Positions 1 to 50,820 of a DNA stretch of 50,820 bases are shown one piece after another. The notes beneath the pieces are model-generated. The model had not been told where the DNA came from. It worked only from the letters and a program-made list of their open reading frames with translations, and did no database searches. Both the position numbers and the translations under genes were made by a program. How positions within the stretch are numbered: the first letter of the stretch is position 1; each line of letters begins with the position of its first letter. This DNA is from a bacterium (lineage in GTDB: Bacteria; Bdellovibrionota_C; UBA2361; RFPC01): assembly GCA_009926305.1 (NCBI GenBank), contig RFPC01000008.1, forward strand, positions 1-50,820, given 5' to 3'.

Positions 1-326
1 TCAGGGAAACCGCCTGATGAAACTCTTTCAGTACTGCTACTCTGCTCTCTGTCATCACGAGGCGTACTGATTGCGAGCTTGTCGATGTCTCTCTTCGCCT
101 CTTTTGCTATTGCACTCTCTGCTCCAACACCGATATTTTTTACTGCCTCTGCAAGCTTACTCATCAGCTGATCTTCTTGTTGATGAACCTCCTGCTGCAG
201 AACTCTTCCGCCTTCTTTGGCGGCTTGTGCTTTTGCTGGCAGAGGCATCGCACCGACAAAGACTGAGAAACCAAGCACTACCCCCAAAATGATAGAACTT
301 CTTTCTCTTGCTGCTCGCCAATCCAT
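1..326 (-). CDS. Secreted hypothetical protein, C-terminus off the left edge
   Basis: The reverse strand is open from the left edge to an ATG at 326. The start is chosen because GGAGAGG lies six bases upstream; an in-frame ATG at 341 lacks such a site. The 108 visible codons begin MDWRAARERSS, then a hydrophobic core (IILGVVLGFSVFVGAM) and a signal peptidase I-like end, LPAKAQA, near residue 34. After cleavage the chain is hydrophilic and rich in Gln, Glu, Lys and Ser, probably helical. No family is recognised. It is divergent from the HDOD gene at 596, so both promoters must lie in the 270 bp between them. Confidence 0.6.
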   Translation of the reverse strand, partial: MDWRAARERSSIILGVVLGFSVFVGAMPLPAKAQAAKEGGRVLQQEVHQQEDQLMSKLAEAVKNIGVGAESAIAKEAKRDIDKLAISTPRDDREQSSSTERVSSGGFP

Positions 327-535
327 AACACACCTCTCCATAGTGCCAACTATCTCACCAAGTCCTGAGGTCCCATTCAATACCATCTCTCGAGGTTCTT
401 GTGCTAGCTCCTGCTTGGTAAGAATTCGTATTTTCACCGCTCAATCATGCGTATATGAAGTTTCTCGATAGAGAGAGGATGCTTCATTTGAACCTCAAGT
501 GGTAATACAGAAAGTTTTCCCCGAAAGGCACTTGT

Positions 536-554
536 GGCTGTGATTATCACAGCC
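536..554. promoter_or_regulatory. Perfect 9-bp inverted repeat upstream of the HDOD gene
   Basis: GGCTGTGAT and ATCACAGCC flank a single central base about 40 bp before the HDOD start. A second palindrome, TCCTATAGGA, follows at 558-567. The core TGTGA/TCACA resembles half-sites of CRP/FNR-type regulators, but the three-base spacing is too short for the six-base CRP spacing. It may be an operator for the divergent genes or a hairpin in the leader; sequence alone does not decide. Confidence 0.4.
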
Positions 555-595
555 GTATCCTATAGGAAGGTCCTGTAAAGGGTGCTGAACGGGCT

Positions 596-1516
596 ATGTG
601 GAAAAAACTTCTCTCAAGAAAAAAACCAAAATATAACACGTCTCAGATCCCGAGACTATCATTGGGCTTTAAACAAACGCTCACGAACTCTCTCGGTCCG
701 AATGCGATTCCTGTCATGCCTGATTCCGCAGAGCGGCTCTTTCACGTTGTGATGAATCCAGATTCTGAAGCACTCGACTTTGTTAAAGCCATCGAAGGTG
801 ACGAGGGGCTTTCCTCTCGGATTATAAAAATTGCAAATAGCGTGTATTTTGACCGTGGTTCCGGAAGCGAAAGTGTCGTAGAGGCTGTTGCCGTCATCGG
901 AACCAAGGAACTCAAGAATATTCTTGGGGCTAATACCTTCAGCACGCTCTTTCTCAATAATAATCCTCTACGAGATCAGTTATGGGAGCATAACCTTGCT
1001 ACTGCTATTTTCAGCCGTGAACTGTCAATTCGAAGACTCCCAGGCAAAGAGAATGAAGCTTTTCTCGGAGGTCTGCTCCACGACATTGGAAAACTCTTGC
1101 TCTTAGATGTAGACCCCAGTGGATATGAACGCATCATGAAGCAAGGCGGCAATGTTGGTGCATTTTGTCCAGCAGAAGAAGATGTTTATCCATTTAATCA
1201 CTGTGAAGTAGGACAATTCATCGCTGAGCTATGGAATTTCTCTGATGAGCTCAAAGCAGTCATTCGGTTACACCATGCACCCCTTGATATCATTCAAGAT
1301 GATCCGCTGGCGATCCTCGTAAAAAGCGCAGATCTTCTCTCGCATCGTTTACGGATTGGACTTAAGCAATATGCAGATGGGCTCAGAAGCGTTGCAGTCA
1401 AAGAGCTTCCACACACACTCAATGCACTCGGATTCTCAGAGGGAGAGTCGAAAGAGATCCTCGCTGAATTCCCTATGCTTTTTGAAGAAGAGCGCGAGCG
1501 GCTCCAGGTTCCATGA
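596..1516 (+). CDS. HDOD-domain signalling protein
   Basis: 306 residues. An HDOD domain (degenerate HD-GYP/phosphohydrolase fold used as a signalling scaffold) spans roughly residues 30-240. The visible signs are the leading PxMPDSAERLFHVV helix, IIKIANSVYF, the GGLLHDIGKLLLLD motif near residue 160, NHCEVGQFIAELWNF and a following IRLHHAP. Such proteins occur in bacterial regulatory networks linked to motility, cell cycle and cyclic-di-GMP; most are thought to lack enzymatic activity. No transmembrane segment is seen. The gene ends in ATGA overlap with the PAS gene (start 1513, stop 1516), so the two are very probably translationally coupled and work together. The Shine-Dalgarno site before 596 is weak. 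Confidence 0.85.
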   Translation: MWKKLLSRKKPKYNTSQIPRLSLGFKQTLTNSLGPNAIPVMPDSAERLFHVVMNPDSEALDFVKAIEGDEGLSSRIIKIANSVYFDRGSGSESVVEAVAVIGTKELKNILGANTFSTLFLNNNPLRDQLWEHNLATAIFSRELSIRRLPGKENEAFLGGLLHDIGKLLLLDVDPSGYERIMKQGGNVGAFCPAEEDVYPFNHCEVGQFIAELWNFSDELKAVIRLHHAPLDIIQDDPLAILVKSADLLSHRLRIGLKQYADGLRSVAVKELPHTLNALGFSEGESKEILAEFPMLFEEERERLQVP

Positions 1517-2685
1517 CAATATTTCGTCAAGCGATAAGAAGGATTCAACACCTTATCTTGGGAGATTCGGTGCAGCCCCCCTCCCCATCAGGACAAGATC
1601 AGATTCTCCTTAATCGACATCAAGTCCTTGTTGAGAATTTGGCTGCGGCGCTCATCATTCGAGATATGAATGGTGCCATTACTTACTGTAGCCCCTTCAC
1701 GGAAGTTATGTGCGGCTGCCCGCTGTCGACTATTTACGAAGGCAACGAGGATTTCTTTGCAAGAATTGTCCATCCCTCGGACCGAGCATCATTCTTAAGA
1801 AGCATACAACTTGCTCAAATGGGTGAAAGCTTTCAGATGCGACATCGATTCTTCCATAACTCAGGTTTTGAAATATGGATTGAATCCCGAACCGCACCGT
1901 TGTTCGATGAGTCTGGAAGATTTATGGCGTCACTCACCCTCATGGTCGATGTAACGAGTGCGGTTCGATTCGAAGAACAAATGCAAGAACGAAATCAAGA
2001 CTTACAACAAATCACCTCTATAGCTGCCGAAGAAATACAGAATGAGGTCTTTACCTTAAAAGGAATGCTTGCCCTTTCGGAAGATGGACTGCCGCTCGAG
2101 ACAATGAATAGTGCGATCGGTGCTTCTGCGGCAAAATTAGAGAGCCTGGCGCAGGGCCTCACAGAGTTTGGCAAAGCGTCGGGGGAAAAAAGAGAACTAA
2201 AAACGGTACCCCCGGTTCGCATCCTGCAAACCTATCAAGAGCAGCAGACCCACCTCTCTGGACATCTTTCCATCACCATGCCGGATGATGAGATTCCAGT
2301 TATTGCTGACGAGGAAGATTTACTGGAAGTGCTTTCATCGCTGACAAATTACTCACAAGCACTCTGTACCGATTCAGTGGTGCCAGATATTGAACTTCAA
2401 CTGATACAAGATTCAGTTGAAACGAAAATACTTCATCTTGATTCCGCTCCCCAAATACCAGAAACGTTCATTGACCATATCTTCTATCCAAAATCACTGG
2501 AACAGGGAACACAAAGAACTCGACTCGGTGGAAAACAGACGCCGTTTTCGCTTTCTCTTTGCCAAAAAAGAATGAGGCGAATGGGTGGTACTTTAGACTT
2601 TCAAATCACCGAGGAAGGGAAGAACTGTTTTATTGTTACTCTCAAGTCCCGCCCCTCCCCACCACGCAGCAGTCACGCTTCGTGA
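1513..2685 (+). CDS. PAS protein with degenerate histidine-kinase core
   Basis: 390 residues. Residues about 35-155 form a PAS domain (IIRDMNGAITYCSPFTEVMCG, then IVHPSDRASF and a WIESRTAPLFDESGRF strand pair). A coiled helix, EEQMQERNQDLQQITSIAAE, leads into a helical-hairpin region where a phospho-accepting His would be expected, but the sequence reads AAEEIQNEVFTLKG with no His. The C-terminal third follows the HATPase order: N-box-like VLSSLTNYSQAL, a DNGxGI equivalent reading DSAPQIPETFIDHIF, and a G2 equivalent reading QTPFSLSLCQKRM before MGGTLDF. The ATP-lid glycines are absent. It is therefore best read as a pseudo-histidine kinase that senses through PAS and signals by contact, probably with the overlapping HDOD protein. 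The domain reading of the C-terminus is less certain than the PAS call. Confidence 0.75.
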   Translation: MTIFRQAIRRIQHLILGDSVQPPSPSGQDQILLNRHQVLVENLAAALIIRDMNGAITYCSPFTEVMCGCPLSTIYEGNEDFFARIVHPSDRASFLRSIQLAQMGESFQMRHRFFHNSGFEIWIESRTAPLFDESGRFMASLTLMVDVTSAVRFEEQMQERNQDLQQITSIAAEEIQNEVFTLKGMLALSEDGLPLETMNSAIGASAAKLESLAQGLTEFGKASGEKRELKTVPPVRILQTYQEQQTHLSGHLSITMPDDEIPVIADEEDLLEVLSSLTNYSQALCTDSVVPDIELQLIQDSVETKILHLDSAPQIPETFIDHIFYPKSLEQGTQRTRLGGKQTPFSLSLCQKRMRRMGGTLDFQITEEGKNCFIVTLKSRPSPPRSSHAS

Positions 2686-2749
2686 CGACCTGCATAAACA
2701 CCGTGCACATACACGAACGAACGCCCTTGAGTGCTTGATACCCCCAAGT

Positions 2750-2765
2750 CCACTCCCTGGAGTGG
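2750..2765. other. Inverted repeat after the PAS gene
   Basis: CCACTCC and GGAGTGG are separated by two bases in the gap between the PAS gene and the next plus-strand gene. It could be a transcript-end hairpin or a protein site. No T-run follows, so it is not a canonical terminator. Confidence 0.3.
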
Positions 2766-2851
2766 CATGATTTCTGCTGTTCATTCGTTAGAGAGCCCTC
2801 AGGGATAGAGGCTCCAGAATCAAGATCAACCAGTACATGGAGTACGCAGAG

Positions 2852-3742
2852 ATGAGCATTTCTATAAATACTGAACAATCAGCGAGACTTAGGACATCTG
2901 AGGCACCAAATGAGTCCGTCCAGACCACTGAACAGAGTGCCACTTTTGAAAATCAGCTACGCGCATTTCTTTCCCCCTCAATAGGCTCAACGATTAACGA
3001 AGAGGAACTCTTTGCCGCACTCCTACAAGAGAGAATTCAGTCTTCAGAGGGTAGTGAGATTGCTCAATTTTTTGGCGAGCGCTTCGACTCTCATAAAGCG
3101 GCTCTCACGAGAGCAGATGGTTATATTAATGTGGAAGAGGCCGCGAATCGGGCTCTGGCCGACCTTGTAACAGAGGGTCACATCACCCAGGAGGAGCACG
3201 ATACTCTCTACCAACAATCTTTCATGGCAGCTCAACTCGATGACAATCACTCCGCCCTTTTTGATGGACGAGGAGAAGGAGAAGATCAGACTATCGCTAC
3301 GGGAGACCTTGAATCCGCTCTGGCAAGGGCTCAAGCAGCGATTGAGGCACTCGAACGGGGAGAGCTTCCGACAGGACAAACCAGTTCTCCTGAAACTCCC
3401 TCTGACAGCTCAAATTCTGGTACCGTGGTAACTCCTAAAGGGAATGAAATGGATGGGCCAGACGAGTTCGTTTTTAAGCCCCATTCCGACAGCGATGGAA
3501 AGCTTGTTGTTATTTTACCGAAGTTTATGACGGGGGGAGTAGAGGATCTCCTTCTGAAAGATAAAGATGGGAATATTCTCGAACGAGGAAGGGGCACTGG
3601 TGTAGCGAATGGCAATAGAGAGCACTTTCGATTCGACAGGCCTGGTGAACAGTATCCAGAGGGGCTCTCTGTTGAAGTACGGCTCACTTCTGGAGAGGTC
3701 AAGAGCTATGAGATACCAAACCCAAGCGAGCGGTACGACTAA
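2852..3742 (+). CDS. Hypothetical acidic protein
   Basis: About 296 residues from the ATG at 2852, preferred because GGAG stands nine bases before it; an in-frame ATG at 2837 lacks a ribosome site. The protein is acidic and hydrophilic, with no signal peptide or membrane segment. Residues about 30-160 look helical, with a stretch GYINVEEAANRALADLV that loosely recalls an EF-hand loop but is not a full motif. A Ser/Thr/Pro-rich linker (near residues 175-190) precedes a beta-rich C-terminal domain (FVFKPHSDSDGKLVVILPKF onwards, ending VEVRLTSGEVKSYEIPNP). No family is recognised. It stands alone between the PAS gene and the tyrA-pheA fusion. Confidence 0.6.
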   Translation: MSISINTEQSARLRTSEAPNESVQTTEQSATFENQLRAFLSPSIGSTINEEELFAALLQERIQSSEGSEIAQFFGERFDSHKAALTRADGYINVEEAANRALADLVTEGHITQEEHDTLYQQSFMAAQLDDNHSALFDGRGEGEDQTIATGDLESALARAQAAIEALERGELPTGQTSSPETPSDSSNSGTVVTPKGNEMDGPDEFVFKPHSDSDGKLVVILPKFMTGGVEDLLLKDKDGNILERGRGTGVANGNREHFRFDRPGEQYPEGLSVEVRLTSGEVKSYEIPNPSERYD

Positions 3743-3952
3743 TATTTAAAAACCAGCAGACCTCCATCGAGCTAAACCGCGGTGAGTGGAAACTCATACC
3801 GTCGCGACTAAAACTTACTCTAAGAAGTGGTAGGACATAGCACCTTCTAGAATTGTAATCGCAAAACGCTTTCGGTACCATCAGCCACACATTTAAAAGC
3901 CGTGAGTAAATCACGAAGACCATTTTTGTTTATGTGGAGCTCAAAAAGTCCA

Positions 3953-5281
3953 ATGGATGAAACCGTTGCAATATTTGGATATGGAAGATTTGGAAAAATC
4001 CTTGCTCAGTTATTAGCTCCAAAGGCTACATTACTGATTCATGATCCGGCAGTAGAAGAAATAGAAAGTGGTCACGGAAGACTCGTGGATGAAATTGAAG
4101 CGCTCCACGCAGATGCCCTCTTTTACTGCATCCCTATTCGCGAATTAAAGCGGACACTCGCGCAACATGTCAGCATTATTAAATCCCGAGCGAATAAGCC
4201 GTTGGTCCTCGATGTCTTATCGGTCAAGAGCTATCCCAAGAAGCTGTTTCAGAAATATCTTGGTGATGATGCATATACTATTCTAACTCATCCAATGTTT
4301 GGTCCAGACAGTATCCTGTCAGACTCCAATCGTGACCTTCCCATCGTGCTGGAGAATCTCAATAGCCCGGAAGTTCTCTATCAACGATGGAAATCTCTTT
4401 TCGAGGAGCTCGGGTTTCGGACGCTTGAACTCTCGGCAGATGAACATGACCGCCTTGCTGCAGGTAGTCAGGGACTCACGCACTTCATTGGTCGAGTGCT
4501 CGATAGCTTCGACTTTCAACCGACAACAATAGATACTTTAGGAGCAAAAAAGTTATTTGAACTCAGAGAGCAGACATGTAACGACTCATGGGATCTCTTT
4601 TCAGACTTGCAGACTCTCAATCCGTATACCATGGCGATGCGCTCTAAGCTTGGGAAAGCGCTCGATACCGTTTATGGAGCTCTACTTCCAAAACAGGCAA
4701 ATGCTGGAACTCTCACCGTAGGTATTCAGGGTGGCAAAGGAAGCTTCAATGAAGAAGCGCTTCAGTACCGCATTCAAAAACAGGGGTTAGAAAACCTGAC
4801 CGTCCAGTACCTTCATACGACTGAAAATGTCCTTCGCGAACTGTGTGAGGGACGTATCGATGCTGGTCAGTTTGCGATTCATAACTCCACAGGCGGAGTT
4901 GTTGAGGAAAGCATTAATGCTATGGGAGAATGGAAGTTTAAAATAGTCGAACAATATGCAATACCAATTCAACATACGCTGATGAGTCATCCTGATGCTT
5001 CAATCGATGACATTGATACCATTATGACTCATCCCCAAGTACTGAAGCAGTGCCGAGAGAACTTAATGCGCCGCTATAAAACCTTGAATCTCACCAGTGG
5101 AACGGGGAACCTGATTGACCATGCCGTTGTGGCCGAGCATCTCCATGCGGGGAAATTGCCAATCAATATTGCTACTATGGGAAGTAGAGTACTTGCTGAA
5201 GTATATGGTCTCAAGATAATCGATGAAGATCTGCAAGACCTCAAAAATAACTTAACCAGCTTTCTCTGGGTTGAACGATGA
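3953..5281 (+). CDS. Fused prephenate/arogenate dehydrogenase - prephenate dehydratase
   Basis: A two-domain enzyme for tyrosine and phenylalanine synthesis. From the ATG at 3953 it is 442 residues; a GTG at 3902 would add 17, but the Rossmann strand VAIFGYGRFG then fits the family N-terminus less well. Residues 1-240 are a TyrA domain: GxGxxG at 9-14, DVLSVKSYPKKLF, and HPMFGP at 113-118. These resemble plant-type arogenate dehydrogenases. Residues about 252-442 are a prephenate dehydratase domain: GGKGSFNEEA, a motif AIHNSTGGVVEESI for the family's PIENSTGG, and a C-terminal NLTSF where the family has TRF, so the catalytic Thr is kept and Arg is Ser. No ACT domain follows and there is no chorismate mutase domain. 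The domain calls are firm; substrate preference (prephenate or arogenate) is inference. Confidence 0.85.
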   Translation: MDETVAIFGYGRFGKILAQLLAPKATLLIHDPAVEEIESGHGRLVDEIEALHADALFYCIPIRELKRTLAQHVSIIKSRANKPLVLDVLSVKSYPKKLFQKYLGDDAYTILTHPMFGPDSILSDSNRDLPIVLENLNSPEVLYQRWKSLFEELGFRTLELSADEHDRLAAGSQGLTHFIGRVLDSFDFQPTTIDTLGAKKLFELREQTCNDSWDLFSDLQTLNPYTMAMRSKLGKALDTVYGALLPKQANAGTLTVGIQGGKGSFNEEALQYRIQKQGLENLTVQYLHTTENVLRELCEGRIDAGQFAIHNSTGGVVEESINAMGEWKFKIVEQYAIPIQHTLMSHPDASIDDIDTIMTHPQVLKQCRENLMRRYKTLNLTSGTGNLIDHAVVAEHLHAGKLPINIATMGSRVLAEVYGLKIIDEDLQDLKNNLTSFLWVER

Positions 5282-5384
5282 TGAGGCTTTGATCGTAATA
5301 AGAGTGACTCCCTTACTCGTTTCATCTCTTTTGCTCCTTCCATCTTCTGTAAAAGGATCCATAAAAAGACCGAGATTTTATTTT

Positions 5385-7175
5385 TCAGCCTTTTCGGCTT
5401 TTATTCAGATAACTGAGATTTAAATTCTTGACTCCCTCTTGTAAGAGGCAAGCGAGCAGGTTTTGCTTTTTCGGGATGCTATCTGTTGAGCTGAAGAGAA
5501 GAGTAATATTATCGTGAGGATAATGATGCCGGACCAGTTTCGCTATAGCTGCATAATCACGTCGATCATCCTCAGTGCCAAGAATCGCGGATGCCTCAGA
5601 GCTGTTCCGAGCAGCGCCCTTCGCTACTAACATGCGCTCAAGAAACGTTCCACTCAATCCCTTCCCGCGACCATCCTCTGGATAAAGTAACAGTAATCCA
5701 CGCCCATTCTTCACTATAGTATCAATAGAGCGCTGATACTTACTGGTGTCAGTAGTATCGGACGATGGAAATCGATCTAGGAGATTTTCACTATGGACTC
5801 GGACAATTGGAGCTGCGAGAGGCGCTACATTGTATTCAAGCGTTACATAATCAAGCCCTGCGATACTATCGCGATAAACATGGGTATTGAACCAGTGTGG
5901 ATTGGCTCCAATGATCTTTGCGAGAGGTCCATGCGCATTCTCTTCGAGCTTGGCATTAGTAAGATTGGCATCTAATTGAATATGAAATTTCCCATAGGAA
6001 AGTGTCTCCATATTCTGAATCAAAGACACACCAAGATTACTTTGGATACTATACAGCTCTCCTACCTGTTTCGGATCCAGTACGAGTACACCTGGTAATG
6101 GTCGAATCGGAAGCGGATAAGAGGCATTATGCGTGTATCGAGTTGCAACATCTAAAGAATGCGGCACAAATGCTTTGACTTCCCAGGGATAAGCAGACTG
6201 GATCCCCTGTTCCTCTTGATCCATCGTATCGCTCTTGTCCAACATATGCCCATTCTCACCCTTCGTCTTGAGGTAATAGGCGTTATGAGGGTTCGGAGGA
6301 ATCGTCAACTTCGAGCGGCTCTCAACCGTAAATCCGAGTTGTCGAAGTCCATTCAGCTTATCGGGGTTATTGGTCATTACAATGAGGGGCGCATTAATAT
6401 CCAAAAGGTATGCAACATCCCGAAGACTTTCGTAGTTCCGTCTATCTTCGGGGAGTCCAAGCCCCCTATATGCGTCGAAAGTGCCAAGTTCGTTTTCAGA
6501 GGCACATACTAACATTCGATCACGTGCCTTGTTGGAGTACCCAGCGCCCCTGCCTTCCTGCCGAAGATAAAAAAGAATACCTCGCCCCTCCTCCTCTATC
6601 TGACTGAGCGCACCCTCAAGCTGCTCAACACAGTCGCAGTCGCATCCGCATAGGGTCTCGCTCGTGATACACTCAGAATGAACTCGGACCAGTAGAGGCT
6701 CATCCGAACTTATGTCACCTTTCGTAACAGCAATCAGGTGATCATGCGATTGGGTTGACTCAAAAACATACGCCTTGAAATCCCCCTGCCTTAGAGGCAA
6801 AGGTAAGGAGCCTAAACACGTAATTGCCCCTCGTGTAGGCCGTTCCCCTAACTCTTGGCTGAGCGCAGAGCCACGGTCATGGACAGAGGCTGAGGCAACA
6901 AGTTGTTCTGTTATCTTTCCCTCTTGCTTACTGCCATGTTCCGATAACGCTGCTTCAAGTTGAGCCCGGAGGTTCGCTAGAACTGGCGCAAGCGAAGGAT
7001 CTGTACGAAAGGCCTCCACAAGTTCACCTATTCCAGCAAACACATTGGGGGGATTTAACTTATCCAAATTCTCAGACGTGTTTGCAGCAGTAGACGGTGC
7101 ACTCTGAAATGGTTCGTTTGGAATCGAATTGGCTTCCGTCTTGGGATCGTGAGGTCTTGGCCTCATCAAGTTCAA
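5385..7175 (-). CDS. Tandem GTP cyclohydrolase II-like protein, second domain degenerate
   Basis: 596 residues with two copies of the RibA fold and no RibB domain. After a 110-residue N-terminal extension, the first copy (about 115-325) keeps the zinc and catalytic residues of GTP cyclohydrolase II: HSEC followed at family spacing by CDC, then EEEGRGILFYLRQEGRG, the DRR motif in LPEDRRNY and MTNNPDK. This domain could open GTP to the riboflavin or deazapurine precursor. The second copy (about 360-580) shows VHSENLLDRF and NGRGLLLLYPEDGRGKGL, and keeps EDDRRDY, but has none of the three zinc cysteines, so it is probably non-catalytic. It lies 125 bp downstream of the SIS-domain gene on the same strand, suggesting shared transcription. 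It need not be the housekeeping riboflavin enzyme. Confidence 0.8.
   Translation of the reverse strand: MNLMRPRPHDPKTEANSIPNEPFQSAPSTAANTSENLDKLNPPNVFAGIGELVEAFRTDPSLAPVLANLRAQLEAALSEHGSKQEGKITEQLVASASVHDRGSALSQELGERPTRGAITCLGSLPLPLRQGDFKAYVFESTQSHDHLIAVTKGDISSDEPLLVRVHSECITSETLCGCDCDCVEQLEGALSQIEEEGRGILFYLRQEGRGAGYSNKARDRMLVCASENELGTFDAYRGLGLPEDRRNYESLRDVAYLLDINAPLIVMTNNPDKLNGLRQLGFTVESRSKLTIPPNPHNAYYLKTKGENGHMLDKSDTMDQEEQGIQSAYPWEVKAFVPHSLDVATRYTHNASYPLPIRPLPGVLVLDPKQVGELYSIQSNLGVSLIQNMETLSYGKFHIQLDANLTNAKLEENAHGPLAKIIGANPHWFNTHVYRDSIAGLDYVTLEYNVAPLAAPIVRVHSENLLDRFPSSDTTDTSKYQRSIDTIVKNGRGLLLLYPEDGRGKGLSGTFLERMLVAKGAARNSSEASAILGTEDDRRDYAAIAKLVRHHYPHDNITLLFSSTDSIPKKQNLLACLLQEGVKNLNLSYLNKSRKG
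5387..5404 (+). terminator. Possible weak terminator between convergent genes
   Basis: AGCC and GGCT flank a TTTTC loop and are followed by a TTTATT run on the plus strand, 105 bases after the tyrA-pheA stop. It overlaps the stop codon of the convergent cyclohydrolase gene. The stem is only four pairs, so the call is tentative. Confidence 0.3.
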
Positions 7176-7299
7176 CTCCGTGTCTTACTTGGAATTTCTT
7201 TTCAACAACTCTTTCCCGCCGCCCTGACGACTTAAGACCCTTGGGGTCGGTCTTTCAGTATCGCGTGAACCACGTTGTACCACTAAAACAAACGCTATT

Positions 7300-8535
7300 C
7301 TATCTCTTGGTCGGGTTTTTATTGTAATTCTCACCTTCCTGAAAATCCAATTGATTACAGGCATTTCCACCTTGCTTCATCAAGTCCAGCATGACGTGAT
7401 TCATTACCATTTCATATTCTAGGACTCTCAGTTCAGGTTTTAGGGTGGAACAGACAACAAGTGGTGGAGCTTGCCCTACAGCAACAAGACTCTCCGTCAA
7501 CGAGCGATTAAAATCTATCTCGCTCTCGTCCTCACTACTAAAAAGAAATATCGACCCTCCCCTTCGCTGAACTAATTGAAACGGTCCATGATCAAATTCC
7601 ATCACGGTTGATACCATGGGGTTCTCAAGAAAGGCTCCCTCCATAAACTTGTATCCGATATTTCGGAGATGATTAATGGCAGGAGTATGCCCGACAAGAT
7701 AAATGCTCGCGGATGCTAGGGTTTCTCTCGAGGTCTGCGATAATATCTCCTTCGCCTTAAGGGGCGCCTCAGAAAACATCTCGACGATCTGCTCGGTACG
7801 GATTGGGGCGAACTCCTTTGGCGCTAATTGAGAAGCAACACGATATGCAGCAAGGAACCCGAACCATGGCCCAACCGTCCGAACGAGTACTTGATATTCA
7901 TTTTCCATCGGCATGATGACCGTATCGACCCCTGAAGAGTTGATGTCTGTTAACAGGCTATGAACTTCAGCTTTCCTGGTATTATGAGCTCCTTCTGATG
8001 TAGTAGCGGTAAAAAGAATACCTCGTTCATCAGCGATCTGTGATTGAATCAAACCATGCGTATTAGTGCTCATTCCCTGAGAAAAGACTATCTTTACCTC
8101 GCCTGCTCCACTCTGATCATGAAGAGATGACACAGATTGACTGCTGGCATGCACGCCTGGAATCCGTTGCAGGAGTGTAGCCAGATATTCCGCATGCGAA
8201 CGAGAACTTCCCAATCCATAAACACCCACTGAGCCGGATAACGGCTGGAGATCTGGCAGCGGGCTCTCCATATATCTTTCAAATAACTCGGGAATAGCCT
8301 TGATTCTCCGTTCGATAAGCTCAAAGCCGTATCGATCAGACTGATCAATTGAACGAAGGGGATCCTGATCAGGATGAGGCAATTCGAAGGCAGTATCCGA
8401 GAGCGAAGGCAGTGCAGGGGAACGCTCATCATGACCTGATTCAGCAGACTCCGACCGATTTCCCTTTTTAGGCTCCACCATATCAAAAAGTCTCTTCATT
8501 CCTACTACTGGAAAATACCAGCACTCCCAGCTCAC
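7300..8535 (-). CDS. Double SIS-domain sugar-phosphate isomerase-like protein
   Basis: 411 residues. Two SIS-like halves of the GlmS/AgaS isomerase fold can be followed: GVYGLGSSRSHAEYLATLL and VKIVFSQGMSTNT in the first half (about residues 105-185), and ASIYLVGHTPAINHLRNIGYKFME with EFDHGPFQLV in the second (about 270-330). SIS domains bind phosphosugars; the HGP element corresponds to the aldose/ketose isomerase loop of GlmS. There is no N-terminal glutamine amidotransferase domain, only about 90 polar residues. The start is uncertain: GTG at 8535 has GGGAGG 11-12 bases upstream, while ATGs at 8499 and 8481 have poorer sites. The cyclohydrolase II-like gene follows in the same direction. 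The substrate is unknown. Confidence 0.7.
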   Translation of the reverse strand: MSWECWYFPVVGMKRLFDMVEPKKGNRSESAESGHDERSPALPSLSDTAFELPHPDQDPLRSIDQSDRYGFELIERRIKAIPELFERYMESPLPDLQPLSGSVGVYGLGSSRSHAEYLATLLQRIPGVHASSQSVSSLHDQSGAGEVKIVFSQGMSTNTHGLIQSQIADERGILFTATTSEGAHNTRKAEVHSLLTDINSSGVDTVIMPMENEYQVLVRTVGPWFGFLAAYRVASQLAPKEFAPIRTEQIVEMFSEAPLKAKEILSQTSRETLASASIYLVGHTPAINHLRNIGYKFMEGAFLENPMVSTVMEFDHGPFQLVQRRGGSIFLFSSEDESEIDFNRSLTESLVAVGQAPPLVVCSTLKPELRVLEYEMVMNHVMLDLMKQGGNACNQLDFQEGENYNKNPTKR

Positions 8536-8706
8536 TTTCTGGGGGACCTCCCTGTTAGAGTAGCAAGCCTATGGCGGTAAGCAAATTTCAAGACTTTCTC
8601 AGTCTTAACTCAACGTTAGCATCTCTGACCATCGCATGAGATTTTTTGAATTAATTCCTGACCTGGGCTATAGTCAGGCACGCATTCATTCAAAAGGAGC
8701 AAGAGT

Positions 8707-9474
8707 ATGGCGGAAGAAGCATTGCGCTGGGCAGGGAGAAATACCGAGAAAGATTCACTCAGAAGTCTTATCTGGTCGACCCTAGAAGAGAAAGGGTACG
8801 CCGTCGGCCCAGCTTGGAATCGTATTTCTAATTTTGTTGATGCCGATAAAGCTGCTGATCGACTGGCAGCCATGCCCTTCTGGAAAGACGCTCGAGTCGT
8901 GAAGTCTAACCCTGACATGCCTCAGATTCCAGTACGCTATAATGCGCTCCGCGATGGTAAGTTGCTGTATACGCCAGTACCAGAACTTGTTGAAGACTTT
9001 CCGTTCGTTCTTCTGGATCCAGCAAAGCTCAATGCAGATGGCATTGACCTTCTGGAGGCTGCTCATATTGAAGGAGCTCTTAAGTATGGAACACCGGTGC
9101 GCTTCACTGAGATGCTGCCGATGGATATTCTTGTGGTTGGAAGCGTTGCTGTAACTCGGGATGGAGCAAGAACTGGAAAGGGTGGTGGCTTTGCCGACCT
9201 TGAGCTCGGTGTTTTCGGGGAACTGAATATCATCCCAGACCATGCAAAAGTGGTAACTACCATTCACGATGTCCAGTTGGTTGATAATGGTGTTATCACC
9301 CTACAACCACACGACTATCCGCTTGAGTGGGTCTTTACACCATCAGAAACGATAGAAACGAAGAGTGCTCATCCCCGCCCATCTGGAGTGCTCTGGGAAG
9401 CAGTACAAGAAGACCAGTTTCAGGATATTCCGTTCCTACTAGAGCTGCGGCAAGAATTAGAAGCGAGAAGTTAG
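8707..9474 (+). CDS. 5-formyltetrahydrofolate cyclo-ligase family protein
   Basis: 255 residues of the MTHFS superfamily, which converts 5-formyl-THF to 5,10-methenyl-THF using ATP. The visible signs are the C-terminal RTGKGGGFADLELGVFG loop (residues about 157-174), corresponding to the GxGxGYxD nucleotide-binding loop, and the preceding DILVVGSVAVTRDGAR strand. The FADLE form resembles the archaeal and MTHFSD-like branch more than classical YgfA, and the protein is longer than typical YgfA (about 180-200 residues). The ATG is preceded by AAGGAGC at good spacing. The gene is divergent from the SIS gene. Family assignment is good; the exact reaction is inference. Confidence 0.75.
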   Translation: MAEEALRWAGRNTEKDSLRSLIWSTLEEKGYAVGPAWNRISNFVDADKAADRLAAMPFWKDARVVKSNPDMPQIPVRYNALRDGKLLYTPVPELVEDFPFVLLDPAKLNADGIDLLEAAHIEGALKYGTPVRFTEMLPMDILVVGSVAVTRDGARTGKGGGFADLELGVFGELNIIPDHAKVVTTIHDVQLVDNGVITLQPHDYPLEWVFTPSETIETKSAHPRPSGVLWEAVQEDQFQDIPFLLELRQELEARS

Positions 9475-9677
9475 AGGGCTTAACCTCTCTCCTACTGCAA
9501 TACATTGTGTAAAAAAGATTCTCACTCAGTCTCTTGCATTGACTGGTAGAGAGTTGACTGAGCGAGGCTTGTCTGGCCGAGGCTTATGACCATATCAATC
9601 GACCGAGAGGAAAAAGCCCTTCTGAGTTCGTTCAACAACTGTAGAATTTCGCTCCTTTCACTGCTAGGCTAAAGAGC

Positions 9678-11618
9678 ATGACAAGAGCGGAAGGTCGCGT
9701 TAGCACTCAGAATTGGTTATCCTCGGTTCCCTCCCGAGAGCACCTCGCTAGAATAAGTAATCGCGCTTCACGCTTTTCTCTCTCTCCCATCAAGGAAATT
9801 GAGTTAAAGGCCTCGAAGATTCCTGGAGCAATCTCTTTGGCTCAAGGTATCCCATACCTTAATACTCCCCAAGAAATTGTCGAGTACGTCGAGGAGAAGA
9901 TACGAGCTGGACTATGCGACCGATACTCGCTTTCTCCAGGACTTGAAGAATTACGAGAAGAGCTAGCGCTCTCGCTTGGAACTGACGGGGCGGAGTACGA
10001 TCCGGAGAAGGAGATGATTGTCACAGCAGGCTCAATTCAGGGCATGACAGCGACCCTCCTAGCACTCGTACAACGAGGTGATGAAGTCCTTGTTCCCTCC
10101 CCTACTTATGCCTCCTATATTGGTTCCATTCACCTTTCTGAGGCTACCCCGGTATATGTTCCCCTTGATGAAGATACTGGATTTGATCTTTCGCTAGAGG
10201 CCTTTGAGCAGGCAATCACACCCCGCACGCGAGCAATTATCCTCTGTACTCCAAATAATCCAACTGGAACAGTATTTTCCTCAACACTACTTGAGGGACT
10301 CCTCCGACTCGCGGTCAAGAATGGCATATATGTGATCGTTGACGAAGTATACAAAGATTTTTACTTCTCACCCGCTGGACACATTTCACCAGCGGCATTC
10401 CCATGGGCACGAGAATACCTGATTCGAGTTTGCTCTTTTTCAAAAGCGTATGCCATGACTGGCTGGAGGGTTGGATTTCTTGCGGCCCCATCGCACGTTA
10501 CTGAAAGTATTCTCAAGATCCATGACGTTATGGTTTCATGTGCTCCAGTTGCATCTCAATACGCTGCTATTGCTGCACTTCGTTATGGTGAATCTGCTCG
10601 TCTTGCAGCCATTGAGGAATTTCGTCAACGCCGCGATCTGACGGTCGCATTTCTCGATCAGATGTCTGAGTGGTTAGACTATCAAGTTCCACAAGCTACA
10701 TATTTCGCATTTCCTCGTATTAAAGATACCGTGCCGCTGGCAAGGCAGTCGCGGAGACTCGTTTATGATATTCTAAAAAAAGCAAACGTTGCCTTTGTTG
10801 AAGGAGCAGCGTTCGGTCCATCAGGAGAGTCACATCTTCGTATTAACTTTGGAAGAAGCGAAGAGGACATCCGGGAAGGGATGACACGCTTCGGCGACTA
10901 TCTTCAGCGGACTACGGCTGGTAGAAGACTCCAACGAAAGATAAAGAATGTCCCGCTGGAATCGATGAATAAAAGTCTTCTTTCTGGAAAGCAAAAAAAG
11001 CAACGTCTGCTCGTTACCTTGACTCGACTTGCTCGAAGAAACGTTAGTGGACCAGTTGTTGCTATTATCGGAATGAGAGGAAAAACAATTGTGAGGCGAA
11101 TTATCAGCGAAAGCCTCAGCAAGCAACACTCGGTCATCAGCTCTCATCTTTCTCACAATACTCTTACCGGACTATCCTTCTCAATATTGGAACTTTCTCT
11201 TCCGAAAAATACTCGTGAAAAACTCAGAGTAGTTTTTCAGATTCTGAAAAAAGCACTTATCGCGAAGAGACGACATGCGGTGTCTATACTGGAATGTGGC
11301 ATAACGAAGACACCCGAAGTCCAGCAGTATGTTTCTCTCGTACGTCCAGACTATATTATAGTGACATCAGGTCTTGGATTTGACCCCAACCTAAAGAAAG
11401 TCGAGCATTTACATGCCTGCCGCGAGTTCATAAAACATTCATCACCCCGATGCATCCTTATCCCTGAAGACGAAAAATGGCTCATTGAAGAACTAGACCC
11501 TAACAATGAACTCAGCATTATCCCTGTTCTACCGACTGAAGGCACGAGTTGTGGTAGAAGTGAGTCTTATGGGAAAGGGTTCGCCCACCATCTTTTAAAA
11601 ATAATCAGCACGAGATAG
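9678..11618 (+). CDS. Class I/II aminotransferase fused to a Mur-ligase-like ATPase domain
   Basis: 646 residues in one uninterrupted frame. Residues about 30-425 form a fold-type I PLP aminotransferase: ISLAQGIPYLNTP, CTPNNPTGT, DEVYKDFYF, the PLP lysine K256 in SFSKAYAMTGWRVGF and the carboxylate Arg in HLRINFG. After a basic linker (about 426-455) there is a Mur-ligase-like central domain: VVAIIGMRGKT with P-loop G465-K469-T470, NTLTGLSFSILEL resembling the MurF NNxxGxPLTLL segment, ILECGITKTPEVQQYVSLVRPDYIIVTSGLG resembling the Mur ExGxxxxGEI and PD/TN elements, and ILIPEDEK. The carbamylated-lysine position reads ACREF rather than AAKGEI, and the C-terminal ligase domain is missing. The transaminase is probably active; the Mur part may bind ATP or be a scaffold. 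Each part is recognisable, but the joint function is unknown. Confidence 0.8.
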   Translation: MTRAEGRVSTQNWLSSVPSREHLARISNRASRFSLSPIKEIELKASKIPGAISLAQGIPYLNTPQEIVEYVEEKIRAGLCDRYSLSPGLEELREELALSLGTDGAEYDPEKEMIVTAGSIQGMTATLLALVQRGDEVLVPSPTYASYIGSIHLSEATPVYVPLDEDTGFDLSLEAFEQAITPRTRAIILCTPNNPTGTVFSSTLLEGLLRLAVKNGIYVIVDEVYKDFYFSPAGHISPAAFPWAREYLIRVCSFSKAYAMTGWRVGFLAAPSHVTESILKIHDVMVSCAPVASQYAAIAALRYGESARLAAIEEFRQRRDLTVAFLDQMSEWLDYQVPQATYFAFPRIKDTVPLARQSRRLVYDILKKANVAFVEGAAFGPSGESHLRINFGRSEEDIREGMTRFGDYLQRTTAGRRLQRKIKNVPLESMNKSLLSGKQKKQRLLVTLTRLARRNVSGPVVAIIGMRGKTIVRRIISESLSKQHSVISSHLSHNTLTGLSFSILELSLPKNTREKLRVVFQILKKALIAKRRHAVSILECGITKTPEVQQYVSLVRPDYIIVTSGLGFDPNLKKVEHLHACREFIKHSSPRCILIPEDEKWLIEELDPNNELSIIPVLPTEGTSCGRSESYGKGFAHHLLKIISTR

Positions 11619-11727
11619 CGAATAGCATTACCCCCCACTTCGCAACTTCTCGAACAGTATTGATTCTGATACCCTAGGACAGAGGAAGGCATATCGACGG
11701 TCCTCCAATTCTTAGGGAGAAAGAAGC

Positions 11728-12303
11728 ATGAACACGCTCGCAATTTTAGGACTCACGCTCATTATTCTCGTTATTTATGGGGTTGGCATTTATAATCGCC
11801 TCGTTCGTCAAAAAGTTGCGACTGATAACGCATGGTCTCAGATTGATGTCCAATTAAAACGCCGCTACGACCTCATCCCGAACTTAGTAGAAACTGCCAA
11901 GGGCTATGCAAAGCATGAACAAGAGACCCTTGAACAAGTAATTACGGCAAGAAACTCTGCGATGGCCGCAGCTTCACAAGGAGATGTTCGCGGAGTCTCT
12001 GAAGCTGAAGGGATGCTCGCTGGCATGCTAAGACAAGTATTTGCTCTTTCAGAGTCCTATCCAGAGCTCAAGGCAAATGAAAATTTCCTTCAGCTACAGG
12101 AAGAGCTGACAAGCACCGAGAATAAAGTTTCATTTTCAAGACAACACTACAATGACTCTGTTGGTCTTTTTAATACATCAATCCAACAATTTCCCAATAA
12201 CATCGTCGCGGGCTTTACCGGATTCAATGCTCGTGAGTTTTTTGAACTGGATGAGGCTGAATTAAAAGCTGCTCAACAACCCCCATCAGTAAACTTTAAT
12301 TAA
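11728..12303 (+). CDS. lemA: LemA family membrane protein
   Basis: 191 residues. An N-terminal membrane helix (AILGLTLIILVIYGVGIY) is followed by the LemA hallmark segment VATDNAWSQIDVQLKRRYDLIPNLVETAKGYAKHE and later FNARE near the C-terminus. LemA proteins are membrane-anchored four-helix proteins of unclear function, often near HtpX or TPM-domain genes; neither is present here. AGGGAGA stands before the ATG at good spacing. A DUF423 gene follows 50 bases downstream and could be co-transcribed. Confidence 0.9.
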   Translation: MNTLAILGLTLIILVIYGVGIYNRLVRQKVATDNAWSQIDVQLKRRYDLIPNLVETAKGYAKHEQETLEQVITARNSAMAAASQGDVRGVSEAEGMLAGMLRQVFALSESYPELKANENFLQLQEELTSTENKVSFSRQHYNDSVGLFNTSIQQFPNNIVAGFTGFNAREFFELDEAELKAAQQPPSVNFN

Positions 12304-12353
12304 CGAGTCTGCATCCGCAGGCCGGGATAGACGGATAAGAAGAGGGAGGTTAC

Positions 12354-12695
12354 ATGAAAATCGGTGCCATCTTAGGCTTTTTTGCTGTACTCCTTGGAGC
12401 CTTTGGTGCCCATGCATTGAGAGACTCTCTATCCGCCTACCACAAAGAAGTGTTTCAAACAGCATGGAATTATCATATCGTTCACGCGCTTGTACTGCTT
12501 TCTATTCCCTGCCTTAAACTTCAGCCAGAACATATGAAAGTCTGCGCTCTCATCTTCCTCTGCGGAATTCTTATCTTTTCTGGGTCCCTTTACGCTCTTG
12601 CCGTAACAGATCTCAGGTGGCTGGGTCGCATAACACCGATCGGAGGAATCCTGCTCCTCATAGGTTGGGCATATCTTGCAATAAAGATATCGTAG
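12354..12695 (+). CDS. DUF423 (YgdD-like) small membrane protein
   Basis: 113 residues with about four membrane helices. The DUF423 signature is clear: GAFGAHALRDSLSAYHKEVFQTAWNYHIVHAL at residues about 16-50, then LFLCGILIFSGSLY and PIGGILLLIGW. The function of the family is unknown. GGGAGG precedes the ATG. It probably shares a transcript with lemA. Confidence 0.9.
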   Translation: MKIGAILGFFAVLLGAFGAHALRDSLSAYHKEVFQTAWNYHIVHALVLLSIPCLKLQPEHMKVCALIFLCGILIFSGSLYALAVTDLRWLGRITPIGGILLLIGWAYLAIKIS

Positions 12696-12747
12696 AGAAC
12701 GGATTGCGATGTATCAAATTGCGCAAATTTTTCGATGCACTACTGCG

Positions 12748-12811
12748 CACTGCTCCTAAAGATCACTGCTGCTAAAAGTCACTGGTGCTAAACATTATTG
12801 CTGCTAAAGAT
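12748..12811. repeat. Imperfect 16-bp tandem repeat, four copies
   Basis: Four diverged copies of a unit like CACTGCTGCTAAAGAT follow one another directly, starting about 50 bp after the DUF423 stop and about 100 bp from the tRNA-Val gene. The conserved core is TGCTGCTAAA. The region 12812-12909 beyond it is purine-rich and holds no recognised gene. Confidence 0.7.
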
Positions 12812-12909
12812 TCGAAAGCAAAAAGAATAAGAGCACGAGAAATAAGAGCAGCTAGAGATCAGAAGAGCGAGAGATGAAAACAGCGAGAATAGAAACAGAA
12901 ATGAAAAAA

Positions 12910-12982
12910 TGGGCGCTGCAAGGATCGAACTTGCGACATTCAGCTTGTAAGGCTGACGCTCTACCAACTGAGCTAAGCGCCC
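12910..12982 (-). tRNA. tRNA-Val (anticodon TAC)
   Basis: The reverse complement folds as a standard cloverleaf: acceptor arms GGGCGCT and AGCGCCC, D-loop AGCTCAGTTGGTAGAGC, anticodon arm CAGC-CTTACAA-GCTG and T-arm GCAAGTTCGATCCTTGC, with discriminator A. The anticodon TAC reads valine codons. No CCA is encoded. Confidence 0.95.
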
Positions 12983-13001
12983 CCAGTTGAAGGGAAGCCA
13001 A

Positions 13002-13030
13002 AGAGTACCCACGAAGAAAAGAGATGTCAA
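13002..13030 (-). promoter_or_regulatory. Predicted sigma-70 promoter for tRNA-Val
   Basis: On the minus strand a perfect TTGACA (-35) is followed after 17 bases by TACTCT (-10), about 19 bases before the tRNA 5' end. The -10 matches the consensus only partly, but the spacing and position are right. Confidence 0.55.
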
Positions 13031-13112
13031 CTCCACAAGATTACAGTAGAAATTATCGGCTATTTAGACGTCCTTGTGGTGAGATCGTCTCCTCTGAGTC
13101 TTTATTGGAACC

Positions 13113-13147
13113 ATAAAAAAGGGAACGTATAGACGTTCCCTTTTTTG
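13113..13147. terminator. Bidirectional rho-independent terminator after lon
   Basis: GGGAACGT and ACGTTCCC form an 8-bp stem with a four-base loop, flanked by an A-run on one side and a T-run on the other, so it works on both strands. It lies 28 bases past the lon stop codon on the minus strand. Confidence 0.9.
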
Positions 13148-13174
13148 CGCTCGTATCTTTCCAGCTTGCGCTCT

Positions 13175-15658
13175 CTAGTGAGTCACTACATCACTAATCT
13201 GAGCAGACTTTGAGCCATCTCGTCCAGCAGATACCTTATCTTCCTCTTTGACAAAATCAGAGAACAGTACCTCGTCACGAATCGCTGTCTGGTCAAGTAA
13301 ACGCTCAAATCCAGCACGCCCATCAGTTACCAAGGCCTCGTAGAGCACCTCGTCAACGTGCGCCACTGGAATAAACTCAAGTTGGTCACGAACAGTTGCT
13401 GGAATGTCTTCGATGTCGTTTTCATTCTCCTTCGGAAGACAGATCCTCGTAATTCCCCCTCGGTGTGCTGCCAGCGCTTTCTCCTTCAAACCACCGATTG
13501 GAAGCACGTTACCGCGAAGAGTAATCTCTCCAGTCATGGCCAGGTTCTTATCAATTGGAATCCCAGTTAGCGCCGAGACTAGTGATGTTGCCATCGTTAT
13601 CCCAGCAGAGGGGCCATCTTTTGGAATAGCTCCCTCTGGGACGTGCACATGAATGTCCACTTTATCAAAAAAGTATCGTGGAAGGCCCAGCATCTCCGCC
13701 CTTGAACGAACATAACTGAGAGCAGCTTTCGCTGACTCCTGCATTACATCCCCAAGCTTCCCAGTAATCTGCAAACGCCCTCGACCTGGTAGAATTGCTG
13801 TTTCAATTACCAGCATCTCTCCACCCTTCTCAGTCCATGCCAAACCAGTGGACATTCCCACCTGATGTTCTGCTTCAGCATTTCCATACCGAAACTTTGG
13901 CTGACCCAGATACTGAGCAAGATTATCTGCCGTAAATATCACCTGATGGTCTGGCCCATGCTCAACAACCTCAACGGCCGCCTTTCGACAGAGGGTCGCT
14001 ACCACACGCTCAAGGCTCCGCACTCCTGCTTCCCGAGTGTATCGTCTTGCAATTTGCACAGCAGCAGACGGCTGCAGATCAACATTCTCTTCGGACAATC
14101 CGTTCTCTTCAAGCTGCTTTGGAACAAGGTACTTGCGCATGATAGCAAGCTTCTCAAGCTCCGTGTAACCTGATAGACGTATAATTTCCATCCGATCCAT
14201 CAACGGCCCAGGGATGGTGTGTAGCGTATTGGCGGTACACACAAACATCACCTTAGATAGGTCGTAATCACAATCAAGATAGTGATCATTGAAAGTACAG
14301 TTTTGCTCTGGGTCCAATACTTCCAACAGTGCTGAAGAGGGGTCTCCCCTGAAGTCTGTTGACATCTTGTCAATCTCATCTAAAAGAAAGATCGGATTGC
14401 TCTTTCCTGCTTTCTTCAGAGACTGGATAACTTTACCTGGCAATGCCCCAATATAGGTCCGACGATGGCCACGAATCTCTGCCTCATCTCGAACCCCACC
14501 AAGGGCTACCCGAACAAACTCTCGACCTGTTGCCTTACCAATCGACTTTCCAAGTGAGGTCTTCCCCACCCCAGGAGGGCCCACAAGACATAGGATAGGT
14601 CCACGTATCTTCCCTACCAGCTTCTGAACTGCCAGGTATTCCAAAATACGCTCCTTCACTTTCTCCAGCCCATAATGATCAGCCTCTAAGACGTCACGAG
14701 CCTTTTCAACATCTATCTCCGTCTCAGACATCTCATCCCATGGGAGAGAAATCATCCAATCCACATAATTGCGAACAACGGTAGCTTCGGCGGACATGGG
14801 AGACATCATCTTTAACTTGCGAATCTCCTTTTCTGTCTTCTCTCTTGCCTCTTCAGGCATTTCCTTTGCTCGAAGCTGATCTTCCAACTCCTGAATTTCA
14901 TTCCTGAAGTCATCCTTATCACCAAGCTCCTTCTGAATAGCCCGCATTTGCTCATTCAGATAGTACTCTTTCTGGGTCTTCTCCATCTGCTTCTTGACCC
15001 GACTGCGGATCCGCTTTTCTACCTGCAGAATCTCAATCTCAGACTTCATGTGGGAGAGGATTTTCTCCAATCGTTTTTCTGGATCGATAATTTCGAGAAT
15101 CTCCTGCTTGTCCTCAAGTTTGATGTTGAGCTGCACAACAATTGCATCGGCAAGACGCGAGGCATCTTCAATGGCGTTCACCTGCATAATCATCTCGGGA
15201 TTTACTTTCTTCCCGAGCTTTACGTAACTTTCAAAAGTTGTATTCACCGAACGCATAAGCGCTTTAAGCTCTGTTGAGGCTGCCATATCAGGAGCAAGCT
15301 CTTCGACCTCAACCATCATGAATTCATCTTCTTGTGTGAAGTCAGTAATACGAGCTCGCTGTTTTCCCTCGACAAGCACCTTGATGGGGCCGTCCGCTAA
15401 GCGAATTAACTGAACAACTTCTCCCAACGTCCCGACTTCATAAATATCCTTCGAGCTCGGATTACTTGTCCTTGCATCTTTTTGTGCTGCGAGCATGATG
15501 AGCTTGTTCTCCTTTTGAGACTCTTCGATTGCCCGAACACTCTTCTCTCGTCCGACAAAGAGCGGGACAACCTGTTGTGGGAATACCACTAGCTCTCGCA
15601 ATGCCAGTAATGGAACGTTGTGGGTCTTCTTTGACTCTTTCATGCTCATCTTTTCCAT
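13175..15658 (-). CDS. lon: ATP-dependent Lon protease
   Basis: 827 residues, the normal size for LonA. The N-terminal substrate-binding domain begins [23 protein letters not shown]. The AAA+ module has Walker A GPPGVGKT, Walker [10 protein letters not shown] and the [17 protein letters not shown] segment. The C-terminal protease domain has the catalytic Ser in [13 protein letters not shown] and the Lys in [12 protein letters not shown]. Lon is a cytoplasmic protease that degrades misfolded and regulatory proteins. Three in-frame ATGs cluster at the start, so the first residue is uncertain by a few codons. It is the last gene of a tig-clpP-clpX-lon order on the minus strand, but 520 bp separate it from clpX, so it probably has its own promoter. 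Confidence 0.97.
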
Positions 15659-16009
15659 ATGCGCTTCTTGAGATAGCCCAAGAAACTTTTCTTAATCTTC
15701 TCGTAAGAGACGCCCCTCCCCTCTATCTCTTACATCATCAGGAAGAAGCCTCTAGCTCTCTCCAAACACCAAACAGAGAGCCTCTCTCTATATGATGCAA
15801 TCTCGTGGAGCGAGAACCGCCAAACTATTGGCTTTGCATGATTTTCTTCTCTTTTCTCAACAAAGCCTCCCCTGTTCGAACCTATCATTGACCAGATCGA
15901 CAATTTTTAGGGACAGCCAGAGATGCCTTTGGTAAAAAAGAGCAACAATCTCACTATTTACCGATCATATTCCTGGTTGCAAAAGGGCGCAACACAGGTT
16001 TCGGGGAAG

Positions 16010-16030
16010 TTATCCACATCCTGTGGATAA
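16010..16030. promoter_or_regulatory. Inverted pair of perfect DnaA boxes
   Basis: TTATCCACA and its exact reverse complement TGTGGATAA are separated by three bases. TTATCCACA is the high-affinity DnaA-box consensus. The pair sits in the 520-bp gene-free stretch 15659-16180 between lon and clpX, about 170 bases downstream of clpX. Apart from it I see nothing clear in that stretch. It may bind DnaA or act as a hairpin in the clpX 3' region; I found no further perfect boxes nearby. Confidence 0.5.
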
Positions 16031-16180
16031 GTCTAAAAAGGCGCACTCCTCATTTCGATATCGGAGGAGGCTGGGTTGTGACTCTAGGGAAAGGCACTTC
16101 AAATACCATAAAATCTCTCTTCAAGGGAGCAACGCCCCGCTTGGCGAAGTATACAGAGGGGTTTTGGATTGAAAAAATGA

Positions 16181-17446
16181 CTAGGCTGACTTTTCTTGCT
16201 GATGGTAGACCACCAGAGGCTTTTCACCTTTAACGACCGTGTCCTCACTAATCACCACCTCTTTAATGTCAGGCTGAGATGGGATTTCAAACATCATGTC
16301 AAGCATCAGGTCCTCTAAGATAGCGCGAAGACCTCTCGCTCCAGATTTTCGTTCTAACGCTTTTCGGGCGATAGCGAGCAAGGCCTCATCTGTAATCTTC
16401 AGAGTTACATTCTCTAGCTCAAAAAGCTTTTTGTACTGCTTCGTAAGCGCATTCTTCGGCTCTTTCAGTATCTGTACCAGCGCTTCTTCGTCGAGATCCT
16501 CAAGAGTCGCAATCAGTGGAAGACGCCCAATAAATTCCGGAATCAATCCGAACTTCAACAGATCCTCCGGTTGTAGCTGTGAAAGGAGTCTCTCACGTTC
16601 TTCTTTCTTTGAAGCTGACTTTTTTTCTTCAGAAGCAACTCCAAACCCCAGCTTCTTCTCTCCAACCCGCTGGCGGACGATATCTTCTAGGCCAACGAAT
16701 GCCCCACCACAAATGAAGAGAATATTAGAGGTGTCCACTTGTAAGAACTCTTGCTGGGGGTGCTTTCTTCCGCCTTTCGGTGGAACGCTCGCTACTGTCC
16801 CCTCCAACATTTTCAATAATGCCTGCTGAACTCCTTCACCTGAAACATCGCGAGTAATAGAGGGATTTTCAGCCTTCCGTGAAACCTTATCAATCTCATC
16901 GATATACACGATACCGCGCTGAGCCTGCTCAACATCATAATCTGAAGCCTGCAATAGATTGAGGATGATGTTCTCAACATCTTCTCCTACGTATCCCGCC
17001 TCGGTCAAACTTGTTGCATCCGTGATCGTAAAGGGCACCTTTAGTATGCGCGCGAGGGTCTGTGCAAGTAGTGTTTTCCCAGTTCCTGTTGGACCACACA
17101 GCAAAATATTCGATTTCTGAATCTCCACGTCAGAAGAGCCGCCTTTCGCATCGATTCGCTTGTAATGATTATGCACTGCAACACTAAGCACTTTCTTCGC
17201 GTACGCTTGACCAATTACGTACTGGTCTAAAAAATCCATTATCTCTTGCGGCTTGGGTACTTGCGATTGTCCCGAAAGGGTTTCTTCCTGCTCTACCTCA
17301 TCAGCGATAATATCGTTACAGAGGTCAATACACTCATCACAAATATAGACACCAGGTCCTGCAATGAGCTTACGCACCTCCTCTTGCGTGCGGTTACAGA
17401 ATGAACATACGAGAGTATTTCTTCCCTTATCACTTCCTTTCGCCAA
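16181..17446 (-). CDS. clpX: ClpX, ATPase subunit of Clp protease
   Basis: 421 residues, family-typical. The N-terminal zinc finger reads CSFCNRTQ and, 20 residues on, CDECIDLC. The AAA+ core has Walker A GPTGTGKT, the pore loop GYVGED, Walker [10 protein letters not shown], and sensor-2 RKSGARGLR. ClpX unfolds substrates and feeds them into ClpP. The start codon is TTG at 17446: it matches the family N-terminus and AAAGGGAG lies just upstream, whereas the nearby ATG at 17453 is in another frame. clpP lies 208 bp upstream on the same strand. Confidence 0.97.
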
Positions 17447-17654
17447 CTCTCATCTCCCTTTCAAAGATTCCTAATGCTCAGAGGCGACCTCAATTCCCCT
17501 CTTCCCTCAAGTCTACCATACCAGCTACGACTAAGTGAGCACCTATCAGAAATTCCAATACTCACCTTGTTCATGATTGCGAACAGGCCACCGATGGTCA
17601 CAGAGCAAAGGACATCAATATCCGCCTTAACTATTTGAAATGAACTATTTATTC

Positions 17655-18266
17655 CTACTTTGCGTCCTCTCCACGGCGTTCATACACGTGGTCAATGACC
17701 CCGTACTCTTTCGCTTCCATTGAAGTCAGAAAGTAGTCCCGGTCACTATCCCGCTCAATCTCTTCCAGCGTCTTTCCAGTATGCCTTGCCAGAATCTGAA
17801 GAAGCTCTTTCTTCACTCTCGCAATCTCTCGGGCATGGATTGCGATATCAGACTCCTGCCCCTGGAATCCACCCATAGGCTGATGAATCATCACTCTTGA
17901 ATGCGGTAGGGCAGAACGTTTTCCTTCAGCACCACCTGAAAGAAGCACAGCTCCCATGCTTGCCGCTTGCCCTACACAGACGGTCCCAACACTTGGCTTC
18001 ACGTACTGCATCGTATCGTAAATCGCCATCCCTGCAGTTACAGAACCACCAGGACTGTTGATGTAAAGATAGATATCTTTCTCAGGGTCCTCGCTCTCCA
18101 GAAATAAGAGCTGAGCAATGATGACATTTGCCACTGCATCGTTTACCTCACTTCCCAGAAATACAATACGCTCCTTTAAGAGTCGCGAAAAAATATCGTA
18201 GGAACGCTCACCCCTTCCGGTCTGCTCTACTACGTAGGGAATATAATTCATTGCTTGCTCATTCAT
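17655..18266 (-). CDS. clpP: ClpP protease, proteolytic subunit
   Basis: 203 residues. The start [29 protein letters not shown] (internal ATG at residue 6) is typical. The serine-protease triad is visible: Ser in [14 protein letters not shown], His in [11 protein letters not shown] and the Asp in the later [10 protein letters not shown] region. ClpP forms the tetradecameric chamber of the ClpXP complex. GGGAGC lies before the ATG at 18266. It is 16 bases downstream of tig, so the two are surely co-transcribed. Confidence 0.97.
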
Positions 18267-18282
18267 CTTCGTGCTCCCTCGT

Positions 18283-19593
18283 TTAGTCCTTAGACTTCTT
18301 TACTCTGGTAATAGATGCTCTATCACGCAATAGGTCTAATGCCTTCTTCTGCTTCTGTTCTCTCACAAAGTTTGCTTTTCTGCCATCTGAGAGTAACGCT
18401 TTCTCTACATCTGCTATCGGCATTCCATGTTCTTCAGATATTTCGGATAAAAGCGTGCTGAGCTCAGCATCACTAAAATCAATACTCTCCTGCTCTACAA
18501 TTCGTTCTACTAAAATAGTAGTACGGGCACGCTCCTCAGCAATTTTCCCCAACTGCTCTCGGAAAGTATCAACAGGCATTCGATGTACATCAACCTTTTG
18601 TGGATCGACATATCCATTACGCACCAGCAACGAGCGAATCTCGCCGTCAATCATACTCTGGGGCACAGTAAAGGCGTTTTTCTCGAGGAGTTCTTTGAGG
18701 ATTTGTGCATGAATCTCCGCTTGCTCTTGTTGCTCGCGTTGCTTCTCCATCTGCTCCCGAACCTTCAACCGGAGCTCAAGCACTGTCTGCGCACCCATAC
18801 CCAAGGTTTTTACAAAGTCATCGGTCACCTCTGGCAAAAGCTGCTCTTGCAACTCATCAAGAGTCACGAGATATACCGCTTTCTTGCCTTGTAGCTGTTC
18901 ATCTCTGTGATCATCTGGGAGCGTGGTTTCGATTGACTTCGTCTCTCCCACCTCAAGTCCAAGGAGACCTGACTCCAATTCCTCCGGCAAGCGTCCATCT
19001 CCCAGCCGAACAACAAGAGGCTCCTCCGCTGCGGGCTCCTCCCCCTCAAGACCAACACGAATCTTTCCCTTAATGACATCACCGCTTTCTACCACGGTGC
19101 GGTCAGTAATCGTTCGAAAGGTACTCTGAGATGCGCGCATTTCCTCTATGGCATTATCCACGTCACTATCAGTGACATCCCCCTCATCGAGCTCCACTTT
19201 AAATGCATCGTACTTCTCGATGTTCGGTTTCGGCGGAAAGAATACCTTCGCTACATACGAGAAGTCACCGCCATCCTGTCGCTCACCGAGCTCAAGCTCT
19301 GGCTCTCCGACAGTTTCGTTAATCTCCTCTTTGACGAGCGCTTGATACAGAGTCTCTGAAATTAGTCGTTGTGAGACCTCAAATCGAACTCGCTCTCCGT
19401 GCATTTTCTTTACCATGCCCAAGGGAGCCTTCCCCTTTCGAAATCCTTTCAGACTCACCTGCGGCTGCAACTTTACCACTTCGGCTTCAACTCGCTTTTC
19501 AAATTCGGCCTGGGGAACTGTTACTTCAATTTTTGTTGTTACCTCATCGATATCAGACCGCTCATGGGAGAAGTCGGTACTTACTTGATTCAT
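18283..19593 (-). CDS. tig: Trigger factor, ribosome-associated chaperone
   Basis: 436 residues from the ATG at 19593, which has AAGG seven bases upstream. The reading frame extends further upstream, but that part would run over the tRNA-Leu gene. The N-terminal ribosome-binding domain shows [16 protein letters not shown] and the signature GFRKGKAP. A PPIase-like FKBP domain follows ([13 protein letters not shown], then [10 protein letters not shown]-like residues), then the long helical C-terminal domain ([18 protein letters not shown]). Trigger factor binds nascent chains at the ribosome exit and has prolyl isomerase activity. It heads the tig-clpP-clpX group. Confidence 0.95.
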
Positions 19594-19723
19594 TCGAATA
19601 CCTTGTCGTGTTGTTCTCTTTCTATTGCTATTTTCCACTATCATCCGAACTGGTCGGAATCCCAATAGAATATCGCTAGAAGAGAAAAAACTCCAGTAAA
19701 CATTCCTCTTTATACTCAATAAC

Positions 19724-19752
19724 TTGCATTGCTTGGCGGAGAAGTGTATGTA
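19724..19752 (+). promoter_or_regulatory. Predicted promoter for tRNA-Leu
   Basis: TTGCAT, a 17-base spacer and TATGTA stand 14 bases before the tRNA-Leu 5' end. Both hexamers match the sigma-70 consensus partly. The call rests on spacing and position. Confidence 0.4.
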
Positions 19753-19766
19753 TCTCGGGTCGCTGC

Positions 19767-19848
19767 GCGGGAGTGGTGGAATTGGTAGACACGCTGGATT
19801 TAGGATCCAGTGCCGCGAGGTGTGAGGGTTCGACTCCCTCCTCCCGCA
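19767..19848 (+). tRNA. tRNA-Leu (anticodon TAG)
   Basis: Acceptor arms GCGGGAG and CTCCCGC, D-arm with AATTGGTAGAC, anticodon arm CTGGA-TTTAGGA-TCCAG, a class II variable arm (GCCGCGAGGTGT) and T-arm GAGGGTTCGACTCCCTC, discriminator A. The long variable arm and anticodon TAG identify leucine (CUA codon). No CCA is encoded. Confidence 0.95.
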
Positions 19849-19867
19849 TTTGCGCGACATTAATTCA

Positions 19868-20008
19868 GCCCGCAGTATTACTAATCAGCTCAGTATTACT
19901 AACCAGCTCAGTACTACTAACCAGCTCAGTACTACTAACCAGCTCACTACTTTCACAAATCAGCTCAGTGTTATTAGAGGCAAGCTATGTTATTCGAGGC
20001 AAGCTATG
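19868..20008. repeat. 18-bp tandem repeat block after tRNA-Leu
   Basis: Three near-identical copies of CAGCTCAGTACTACTAAC run head to tail from 19886 to 19939 (the first has one T for C), flanked by diverged copies at 19868 and 19940-19975. Immediately after it, TTATTAGAGGCAAGCTATG is repeated at 19-bp period (19971 and 19990) with one mismatch. No gene lies in 19849-20206. The units are in direct contact, without spacers, so this is not a CRISPR array. Confidence 0.8.
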
Positions 20009-20128
20009 TACCTGACTGGGAGCCGGTTTCTCCTTCATTTGTATTCTCTCCCTGTATTTTCTCCGTTCATCCCATGTCTCTGTTCTCATTTCTTGCTCTC
20101 TTTATTTTTCCTTTCAGACATTCTTCTT

Positions 20129-20158
20129 TTGTAGAAACCCCGTAAAAAACACTATAAT
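20129..20158 (+). promoter_or_regulatory. Predicted promoter of the prolyl oligopeptidase gene
   Basis: TTGTAG, an 18-base spacer and a perfect TATAAT stand about 50 bases before the start codon at 20207. The -10 is exact and the -35 partial. Confidence 0.6.
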
Positions 20159-20206
20159 TCATCCGTCGCACCCTCGTGCGCGCAAAATAAAAAATGTACT
20201 ACGCCC

Positions 20207-22201
20207 ATGAAAAGAAATGTCTCTTCTAAAAGATGGCAGAAACAGAGAAGGAGCTCTGCGATTGGCTTCATAGCCACCCTTCTGCTTTTAACAAATTCTT
20301 GTACGCCTCTTACTCGAACACATGGCAGTTCAGGCGTTACGGTCGTTTCTCATCAGCCGACTTCAAACAATCGCGCCTTCAAGAGATCAATACGACAACT
20401 GAAAGACTATGCGCTCTTCATGAAGGAAGAGAAATCTAAGATTCATACCCCAGGCGGCTCAATCACCCTAAAACAGGCAAAAAAAGACCGAGCGCCACGC
20501 CTTTTTATTCAAGATAATGAGCAGAAAGTACGGAACGATTTCTCATTCGAGCCAATTTTAAACCACTTCTCGGCCCCTTATCTCAGTGGTTTACGCTTTA
20601 GCCCTCATGGGAAGTACGGCGCTGCCTTACTTGAAGCTCAAGCAGAACAACTCCTCGTTCTCTTTAATCCAATGACTTCGACATGGAGAAAACTCTTCGA
20701 GGGAAAGATTATTGATTTCGCGCTTCCCTCAGATCAGACAGTCGCTATTCTCAATAAGAAAGAAGACCTGCTTGCCCTGCATATTATCGGTAAACATCCA
20801 AACGTTGTGCCACTTCCACTCCCGTGTATTCATGCCAATCTAGAGGTGCTGCAAGAGGACGAGCTCTTGATGAGATGTTCCACTGGCGACAGCTTTCGAT
20901 GGTGGAAGTATTCCACGCTTGAAAACGCTTTTGATGAAATACAGGGAGTGGGCGAGATTATTTCGGTTGCATCATCCGATAAAGCCTCATACATGATTTC
21001 ACTTGCTGCCGACAGCTCGTACTCCATCTTTCGGACCAATGATCGAGGCATTGCTGGCAACCATAAACAGATATATGAGTTCGCGCCGGATGTATTTCCC
21101 GAAAAGCTTTATCGGGTACCAGGAGGATTTCTCGTACGCGCTCGGCAAGGGTTTTTTGTCCATTATCTTTTTTTCCCTTCCAATGGCCCTCAGAAGGAAA
21201 CCCCTATCACTATTCGAAAACAATATTGCTCGCTCTTTCACGAGCCGTACATTGGAGCAGTCTCATCATTGTTCTTTCGATGTGAAACGCCTGTCGCTAT
21301 AAATCATGCCGTTCGCTTTGATATTCAGTCACGGAGGATTAGCACTCAGCTTCAAACCTTGCCGGCTTTAGATTCCACCGCAGTCCCAAATCATGAATTC
21401 GCCATAGCAAATGATGGATTGAACATTCCCATTACGATTTTTAATACATCCACTCCTCGTGAAGAGAGTACACGTACTGCCCCACTCCTCGTTTTAACCT
21501 ATGGTAGCTATGGAAAAGTTTTCCCCTCGCGGTTCCAACCCCTCCTTTCCCTTCTCTCGCAGCAAGGATTTATTATCGCGATACCGCATATTCGGGGAGG
21601 CGGCTTCAACGGGTCTACCTGGCATAAGGCAGCGCGTGCTCACAAAAAAGAACGTACTGTATCTGACCTCCGTGCTGCTATCGAGTACCTACGGCATCGA
21701 TATCCTAAAAGAATAATGATCGGAATCGGCAAAAGCGCAGGGGCGTGGCCACTATTCGCATCACAGACTTTTTGTAGCAGTAAGCTAGAGGGACTTATCC
21801 TTGAAATGCCGCTCGTTGACCCACTTCGCCAAATCACATCAGAGGATCCATATTGGGCACAAGAAGAGAAAGAATGGGGGAATCCAAACCACAGACAGAT
21901 CAAGGAACTCTATACAAAGTTTGATATCAAACACTTGAAAGATCCTCTTCCGGCTATCTACCTCAGAATAGGACAGGATGACGCATTGCTACCTGCCGAA
22001 CCTCTGCTCCAGTGGACGTCTGATTTGATTGAGCGCTTTCCCAGATTACCACTCACGCTCGATATCGGCGAAAATACTGGGCATCTCGGAGCATTCAATC
22101 TCTACGAGGAGATAACTGCCCAAGCCCATCAGGCTGCATTCCTCCACGAACTCCACCAGCAGAAATTTTTCAATGGAAAACAGACCAAGTGCTTGGGATA
22201 G
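20207..22201 (+). CDS. Prolyl oligopeptidase-family (S9) exported serine peptidase
   Basis: 664 residues. A basic N-terminus and hydrophobic core (SAIGFIATLLLLTNSC) suggest a signal peptide ending at a possible lipoprotein Cys near residue 32, although the -3 residue is not ideal. Residues about 80-400 are a beta-rich region in the position of the S9 propeller. The C-terminal alpha/beta-hydrolase domain shows YGSYGKVFPSRF, the HIRGGGFNGSTWHKAAR segment, the nucleophile Ser in IGIGKSAGAWP, Asp in RIGQDDALLP and His in NTGHLGAF. These follow the prolyl oligopeptidase order, with GKSAGA in place of the usual GGSNGG. It probably cleaves peptides in the periplasm or at the outer membrane. It stands alone and is convergent with the block to its right. 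Confidence 0.82.
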   Translation: MKRNVSSKRWQKQRRSSAIGFIATLLLLTNSCTPLTRTHGSSGVTVVSHQPTSNNRAFKRSIRQLKDYALFMKEEKSKIHTPGGSITLKQAKKDRAPRLFIQDNEQKVRNDFSFEPILNHFSAPYLSGLRFSPHGKYGAALLEAQAEQLLVLFNPMTSTWRKLFEGKIIDFALPSDQTVAILNKKEDLLALHIIGKHPNVVPLPLPCIHANLEVLQEDELLMRCSTGDSFRWWKYSTLENAFDEIQGVGEIISVASSDKASYMISLAADSSYSIFRTNDRGIAGNHKQIYEFAPDVFPEKLYRVPGGFLVRARQGFFVHYLFFPSNGPQKETPITIRKQYCSLFHEPYIGAVSSLFFRCETPVAINHAVRFDIQSRRISTQLQTLPALDSTAVPNHEFAIANDGLNIPITIFNTSTPREESTRTAPLLVLTYGSYGKVFPSRFQPLLSLLSQQGFIIAIPHIRGGGFNGSTWHKAARAHKKERTVSDLRAAIEYLRHRYPKRIMIGIGKSAGAWPLFASQTFCSSKLEGLILEMPLVDPLRQITSEDPYWAQEEKEWGNPNHRQIKELYTKFDIKHLKDPLPAIYLRIGQDDALLPAEPLLQWTSDLIERFPRLPLTLDIGENTGHLGAFNLYEEITAQAHQAAFLHELHQQKFFNGKQTKCLG

Positions 22202-22248
22202 CCTGATAGCACCTACTGCCCTACGGAATGCTCAGCCGCAATCTCGTT

Positions 22249-22812
22249 TTAACCCTGTCTTTCCGGAAGCCATCGCTCTGGGACACCTGCTGCTACCGAA
22301 TCCTCTAGGATTTCTAGTGAGATTGTTTTTGAAACAATCAATCCTTTAGCATCAATAAGGTACACTGACGGCAATTTAGAGGCCTGAAATGCAAGTGCTG
22401 CTTCGTCATCTGCACCGTTCCCTGAAAAAGCGAAGTCTACTCTTCCGCGAGGATGGACAGCTAAATATTCGCGAAGTGCCTTCTCATATTTCAGCGGATC
22501 AAGGCTTATAGCAACGAAGGCGGTATCTCTTGGTGCTTCAGTAGAGAGGGATACAAACTGCTTTAATGCTCGTCTTGATTTACTACACCACTTCGCCCAA
22601 AACAGGATGGCTATTCGTTTCCCTGCATACTCCTGCAGTCCGACATAACTACCATCAAGACGAGTAATTCGTGTTTGAGGAGACTCGATGTCGAGTGGAA
22701 CGAACTTCGAAGACTGAGAACTACATCCTACCACCGAAGCAAGGCATACAATGCATAATGAAAACAACAATGATTTTCGACCCCGATTCCTCTTTCCTAT
22801 TACTCGCTGCAT
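22249..22812 (-). CDS. Thioredoxin-like lipoprotein with a single active-site cysteine
   Basis: 187 residues. The N-terminus is a lipoprotein signal (SLLFSLCIVCLASVVGC, lipid Cys about residue 30). The rest is a TlpA/AhpC-like thioredoxin fold: GKRIAILFWAKWC at about 64-76, FVAISLDP, and a cis-Pro strand KLPSVYLID. The active site reads W75-C76-S77-K78-S79 where TlpA has WCxxC, so the second Cys is Ser. Disulfide exchange by the normal two-Cys route is not possible; a one-Cys peroxidase or mixed-disulfide role remains open. It is the last gene of the Tad/SctV block, 112 bp after the helical-repeat lipoprotein. Confidence 0.8.
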   Translation of the reverse strand: MQRVIGKRNRGRKSLLFSLCIVCLASVVGCSSQSSKFVPLDIESPQTRITRLDGSYVGLQEYAGKRIAILFWAKWCSKSRRALKQFVSLSTEAPRDTAFVAISLDPLKYEKALREYLAVHPRGRVDFAFSGNGADDEAALAFQASKLPSVYLIDAKGLIVSKTISLEILEDSVAAGVPERWLPERQG

Positions 22813-22924
22813 TGTGCAGACTCCCCTTTTGTCGGCTCCCCCAGACTAAGCATCAGTGCTCTATCGCCTTATTTACAGTGTCAACACTGTCATAGTCTGA
22901 TGGTCGAGGAAAGAGAGCAAAACC

Positions 22925-24439
22925 CTAGAGTTCATCAAATATATGTTGGGAGCCGTTATTCGGAAACTCTGGAAAGACAGCTTCATACTCGCCGATCACT
23001 GTCTGACTTTTCTCACCCAGATAACTATCACGAAGAATCTTCAAAGCACCTACATCACTACATCCCGCCAGTGAGCGGACACCTAATGCTCTTACAGAAT
23101 CGTTTCTATGAGAGAGGAGTGCGAGTCTTCTTCCTAGTGACATTTCCTTTTCAAAATCATCGACAAATAACGATATCAGCAAAGCATCAGACACTCGAAG
23201 TAATGCGTCGAGCAAAGTTGTTGCATTCAGTTCATCACGAATTTTCTTGAATGCTGCCTTAACTTGCTCCTCACCCACAATATCCCGATTGCCTACCACT
23301 CCAACCAACTCTTTGTATTTGTCCCTCTCCTCCCATCGATGCTTTCGAATCCACGCAAGCAAAGTCGCAAGTGGCTCAGTGCTAATGCTCTTTCCGAAGA
23401 GCATTTCATACGCTTTCGTACTGATCAGTGGATTCTTTTCACTGGCAACAATGGCAAGCAGCGCCACTTCAGCCCGTCTATCAATCCAGCGTCCAATAAC
23501 CGTCAGATCTTGGAGTTGAATTTTGCCGTAAACGCCTCGAAGTAACGATAACGATACATCTTGCTTGAGAATACTGTCATCACTCCTTAGAATTTTCAGA
23601 AATTTTCGTTGCGCTGGATTCTCTATCTGCTCACTCTGCAGCTGCTGGACGATTGTCTGAAATAGCGGGCTATGCTGATATGCCAACTGCTCCAAAACCC
23701 AAAATATTTCACTTTGCGACAGATTCGAAGAGTTGTATTGCACTTCATCATGAAACATCTTTCTTAACTGAGGATGCACGACAAGTAGTGCTAACGAAGA
23801 ATGCTCTGGGAGATCTTGGAGGGCGAGGGAGTCTCGAACAAACTCAGCAAAGAGAGGTTGAAAACTTGGTAACTGCATCAAATCAAAACCTAAGGCTCCA
23901 CTAAGGCGTAACCCGAGTAAGCTGTTCACTTTATACAGGCTACGAAGAGCTGTAAGCCGCGCTTCCTGTGGAAGCGACCGATCGAGAAGACTGAGAGACG
24001 ATTTATAGAGGGTCCGTGGATAGTCAACAGCTAATACCGGCAACCAAAGACGCATACTTTCCAGAGTCAACAAAAGTCCCTGACGGGCGGCTCGATTAAA
24101 AAGCGTATCATGTGCAGCGTTCCTCAGATCACTCTCTCCTCCTTGCACAGCAATTTCAATTAGAACCTCAAGAGCCAAAAGATCATCAGAATTTGAGAGT
24201 AATTTGACCACTTTTATCTTTTGCTCTCGCGAAATATTCAACTCCAAGAAGCGTTTGACTACGACTGCTCTTGGTTCACCTTCTTTTAAATTCATCAAGT
24301 CTTCGAGATGTCGTTGAGCTTCCCAATCCGGAAAGCTCGCTGGCGTACGCCCACTATCACAGGAAGACAACATCCCGAAAAATAACAATCCGCATGAAAG
24401 AGGTAAGAATATGTGCACCAAATTCTTTGCACAGGGCAC
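22925..24439 (-). CDS. Helical-repeat (HEAT-like) lipoprotein
   Basis: About 505 residues from a GTG at 24439, chosen because AGG precedes it and the product then begins with a compact lipoprotein signal (PCAKNLVHIFLPLSCG, then LLFFGMLSSC). An ATG at 24553, overlapping the end of the SctV-like gene, would put 38 extra residues before the signal. The mature protein is all-helical by eye with recurrent Leu/Ala patterns (for example VVKLLSNSDDLLALEVLIEIA, LLRVSDALLISLFV, SVRALGVRSLAGCSDVGAL), as in HEAT or armadillo repeats. Such proteins are usually scaffolds. Its place directly after the SctV gene suggests a periplasmic or outer-membrane partner of that apparatus, which is inference. Confidence 0.7.
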   Translation of the reverse strand: MPCAKNLVHIFLPLSCGLLFFGMLSSCDSGRTPASFPDWEAQRHLEDLMNLKEGEPRAVVVKRFLELNISREQKIKVVKLLSNSDDLLALEVLIEIAVQGGESDLRNAAHDTLFNRAARQGLLLTLESMRLWLPVLAVDYPRTLYKSSLSLLDRSLPQEARLTALRSLYKVNSLLGLRLSGALGFDLMQLPSFQPLFAEFVRDSLALQDLPEHSSLALLVVHPQLRKMFHDEVQYNSSNLSQSEIFWVLEQLAYQHSPLFQTIVQQLQSEQIENPAQRKFLKILRSDDSILKQDVSLSLLRGVYGKIQLQDLTVIGRWIDRRAEVALLAIVASEKNPLISTKAYEMLFGKSISTEPLATLLAWIRKHRWEERDKYKELVGVVGNRDIVGEEQVKAAFKKIRDELNATTLLDALLRVSDALLISLFVDDFEKEMSLGRRLALLSHRNDSVRALGVRSLAGCSDVGALKILRDSYLGEKSQTVIGEYEAVFPEFPNNGSQHIFDEL

Positions 24440-24524
24440 TACATTACCTGGAAACAAGGAAAGACATCCCGAGACCAGCCCTGCATCACGCTGATCCTGT
24501 CTTCCTGATACTCCTTGGAGGGTT

Positions 24525-26627
24525 TCAGGAGTCACTACCGATACTCCACTCATGAAATACTACGCGAGGACACTCTAGTGAAATCTCATCATCACAGAGC
24601 ATAGGCACCGTGAATGCAAGTGAGTGAAGAAAATGAAAAACGGGGACACGCAGGAAACTTGGACACTGAATAGCAATCGGAAGAACTCCTCTCATTCTGG
24701 CCGTCTGTAAGATATTCTCTAAGGTCTCCCGCAGATTCCGGTAGTCAGAGCGACTCATTTGCAGACTTCCCCCTAGGAGTTGTCCACCAGCACTTAGAAA
24801 AAGAGACTCTACTCCTGGGGTTATTCTGATAATACGCATTGGAGCACGGCCTTTCTTCTGAAAGCCCATGAGTCTTTCGCGGTGACGATGGCGCAAGAAG
24901 ACGACCAGTTCAACCATATTAAATTGTTCATCAACCTCACTTGCTGAATTTGCGGAGGAATAGAATGTAGAAACATCCTCTACCAACCGCTGCAAGTGAA
25001 GGATTGGTAAGCCCTCGCGGAGCAATTGATGAATAACACTTAACAATCTGCTGACAGAAATTCCGTAATCTTCCAAAGCCTCGGATACAAGCCCTGGCTG
25101 AGCATTCTCAAGATCTTTGAGCTCGGCATGCAGCCAGCGCATGGTTATCACTTCTTCAGGATTACGGCGACAAAATTCAAAAAGCTGTAGTGCCATGAAT
25201 TCGAGAGGATTAAATGATCTGACTTCAAGCGCATCAACCATGCGTTGCACGCCTGGAGTATGGACACGGATCCAGGAACCGGCCCCACCGAACAATGGTG
25301 TCACTTCCTCCTTTAATACGACGAATCCAAGTGCTTTCGCATGAATAGGGTGTATTGCTACAAATTGTCCCTTTTCTGGTATCGCATGATGAATAAGAAC
25401 CTGCTGTCCACGTCGCAACTCGTATTCGCCGCCCCGCAAGCTTTTATCGAGCTCTATTCGTGGAGCTGGCAGATGCGCACCAAAGTAAAAGTATGATTCT
25501 TGGGACATACTTTTCCATGCTTGTGTTGTCAGGCTATCAATACGTTGAGAGCCTACTGCTCCTATCTCTGATGAAACCGAGAGTACAAACGTATCATGTA
25601 AAGGAAGTTGTAGGACGCTCCCCTCTTCCCCGATAAGAGTACCGTCGACACTGGTACCTTCGCGACTCAAGCTCAAGTCTCGCATCTTCCGCATGGCGAA
25701 CCACGAGACAAGCGAAAGCGTACCCACGATGACAAATGGCTGCCATGGCATTCCATCGATTGCCGACAAACCAAAAAGTAATACACTCACCACTATTAAG
25801 ACGATTGGCTGCCTAAAGAGTTGATGCCGTAGCTCTGTCCCGATCGTACTTTCAGAACTTGTTCCAATGCGCGTCACGACGAGGCCTGCAGAAATGGCAA
25901 TGAGGAATGCTGGAATCTGGCTTACGAGACCATCTCCTACTGTGAGCGTGGTATACACTGACACCGCATTCTCAAGCCCCATCCCATGATAGAGGCCAAG
26001 GGATAAGCCACCAACCACATTGGTAAAGATGATGACTACCCCGGCAATCGCATCGCCCTGAACAAATTTCATCGCTCCATCCATAGCGCCATAGAGCTGA
26101 GACTCTTTGCGAAGCTGCTCCCTTCTGCGTTCCGCCTCTTGAGGTGAAATAAGTCCTGCTCGAAGATCTGCATCGATCGACATCTGCTTTCCAGGAAGTG
26201 AATCGAGTGCAAATCGCGCCGCGACTTCAGAAATACGACTGGCGCCCTTTGCAATTACCATAAGATTGATAACGGTGATAATGGCAAATACCACGACTCC
26301 AACGAGCAGCTCTCCTCCGACAAGAAACGTCCCGAAAGATTCAATAACCTGCCCCGCATCGCCTTGACTTAAAATCAGTCGTGTTGAAGCTACATTCAAC
26401 CCTAAACGAAAAAGTGTCGTTAGCAATAAAATAGTTGGAAATGCAAGAAGCTGGACTGCATTTGGCAGATACAAGACAACGAGGAGAAGAAAGAAAGCTG
26501 AGGCAAGATTAAGCGCAAGGAGAATATCAAGTACCGCCGTCGGCAAGGGTACCAACAATAGGCATGCTATCGCTGCAACAAAAAGCGATACAAACAATTC
26601 ACTGATTCTTGGCCAACCCTTCGTCAT
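24525..26627 (-). CDS. Type III secretion export gate protein, SctV/FlhA family
   Basis: 700 residues, full length for the family. Residues 1-330 hold about eight membrane helices and the family signature: RLGLNVASTRLILSQGDAGQVIESFGTFLVGG, then GASRISEVAARFALDSLPGKQMSIDADLRAGLI and YGAMDGAMKFVQGDAIAG. The AMDGAMKFV form is closer to injectisome SctV (LcrD, InvA) than to flagellar FlhA, which usually reads AMDGASKFV. The C-terminal cytoplasmic part (about 345-700) is intact. SctV forms the nonameric export gate under the basal body. No other type III gene (SctN, R, S, T, U, J) is in the window; its neighbours are TadC upstream and a lipoprotein downstream. The family call is firm, the context is unusual. 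Confidence 0.92.
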   Translation of the reverse strand: MTKGWPRISELFVSLFVAAIACLLLVPLPTAVLDILLALNLASAFFLLLVVLYLPNAVQLLAFPTILLLTTLFRLGLNVASTRLILSQGDAGQVIESFGTFLVGGELLVGVVVFAIITVINLMVIAKGASRISEVAARFALDSLPGKQMSIDADLRAGLISPQEAERRREQLRKESQLYGAMDGAMKFVQGDAIAGVVIIFTNVVGGLSLGLYHGMGLENAVSVYTTLTVGDGLVSQIPAFLIAISAGLVVTRIGTSSESTIGTELRHQLFRQPIVLIVVSVLLFGLSAIDGMPWQPFVIVGTLSLVSWFAMRKMRDLSLSREGTSVDGTLIGEEGSVLQLPLHDTFVLSVSSEIGAVGSQRIDSLTTQAWKSMSQESYFYFGAHLPAPRIELDKSLRGGEYELRRGQQVLIHHAIPEKGQFVAIHPIHAKALGFVVLKEEVTPLFGGAGSWIRVHTPGVQRMVDALEVRSFNPLEFMALQLFEFCRRNPEEVITMRWLHAELKDLENAQPGLVSEALEDYGISVSRLLSVIHQLLREGLPILHLQRLVEDVSTFYSSANSASEVDEQFNMVELVVFLRHRHRERLMGFQKKGRAPMRIIRITPGVESLFLSAGGQLLGGSLQMSRSDYRNLRETLENILQTARMRGVLPIAIQCPSFLRVPVFHFLHSLAFTVPMLCDDEISLECPRVVFHEWSIGSDS

Positions 26628-26696
26628 TTCATTCCTATCGTAAACTTCTCTTCCCTCTAGAGAACCATATCCCTACCTGTCTTTTCCGTCTCCACC

Positions 26697-27602
26697 TCAA
26701 CCAAAGCCATCTCGAATCTGTATGCCGAATCCAATCAATAAAATGGCTAAAAATCCGAGGAAAACAAGCGCTACAGGTCCAGTTGCAGCCAATTCAAGCT
26801 TCTTAATCTTCGCCTCGATTTGCATTGCTCTCTGATTCGCGACTGCATCAGCCAACTCATTTAACTGCCGAGTAATTTCTCCTCCGTGCTTTGCTACTTG
26901 CGCAAGTGCTAAAAAAGCATGTTTTAGCTCCGTCTGTCCCGTTCGGACTCCAATCTCCGTCAAAGCCTCTTCCAGTGATACTCCAGACTTCACTTGAAAC
27001 TGCACCATTCGCAACAGTTCTGTTACGACATTATGACTATCACGTTCATCTGCCATCTGGACAACACGAGCTATGCATGGACCAACATCAAGTGAACTAC
27101 TCACCCCAATAGCAATTTGTTCGATAACGAGTGGTAGATAAAAAATGATCTCTTCATATCTTGATTCAGTGCGACGCTCAAGAATACTCACAGGGATCTG
27201 AAGTCCAATTAAGACACCAAGCACTAAACTGACGAGTGGAAACATGCCTGTGCCATAAAGAAATCCGGCGATAGTACCGAGAATCGCACCTGCAAGAGGA
27301 GCAAAAAATCTGAGTCGATGAAAAGAGTTCTTCAATTTGACGTCAAGAATTCCTGCTCGAAAGAGTTTCTCCTCCACCGTCAGCGCTTGTTTCTTTGAAG
27401 CCGCCTGCTTTGTTTGCTCCTTGATAAGCTCAAAATCTGACTGGGTAAGACGTTGCGAGATCTGCGAATCTTCTCCATCACGCGCCATCAGAGTCCGAAA
27501 CGCATCTTTCTTTCGTGCTCCGAAAGTCATGTACAGAACCATCCCGAGCGCACTAAAAGCGAGCATCCCAATCAGTATTCCTGTAACGAGCAATGTATCC
27601 AT
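26697..27602 (-). CDS. tadC: TadC-like type II secretion F-domain membrane protein
   Basis: 301 residues from the ATG at 27602 (MDTLLVTGILIG), 17 bases after the tadB stop; longer readings would overlap tadB. The order is N-terminal membrane helix, polar region, a helix pair (FFAPLAGAILGTIAGFLYG, FPLVSLVLGVLIGL), the T2SF domain (residues about 160-280: FYLPLVIEQIAIGVSSSLDVGPCI, SGVSLEEALTEIGVRTG, AKHGGEITRQLNELAD) and a final membrane helix ending IRDGFG. TadB and TadC form the inner-membrane platform on which CpaF acts to assemble Flp pili. Gene order and the pairing with the preceding gene make TadC the better label. Confidence 0.85.
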   Translation of the reverse strand: MDTLLVTGILIGMLAFSALGMVLYMTFGARKKDAFRTLMARDGEDSQISQRLTQSDFELIKEQTKQAASKKQALTVEEKLFRAGILDVKLKNSFHRLRFFAPLAGAILGTIAGFLYGTGMFPLVSLVLGVLIGLQIPVSILERRTESRYEEIIFYLPLVIEQIAIGVSSSLDVGPCIARVVQMADERDSHNVVTELLRMVQFQVKSGVSLEEALTEIGVRTGQTELKHAFLALAQVAKHGGEITRQLNELADAVANQRAMQIEAKIKKLELAATGPVALVFLGFLAILLIGFGIQIRDGFG

Positions 27603-27619
27603 TCTTCTCTCAATTCTTC

Positions 27620-28585
27620 CTAAACTTTCATCTTCGTTACCTGAGATATCCAAAAGATCCCCAGCCCGATCAGTATTCCACCTACCTGCCACACCAACCA
27701 TCCAAACGGGTCGTTCATTGCCCCCATTATTGATTCTGGATAGATAAAGTAGAGATAGACCTGAAGTGCGCCCAAGATAGCGATAATAAACCAGATTGAT
27801 CCACGCTGCATTCCAACAGCAGCCTGAGCAGAGAGACGAAAATATTGGCGCTTTCGAACCTGCTTCGCGAGACGGTCGAGAGTATTTGAAAGTGCTCCCC
27901 CCCCTACCCGTTGCGCGAGAAGAAGCGCTTGGACGAATAGCTCAATCTCAGGATGAAAAATATCTTCGCCAAATGCTCCTATAGATTTCTCTTCAGGCAC
28001 ACCATACCTAACCCGAAGCATCATCGTTTCAACTTCTTTTCTTACAAGAGATCCACGATCCAGACCCTTTGCTGCCGACTCTAGCGCTTGAAGAGGGTTC
28101 ATCCCCGTTTTCAACAGCCCCACAAGGGAAAGAAGCATTTGTGGGTAATCGGCATCAAAGGCTTTAAAGCGTCGAGAGACACCTAAATTCAGCGCCCAAC
28201 GCATCACCAATGGACCAGTCAACAAAGAAAAGAACTGTATGAGTAAATGAAAATATTGACTGACTATTCCCAAGGCAATCAGACTTAGAAACAGTTCAGC
28301 ACCTCTAAAGAGTAGAGGAGACAGATTCCACTGAGCATACTTCAGTTTTTTTTCAAGGGTGAGTACCGAACTCGAGCGCTTTTTTTGAGGAGCTTTATAG
28401 GCATACTCTAGTGCTCCTTCTCCCTGACGACGACTGTCAGCCCGCTTTGATGCTTGACTCCCCAAATTCCGCATTTGCGATGAAATAACAGCTGAACGGC
28501 TTCGCGATACAAAAAAAACAAGCAGGACTCCCATGAGGGCCACACTGAGCCCAATCAGAAGTACGATAAGGATAGATTGATTCAT
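27620..28585 (-). CDS. tadB: TadB-like inner-membrane platform protein
   Basis: 321 residues. An N-terminal membrane helix (ILIVLLIGLSVALMGVLLVFFV) and a basic linker are followed by two membrane segments near residues 95-140, then the T2SF domain (about 150-270: YPQMLLSLVGLLKTGMNPLQALESAAKG, VPEEKSIGAFGEDIFHPEIELFVQALLLAQRVGGG) and two C-terminal helices. This is the usual TadB topology for Flp/Tad pilus assembly. It lies 29 bases after cpaF and 17 before tadC, so the three are one transcript. Confidence 0.87.
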   Translation of the reverse strand: MNQSILIVLLIGLSVALMGVLLVFFVSRSRSAVISSQMRNLGSQASKRADSRRQGEGALEYAYKAPQKKRSSSVLTLEKKLKYAQWNLSPLLFRGAELFLSLIALGIVSQYFHLLIQFFSLLTGPLVMRWALNLGVSRRFKAFDADYPQMLLSLVGLLKTGMNPLQALESAAKGLDRGSLVRKEVETMMLRVRYGVPEEKSIGAFGEDIFHPEIELFVQALLLAQRVGGGALSNTLDRLAKQVRKRQYFRLSAQAAVGMQRGSIWFIIAILGALQVYLYFIYPESIMGAMNDPFGWLVWQVGGILIGLGIFWISQVTKMKV

Positions 28586-28614
28586 ATCGACTCCTCAAAT
28601 GAGGCTACTCATCG

Positions 28615-30156
28615 TTAAAAATTACTTCGATCTCCCAATACAAGCTCTTCTGGAGAATCACCTAGGTAGATGCCATCAGCTGCCAAGATCTCATCGTAGT
28701 TACTCGACCAAGAATCGACCCGCCACACTGGGTTTCTCCCAGTCTCTATGAGGGTAAACATAGGCTTCACCTGTATCACTCCCTCCACATAGTGTCCTAC
28801 CTCAATAATCTCACCGATCCTCGGCTTGCCAGTTCCCTTCTCTCGGAAAAGCCAGACAACACACTCAATGGCCAGCGCTATTTGTTGTCGAATAATTTCA
28901 ACAGAGACAGATTTCTGAGCTCGACCCAGTAAACTTTCAAGACGAACAAGCGTCTCACGTGCGTTCCTTGCATGGATAGTTGACATCCCAACGTGTCCTG
29001 TCTGAGCACTCTCAAGGAATGCTTCGGCAGCATACGGCGTCCGCATCTCACCAAGAATAACCCGTGTTGGCGTCATTCTAAGGGTTGTCTTGATATGCTC
29101 TTGCAGACTCACCTCTCCAATTCCTTCAACGTTCGCGGTACGAGATACCAGAGAACGGAAATAGGGATGTTGAAAGTTTAATTCGGGGGTATCCTCAACA
29201 GAGATAATTGACTCATCTGGCCCAAACTGACTCGCCAAACACTTAATAAGCGTTGTCTTACCAGTTCCAGTCTCTCCAGCAATCATCATTGTTACGAGAC
29301 CACTACGAGTGAGACTGGCGAGATAGTTTACAATCAGTGGTGGGGCCACTTCATAACTGATCAGACCATCAAGAGACACATCACGCACCCTTGGAATCCG
29401 AATAGCCAGGAGAGGTCCACGACTTCCACAGACGCTCTCATGAACGGCACAAATTCGAATTCCATTCGCCAATGACGCATCGATTGTATGTTGTTGGGTT
29501 GAAAGCGACTTTCCGAGTCGAAGAAGTAGCCGGTCAATAAAAGCAACATATGCTTGATGGTTAGGAAACTGTAATCCTGTTGCTTCACTGACCTTCCCGC
29601 GCTGCAACACGACTGTACGCCAGTCATAAACGTGAATATCAGTCACTTCTTTATTATCGATGAGCGGCTGCAATACCCCCCACCCCATGATATCTTTTTG
29701 GAGGTGAATGATAACGTTGGCACGCTCAATATCATCGAGAGTTTCCGAACGTGTGCGTAGAACCTTATCAACTGCGGAGACAATTGAGGCCTCGTCCACA
29801 TGCTCAAGACCATCTTCGCTCTGCGCTTGATTACCAAATTCACTTCCGATCTCACGTCGAGCCTCTCGAAGAACGGTAGTCGCAAGAACTGACAACTCCC
29901 CCTGCCCACTGCCACGTCTCGGAGTGCTTCGATGAGACGGTTCCTCATGTCGACTGGTGGCTCTACTCGTACTGGATCTGCTATCGGCTATCTGTGCACT
30001 GCGTCTAGAAAAAGAAACCTCTTGTGTCTCGCGCTGATTGTGATCGCTCTCAGCTCCGCGGTGAGGTGAAGCCCCAGTTCCCGCTACTGTATTTTGACGG
30101 GTGGTACGCGTTGAAAAGAGACCAAGAATTGAGTCTTCATCACGATCTTTACTCAT
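28615..30156 (-). CDS. cpaF: CpaF/TadA family pilus assembly ATPase
   Basis: 513 residues. The N-terminal 120 residues are Ser/Arg-rich and disordered. The GspE-type ATPase core has DIHVYDWRTVVLQRGKV, TIDASLANGIRI, Walker A GETGTGKTTLIK, the RVILGEMRTPYAAEAF Walker B region and the His box GHVGMSTIHARNARETLVRLE. It powers Flp pilus assembly and possibly retraction. The next gene upstream, cpaB, is 232 bp away, and that gap holds a 16-bp triple repeat but no clear promoter. Confidence 0.93.
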   Translation of the reverse strand: MSKDRDEDSILGLFSTRTTRQNTVAGTGASPHRGAESDHNQRETQEVSFSRRSAQIADSRSSTSRATSRHEEPSHRSTPRRGSGQGELSVLATTVLREARREIGSEFGNQAQSEDGLEHVDEASIVSAVDKVLRTRSETLDDIERANVIIHLQKDIMGWGVLQPLIDNKEVTDIHVYDWRTVVLQRGKVSEATGLQFPNHQAYVAFIDRLLLRLGKSLSTQQHTIDASLANGIRICAVHESVCGSRGPLLAIRIPRVRDVSLDGLISYEVAPPLIVNYLASLTRSGLVTMMIAGETGTGKTTLIKCLASQFGPDESIISVEDTPELNFQHPYFRSLVSRTANVEGIGEVSLQEHIKTTLRMTPTRVILGEMRTPYAAEAFLESAQTGHVGMSTIHARNARETLVRLESLLGRAQKSVSVEIIRQQIALAIECVVWLFREKGTGKPRIGEIIEVGHYVEGVIQVKPMFTLIETGRNPVWRVDSWSSNYDEILAADGIYLGDSPEELVLGDRSNF

Positions 30157-30282
30157 TTTCTTCCAAACCCCTTTAGAAACCCTTCATTATACACTACAAG
30201 CACTACGCCTGCTCAGCGAAAATACGACGCATTTCCCCTATTCCTTTAGATTACGGGATGTCTGATTCGGGTGCAAAATCTG

Positions 30283-30325
30283 GAAACGGCGTTAAAACAA
30301 AACAGCGTTAACCCAAAACGTCGTT
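30283..30325. repeat. 16-bp triple repeat between cpaF and cpaB
   Basis: Three copies with the core AAAC-N-GCGTT or AAACGTCGTT recur at exactly 16-bp period in the 232-bp gap. The rest of the gap, 30157-30388, contains no gene that I can support. Confidence 0.6.
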
Positions 30326-30388
30326 CAATGGTCACCGCGCAGCAAGCAAAAGCTCACTATTCAAGGGGTATCTGGTAATTTCTGATGG

Positions 30389-31270
30389 TTATTCTAGGGA
30401 GTCCGCAGGAAGGAGCTGACCGTTAACAAGGTAGAATTTCTTCCCGTCAACGATAACGGCACCCTCATTCTTTACTTTCTCTCTGGTAACCGGTCGTCCG
30501 AGCAAATCTGGAATGGTCACCTCTCCACGACCCTGAGTTGCCTGAGAATCGGCATCACCCCGAAGAGAGAGACTGAGAGAACCTGAGGTAGAGGCAAGCT
30601 GTATCTTCTTCGCATCCTCTGCTGTCACCAATAGGGTTACGGTATTAGGCACAACACCCGCCTTGACATCTTGATTCGTTGTCTGGCTATCGGCAGAAAG
30701 CACCTCAGCGTTTTCTACAATCGGAATAATGGCTGGAGAACCATTTACCCGAGTCGACCAATTCACATCCACCCGCGCTCCTGGCCGAGCGAAACCACCA
30801 ACGCTGGTTAATGAATCTGTACGGATCGTTACTGCTCGAAACCCCTCAGGTATCTTAGCAGTCAGCACGTTCGCTGGTCGGATCGTAGTGATATATTCCT
30901 TATGAAGAGGCTGACCGGGAACAATCAGCGAGCGGGCATAGCTCCCTTGAATCTCATCGAACCCCCGAACAGCTCTCTCAGACACCCCTACCTGCGGCCG
31001 AGATTCTGAGCGGAACATCCTTGGCTCAAGAGCACTTCCGGCTTGAACCTCTTGGATGGGAACCAGCACCTCAACCATCTTCATCGGCGCCACCGGCTCC
31101 ACGACTGCAACGGGCTGGTTAGAGGCGACAGGAGCCCCTTTCTTTCCAGACTGTATGAGGAGAAAGGCCACACCTCCCGAAATGATAAACAGCACCAATC
31201 CTACGAGTATAAGGACCTGAGGACCGCTTCCCCCACGGGATGGTTGTGTTCTTCCAAATTGACGAGCCAT
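30389..31270 (-). CDS. cpaB: CpaB/RcpC Flp pilus assembly protein
   Basis: 293 residues. An N-terminal membrane anchor (VLILVGLVLFIISGGVAFLLI) is followed by an SAF-type domain (residues about 65-130: EVLVPIQEVQAGSALEPRMFR, SYARSLIVPGQPLHKEYI) and the CpaB core (AKIPEGFRAVTIRTD, GFARPGARVDVNWST, VTLLVTAEDAKKIQLASTSGSLSLSLRG). CpaB is a periplasmic protein thought to stabilise the Tad secretin. No secretin gene (cpaC/rcpA) follows, so it must be elsewhere. The flp gene lies 165 bp upstream. Confidence 0.9.
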   Translation of the reverse strand: MARQFGRTQPSRGGSGPQVLILVGLVLFIISGGVAFLLIQSGKKGAPVASNQPVAVVEPVAPMKMVEVLVPIQEVQAGSALEPRMFRSESRPQVGVSERAVRGFDEIQGSYARSLIVPGQPLHKEYITTIRPANVLTAKIPEGFRAVTIRTDSLTSVGGFARPGARVDVNWSTRVNGSPAIIPIVENAEVLSADSQTTNQDVKAGVVPNTVTLLVTAEDAKKIQLASTSGSLSLSLRGDADSQATQGRGEVTIPDLLGRPVTREKVKNEGAVIVDGKKFYLVNGQLLPADSLE

Positions 31271-31317
31271 TTCAATGCTTTTCTCAAATAATGGTAAGGC
31301 TCACGAAGGTGCGAGCC

Positions 31318-31358
31318 AAAAAAGAGTCCGAGCTCGGCAACGTACCTGTATGCCGAGC
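31318..31358 (-). terminator. Hairpin with T-run between flp and cpaB
   Basis: On the minus strand GCTCGGCA and TGCCGAGC form an 8-bp stem with an 11-base loop, followed eight bases later by a run of six or more T. It lies about 80 bases after the pilin stop. A second perfect hairpin, ACCGACA-C-TGTCGGT, lies closer to flp (around 31395-31410). Together they may act as a partial terminator that lets pilin mRNA exceed that of the assembly genes. Confidence 0.55.
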
Positions 31359-31435
31359 CCTTCTTGATTTAGGCCAGTCCTCGCCTCCATTCACCGACAG
31401 TGTCGGTTTTAGCAGACGAGGCAAAAGCAACCGAC

Positions 31436-31594
31436 CTATGACCCCGCTATTTGACTACCAACAACACTAAATCTTTCGCTCACTTCATTACCGAGAAAAG
31501 TGAGTGCCCCGATAGCAACAACGGCGACAAGAGCCACCAAAAGAGCGTACTCAACAAGGCTTGCCCCAGCTTCTTTTTTAACAATTGCTTTCAT
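31436..31594 (-). CDS. flp: Flp-type (type IVb) major pilin
   Basis: 52 residues, found by translating the gap between cpaB and tadZ by eye. The product reads MKAIVKKEAG followed by ASLVEYALLVALVAVVAIGA and a short tail ending QIAGS. The prepilin peptidase site is G10, the Glu-5 and Tyr-6 of the mature chain form the EY motif of Flp pilins, and the hydrophobic stretch is right for a type IVb pilin. AGGAG stands before the ATG. It is the structural subunit of the Tad pilus encoded around it. The length fits family Flp pilins (about 50-75 residues). Confidence 0.93.
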   Translation of the reverse strand: MKAIVKKEAGASLVEYALLVALVAVVAIGALTFLGNEVSERFSVVGSQIAGS

Positions 31595-31768
31595 CTCTTT
31601 CTCCTAACATAGCGAACAAGAACAACTCTTAACTTCGCAGATTAAAATTCACAACGCTTCACGCCCGAGCGAGCGAAACTCTCAACCTTTGGTCAAAAGC
31701 TTCTATGGCATGCCGGGGCTTCACGAAAAACAGCCACAATACATCCCAAACCACCGCATGAAACCCCC

Positions 31769-33097
31769 TTATTCTCCCACATCTGTGGGGTCGGCAAAAG
31801 ATGGGAATCCCTGCTCATTGGTACGGCGCTTCAAGACTCTACTCAACCAACTGCCACTGCCTGCCCCGTCAGATGATTGCGACCTCCTATCAGCTCCATA
31901 TCCCCCTGTTCCACGCCCTCCAGAGGCTCCAGCTCCTGACTCTATTATCCCTATCTCTCTTGCTACCTCCTCAAGGGCCTCTCTCGTTGCCTTCTGTCCC
32001 TTGCTGTACAGCGTTCTGCCACTTCCAGGCCAGATCGCAGCTTTTGGATCATTCGGAATTGGTGGCAACCGCCACGGAAGCTCACCCAGACCATGAACTG
32101 GCTCTAACTCTGCTTTAATCTGAGGCAATCCCAGTAAGTCTCCAGAATATGGATTAACGAGAAAAACAATCCGGTCAGTGCTCCCGACCAAAGCCTTGAC
32201 GAAAGTGAGATATAAATCAACAGCCGTGAGCCCTAAGATAGTATCATCTATCACGATCAAAACGACATCAGCGGCACGAAGAAGCCCCCCTGTGGCAGGC
32301 CCCATTCTTCCCCCGGTATCCACGATCACAACATCGTTCATAAGCCGCGCGCGATCGACAATCCTCTGAACGAGACCCATTCCATCCGTATGACAAACCA
32401 GGTCCATCGATTCCGCCATTCTGTCAGGCGGCATCAACACCGACACATCTTCACTAATTGGTATTGATGCTTCTTTCATCGACTCTCGGGTGATCTCTTG
32501 GCTGCCGTTGACCCAAGAACTGACTATCTTTGCTTCAGCTCCATTCACGGTTAACGAACGACTTAAATCTCTCGTTTCTACATCGAGATCCCAAAGAAGG
32601 GTTCGTTTCCCGTAAACACTACACACCTCACCGAGAGCAGCAGCTATAGAAGTTGCACCTACCCCACCCTTGGCATGAGTAACAGCAACCACCCGACCTT
32701 CTCGAGCTCGACCTTCCTTCTTAAAATCAGCATTGATTGCCACGAGCTCTTGCAAGAGGTCTAAAGGTCCAGCACTGTCTGGAAAAACTTTGCGAACTCC
32801 AATCGAATGCGCGGCGCGAAACGCCCCACCACCGTACGTGCTATCTGAAACAAAAAGAATAATCTGAATCCATGGAGCAGCAGCTTTTGCTTGTCGAGCC
32901 ACCACTGTTGCCTGCTCTCCAAGCCCAGCTCCTAGCACAACAACGTCGGCTTCGGATACTCGCTCTAAAAAATCGCGATCACTGACAAGCTTTACTTTGA
33001 GGTCGAGCATTTCGATGTCACTCTTCGTAAAGAGCTCTATGCGCTTGGCACAAAATGCCTGTGCCTCTGTGGTGACATCAACGATAAGCAACTTCAT
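31769..33097 (-). CDS. TadZ/CpaE-like pilus localisation ATPase
   Basis: 442 residues. Residues 1-125 form a receiver-like domain (MKLLIVDVT, ADVVVLGAGLGE), followed by a ParA/MinD-like ATPase domain (about 135-380). The deviant Walker A reads AKGGVGATSIAAALG, with Ala where most ParA proteins have Lys, as is common in CpaE. TLLWDLDVETRDLSRSL and VVIVDTGGRMGPAT are the other nucleotide-binding strands. The C-terminal 60 residues are Gly/Ser-rich with a basic end. CpaE/TadZ places the pilus machine at a pole. The gene is next to flp and after the kinase gene in the same direction. Confidence 0.88.
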   Translation of the reverse strand: MKLLIVDVTTEAQAFCAKRIELFTKSDIEMLDLKVKLVSDRDFLERVSEADVVVLGAGLGEQATVVARQAKAAAPWIQIILFVSDSTYGGGAFRAAHSIGVRKVFPDSAGPLDLLQELVAINADFKKEGRAREGRVVAVTHAKGGVGATSIAAALGEVCSVYGKRTLLWDLDVETRDLSRSLTVNGAEAKIVSSWVNGSQEITRESMKEASIPISEDVSVLMPPDRMAESMDLVCHTDGMGLVQRIVDRARLMNDVVIVDTGGRMGPATGGLLRAADVVLIVIDDTILGLTAVDLYLTFVKALVGSTDRIVFLVNPYSGDLLGLPQIKAELEPVHGLGELPWRLPPIPNDPKAAIWPGSGRTLYSKGQKATREALEEVAREIGIIESGAGASGGRGTGGYGADRRSQSSDGAGSGSWLSRVLKRRTNEQGFPSFADPTDVGE

Positions 33098-33215
33098 TCG
33101 AAAAAACCTATTAAAATAAGCAATGTAAATAAGATGCTACTATAGCTGTAACGTCTCGACAATTTAGGATTAAGCCTCTCCCCATCTCACGAATAATTGC
33201 CCTACACGACAATGA

Positions 33216-34601
33216 TTATGGGGAAAAACTCATAAAAAGCGCATCTAGAGGCAAAAAAGAGCCACATTGCGATGGATAAACGAGACCACAAACCACAAGC
33301 CCTGTCAGAGCCAAGGAGAGAAGTATAAATAAAACAATAGTTAAAAATGTCTTCGCGTTAAAACGGATACGCTCCAAACCAGTTCGGGGTCTGTTATTAG
33401 CTCTGGAGTGAAAAACTGGCTCCGACTCCCCAAAATCACCAAATCCAGAGGGAGCGGAAGACCCCCTCCACAGGGTACTGCTCCTTCCGCGCTCTGCTCC
33501 TTTCTGCTGCCCAGAGACGGGCAGCATGGCAGCAATATCGGTACCCTCTGCCATTGAGGTCCTACGCTCAAGACCAGACTCATGCTGATCAATCGGTAAA
33601 ATATCTCTCACCTTAACCCGGGAGGAGTGCGTTCCCCCGGATGAAGCTCTTTTTCCCTTACGAGGCTTTTCTGCCAAGAGCGCCCTCTTCGGGGACCCCT
33701 CTCTGAGGCTTCCTTCGTTAGCCTCAGAGTACCGAACGCTGTCTCGTGAGAGTTGTTGTTGAAGCGCTAACAAGTCATGAAGCATGGCTTCGGAAGATTG
33801 GTAGCGTTCCTCTATCGCTCGAGCCATAGCCTTGAGAATGATTCTCTCTAACTCTGGCGGACACTCCGTTCGTATAGCACTTGGCATTCTTGGCTCAGTC
33901 TTTAATCGCTTCATCATTGTTGCATAGACACTTTCACCCCTGAATGGCTGCTCTTGAGTCACCATTTCGTAACCGAGAATGCCAAGTGCATAAATGTCTG
34001 AACGCCAATCGACGTGCGAGTTGAGCATATACTCAGGACTCACGTAGTCAATTGTGCCGACCACTCCACCGTGCTCGGTTAACTTCTGGCCACTGCCCGT
34101 ACGAGCTATTCCAAAATCAGCTATCTTGGCTCTCCCAAGTTCCGTAAGGAGAATATTTTCTGGCTTCATGTCACGGTGAACAATCCCCGCATCGTGAATT
34201 GCTTGAAGTCCAGCACACATGTCTATTAGTAGACCTACAATTTCTCTGATCGGAATCGGCGTAGGATCCTCTCCAAGTTTATCTGCAAGGTCCCCCCCAC
34301 CGACGTACTCCAGCGTATATCCTGTTATCTCTCCATCACGTATATAGTCGAACGCACGGACCACATTTTCATGAATTACACCGTAAGAGGCAAAAATCTC
34401 ATTTCGAAACCGTCTTAGTGCCACCCGATCTTGCGCAACTTCTGGAAATAAGACCTTCATTGCAACAAGTTGATCGTCTTCCTCTTTGTCGGTACAGGCA
34501 TAGACCACCCCCATACTGCCCGTGCCGAGGCGGCGAGTGACTTTGTATCGAGATGCGATAATTGTTCCGGAACGGATATGAATCAGTTTTGCTTGGTTCA
34601 T
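33216..34601 (-). CDS. Membrane-anchored Ser/Thr protein kinase
   Basis: 461 residues. The Hanks-type kinase domain (about 14-280) has the glycine loop GTGSMGVVYACTD, the lysine in VAMKVL, the catalytic loop HRDMKPENILL, DFGIA and SPEYMLNSHVDWRSDIYALG. A Ser/Arg-rich juxtamembrane stretch of about 120 residues precedes a C-terminal helix (TFLTIVLFILLSLALTGLVVCGLVY). Only about 20 residues lie beyond the helix, so there is no large external sensor domain. It sits between the FHA gene (27 bases upstream) and tadZ, with a PP2C phosphatase two genes upstream; this makes a phosphorylation module probably aimed at the Tad/SctV machine. Confidence 0.93.
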   Translation of the reverse strand: MNQAKLIHIRSGTIIASRYKVTRRLGTGSMGVVYACTDKEEDDQLVAMKVLFPEVAQDRVALRRFRNEIFASYGVIHENVVRAFDYIRDGEITGYTLEYVGGGDLADKLGEDPTPIPIREIVGLLIDMCAGLQAIHDAGIVHRDMKPENILLTELGRAKIADFGIARTGSGQKLTEHGGVVGTIDYVSPEYMLNSHVDWRSDIYALGILGYEMVTQEQPFRGESVYATMMKRLKTEPRMPSAIRTECPPELERIILKAMARAIEERYQSSEAMLHDLLALQQQLSRDSVRYSEANEGSLREGSPKRALLAEKPRKGKRASSGGTHSSRVKVRDILPIDQHESGLERRTSMAEGTDIAAMLPVSGQQKGAERGRSSTLWRGSSAPSGFGDFGESEPVFHSRANNRPRTGLERIRFNAKTFLTIVLFILLSLALTGLVVCGLVYPSQCGSFLPLDALFMSFSP

Positions 34602-34628
34602 ATACTTAGTTCAGAATACCATTACTCC

Positions 34629-35465
34629 CTACAGGGCGTGACCCCGCGAAATGAGACAAACGGAAAACTGCTTCTTGCCGAAGAAAATAGTATCACCATG
34701 ACGCACGGTGCTCTTGTCCCCAGATAGCGACTCCTCTTCGCCAGTATCTCCTCGGATAATTCGGGTTCCATGTTCTGAAAGTTGATCAAGAACCTGTAAT
34801 TCTCCAAAATCAGCAATGCGAACAATGGCATGCATCGGACTCACGCTCTCATCATCAAGTACGAGAAAATTTCCAGAAGCGGGTGGTTCAGAGGTAATGA
34901 TTAAGCGCCCCTGTCTCAGCTCAAAAAACTCGCCGTTTTCCTCCTCATCATAAGAGACCAGAAACCCCATGATTCTCGACTGTTTACTCCAGATAATACC
35001 TTGCCGAATCCGATAGGCAGCTGGAGGAGTCACGGGTTGAACCGGAGTGGCAATCCTTGCGGCAGATGGTGTTCTCTCCCTCTTTCCACCTGCGTTACTA
35101 CTCTTCGTTCTTTCAGAGGGTGCAACTCCTTCATCTTCGCTCAGAGGCTCCTGATAGTGTGTAAACTGAGGCTTTGGCGGTTTTCGCTCCTCACGTGGAG
35201 TTGAAGAAGAGCTTTCTCGGAGTGTTCTATTCGTTTCATAACTCTCTGTTGCCACTCCTGCTGGAGCCTGGAATGCATCCGGATCCTCAACTGGATCTTG
35301 AGTCGTGTCGGCTGCACCCATATCCTTCGCCAGTCGAGCTCGAACTTCATTCGTAATATCTGGCGTCAACATGACGGTACGATTTCTCGCTCTCGAACCC
35401 TTGCCGCTCTCCGCTGCGTCCTCTTCTTTGACTCGTTCGTTCTTTCGATCTTTTTTTGAAGTCAT
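34629..35465 (-). CDS. FHA-domain protein
   Basis: 278 residues from the ATG at 35465, preceded by GGGAGAAGGG. Residues 1-160 are polar and disordered, rich in Lys, Glu, Ser and Thr, with many possible phosphosites. The C-terminal third is an FHA-like domain: ASGNFLVLDDESVSPMHAIVRI and LDQLSEHGTRIIRG, ending HGDTIFFGKKQFSVCLI. The expected SxxH is SPMH and the NGT is HGT, so the phosphothreonine pocket is slightly divergent. FHA domains bind phosphothreonine peptides, so this protein probably reads marks made by the kinase 27 bases downstream. Confidence 0.82.
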   Translation of the reverse strand: MTSKKDRKNERVKEEDAAESGKGSRARNRTVMLTPDITNEVRARLAKDMGAADTTQDPVEDPDAFQAPAGVATESYETNRTLRESSSSTPREERKPPKPQFTHYQEPLSEDEGVAPSERTKSSNAGGKRERTPSAARIATPVQPVTPPAAYRIRQGIIWSKQSRIMGFLVSYDEEENGEFFELRQGRLIITSEPPASGNFLVLDDESVSPMHAIVRIADFGELQVLDQLSEHGTRIIRGDTGEEESLSGDKSTVRHGDTIFFGKKQFSVCLISRGHAL

Positions 35466-35475
35466 TCCCTTCTCC

Positions 35476-35658
35476 CTAAAATCTGATTTGCAAAGCAATG
35501 GCCATTCCCGCTGTCAGTACAGCAATAAGAGACAGAATACCCATTATGATTGTTGTCTGAAAAAGCGCCGCGCCATCAACCTTTCGTCGAGGCTGTGATG
35601 CACTACGTAACTGTCTGACTGGAGTATCCAAAAGGCTGCTCTGAAGATAGCTCGCCAT
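35476..35658 (-). CDS. Possible small single-pass membrane protein
   Basis: An ATG at 35658 opens a 60-residue frame that overlaps the last 56 bases of the PP2C gene and stops 10 bases before the FHA start. The product has a basic N-terminal half (SASQPRRKVDG) and one clear membrane helix (TTIIMGILSLIAVLTAGMAIALQ). It fills the PP2C-FHA gap exactly, which supports a real gene, but there is no obvious ribosome site and part of the frame is a shadow of PP2C. Confidence 0.4.
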   Translation of the reverse strand: MASYLQSSLLDTPVRQLRSASQPRRKVDGAALFQTTIIMGILSLIAVLTAGMAIALQIRF

Positions 35659-36415
35659 GTAGCGGGATGATAATAGCGGTAATATTGTCATATCCACCTC
35701 GCTCCTTTGCGAGTGTAACAAGACGGTCGCAAGCATCCGATGGAGAACAAGAGCTAATAATTGAAGCGATCTCTCCTTCCTCAACGAGGCTATAAAGCCC
35801 ATCGGAACAGAGGAGCAAGATATCTCCCAGGCTACTATCACTTTTCGATGTACTCGGATTAATCCAGTACTGGATGAGATCAATGTCTAATCCAGGATTT
35901 GCACCGAGACATCTTGTGAGAATATGCGCTTTTGGATGGGACAGCGCTTCGTTCTCATCGATCTCGCCTTTCTCAACAAGCTCCTGTACATAAGTATGGT
36001 CTACTGTGAGTTGCTGAATTGCTCCATCCCGAACAAGATAGGCACGTGAATCACCCACATTTGCAATGACAACCTCTGCGCCAAATACCTGAACGGCCGT
36101 GGCGGTCGTGCCCATTTGCGCAAATGATTGATTTTGTCTTCGAAGCACTACCCGACGATTTGCTTCTTCTAGAGCACTCTTGATCGATACCATCGGAGAA
36201 CGCGCCGGCTGATTCTGAAGCTCGCGACGAATTGCATCTATTGCAAGTTGAGCAGCGAGATCGCCTCCTGTCTGTCCTCCCATTCCATCGCAGACAAGCC
36301 ACGTTATTCCAGACGGCGACTCGATCGAAGCAAACCGATCTTCATTGAGTGTTCGTTCACACCCAACATCAGAAATAGCGGCTGGTTCTAGGTATGATTC
36401 GTGGTCACTTTGCAT
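35603..36415 (-). CDS. PP2C-type Ser/Thr phosphatase (PrpC/Stp-like)
   Basis: 270 residues. The metal-binding motifs of bacterial PP2C are all present: TLNEDRF at about residue 22, LVCDGMGGQTGGDLAA at about 41, ANVGDSRAYLVRDG, LLLCSDGLYSLV, and GGYDNITAIIIPL at the end. It removes phosphate from Ser/Thr residues and normally pairs with a Hanks-type kinase. Here that kinase lies two genes downstream on the same strand. It is soluble, with no membrane segment. Its gene is the first of the long minus-strand Tad/SctV block. Confidence 0.93.
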   Translation of the reverse strand: MQSDHESYLEPAAISDVGCERTLNEDRFASIESPSGITWLVCDGMGGQTGGDLAAQLAIDAIRRELQNQPARSPMVSIKSALEEANRRVVLRRQNQSFAQMGTTATAVQVFGAEVVIANVGDSRAYLVRDGAIQQLTVDHTYVQELVEKGEIDENEALSHPKAHILTRCLGANPGLDIDLIQYWINPSTSKSDSSLGDILLLCSDGLYSLVEEGEIASIISSCSPSDACDRLVTLAKERGGYDNITAIIIPLHGELSSEQPFGYSSQTVT

Positions 36416-37136
36416 TATGAGCTTGCTGCCTCTTCACCGTGTTTATTACCCCCATCTGTAGCCTCTTTGCATAGTTCCTTGCAGACATCTGCTCAAAGAC
36501 AAATCCAATGGTCATGCTAAAAAGCATCCAAAGAGCCTTTGCGCTGGAGAGCACCACAAACGGAAAACCCCATATTTGGATTCAAGTATTTGAAGATACG
36601 GTCCATATTTTCAGCTCTGGTGGCAAAAGTCGGTCTTTTTTCTGCAAATACCGTTTCAGCGGAGCTCGAAAAATACATCAGGGAAGCCCACTACTGCTCT
36701 ACGCGAGAAGAGCCAAAAAGAAGACATTAAACTTTGTTCTAAATTCGATAGGATTCTGGTCCGACGCTTCTCCGCTCAACAGCCTCCCTCTTTCAGTTGC
36801 TGCTTCAGTGCGAAAGCGAAAAGCGTTCTCCAAAAGATCATTCTGAGAAATGCGGAACGTGCTCCGTGATACTTCCTTCATTTTGTGCTTCGCTCTGAAA
36901 AGAACCACGAGCGAGACAACGAAAAGTTGATAGGGAGTAATTTTCCTGAATAAAAATCCAGTCAGTGTAACGGGGCATTGCTGCTTTTTTCGTACGACTC
37001 AAATCTTGAACCTACCAGCAGGTAGCTCTCTTCCATCACTTACGCCTTTAAAGGCGAGAAAATCTAAAAACTTGAGATTTAGAGCGTGAATCGGCACTAT
37101 TCCACGGGATGAATTAAAATGTGGAAGGAATGAATC
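36416..37136. other. Gene-poor 720-bp intergenic region with inverted repeats near its right end
   Basis: No gene can be supported here; the open frames at 36508-36846 (plus) and 36699-36908 (minus) have no recognisable content or ribosome site. Between 37012 and 37080 three inverted repeats precede the cobalamin adenosyltransferase gene: CTACC-AGCA-GGTAG (37012-37025), the 14-bp palindrome CGCCTTTAAAGGCG (37043-37056) and AAATCT-AGATTT arms (37060-37080). I looked for cobalamin riboswitch boxes and saw none. The region probably holds promoters for the genes on either side. Confidence 0.4.
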
Positions 37137-37721
37137 ATGGTAAAGCTTTCAAAACTCTATACTCGAGCCGGGGACGCTGGCGAGACAGGGCTCGTTGGAG
37201 GTAAGCGAGTGGTGAAAGCAAGTCCTCAGGTGCATGCGTATGGTGATATTGATGAGCTCAATAGTTGGATCGGCATGATCAGAACGCAACTGAGAGGGCA
37301 AAGTGCCATAGATGCTGATACCGCCCTCCACGAAATTCAACAAGAGCTCTTTGACATTGGCGCTGAGTTAGCGACTCCACATGAGTCTGAATGGAAGCCT
37401 CCTACCATCATCACAGAGTCAGAGGTAGCAGCTCTCGAAAAACAGATTGATGTATGGACTGCCTCGGTTCCAGAACTGAAGTCTTTTCTCCTTCCAGGGG
37501 GCTCTCAACTCATGAGCACCATTCACATTACGAGAACGGTATGTAGACGTGCGGAACGCTCTATCGTTGGCTACTCGCAAGAAGAGTCAGTAAGACCTAT
37601 TATTCTCATCTATCTGAATCGCCTCAGTGACTGGCTTTTTGCATTTGCCCGTCATTGTTCTGAGATTACAGGTGAGGCTGAACATTTATGGGATTCTACT
37701 CGGTCTGTGCCAGAAGAATGA
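37137..37721 (+). CDS. Cob(I)alamin adenosyltransferase, PduO type
   Basis: 194 residues. Features of PduO/MMAB-type transferases: N-terminal KLYTRAGDAGETGLVGGKRV, GDIDELNSWIG, the helix LHEIQQELFDIGAELATP, FLLPGGSQLMSTIHITRTVCRRAER and the C-terminal YLNRLSDWLFAFAR. It adds the adenosyl group of ATP to cob(I)alamin, making coenzyme B12. That is the cofactor needed by the acyl-CoA mutase encoded at 47399-49610. GGAAGGA precedes the ATG. It is convergent with the DUF2231 gene. Confidence 0.95.
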   Translation: MVKLSKLYTRAGDAGETGLVGGKRVVKASPQVHAYGDIDELNSWIGMIRTQLRGQSAIDADTALHEIQQELFDIGAELATPHESEWKPPTIITESEVAALEKQIDVWTASVPELKSFLLPGGSQLMSTIHITRTVCRRAERSIVGYSQEESVRPIILIYLNRLSDWLFAFARHCSEITGEAEHLWDSTRSVPEE

Positions 37722-37732
37722 GTGCCACTCTT

Positions 37733-38194
37733 TTAAATATTTTCAGGTGGAATCAAAAGAGTATTCATCCCGTATTCATGAACAAGACTACCACCCGTAG
37801 CACCCGTAAAGATTGATAACAGGCATAAAAACAGAGACATCAGGAGTGCGAGCGCAGCGAAAGTCTTTTCATGCCGCACAGCAATTATTCCCACAAAAAT
37901 AGCTCCTCCAGTTACTAGAGAGGCCAAAAGAAGAACTCGTCCCCAAAAATAATGCCACTCTAATGCCTCCTTGGCTGTCGGATGAACATCCTCGATTATC
38001 CCATCGGTAGTCCATGAACCTGAATAGAATGCCCATGCGGCTAACCCGATCTGTAATATCACAAGTGCTAACAATTCATTCTTTACACTGGATAAGTTCT
38101 CTAATCGGAACAGGCAGACGAGAAATAGTACAAACGGAAAAATAAGAGGTCCATGGATGACGAAAGGATGAAAAAAGTGGGGTGGGACTTCCAT
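37733..38194 (-). CDS. DUF2231-type small membrane protein
   Basis: 153 residues with four membrane helices. The family signs are the N-terminal FFHPFVIHGPLIFPFVLFL and the paired His residues in later helices (ALEWHYFWGRVLLLASLVTGG). Members of this family have been suggested to bind haem through these His residues. A final helix (ALALLMSLFLCLLSIFTGATGG) ends the protein. It is nine bases downstream of the SpoIIE-type phosphatase gene on the same strand, so they may be co-transcribed. Confidence 0.75.
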   Translation of the reverse strand: MEVPPHFFHPFVIHGPLIFPFVLFLVCLFRLENLSSVKNELLALVILQIGLAAWAFYSGSWTTDGIIEDVHPTAKEALEWHYFWGRVLLLASLVTGGAIFVGIIAVRHEKTFAALALLMSLFLCLLSIFTGATGGSLVHEYGMNTLLIPPENI

Positions 38195-38202
38195 TTTATA
38201 CC

Positions 38203-39372
38203 TTATCCACCATTTTTTCGTCTCAATGCAACAACAGTTGCATCATCTTTCAAGAGACGTCCCTCTCGAAAATCATCAAAATTTTCCTTGAGCAGCTGGA
38301 TAACATCTTCTGCAGAAATTTCACGAGGAAGTTCAAGGAGAAACTTTTCCAATCGCTCGATACCGTAATACGCTCCCTCCATATTGGTACTCTCGGGGAA
38401 GGCATCTGTGTAAATGATGAGAATATCATCTTTCTCAACTATTTCTTGACCAAGAGAATAGTCTGCTCCCTCAAGAAACCCAAGGGGAAATCCTTCCCCC
38501 TTCAATTGTAAGACTTTACCCTCTCGACGCCTAAGAAGTAGTGCTGGGGGATGTCCAGCACGTGCGTAGTGAAGAAGACCGGTTTCATATTCATACAAAT
38601 AACTGAACATCGTCACGAACTTGCCATCCGGGAGCTGCGGCTCTAAAAGTCCGTTCATCTTTTGCAGCAACTCATGTGGAGCACATGCACCAGCTGCTAC
38701 CATCGCCATTTTTGTCATACTGCCGATAAACGCCGCGGAAAGTCCATGTCCCGTCACATCGCCAATCTGAACACTCACTTTGTTCCCGGCAACCTCTTCG
38801 ATAAAAAACCAGTCTCCTCCGACTTCCTCAAGAGGCTCATATGAGAAGGCTATTTCAAACTCATCTTTTTCAGGTAGCACTTTGGGAAGAAGATTCTGTT
38901 GAATGCTTCTTGCCTCCTCAAGATCTTTCTTCAAATGAAGCGTAAGATCTCGCAAAGCAGCATTTGTCTCGGATAATGTTGCTGTTACTTCATCTTCTCC
39001 AGCAAATTTACGTAACCGCACCTCAGTCGCAATCTTGCTGGCCACCGCACCAATTGAATACGGCTTTACAAAAACTTCGACTTTATCCAGGGATTTTTTC
39101 TGAAGCTCCTCTGCTCTATCTTCATTATCCACAAAGAAGAACATGGGAAGACTCTGAATCTTCGGCTGGTTTTTGACCGTCTCCAAAAAATCGATTGAAT
39201 CGGTATCGGTAGAGCCATCAAAAAGAATAGCATCAATCGGCTCGCGACCTAACAGATCTTGCACTTCACTCCACTGATCAACGGAGAAAAGTTCATATCC
39301 AACTTTCTCAAGGAAGCTCTGGAACTTCGGATCATTGAACTGAATCAACAGTAATCTATCAGAAAGAGACAC
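38203..39372 (-). CDS. Receiver-SpoIIE family phosphatase (RsbU-like)
   Basis: 389 residues. Residues 1-125 are a receiver-like domain: AILFDGSTDTD holds a possible phospho-Asp and VFVKPYS the conserved Lys, although the N-terminal acidic pair is lacking. A helix (RDLTLHLKKDLEEARSIQQNLLPKVLP) links it to a PP2C/SpoIIE domain (about 170-385) with GGDWFFIEEV, VQIGDVTGHGLSAAF, YTDAFPESTN and LKDDATVVAL. Such proteins dephosphorylate anti-anti-sigma factors. No STAS or anti-sigma kinase gene is adjacent, so its substrate is unknown. Confidence 0.88.
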   Translation of the reverse strand: MSLSDRLLLIQFNDPKFQSFLEKVGYELFSVDQWSEVQDLLGREPIDAILFDGSTDTDSIDFLETVKNQPKIQSLPMFFFVDNEDRAEELQKKSLDKVEVFVKPYSIGAVASKIATEVRLRKFAGEDEVTATLSETNAALRDLTLHLKKDLEEARSIQQNLLPKVLPEKDEFEIAFSYEPLEEVGGDWFFIEEVAGNKVSVQIGDVTGHGLSAAFIGSMTKMAMVAAGACAPHELLQKMNGLLEPQLPDGKFVTMFSYLYEYETGLLHYARAGHPPALLLRRREGKVLQLKGEGFPLGFLEGADYSLGQEIVEKDDILIIYTDAFPESTNMEGAYYGIERLEKFLLELPREISAEDVIQLLKENFDDFREGRLLKDDATVVALRRKNGG

Positions 39373-39533
39373 TTTTCCTCCACGGGGGACGGCCTGCTCA
39401 AGACGTCCGAACTATACCCTCTCCTAACATCTAAACAGATTGATCGGTCCCTGAAAAGAACCTCCTCTGAAGTACAGAGAAAATGGTTAGGAGATCCCAT
39501 GGTTTGAGCGTATCTCTACGCAATGGACTCAGC

Positions 39534-39586
39534 CCCCTTTACTATTGAATCCCCTTTACTATTGAATCCCCTTTACTATTGAATCC
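39534..39586. repeat. 17-bp perfect triple repeat spanning a stop codon
   Basis: CCCCTTTACTATTGAAT occurs three times head to tail without a mismatch. On the minus strand the unit reads through the last codons of the gene at 39576-39866 (ATT CAA TAG), so each copy carries that gene's end and stop. The rest of the 39373-39575 gap shows no gene. Confidence 0.9.
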
Positions 39587-39866
39587 AGGGAAGCTCTTCT
39601 TGAAGATCCATCAAGATGGCCTCAAGCGGCTCATCATCAGGCGCGATAACGACATCCCCTTGTATCGAATCAGCGAGCTTCTCAAGGGCGACAAAACTTT
39701 CATCTCTTCCAAACTCTCCTTCGATACTCTTGACCGTATCAGCACCAAACAAAGATAGGCTCTCTTCGATATCGTCTTGGTCCCGAGAAACGATCAGCAA
39801 ACGATGCCCATTAATATCGAGAGCAGCTGGAGCTCTTCCGGAAAAAGGAATGAAGTACCGTGACAT
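39576..39866 (-). CDS. Hypothetical small acidic protein
   Basis: 96 residues from the ATG at 39866, which has AGGAGG nine bases upstream; an upstream in-frame start at 39896 has none. It begins MSRYFIPFSGRAPAALDINGH, continues LLIVSRDQDDIEESLSLFGAD and ends LMDLQEELPWIQ. It is soluble and acidic, with alternating beta and helix patterns but no recognised domain. It is divergent from the threonine dehydratase gene. Confidence 0.6.
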   Translation of the reverse strand: MSRYFIPFSGRAPAALDINGHRLLIVSRDQDDIEESLSLFGADTVKSIEGEFGRDESFVALEKLADSIQGDVVIAPDDEPLEAILMDLQEELPWIQ

Positions 39867-40161
39867 TGCGCTCTTCCTCCTGTGCGTTTCGATCACTTAC
39901 GCCCAATAACAGTCCTTTTTGGGCTGTTACCCGCAAGAGATTGCTACCTCCAAAATTGGTAACCTCTCCGAAGTTGCCCAACAAGCATAAGTTACTCAGC
40001 AATCATACGAGTTCTTCACTCAAGCAATCCCTACCACACCCGTCACAAGAAAGAGAGATGTGGCATGCACGACAACTTATCGGTATCATCAAAGAGAAAC
40101 ATTGATTCGCGCAATACCCATTTTTTGTACAGTGAGAGTATTTCGCGAGAGAGAAGGAAAA

Positions 40162-41367
40162 ATGACGAAACAACAAACCACAGCCCCTGTATCGCTACGG
40201 GACATCGAAGACGCGCGGAAGCGAATCGCACCTCATCTTTTTAAAACGCCCCTCTCATTCTCTCATGGTCTTAGTGCACGATTTAATCGAGATGTATATA
40301 TCAAGTGGGATAATAAATTACGCACTGGCTCTTTCAAAGAGCGTGGAGCCCTAAACTTTCTACTTCGACTGAGTGATGAGCAGCGAAAGCAAGGAGTCTG
40401 CGCTGCAAGTGCTGGCAATCATGCTCTCGCCGTAGCATGGCACTGTAAAAAACTTGGCATCCCATGCACGATTGTCATGCCCACCACCGCTCCACTTGTA
40501 AAAATTAAAACCTCTTCAAACTTCGGAGCAGAGGTTCAACTCGTTGGGAAAATCCTTGGGGAGTCCTATGAATTTGCGCAGGAGTTATCACGCAAGCAAA
40601 AGAAAATATTCGTCCCAGGATATGACCATGTAGACGTAGTGGCTGGCGCCGGCGTCTCCGGTCTAGAAATACTTGAAGATCTGCCTGATTTTGATTCGAT
40701 AGTAGTTCCTATTGGGGGCGGCGGGCTGATTGCTGGGATAGCTCGTGCCCTCAAGGAGAGCAATCACCCAGCAAAAATATTCGGGGTTCGCTCAACGTGG
40801 ACAAAAGGCCCTGGATATACATCGCCGTTTTCACCAAGTCCTATCGCTGATGGTATTGCAGTAAAAGAGATTGGGGGCGTTCCCGCAGAAATTATAGAGA
40901 CTGATGTTGATGAAATTTTATATGTAGAAGAACAAATCATTGCTTCAGCAGTAACTCTCTACCTCTATGAGGAACGGACCGTGATTGAGGGGGCTGGAAG
41001 TGCATCGCTCGCGACTCTGATGGCTGATATGATTCCAGCGAACTTTAAGAAGACGGTGCTTCTTGCATGTGGAAGCAACATCGATCTTAATATTCTAGCT
41101 CGACTTATTCAGAGATCACAGTTTCAACAAGGTCAGTTGGTACGCCTTCGAGTATCTGTTCCGGATCGCCCCGGGTCTTTGATGCAACTCACAAAGTGTA
41201 TATCCGACCAACATGCGAACGTCCTTGAAACCTTCCATGAACGGAGCTTTTCTCGAGAACCAGGCAATGTAGAAATCACTTTTCTACTTGAGATACGAGA
41301 CCTCAAACATAAACAATCCGTCTTTGAGAGTCTGTCTGCTCTCGACCTGAACCCCATGGAGGTTTAA
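40162..41367 (+). CDS. Threonine/serine dehydratase with C-terminal ACT domain
   Basis: 402 residues from the ATG at 40162 (GAAGGA upstream). A fold-type II PLP enzyme: the PLP lysine is in TGSFKERGALNFL, followed by AASAGNHALAVAWHC and the glycine loop VPIGGGGLIAGIARAL. Residues about 325-402 form an ACT-like domain (VRLRVSVPDRPGSLMQLTKCI to the end), which often binds a regulatory amino acid. The length and domain order match the IlvA/TdcB class with one ACT domain. It deaminates threonine to 2-oxobutanoate, the first step towards isoleucine. It stands alone. Confidence 0.9.
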   Translation: MTKQQTTAPVSLRDIEDARKRIAPHLFKTPLSFSHGLSARFNRDVYIKWDNKLRTGSFKERGALNFLLRLSDEQRKQGVCAASAGNHALAVAWHCKKLGIPCTIVMPTTAPLVKIKTSSNFGAEVQLVGKILGESYEFAQELSRKQKKIFVPGYDHVDVVAGAGVSGLEILEDLPDFDSIVVPIGGGGLIAGIARALKESNHPAKIFGVRSTWTKGPGYTSPFSPSPIADGIAVKEIGGVPAEIIETDVDEILYVEEQIIASAVTLYLYEERTVIEGAGSASLATLMADMIPANFKKTVLLACGSNIDLNILARLIQRSQFQQGQLVRLRVSVPDRPGSLMQLTKCISDQHANVLETFHERSFSREPGNVEITFLLEIRDLKHKQSVFESLSALDLNPMEV

Positions 41368-41734
41368 TGGCATAAATCGCATGAAGAATGCTTGCTCGCT
41401 GCAAATGCCCGAAATTACCCGACTTATCTTAATTTTCTGACTTCCGGCTATTGAGAAGAATTGAAGTAAACAAGTAATTTCAGTTAGTTATTATTCCAAC
41501 CTATGCATCTTTCGAGTCTTAATACCCCATAACACAGGAGCCAGAAGACAATACAGTGTCGAAGAACTCGCATCGCTATATACCGCGTTTGCAATGGCTT
41601 CTCAGACCACGCTACGCGCAAATGGAGAAAACTTTGATCTTTCAATGTCTTATGCGTTATATCGAATGGGGAACAGAGAATGCTCCTTGGCACAATCGTT
41701 TAAGCACCGACTTTATGCTTAACTAAAGGATAGA
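41368..41734. other. Intergenic region without a recognised gene
   Basis: This 367-bp stretch separates threonine dehydratase from the next plus-strand gene. The longest frame in it (minus strand, 41484-41693) has no ribosome site and no recognisable content. I see no tRNA, terminator or clear repeat. A promoter for the gene at 41735 is expected here but none stands out. Confidence 0.4.
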
Positions 41735-42382
41735 ATGAGTCACGGAACTGAACAAAAACAAGTCTTAACAAGACAAGCGCAAGAGGTTGCAAAGACTCCT
41801 CAAAGTAATCCGTCTCACTCAGCGGAACTCCGCACCGAACCTGAAATTACGAGGGAGTCCCTCCAGACCTCAGAAGCGGTAGTTCGGAAAGACTCCACAC
41901 TAGATAATAAACTCTCTGTTCACCTTGACCAGTATCGAGAAACGTTGACCGATATTTCACCGATTACTGATAGAGGACTTTCAAGAGAGACTCAGAAAAG
42001 CGACGTTACATCCGAGCTTACTTCAAACCCCAAAGGGAATGACGAGAAAGCCCTTTCGGTGAAGAAGAATACTTCAAAGGATATTTCAATTATTGAAGAT
42101 CCGATTGGATTTCTTGCGAACCTGTTAAAACGATTCGAGAGATTTCTTCTGCGTTCTCTTGATGACAAAGAAACGATGCCGAATCCAACACACGTCGCGC
42201 AAGACCATCAGAGTATTCCACATTTGAAGAAAAAGAAGCGGAAGAAGAAGTACGCTTCCACGGGAAGCAATGAGGCTTCCGTTGAACTCTACAACTTACA
42301 GCACTTGAGTGAGGGCGATGAGCCTACCGTTGAGACGGGAAAGCCAACTCAAGTAACACATGACGTATCAAAGTCGATATAA
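41735..42382 (+). CDS. Hypothetical hydrophilic protein
   Basis: 215 residues with AAAGGATAG before the ATG. It is almost entirely polar, rich in Ser, Thr, Glu, Lys and Gln, and probably disordered. One amphipathic stretch (DPIGFLANLLKRFERFLLRSL, near residue 125) and a strongly basic patch (LKKKKRKKKY, near 165) stand out; the patch could bind nucleic acid or membrane. No family is recognised. It ends 29 bases before the convergent YfgM-like gene. Confidence 0.55.
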   Translation: MSHGTEQKQVLTRQAQEVAKTPQSNPSHSAELRTEPEITRESLQTSEAVVRKDSTLDNKLSVHLDQYRETLTDISPITDRGLSRETQKSDVTSELTSNPKGNDEKALSVKKNTSKDISIIEDPIGFLANLLKRFERFLLRSLDDKETMPNPTHVAQDHQSIPHLKKKKRKKKYASTGSNEASVELYNLQHLSEGDEPTVETGKPTQVTHDVSKSI

Positions 42383-42411
42383 AATCGGCGTTCTCCCCGA
42401 CAAACGAAAAA

Positions 42412-43278
42412 CTACTCGTATAAAGCAGGAAGCTCTCGACGCAGCACCTCAGCCTGCTCGGGATTCCGCACCAGGTACTCTTTAGCAAGCACTCTCAACT
42501 CGTCCTGCATCTGCTGGTCATCAGAAGCAAAGGCCTGGAGCACAGCAAGAGCCGCACCACCAACGAAGTCCCCCGTACGAACAAGCTCTTTGAGCTTAAG
42601 AAGGGCGGGTTCGGCGTCAGATGAAGCTGAATCAGTTGCAGACCGTGTCGCTACATTCAGGCTATACAACGCTCTGTGAAAGTTTTGCAACTCAACGACT
42701 ACCCCCTCTTCCTTCTGTAGAACGAGCTCTGTCTCCGACAAACTCTGAGGGGTAAGGTCTGCACCGAGTTCATTTCCACCTCCTGCTTTGCTTAACTGAA
42801 TCTGCGAGAGAAGAGCGGTATACATGGGCGCAAGTGAAGCATAAGGCGCCCTCTCCTGAGACAAGGCTCTCGTTAACTCTCGTGCGCGCGATAGCCCTTG
42901 TTCAAACTGATCTTCTTTCGTCTCATCCGCCACTGCTGTGGAATCAAAAGTACTGAGTTGCTCAACTTGCTCTTGAAGGTTGAGAAGAACATCGGCAGAC
43001 CTTCGGAGCGATTCATGGCGCGTTTGTTCGAAAAAACTTTTCCCATATACAAAAGCAAATCCCAGAATCACTACAGTTGTAATGATGCGCCAGTTCGTCT
43101 GAAGAAACTTTGCAATCGGATCTTCAGCGACGGTTTGTTGAATAATCTCACTGGAGCCGTCCCCTGAGTCCGAACCTCCCTTCTTCTCCCTGTTTCCAGA
43201 GCTGATATTCTTGCCGTGACTCTGTGATGCGGCCTTTTGACTCGTCATCGACTCTTGCTCTCCACTATCTACTCTCAC
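42412..43278 (-). CDS. YfgM-like single-pass membrane protein
   Basis: 288 residues from a GTG at 43278 with GGGAGG six bases upstream. Residues 1-60 are polar. One helix (WRIITTVVILGFAFVYG, about 66-82) anchors the protein, and the rest, outside, is helical and acidic with TPR-like pairs (SRARELTRALS, ASLAPMYTALLSQIQLSKAGG, ALLKLKELVRTGDFVGGAALAVLQAF). This topology resembles YfgM/TPR_21 proteins that assist protein export. The similarity is by pattern only. It lies 66 bases after the bifunctional-nuclease-family gene. Confidence 0.5.
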   Translation of the reverse strand: MRVDSGEQESMTSQKAASQSHGKNISSGNREKKGGSDSGDGSSEIIQQTVAEDPIAKFLQTNWRIITTVVILGFAFVYGKSFFEQTRHESLRRSADVLLNLQEQVEQLSTFDSTAVADETKEDQFEQGLSRARELTRALSQERAPYASLAPMYTALLSQIQLSKAGGGNELGADLTPQSLSETELVLQKEEGVVVELQNFHRALYSLNVATRSATDSASSDAEPALLKLKELVRTGDFVGGAALAVLQAFASDDQQMQDELRVLAKEYLVRNPEQAEVLRRELPALYE

Positions 43279-43344
43279 ATTTCCTCCCTACTGCGTCCGT
43301 CTGTGGTGATAAGAGAAACGCCTACGCACCTCTTCATGAATCAA

Positions 43345-43992
43345 TCAGGTCTTGTATTTGAAGTCATCAGGATCGAGTTCTTCAAGAATCTCATTCCACT
43401 TGTCCTTGTCGATTTCCTTAAAATTCTGAAATCGAGAAGCAAGCTCCTCTTCTAATAAATCGCTTGCTGCTTCCGCATCTGCTGGACCCTGACCTTCACC
43501 GCCAGAAACGTCCGAAGAGTGTGAGGGAGCATCTGGCTCTCCGTCTTCCTGAGAATCTCCTCCAGAATGCATGTTATCAGCGAAACTAATCTGAGCTTGG
43601 GACAATACTTGTTGGGTAACAAAAATCGGCGCCTCCGCACGCAACGCAACTGCGATTGCATCAGAGGGGCGAGAATCAAGAATAAGCGCTTTATCTCCAC
43701 TCGCTAAAATTAGCTCGGCAAAATAAGTCGAGTCTTTTAACTCAGTGATGACCACCCGCTCTACACGAAACGAGACCTCATCGAGAATAGTCATCACGAG
43801 GTCATGGGTGAGAGGTCTTGCCATCTCTAATTCTTTAATTGCACTTGCAATTGAGGTTGCCTCTGCTACACCGATCCATATCGGCAGGTGAATATCACCC
43901 TCTTCATTTTTCAGAACAACAACGGGAGCCTGGGTGTTCGGGTCTAGCACTAGACCACCAACAAACATTTCTATCGCTGATTCATCTTCCAT
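43345..43992 (-). CDS. Bifunctional nuclease (DUF151) family protein
   Basis: 215 residues from the ATG at 43992; a GTG at 44070 would add 26. The BFN domain (about 8-135) is clear: GLVLDPNTQAPVVVLKNEEG, HLPIWIGVAEATSIASAIKE, RPLTHDLVMTILDE, and LDSRPSDAIAVALRAEAPIFV. The last 60 residues are acidic and disordered, ending in DPDDFKYKT. Related plant proteins have RNase and DNase activity; the bacterial role is unclear. The gene follows miaB on the same strand, a common pairing with tRNA-modification genes. Confidence 0.88.
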   Translation of the reverse strand: MEDESAIEMFVGGLVLDPNTQAPVVVLKNEEGDIHLPIWIGVAEATSIASAIKELEMARPLTHDLVMTILDEVSFRVERVVITELKDSTYFAELILASGDKALILDSRPSDAIAVALRAEAPIFVTQQVLSQAQISFADNMHSGGDSQEDGEPDAPSHSSDVSGGEGQGPADAEAASDLLEEELASRFQNFKEIDKDKWNEILEELDPDDFKYKT

Positions 43993-44183
43993 AGTATCGA
44001 CTCTATATCCCCTAACCGAACGAAAACTCTTTCCTCTCACTATAGAGAGTGTATCGAGTGCGAGGCTCACTGTCTATGCTGAGCGGAATAAATTCTCTAC
44101 AGCTCCTACTGTATTGAAGGCTATTTTCAGGGGGATTACTACGTGTGCAAAGGTGCAACACGAGTCTTCTACGCTTTGAATTA

Positions 44184-45626
44184 TCAGCAGGGGGCAATCC
44201 GTGCACCGTGTAGGGTGTATCGAGAGCTACGGGTAATCCGAACTTTCGTCATCATGCCAGGACCCAGATCCTCCTCAGGTTGTTCAAGGTGGATCAGTAT
44301 ATTCTGTGAGTTTCTCCCTTGCACAAGCTCTGGATTACTCTTCACAAACCCATCGATGAGAACTTCAGTCTCCTGGCCAATCCAAGCGGTGAGCTTCTCT
44401 GCCGTATGATCTTGCTGTAATGCCTGTAACTCCAGAAGTCGCTCTCTCTTCACACTTTCAGGGAGCTGTTCCGAGAGTCTTTCAGCTTCTGTACCAGGTC
44501 GGGGCGAAAAGGCAAAAGAATAACTCGAATCAAATCTAATCTCATTCATTGCTTTTAGAGTTTCCCTAAACTCCTCTTCAGTCTCACCAGGAAAACCGAC
44601 AATAATATCCGTGGTGATTGCGACGCTCGGACATGCATCTCTCAATCCTTCAACAATTCGATGAAATTTTTTCATTCGATAATTACGGTTCATTGCCTTT
44701 AAGACTCTATCACTGCCTGACTGCATGGGCATATGAACATGCCGACACACCTTTGGATTGTCATGGAGGATTCTAAAGAAGTCGTCTCGAATCTCTTGTG
44801 GATGCGGGCTCGTAAAGCGAATCCGATCGATTCCATCCACCTCAGCAACTTTTTCTAACAGTTGTGAAAACTTCATTCGCGGTGAAAGATCTAATCCGTA
44901 AGAGTTTACCGTTTGACCTAAAAGAGTTACCTCTCGAACACCTCGCGTAGCAGCAAGGCGAACTTCTTGCAAAATCTCTGCTATGGGACGAGACACCTCA
45001 GGTCCTCGTGTCGTCGGCACGATACAATATGCGCAGTTTTTATTGCATCCTCGAGAAATGGTAATAAAAGCAGAGGCTCGTCCAGTTGGCCCATGAAGCG
45101 GCAACGTTTCCCAGTCCTCACGATAGTCAACCGCAACCTGCTTTCCGGCTCCTTTCTGTATGTTCTGAATCAGCGCTGGAACGAGCGAAAGATTGTGGGT
45201 GCCAAAAACAAAGTCTACGAGCGGTGCACGCTTGATTATTTCAGCGCCCTCTTGCTGGGCAACACATCCCCCCACTCCAATCAGGAGGTCGGTATTCTTT
45301 TCCTTCAAACTGCGGAGACCACCCACCAGGCTATAGAGCTTATGTTCGGCTTTTTCTCGGATACTACAGGTATTAATCAGAATAAGATCGGCATCCTCAG
45401 GTTTCGATACTGGTTGATGAGTATTCTCAAGCAGCACCCCAAGCTTCTCCGAGTCATAAACATTCATCTGACAACCGAAGGTATGAATATAGACCCCTTT
45501 CAACTCCGCACCCGGTACTCGTACGGCATGTGAACCAGACGGTTCGATCAGCTCATGGGCATGAGTTCCACATCCGGCTGAGGCTGTTTGCTTCGCACCA
45601 ATTTGAATCAGAGATTCTTCTGACAT
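44184..45626 (-). CDS. miaB: tRNA-2-methylthio-N6-dimethylallyladenosine synthase MiaB
   Basis: 480 residues from the ATG at 45626 (AAGG upstream; an ATG at 45653 would add nine residues). The N-terminal methylthiotransferase domain has the three cluster cysteines in HTFGCQMNVYDSE, INTCSIREKAEHK and GVGGCVAQQEG. The radical SAM cluster motif is RGCNKNCAYCIVP. HMPMQSGSDRVLKAMNR and DIIVGFPGETEEEF are also typical, and the last 65 residues are a TRAM domain. The enzyme adds a methylthio group at position 37 of tRNAs reading UNN codons. Confidence 0.97.
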   Translation of the reverse strand: MSEESLIQIGAKQTASAGCGTHAHELIEPSGSHAVRVPGAELKGVYIHTFGCQMNVYDSEKLGVLLENTHQPVSKPEDADLILINTCSIREKAEHKLYSLVGGLRSLKEKNTDLLIGVGGCVAQQEGAEIIKRAPLVDFVFGTHNLSLVPALIQNIQKGAGKQVAVDYREDWETLPLHGPTGRASAFITISRGCNKNCAYCIVPTTRGPEVSRPIAEILQEVRLAATRGVREVTLLGQTVNSYGLDLSPRMKFSQLLEKVAEVDGIDRIRFTSPHPQEIRDDFFRILHDNPKVCRHVHMPMQSGSDRVLKAMNRNYRMKKFHRIVEGLRDACPSVAITTDIIVGFPGETEEEFRETLKAMNEIRFDSSYSFAFSPRPGTEAERLSEQLPESVKRERLLELQALQQDHTAEKLTAWIGQETEVLIDGFVKSNPELVQGRNSQNILIHLEQPEEDLGPGMMTKVRITRSSRYTLHGARIAPC

Positions 45627-45683
45627 GTTATAAGACCTTGTCTGCGACCACATTTGCCGCTGGCATATACTGGGAGTAGGAGT

Positions 45684-46481
45684 CTAATGCCCTTCTGATA
45701 GAAACTCAAACGAACTGAGCCGAATAGCTGGACGAAACCCTTGCTGATAGAGATTATATGGAAGGGGCGTTTGTGTGCGTAGTGAAAGGTTAAAATGCTC
45801 TTGGGGCTCTAAGTATCTCTCGCCTAAAGAGAATTTCCCAGGGTCTCCTGTGGCCGTCTCGACCCCACCTGGCCGCTCGAAACTCGTACTCAGCCAAATA
45901 TTCCCAATTGGTTTCTCGAATGGATTTTTAAGGCTGACTCGCAACTCGAAGGGAACAAAACACTCATCACGACATTCAGCTGGAAACTCTTGGACCTCGA
46001 CATGCTCAATGATATCTAAAGACTCGGGGGGAGTATTCTTTGCGTGTCCCCAGTTTGCCTCTATCTGATAATCCGTTATCCCTTCCATGAGTGGCTGCTG
46101 GAGGAGCACTCGAGAAGAGACATCTGCTGACAGTGTTGCTTCACCTACGGGCTTAAGGGTACGTAATGCCCGTAACTGAGAGAGTCGATATCCATTTTCA
46201 CGAACAAGACTTCCATGGGAAAAGAGCTTAATAGCAATCTCTATGCTATCGGCCTCAATCTGCGCTCTTGGAACTATATCGAGCACGAGCGAAAGCATTT
46301 TTCCGTCATTGACTTCATCAAGAATATCCATGCTTACAGAAGGAGGGGCATCCTGCTCTATTTGAACAGGTGCTGATATTTCTGTTTGAGAGGCAAGGGG
46401 TACCCATGAACAGGCCGCGAGTACAAATACACTCACACCAGATAACACCAGATAGCTAGCCACGAGTCTCAACTTCAACAT
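45684..46481 (-). CDS. Hypothetical lipoprotein (third of a three-gene envelope operon)
   Basis: 265 residues with a lipoprotein signal ending SGVSVFVLAAC (Cys about residue 24). The mature protein is beta-rich: VSMDILDEVNDGKMLSLVLDIVP, AQIEADSIEIAIKLF, and FVPFELRVSLKNPFEKPIGNIWLST, which resembles immunoglobulin-like or C2-like strands. No family is recognised. It overlaps the gene upstream by 26 bases with AAAGG right before the ATG, so translation is coupled. Confidence 0.65.
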   Translation of the reverse strand: MLKLRLVASYLVLSGVSVFVLAACSWVPLASQTEISAPVQIEQDAPPSVSMDILDEVNDGKMLSLVLDIVPRAQIEADSIEIAIKLFSHGSLVRENGYRLSQLRALRTLKPVGEATLSADVSSRVLLQQPLMEGITDYQIEANWGHAKNTPPESLDIIEHVEVQEFPAECRDECFVPFELRVSLKNPFEKPIGNIWLSTSFERPGGVETATGDPGKFSLGERYLEPQEHFNLSLRTQTPLPYNLYQQGFRPAIRLSSFEFLSEGH

Positions 46482-46905
46482 CCTTTATCTTCCACCCGCC
46501 AGACAACGAAAAGCTCCACTCCTGATTCTCCTGCCGCTCCTCAACAACATAATATGGAACTCGGTAATAGCGAACTCGAGAATTTACGATAGCCGCGTAA
46601 GCATCTGGAGAAAACTCAATTGACTCGATCTCACTCTCGACTACACGCTCGTCTTTCCCATGCTGAACAAGAAATTGCCGAATCGTCGCCTGCGAATCTG
46701 GCTCCGCAAACGACAAAGCCTGCAATTGCTTACCCCACATACGAACTCGGTTAAAACGAACCACTTCCTCCTGGAGGAGCCGTTGTCGATCACTCTGAAG
46801 CAAACCTGACTGTCGAGCAGAATCAATGAACGGAACAAAAATACACCCTGTTAGAGATACACTCAGTATCAACCCAAGAATTAAAAAAAGAGTCCGTCTT
46901 TGCAT
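46456..46905 (-). CDS. Hypothetical lipoprotein (second of the operon)
   Basis: 149 residues from the ATG at 46905, with AGGA six bases before it. The signal TLFLILGLILSVSLTGC has its lipid Cys near residue 21. Polar helices follow, then a strand-rich end (VRYYRVPYYVVEERQ, WSFSLSGGWKIKDVEV), a pattern seen in small NTF2-like lipoproteins. It starts seven bases after the stop of the gene upstream. Confidence 0.65.
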   Translation of the reverse strand: MQRRTLFLILGLILSVSLTGCIFVPFIDSARQSGLLQSDRQRLLQEEVVRFNRVRMWGKQLQALSFAEPDSQATIRQFLVQHGKDERVVESEIESIEFSPDAYAAIVNSRVRYYRVPYYVVEERQENQEWSFSLSGGWKIKDVEVETRG

Positions 46906-46912
46906 TGAATTC

Positions 46913-47275
46913 CTACTTTCCAAATAATCGCTTCAATCGAGCCGTGAGTGAGAGATTCTCGTCACTCGCTCTATCTTCTGCCCGGATTGAAAACCGATCA
47001 TTCTCCTTGTGAAAGGTAAAAGGATACCGGGCTCGGACTTCGCTATCTGTCTTAGCCGTGAGCTTTTCAACTGGAACGCCATCAGAAAACGATGTTGATG
47101 GATCCGCTCGTAACTCGGTTAAGACCGACCGTGTTCCACTCATATCCAACCGTGGATTCTTCATGGCAAGATCACTACGCAGGTGTGCCAGATCCTTCGC
47201 GCCAAGAATGACGACACCAATCGCAATGAGAATGATAACGACTCGGTCTAAGATCGGACCACTATTATTACTCAT
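46913..47275 (-). CDS. Hypothetical single-pass membrane protein (first of the operon)
   Basis: 120 residues. A membrane helix (RVVIILIAIGVVILGAKDLA) lies at about residues 11-30, followed by an acidic, charged region (ARYPFTFHKENDRFSIRAED) and a basic C-terminus (LTARLKRLFGK). No family is recognised. It leads the three-gene set of envelope proteins, so it is probably exported or membrane-bound. It is followed closely by the lipoprotein genes. Confidence 0.6.
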   Translation of the reverse strand: MSNNSGPILDRVVIILIAIGVVILGAKDLAHLRSDLAMKNPRLDMSGTRSVLTELRADPSTSFSDGVPVEKLTAKTDSEVRARYPFTFHKENDRFSIRAEDRASDENLSLTARLKRLFGK

Positions 47276-47398
47276 AGTTCACCGTTCAAAAATGGTTCTG
47301 CCTTAGTGTCTCACAGGGAAGTCGCATTCTACAACCGATGTTTTGAACGACCCCCCCTCTCCTTCAGGGGGATTCCAGAAGGAGCCTCTTCTTGTCAG

Positions 47399-47833
47399 CT
47401 ATCGCTTCACCTGGATGTTCCCCTCAATCCAAGCAACGATATCTCGTGTCGCAGTCCCTGGGGGAAAGAGCTCCTTGACTCCGAGCTCTTTCAACTTTGC
47501 TGCATCCTCTTCAGGGATAATCCCGCCACCAAAAACGGCGATATCCTCTGCTTTCTTCTCTTTGAGGAGTGAGAGCACTTCAGTAAACAGCGTCATGTGG
47601 GCACCCGACAAAATACTCATGCCTAAGCAATCGACATCTTCTTGTATGGCACTCGTTACAATCATGTCAGGTGTTTGATGAAGACCTGTATAAATCACTT
47701 CCATCCCAGCGTCCCGAAGAGCACGTGCCACGACTTTTGCTCCCCGATCATGACCATCAAGCCCTGGCTTTCCAATAAGAACCCGAATTGGTGAGGATTC
47801 GCTTCGCTCACTGACTTCTTGCTTCCCCGTCAT
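47399..47833 (-). CDS. Cobalamin-binding small subunit of acyl-CoA mutase (IcmB-like)
   Basis: 144 residues. A B12-binding Rossmann-like domain: [22 protein letters not shown] holds the DxHxxG motif whose His ligates cobalt, followed by [30 protein letters not shown] and [19 protein letters not shown]. The length fits a stand-alone IcmB or McmA2 subunit. It is 112 bases after the large-subunit gene, with only a tandem repeat in between. Together the two make an adenosylcobalamin-dependent mutase. IcmB is preferred over the methylmalonyl-CoA mutase small chain because of the partner's substrate-site residues. Confidence 0.88.
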
Positions 47834-47888
47834 ACACTACTCTCCATCACAAAATCTTATTTCCAACCCCAAAGACTCTCTCCTCTAC

Positions 47889-47957
47889 GGCTCCCTGAAG
47901 CAATCCGCTACCTAAAGTAAGCCGCTCGCTAAAGCAAGCCGCTCGCTAAAGCAAGCC
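47889..47957. repeat. 17-bp tandem repeat spanning the mutase stop codon
   Basis: GCCGCTCGCTAAAGCAA occurs twice perfectly (47921-47954), preceded by one diverged copy (47904-47920) and a weaker one before it. On the minus strand the unit contains the last codons of the large mutase gene (GGC TTG CTT TAG), so the gene's end and stop were duplicated downstream. Confidence 0.85.
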
Positions 47958-49610
47958 AGGGTCGCGATAGATCCCGAATACCTCCCGAAAAATATCAGAA
48001 ACCTCACCCACTGTAACGCCATCATCCACCGCATCCACCAACACTGGCATAATATTTTCACTATTTTTACATGCTGCTCTAATACGCTCCAGCGCACTCT
48101 CTACTTTTGCGCTGTCGCGCCCTAACTTAAACGCCACAACTCGTTCTCGTTGATTCTCCTCGACGGCAAGATCGATCTGATGGGTCGGTATCGGGTTCTC
48201 CTCATTCTCATCTTTGTATGAATTTACTCCTACAATCCTATAGGCATCTCCATCCACCCGCTTTTGGAACTCATAAGAAGCCTCAGAGAGTTCCTTTTGT
48301 GGATAGCCTTGCTCCACCGCTGCAAGCATGCCGCCCAGTGCGTCGATCTTCTCGATGTAGGCCAGTGCTTCAGATTCAATCTGCGTGGTGAGCTGTTCCA
48401 CGTAATAAGAACCACCCAGCGGATCTACAACATCTGCAACTCCCGTTTCTTCAGCAAGAATCTGTTGCGTTCTTAGAGCAACTTTCACTGCGTGCTCTGT
48501 GGGCAACGACAGGGTCTCATCCATTGAATTTGTATGGAGTGACTGTACACCGCCAAGCACTGCAGCAAGCGCCTGTAAGGCAACACGAGCTACATTATTG
48601 ACGGGTTGTTGCGCTGTAAGACTTACTCCTGCGGTTTGGGCATGTGTCCGTAACTGCATCGACTTTGTGGTTTGCGCCCCGAAGCGATCCCTCATGAATC
48701 GTGCCCACATTCGGCGAGCAGCTCGAAACTTAGCCACTTCCTCGAAAAAATCATTGTGGACATCAAAGAAAAAGGAGAGTCGTGGAGCGAAGTCGTCAAC
48801 TGGCATACCCCGGTCAACACAATGCTGAACATAAGCAAGACCATCAGCCAGCGTAAACGCCAACTCCTGAGCAGCGGTCGCACCTGCTTCCCGGATATGA
48901 TAGCCGCTGATACTAATCCCGTGGAACCTCGGGGCATGTTGCGAACAATACTCGATAATATCACAAGAGAGCCTCACTGAGGGCGCTGGCGGACAAATCC
49001 ACTCTTTCTGTGCGATAAACTCCTTGAGCATATCGTTTTGAATAGTTCCACCAAGTTGAGAGAAGTCATACCCCCGTCGCCGAGCGACAGCAAAGTACAT
49101 CGCCATGGCAATGGGTGCAGTGCAGTTAATCGTCATTGAAACGGTAACTTTCGTGAGATCGATCTCTTGAAAAAGCACTTCCATATCTTCAATGGTTGAA
49201 ATGCTCACTCCCTCTCGACCGACCTCACCCTTCGAGAGCGCATGATCCGCGTCGTACCCCATCAGCGTTGGCATATCGAAAGCGGTAGAGAGTCCTGTTT
49301 GTCCATTTTCGAGAAGAAACCGAAAGCGCTTATTCGTATCCTCTGGTGTTCCAAAACCGGCAAACTGACGCATGGTCCACAGCTTTCCACGGTAGAGATT
49401 CGGATGGATGCCTCTGGTAAATGGGAACTCTCCCGGAAAACCAAGCTCAGCATCCGGAGAAAAATCTGCCATCTCATCATGCGTTACGACAGTTGGATGT
49501 GGACGAAAACTGATAGAGTCGAAGTGCTCTTTTCTTTGTCGTGATTCTGGTTTGTGTGTTGCTAGCCACTCAGCCTTCGACTGAGACTTCTTACTTTTAT
49601 CGTTTGCCAT
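47946..49610 (-). CDS. Isobutyryl-CoA mutase-like large subunit (B12-dependent)
   Basis: 554 residues of the methylmalonyl-CoA mutase superfamily: [68 protein letters not shown], and [23 protein letters not shown]. Substrate-site residues: methylmalonyl-CoA mutase has Tyr89 (RQYAGF) and Arg207 (VRNTYIYPP). Here these read Phe83 (RQFAGF) and Gln201 (AQKEW) at the same 118-residue spacing, which is the isobutyryl-CoA mutase pair. It therefore probably interconverts isobutyryl-CoA and n-butyryl-CoA. There is no fused B12 or G-protein domain. An acyl-CoA dehydrogenase lies upstream, which fits branched-chain or butyrate metabolism. Confidence 0.88.
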
Positions 49611-49740
49611 ACCACCCTACTTCCGCTCTTTTCAAAGCCCCCTTACGGTATAACCCACTAGAACCGTCTCGCTCCAGTGACCGTTTGCATCCGGTACAAA
49701 ATTTACACGGAATCTGGCTGCTCTCGCAACCTTTCCCCCT

Positions 49741-50820
49741 CTAGTCCTGCTCTTCACGCAAGAGAGAATCAGCAACTACCAGACGCTGAATCTCACTGGT
49801 TCCCTCGTAGATTTCCGTAATTTTTGCATCACGGAGGTGCCTTTCTGCTGGAAAGTCTTTCACATAACCATAGCCACCAAAAATCTGGACCGCCTTATTC
49901 GCAACCCATGATGCCGACTCTGATGCGTAAAGCTTGGCCATGGCCGCTTCTCGACTATAGCTCATTCCCTGGTCTTTTTTAAAGGCTGCAGAGAGCGTTA
50001 ACAAGCGAGAAGCCTCAACTCGATTCATCATATCAGCGAGATAGTTCTTAATTGACTGGTGCTCGCAGATAGGCTTACCGAATGTTTTTCGCTCCTGCGC
50101 ATAACCAAGCGCGTCTTGAAGTGCCGCGCGAGCTATCCCAACTGCTTGTGCCGCGACGCCAGTTCTTCCACCATTCAGGGTCGACATGGCAACATTAAAT
50201 CCTTTTCCTTCGTTCCCCAATAACGCAGATTTGGGCAACTGCACATTATCATAGTGAATCGCACAAGTAGGAGAACCACAAATACCTAGCTTATCTTCGA
50301 GAGGTCCACGGGTGATCCCTGGCAAGCGTAGAGAGTGCACAAAAGCTGAAACACCCCGATACCCAGACTGAAGATCGGACGTGGCAAAAAGCACACACGC
50401 ATCGGCTCGCGGACCATTGGTGATCCAGTTCTTTGTTCCGCTCACAATGAAGCCCGCCTCGTTCTTTTCATATCGACAGGTCAGAGCAGCGGCGTCACTG
50501 CCCGTCCCCGGTTCAGACAGCGCAAAACAACCGAGCTGATCTCCCGTAGCAAGTGGAGTTGCGAATTCAGCATGTTGTTCAGGTGTTCCAAAATTCACAA
50601 TTGGTGCAAGACACAAAGAACTATGTGCGCTCACGATGATCGAGGTGGAAGCGCAGGCTGCTGCTAGCTCTTCAATAAGAATACAGTACTGCACTTGAGT
50701 AAGACCGGATCCCCCAAGTTGCTCTGGAACTGTCGCTCCCATAAAACCGAGTTCAGCTAACTCAGGGAGCAATTCCTCTGGGAAATAATGTTCATGGTCT
50801 ATCTTTTGGGCAAGTGGAGC
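49741..50820 (-). CDS. Acyl-CoA dehydrogenase, N-terminus off the right edge
   Basis: At least 359 residues; the frame continues to the right edge, so the start is not in the window. Short-chain acyl-CoA dehydrogenase features: LPELAELGFMGATVPEQLGG, CFALSEPGTGSDAAAL, WITNGPRADACVLF, RKTFGKPICEHQSIKNYLADM, QIFGGYGYVKDFPAERHLRDAK and the catalytic Glu in EIYEGTSEIQRLVVAD. The Glu position matches butyryl/short-chain enzymes. It uses FAD and an electron-transfer flavoprotein. Lying 131 bp upstream of the mutase, it may act on the same butyryl- or isobutyryl-CoA. Confidence 0.93.
   Translation of the reverse strand, partial: APLAQKIDHEHYFPEELLPELAELGFMGATVPEQLGGSGLTQVQYCILIEELAAACASTSIIVSAHSSLCLAPIVNFGTPEQHAEFATPLATGDQLGCFALSEPGTGSDAAALTCRYEKNEAGFIVSGTKNWITNGPRADACVLFATSDLQSGYRGVSAFVHSLRLPGITRGPLEDKLGICGSPTCAIHYDNVQLPKSALLGNEGKGFNVAMSTLNGGRTGVAAQAVGIARAALQDALGYAQERKTFGKPICEHQSIKNYLADMMNRVEASRLLTLSAAFKKDQGMSYSREAAMAKLYASESASWVANKAVQIFGGYGYVKDFPAERHLRDAKITEIYEGTSEIQRLVVADSLLREEQD

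Follow-up and report, generated by a model that had tools for sequence, protein, structure and literature searches.

What does an export-gate subunit of type III secretion do in a row of Tad pilus genes? The window, i.e., the whole stretch of 50,820 nucleotides that was analysed, lies on contig C8 of a 2.99-Mb assembly (96% complete), and it holds a block in which genes for a phosphatase, a forkhead-associated (FHA) protein and a kinase lead into Tad genes and then into sctV. An earlier, sequence-only reading of this DNA had described thirteen co-directional frames here. Using Pfam and NCBIfam profile matches, we found 12 genes with the identities that had been named, all on the minus strand and separated by gaps of -82 to 232 bp.

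Gene content of the block

The block opens with a PP2C Ser/Thr phosphatase gene (35603-36415; PF00481, E 9.8e-19), which also precedes the FHA gene in relatives. The FHA-domain protein (34629-35498) has a disordered N-terminal part and matches PF00498 with an E value of 0.001, 0.8 bits under the cutoff. Its C-terminal domain as predicted by AlphaFold (pLDDT, ~87 to 97) is a confident FHA fold, for which the top Foldseek matches are FHA domains, Chlamydia CT664 among them; the Arg, Ser and His of the FHA signature are kept and the Asn is substituted. The third gene encodes a Ser/Thr kinase with a C-terminal transmembrane helix (33216-34601; PF00069, E 6.9e-47), which is active-looking by its motifs, VAMK, HRDMKPEN and DFG all being intact.

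The Tad core is present together in the block. It comprises the TadZ/CpaE localization ATPase (31769-33097; PF13614, E 1.4e-12), which is 55 to 77% identical across the window's order, the Flp major pilin (31436-31594; PF04964, E 8.2e-9), CpaB/RcpC (30389-31270; TIGR03177, 149 bits, above the cutoff), the CpaF/TadA motor ATPase (28615-30156; PF00437, E 1.3e-29, with the TadA family as its top NCBIfam match, under the cutoff), and the platform proteins TadB (27620-28585; PF00482, E 1.1e-10) and TadC (26697-27701; PF00482, E 6.5e-13). Because TadC orthologs are ~309 amino acids long and start about there, the true start of tadC is probably near 27602.

The SctV/FHIPEP export-gate gene (24525-26627; PF00771, E 9.5e-158) matches profile positions 3 to 653 of 657, in agreement with the earlier description of a full-length protein. 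The cytosolic domain is complete, the membrane motifs are conserved, and a profile built from its orthologs hits solved full-length SctV/FlhA rings (top match, 7alw, 604 bits). A decayed relic was considered and is ruled out by the full length and good conservation of the protein.

The block ends with genes for a HEAT-repeat lipoprotein-like protein (22925-24553) and a thioredoxin/redoxin-like lipoprotein (22249-22812; PF13905, E 9.7e-9) that has one active-site Cys (WAKWCSKS). In relatives, the HEAT protein is a pseudokinase-transmembrane-HEAT protein of ~820 amino acids, and its kinase-like domain has lost the ATP-binding lysine, the catalytic-loop asparagine and the DFG motif. This N-terminal part is absent from the protein of the window species. 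A frameshift was rejected as the cause, since the short gene begins in the stop region of sctV and there is no space for the missing kinase part; to judge by this layout, a real loss is more likely. A structure search with the HEAT protein returned generic alpha-solenoids only.

Conservation of the tadC-sctV pair

We compared the block across 46 genomes of the phylum, all from a single class. The full block order is preserved in about 20 genomes of the window's order, with SctV identities of 37 to 62%, and the close relatives of TadZ among named records are all uncultured and labeled Deltaproteobacteria, Bdellovibrionales, Oligoflexia or unclassified. In 40 of the 46 genomes, from at least 18 families, sctV lies directly after tadC at a distance of 11 to 491 bp, which rules out adjacency by chance and confirms the conservation that the sequence-only reading had proposed to look for. 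The kinase, phosphatase and FHA genes are a constant component of this locus. The six exceptions consist of one contig edge, three genomes (66 to 89% complete) without a scoring tadC of the SctV-linked type, and family f14, in which both halves are present and tadC and sctV lie apart.

Ten tadC copies have no neighboring sctV: one at a contig edge, two in f14, and seven that are paralogous (in G007, G008, G023, G027 and G044). Two of the paralogous loci were read (L091 and L092), and their genes run CpaF-TadB-TadC-TadZ-CpaB-TadE-TadG-like or CpaF-TadC-TadZ-CpaB-TadE-TadG-like. As these loci lack SctV in the same genomes, SctV tracks one Tad type and not Tad loci generally.

Three FHIPEP genes were found in the window's genome: the flagellar flhA on contig C3, the sctV of the block and a further sctV on C107. 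In a maximum-likelihood tree, which is unrooted and contains several long-branch rows, the Tad-linked SctV proteins of the order and the class stand apart from FlhA and the C107-type SctV with a support of 100/97. The tree supports a single origin of the Tad-linked SctV without being proof of it.

Type III partners and the split of the operon

SctV had also been called a lone type III protein. Within the window, this holds, as does the lack of a secretin and a prepilin peptidase; across the genome, it does not, for partner genes are encoded on C5 and probably on C3. Outside the window's order, the operon of G037 runs TadB-TadC-SctV-pseudokinase/HEAT-double-FHA-zinc-ribbon-FHA-SctJ-small protein-SctO-SctQ-SctR, and at two further loci (L124 and L125) SctS, SctT and SctU come next, so that the export gate is complete. 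Such a contiguous Tad-SctV-type III operon, whole or partial, occurs in families f16, f17, f18, f20, f21 and f22. SctO, SctJ, SctQ and the FHA/YscD proteins were assigned by Pfam. The double-FHA gene, which is SctD-like, is single copy in 44 of the 46 genomes; in 12 genomes outside the window's order, it shares a contig with sctV at a distance of ~10 kb or less, and within that order it has a site of its own.

Three FliP/SctR genes were found in the window's genome, on C3, C13 and C5. The C5 locus encodes a double-FHA membrane protein (FHA/YscD_cpl, E 5e-12), a zinc-ribbon FHA protein, SctJ (PF01514, E 1e-10), a small protein, SctQ (FliMN_C, E 6e-5, half a bit under the cutoff), SctR, SctS, membrane proteins resembling T and U, and a TPR protein. 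SctR and SctS were assigned by profile (SctS, E 1e-5), and SctT and SctU by position only. With these genes, the inner ring SctJ/SctD and the sorting platform protein SctQ are present, and the export gate SctR, S, T, U and V is accounted for, V in the window and the others at C5. The C13 locus reads SctR-SctS-SctT-SctU(N)-hybrid histidine kinase-SctU(C)-FHA protein, and neither C5 nor C13 has an SctV gene. In the window's order, the two halves thus lie on different contigs, which counts against one machine.

Profile matches of the SctU of the C5-type set end at position ~220 to 240 of 335 (proteins of 213 to 247 amino acids). The C-terminal auto-cleavage domain is therefore missing, which fits a machine that has no needle-to-effector switch. 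No type III ATPase was found within the Tad-SctV-type III operon. A conserved SctL-SctN pair adjoins a MurJ-like gene at a third locus, on C3; it is a probable, indirectly assigned part of the C5-type set and may instead serve another type III set.

The natural reading of these gene orders is a single operon that broke in two within the window's order, with SctV remaining in the Tad half, so that the window would carry half of a conserved Tad and type III unit. Two of the findings that had been named in advance would together have told against a tie between SctV and Tad. One, a partner cluster elsewhere in the genome, is indeed there; the other, a lack of conserved adjacency, is not what the relatives show.

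We also searched for the parts that would lead outward. PF00263 secretin matches in the window's genome number two, a GspD beside gspE/F/G and a PilQ beside pilM/N/O, neither of them of the Tad or the type III kind. At the sensitivity of the searches used, a dedicated Tad secretin (CpaC/RcpA) or SctC, a short secretin of the KilC kind and an FHA domain on CpaF (as in KilF) were not found there, nor was a dedicated prepilin peptidase (TadV/CpaA) for the Tad locus; among the Pfam-recognized genes at the loci read, there was no candidate for the needle protein SctF or a translocon. Each genome has one prepilin peptidase (A24), away from the Tad locus and common to other pili. TadE-type minor pilins occur in all of the genomes tested, at loci other than the Tad block, often clustered with another prepilin-like protein and a large one of 600 to 1,500 amino acids. 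The window's genome has four such clusters, and one relative has 30 TadE matches.

A proposed pilus and export system and its relation to Kil/T3SS*

We consider it likely that the Tad pilus and the needleless type III apparatus form one functional system. The tie of SctV to Tad suggested by the sequence-only reading thus gains from the conserved adjacency across families, and what falls away is the recruitment of SctV on its own. In the proposed system, CpaF, TadB, TadC and TadZ would build and place the Flp pilus, and the TadE-type clusters from other loci would probably supply its exchangeable ends. At the same inner-membrane site, SctV and SctR/S/T would act with the tail-less SctU, with SctJ and with the double-FHA (SctD-like) protein to export proteins into the periplasm, and would be fed by SctQ, SctO and probably SctL/SctN. 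With neither a needle candidate nor a dedicated secretin found, the outward step might use the pilus itself or some other pore in the outer membrane. Assembly could be timed through reversible Thr phosphorylation, a switch to which the kinase, phosphatase and FHA genes point. By analogy with Myxococcus, the likely role would be contact-dependent action on neighboring cells, possibly as far as the killing of prey.

The one-operon arrangement is strong genetic evidence for the pair as a single machine, and such a genetic unit hints that pilus and export machine may be built as one; the likely interface would lie between TadC/TadB on one side and SctV plus the SctD-like double-FHA protein on the other. 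A bolder version, drawn from gene content and order, has a single hybrid nanomachine across the phylum, in which the platform of the Tad pilus in the inner membrane would carry the SctV ring and the export gate, and the pilus would replace the needle with no dedicated secretin. We regard this version as tentative and rather doubtful.

Co-regulation alone, in which separate machines would be made at the same life stage under a common kinase-phosphatase-FHA module, would account for the general signaling genes in the operon and for the second half being physically apart in the window's order. A Tad-TadE locus without SctV also occurs alone, and hence a Tad apparatus is workable without it. However, the gene kept behind tadC in the split order is that of a core gate subunit and not of a regulator, and in Myxococcus the Tad apparatus brings T3SS* to the contact site (PMC12075869). 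We therefore judge co-regulation alone to be unlikely. That SctV was recruited by itself, as a proton-driven ring for Tad pilus assembly without SctRSTU, is very improbable: no other sct genes lie beside sctV in the window or across the order, but SctJ-O-Q-R-S-T-U share its operon in sister lineages, the SctD-like partner is retained as a single copy almost throughout, and SctV retains the whole of its cytosolic domain as well as the conserved motifs of its membrane part. It is instead the gate component of the needleless type III set whose genes adjoin the Tad genes in those lineages. Least credible of all is that the SctV of the block serves the C13 set (SctR-S-T-split SctU and histidine kinase), which lacks an SctV gene of its own, since the C107 type of SctV tracks that set (both are absent from G007, and both are present in G013 and G009, which gave no Tad-SctV match) and the orthologs found in the Tad-SctV operon of sister lineages are those of the C5 set rather than of C13.

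The preferred reading, one system of pilus and needleless export apparatus, has a published counterpart. In Myxococcus xanthus, the Tad-like Kil apparatus and the needleless T3SS* are both assembled where the cell touches its prey; T3SS* is recruited by Kil, and both are needed for lysis (PMC12075869, PMC8460266); four Tip minor-pilin complexes depend on T3SS* for their action (PMC12075869), and the Myxo T3SS has neither secretin nor needle (PMC3459982). A review holds the co-occurrence of Kil and T3SS* to be restricted to Cystobacterineae (PMC10849154), and apart from the Myxococcus work we found no literature on SctV together with Tad.

Likened from published descriptions, the present system would work like the Kil/T3SS* pair. 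Both have the Tad core CpaB, CpaF, TadB, TadC and Flp, many FHA proteins, a type III apparatus (lacking needle, translocon and secretin in Myxococcus, and with none of these found here), and TadE-type minor pilins in several clusters (four here, against four Tips in Myxococcus). Unlike in Myxococcus, where Kil and T3SS* are encoded in separate gene clusters, the pair shares a single operon in much of the phylum, where sctV comes right after tadC. Further differences are that a Tad-type secretin and FHA-fused CpaF were not found here, and that PP2C and kinase genes are obligate, a pseudokinase-HEAT protein is present and SctU has no C-terminal domain. Prey killing is known for Myxococcus, whereas the present organism is uncultured and represented by its genes. 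We file the system as a variant of the Kil/T3SS* kind because the gene content is alike, but the short secretin and the FHA fusion were not found. The block had been proposed as the window's strongest candidate for an undescribed system; with this counterpart known, it is not wholly undescribed. Until now, the link between pilus and type III secretion has rested mainly on experiments with one predatory bacterium; the present locus adds a little-known uncultured group to the bacteria that are suspected of contact killing.

More distant likenesses can be drawn. The "Myxo" nonflagellar T3SS (Abby and Rocha 2012), from deltaproteobacteria-like lineages, is a type III core that has neither secretin nor needle, as would be the case here, but it has SctN in its locus and no Tad genes described, whereas here Tad genes lead the operon and SctN lies elsewhere. 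Canonical Tad/Flp loci (Caulobacter cpa and Aggregatibacter tad) share Flp, CpaB, TadZ/CpaE, CpaF, TadB and TadC with the block; in contrast to them, it lacks the CpaC/RcpA secretin, a dedicated prepilin peptidase and TadD, and type III genes are added. The chlamydial T3SS has a secretin and a needle and no Tad pilus; its CdsD carries an FHA domain, and kinases and PP2C are encoded in the genome. It resembles the present system in its FHA-type SctD and scattered loci and in providing the best solved SctV match.

Type III export genes outside the block

The genome that carries the window holds a second non-flagellar export set (contig C13, stretch L104, 4176-14365), distinct from the needleless set that partners the Tad-linked SctV. 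SctU of this second set is encoded by two genes, for an N part and a C part, which flank a large GAF/PAS histidine kinase and are followed by a gene for an FHA membrane protein. The same splitting of SctU was observed in relatives (stretches L109, L111, and L118). Directly after SctJ, there is a conserved protein of 70 to 86 amino acids (L105, 11704-11961; L121, 10080-10307) that has no Pfam match and may represent a small, as yet unrecognised part of the type III apparatus. Additionally, the conserved type III SctL-SctN pair is adjoined by a MurJ-like gene (L144, L145, L146, L148, and L152), and this arrangement is also present in a genome without the flagellar FlhA.

Tad loci without SctV and minor-pilin clusters

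Another type of Tad locus (L091 and L092) contains CpaF, TadB/TadC, TadZ, CpaB, TadE, and a TadG-like protein; SctV is absent from both loci, and no secretin gene was seen nearby. Minor-pilin clusters are dispersed over L157-L160 and L161-L168, combining TadE, a second prepilin-like protein, and a large protein of 600 to 1,500 amino acids, with FG-GAP repeats in some. One cluster, in L161, is adjoined by two Ser/Thr kinases. These clusters look like interchangeable pilus tips.

The block's flank and other genes of the window

Beside the export gate, the thioredoxin-like lipoprotein (22249-22812) has a single cysteine in its active site, as in several relatives. Upstream of the block (37137-39372), a SpoIIE-type phosphatase gene is accompanied by genes for a small membrane protein and for a cobalamin adenosyltransferase, a neighbourhood found again in several relatives (L065, L068, L072, and L078).

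A class I aminotransferase (9678-11618; also L116, 4761-6458) carries a C-terminal extension that, by eye, looks like a Mur-ligase ATP-binding domain; Pfam matched the aminotransferase only and gave no second domain. Elsewhere in the window, one protein contains a tandem pair of GTP cyclohydrolase II (RibA) stretches (5385-7175), and a tRNA-Leu gene is directly followed by an array of 4.4 copies of an 18-bp tandem repeat (19767-20009).
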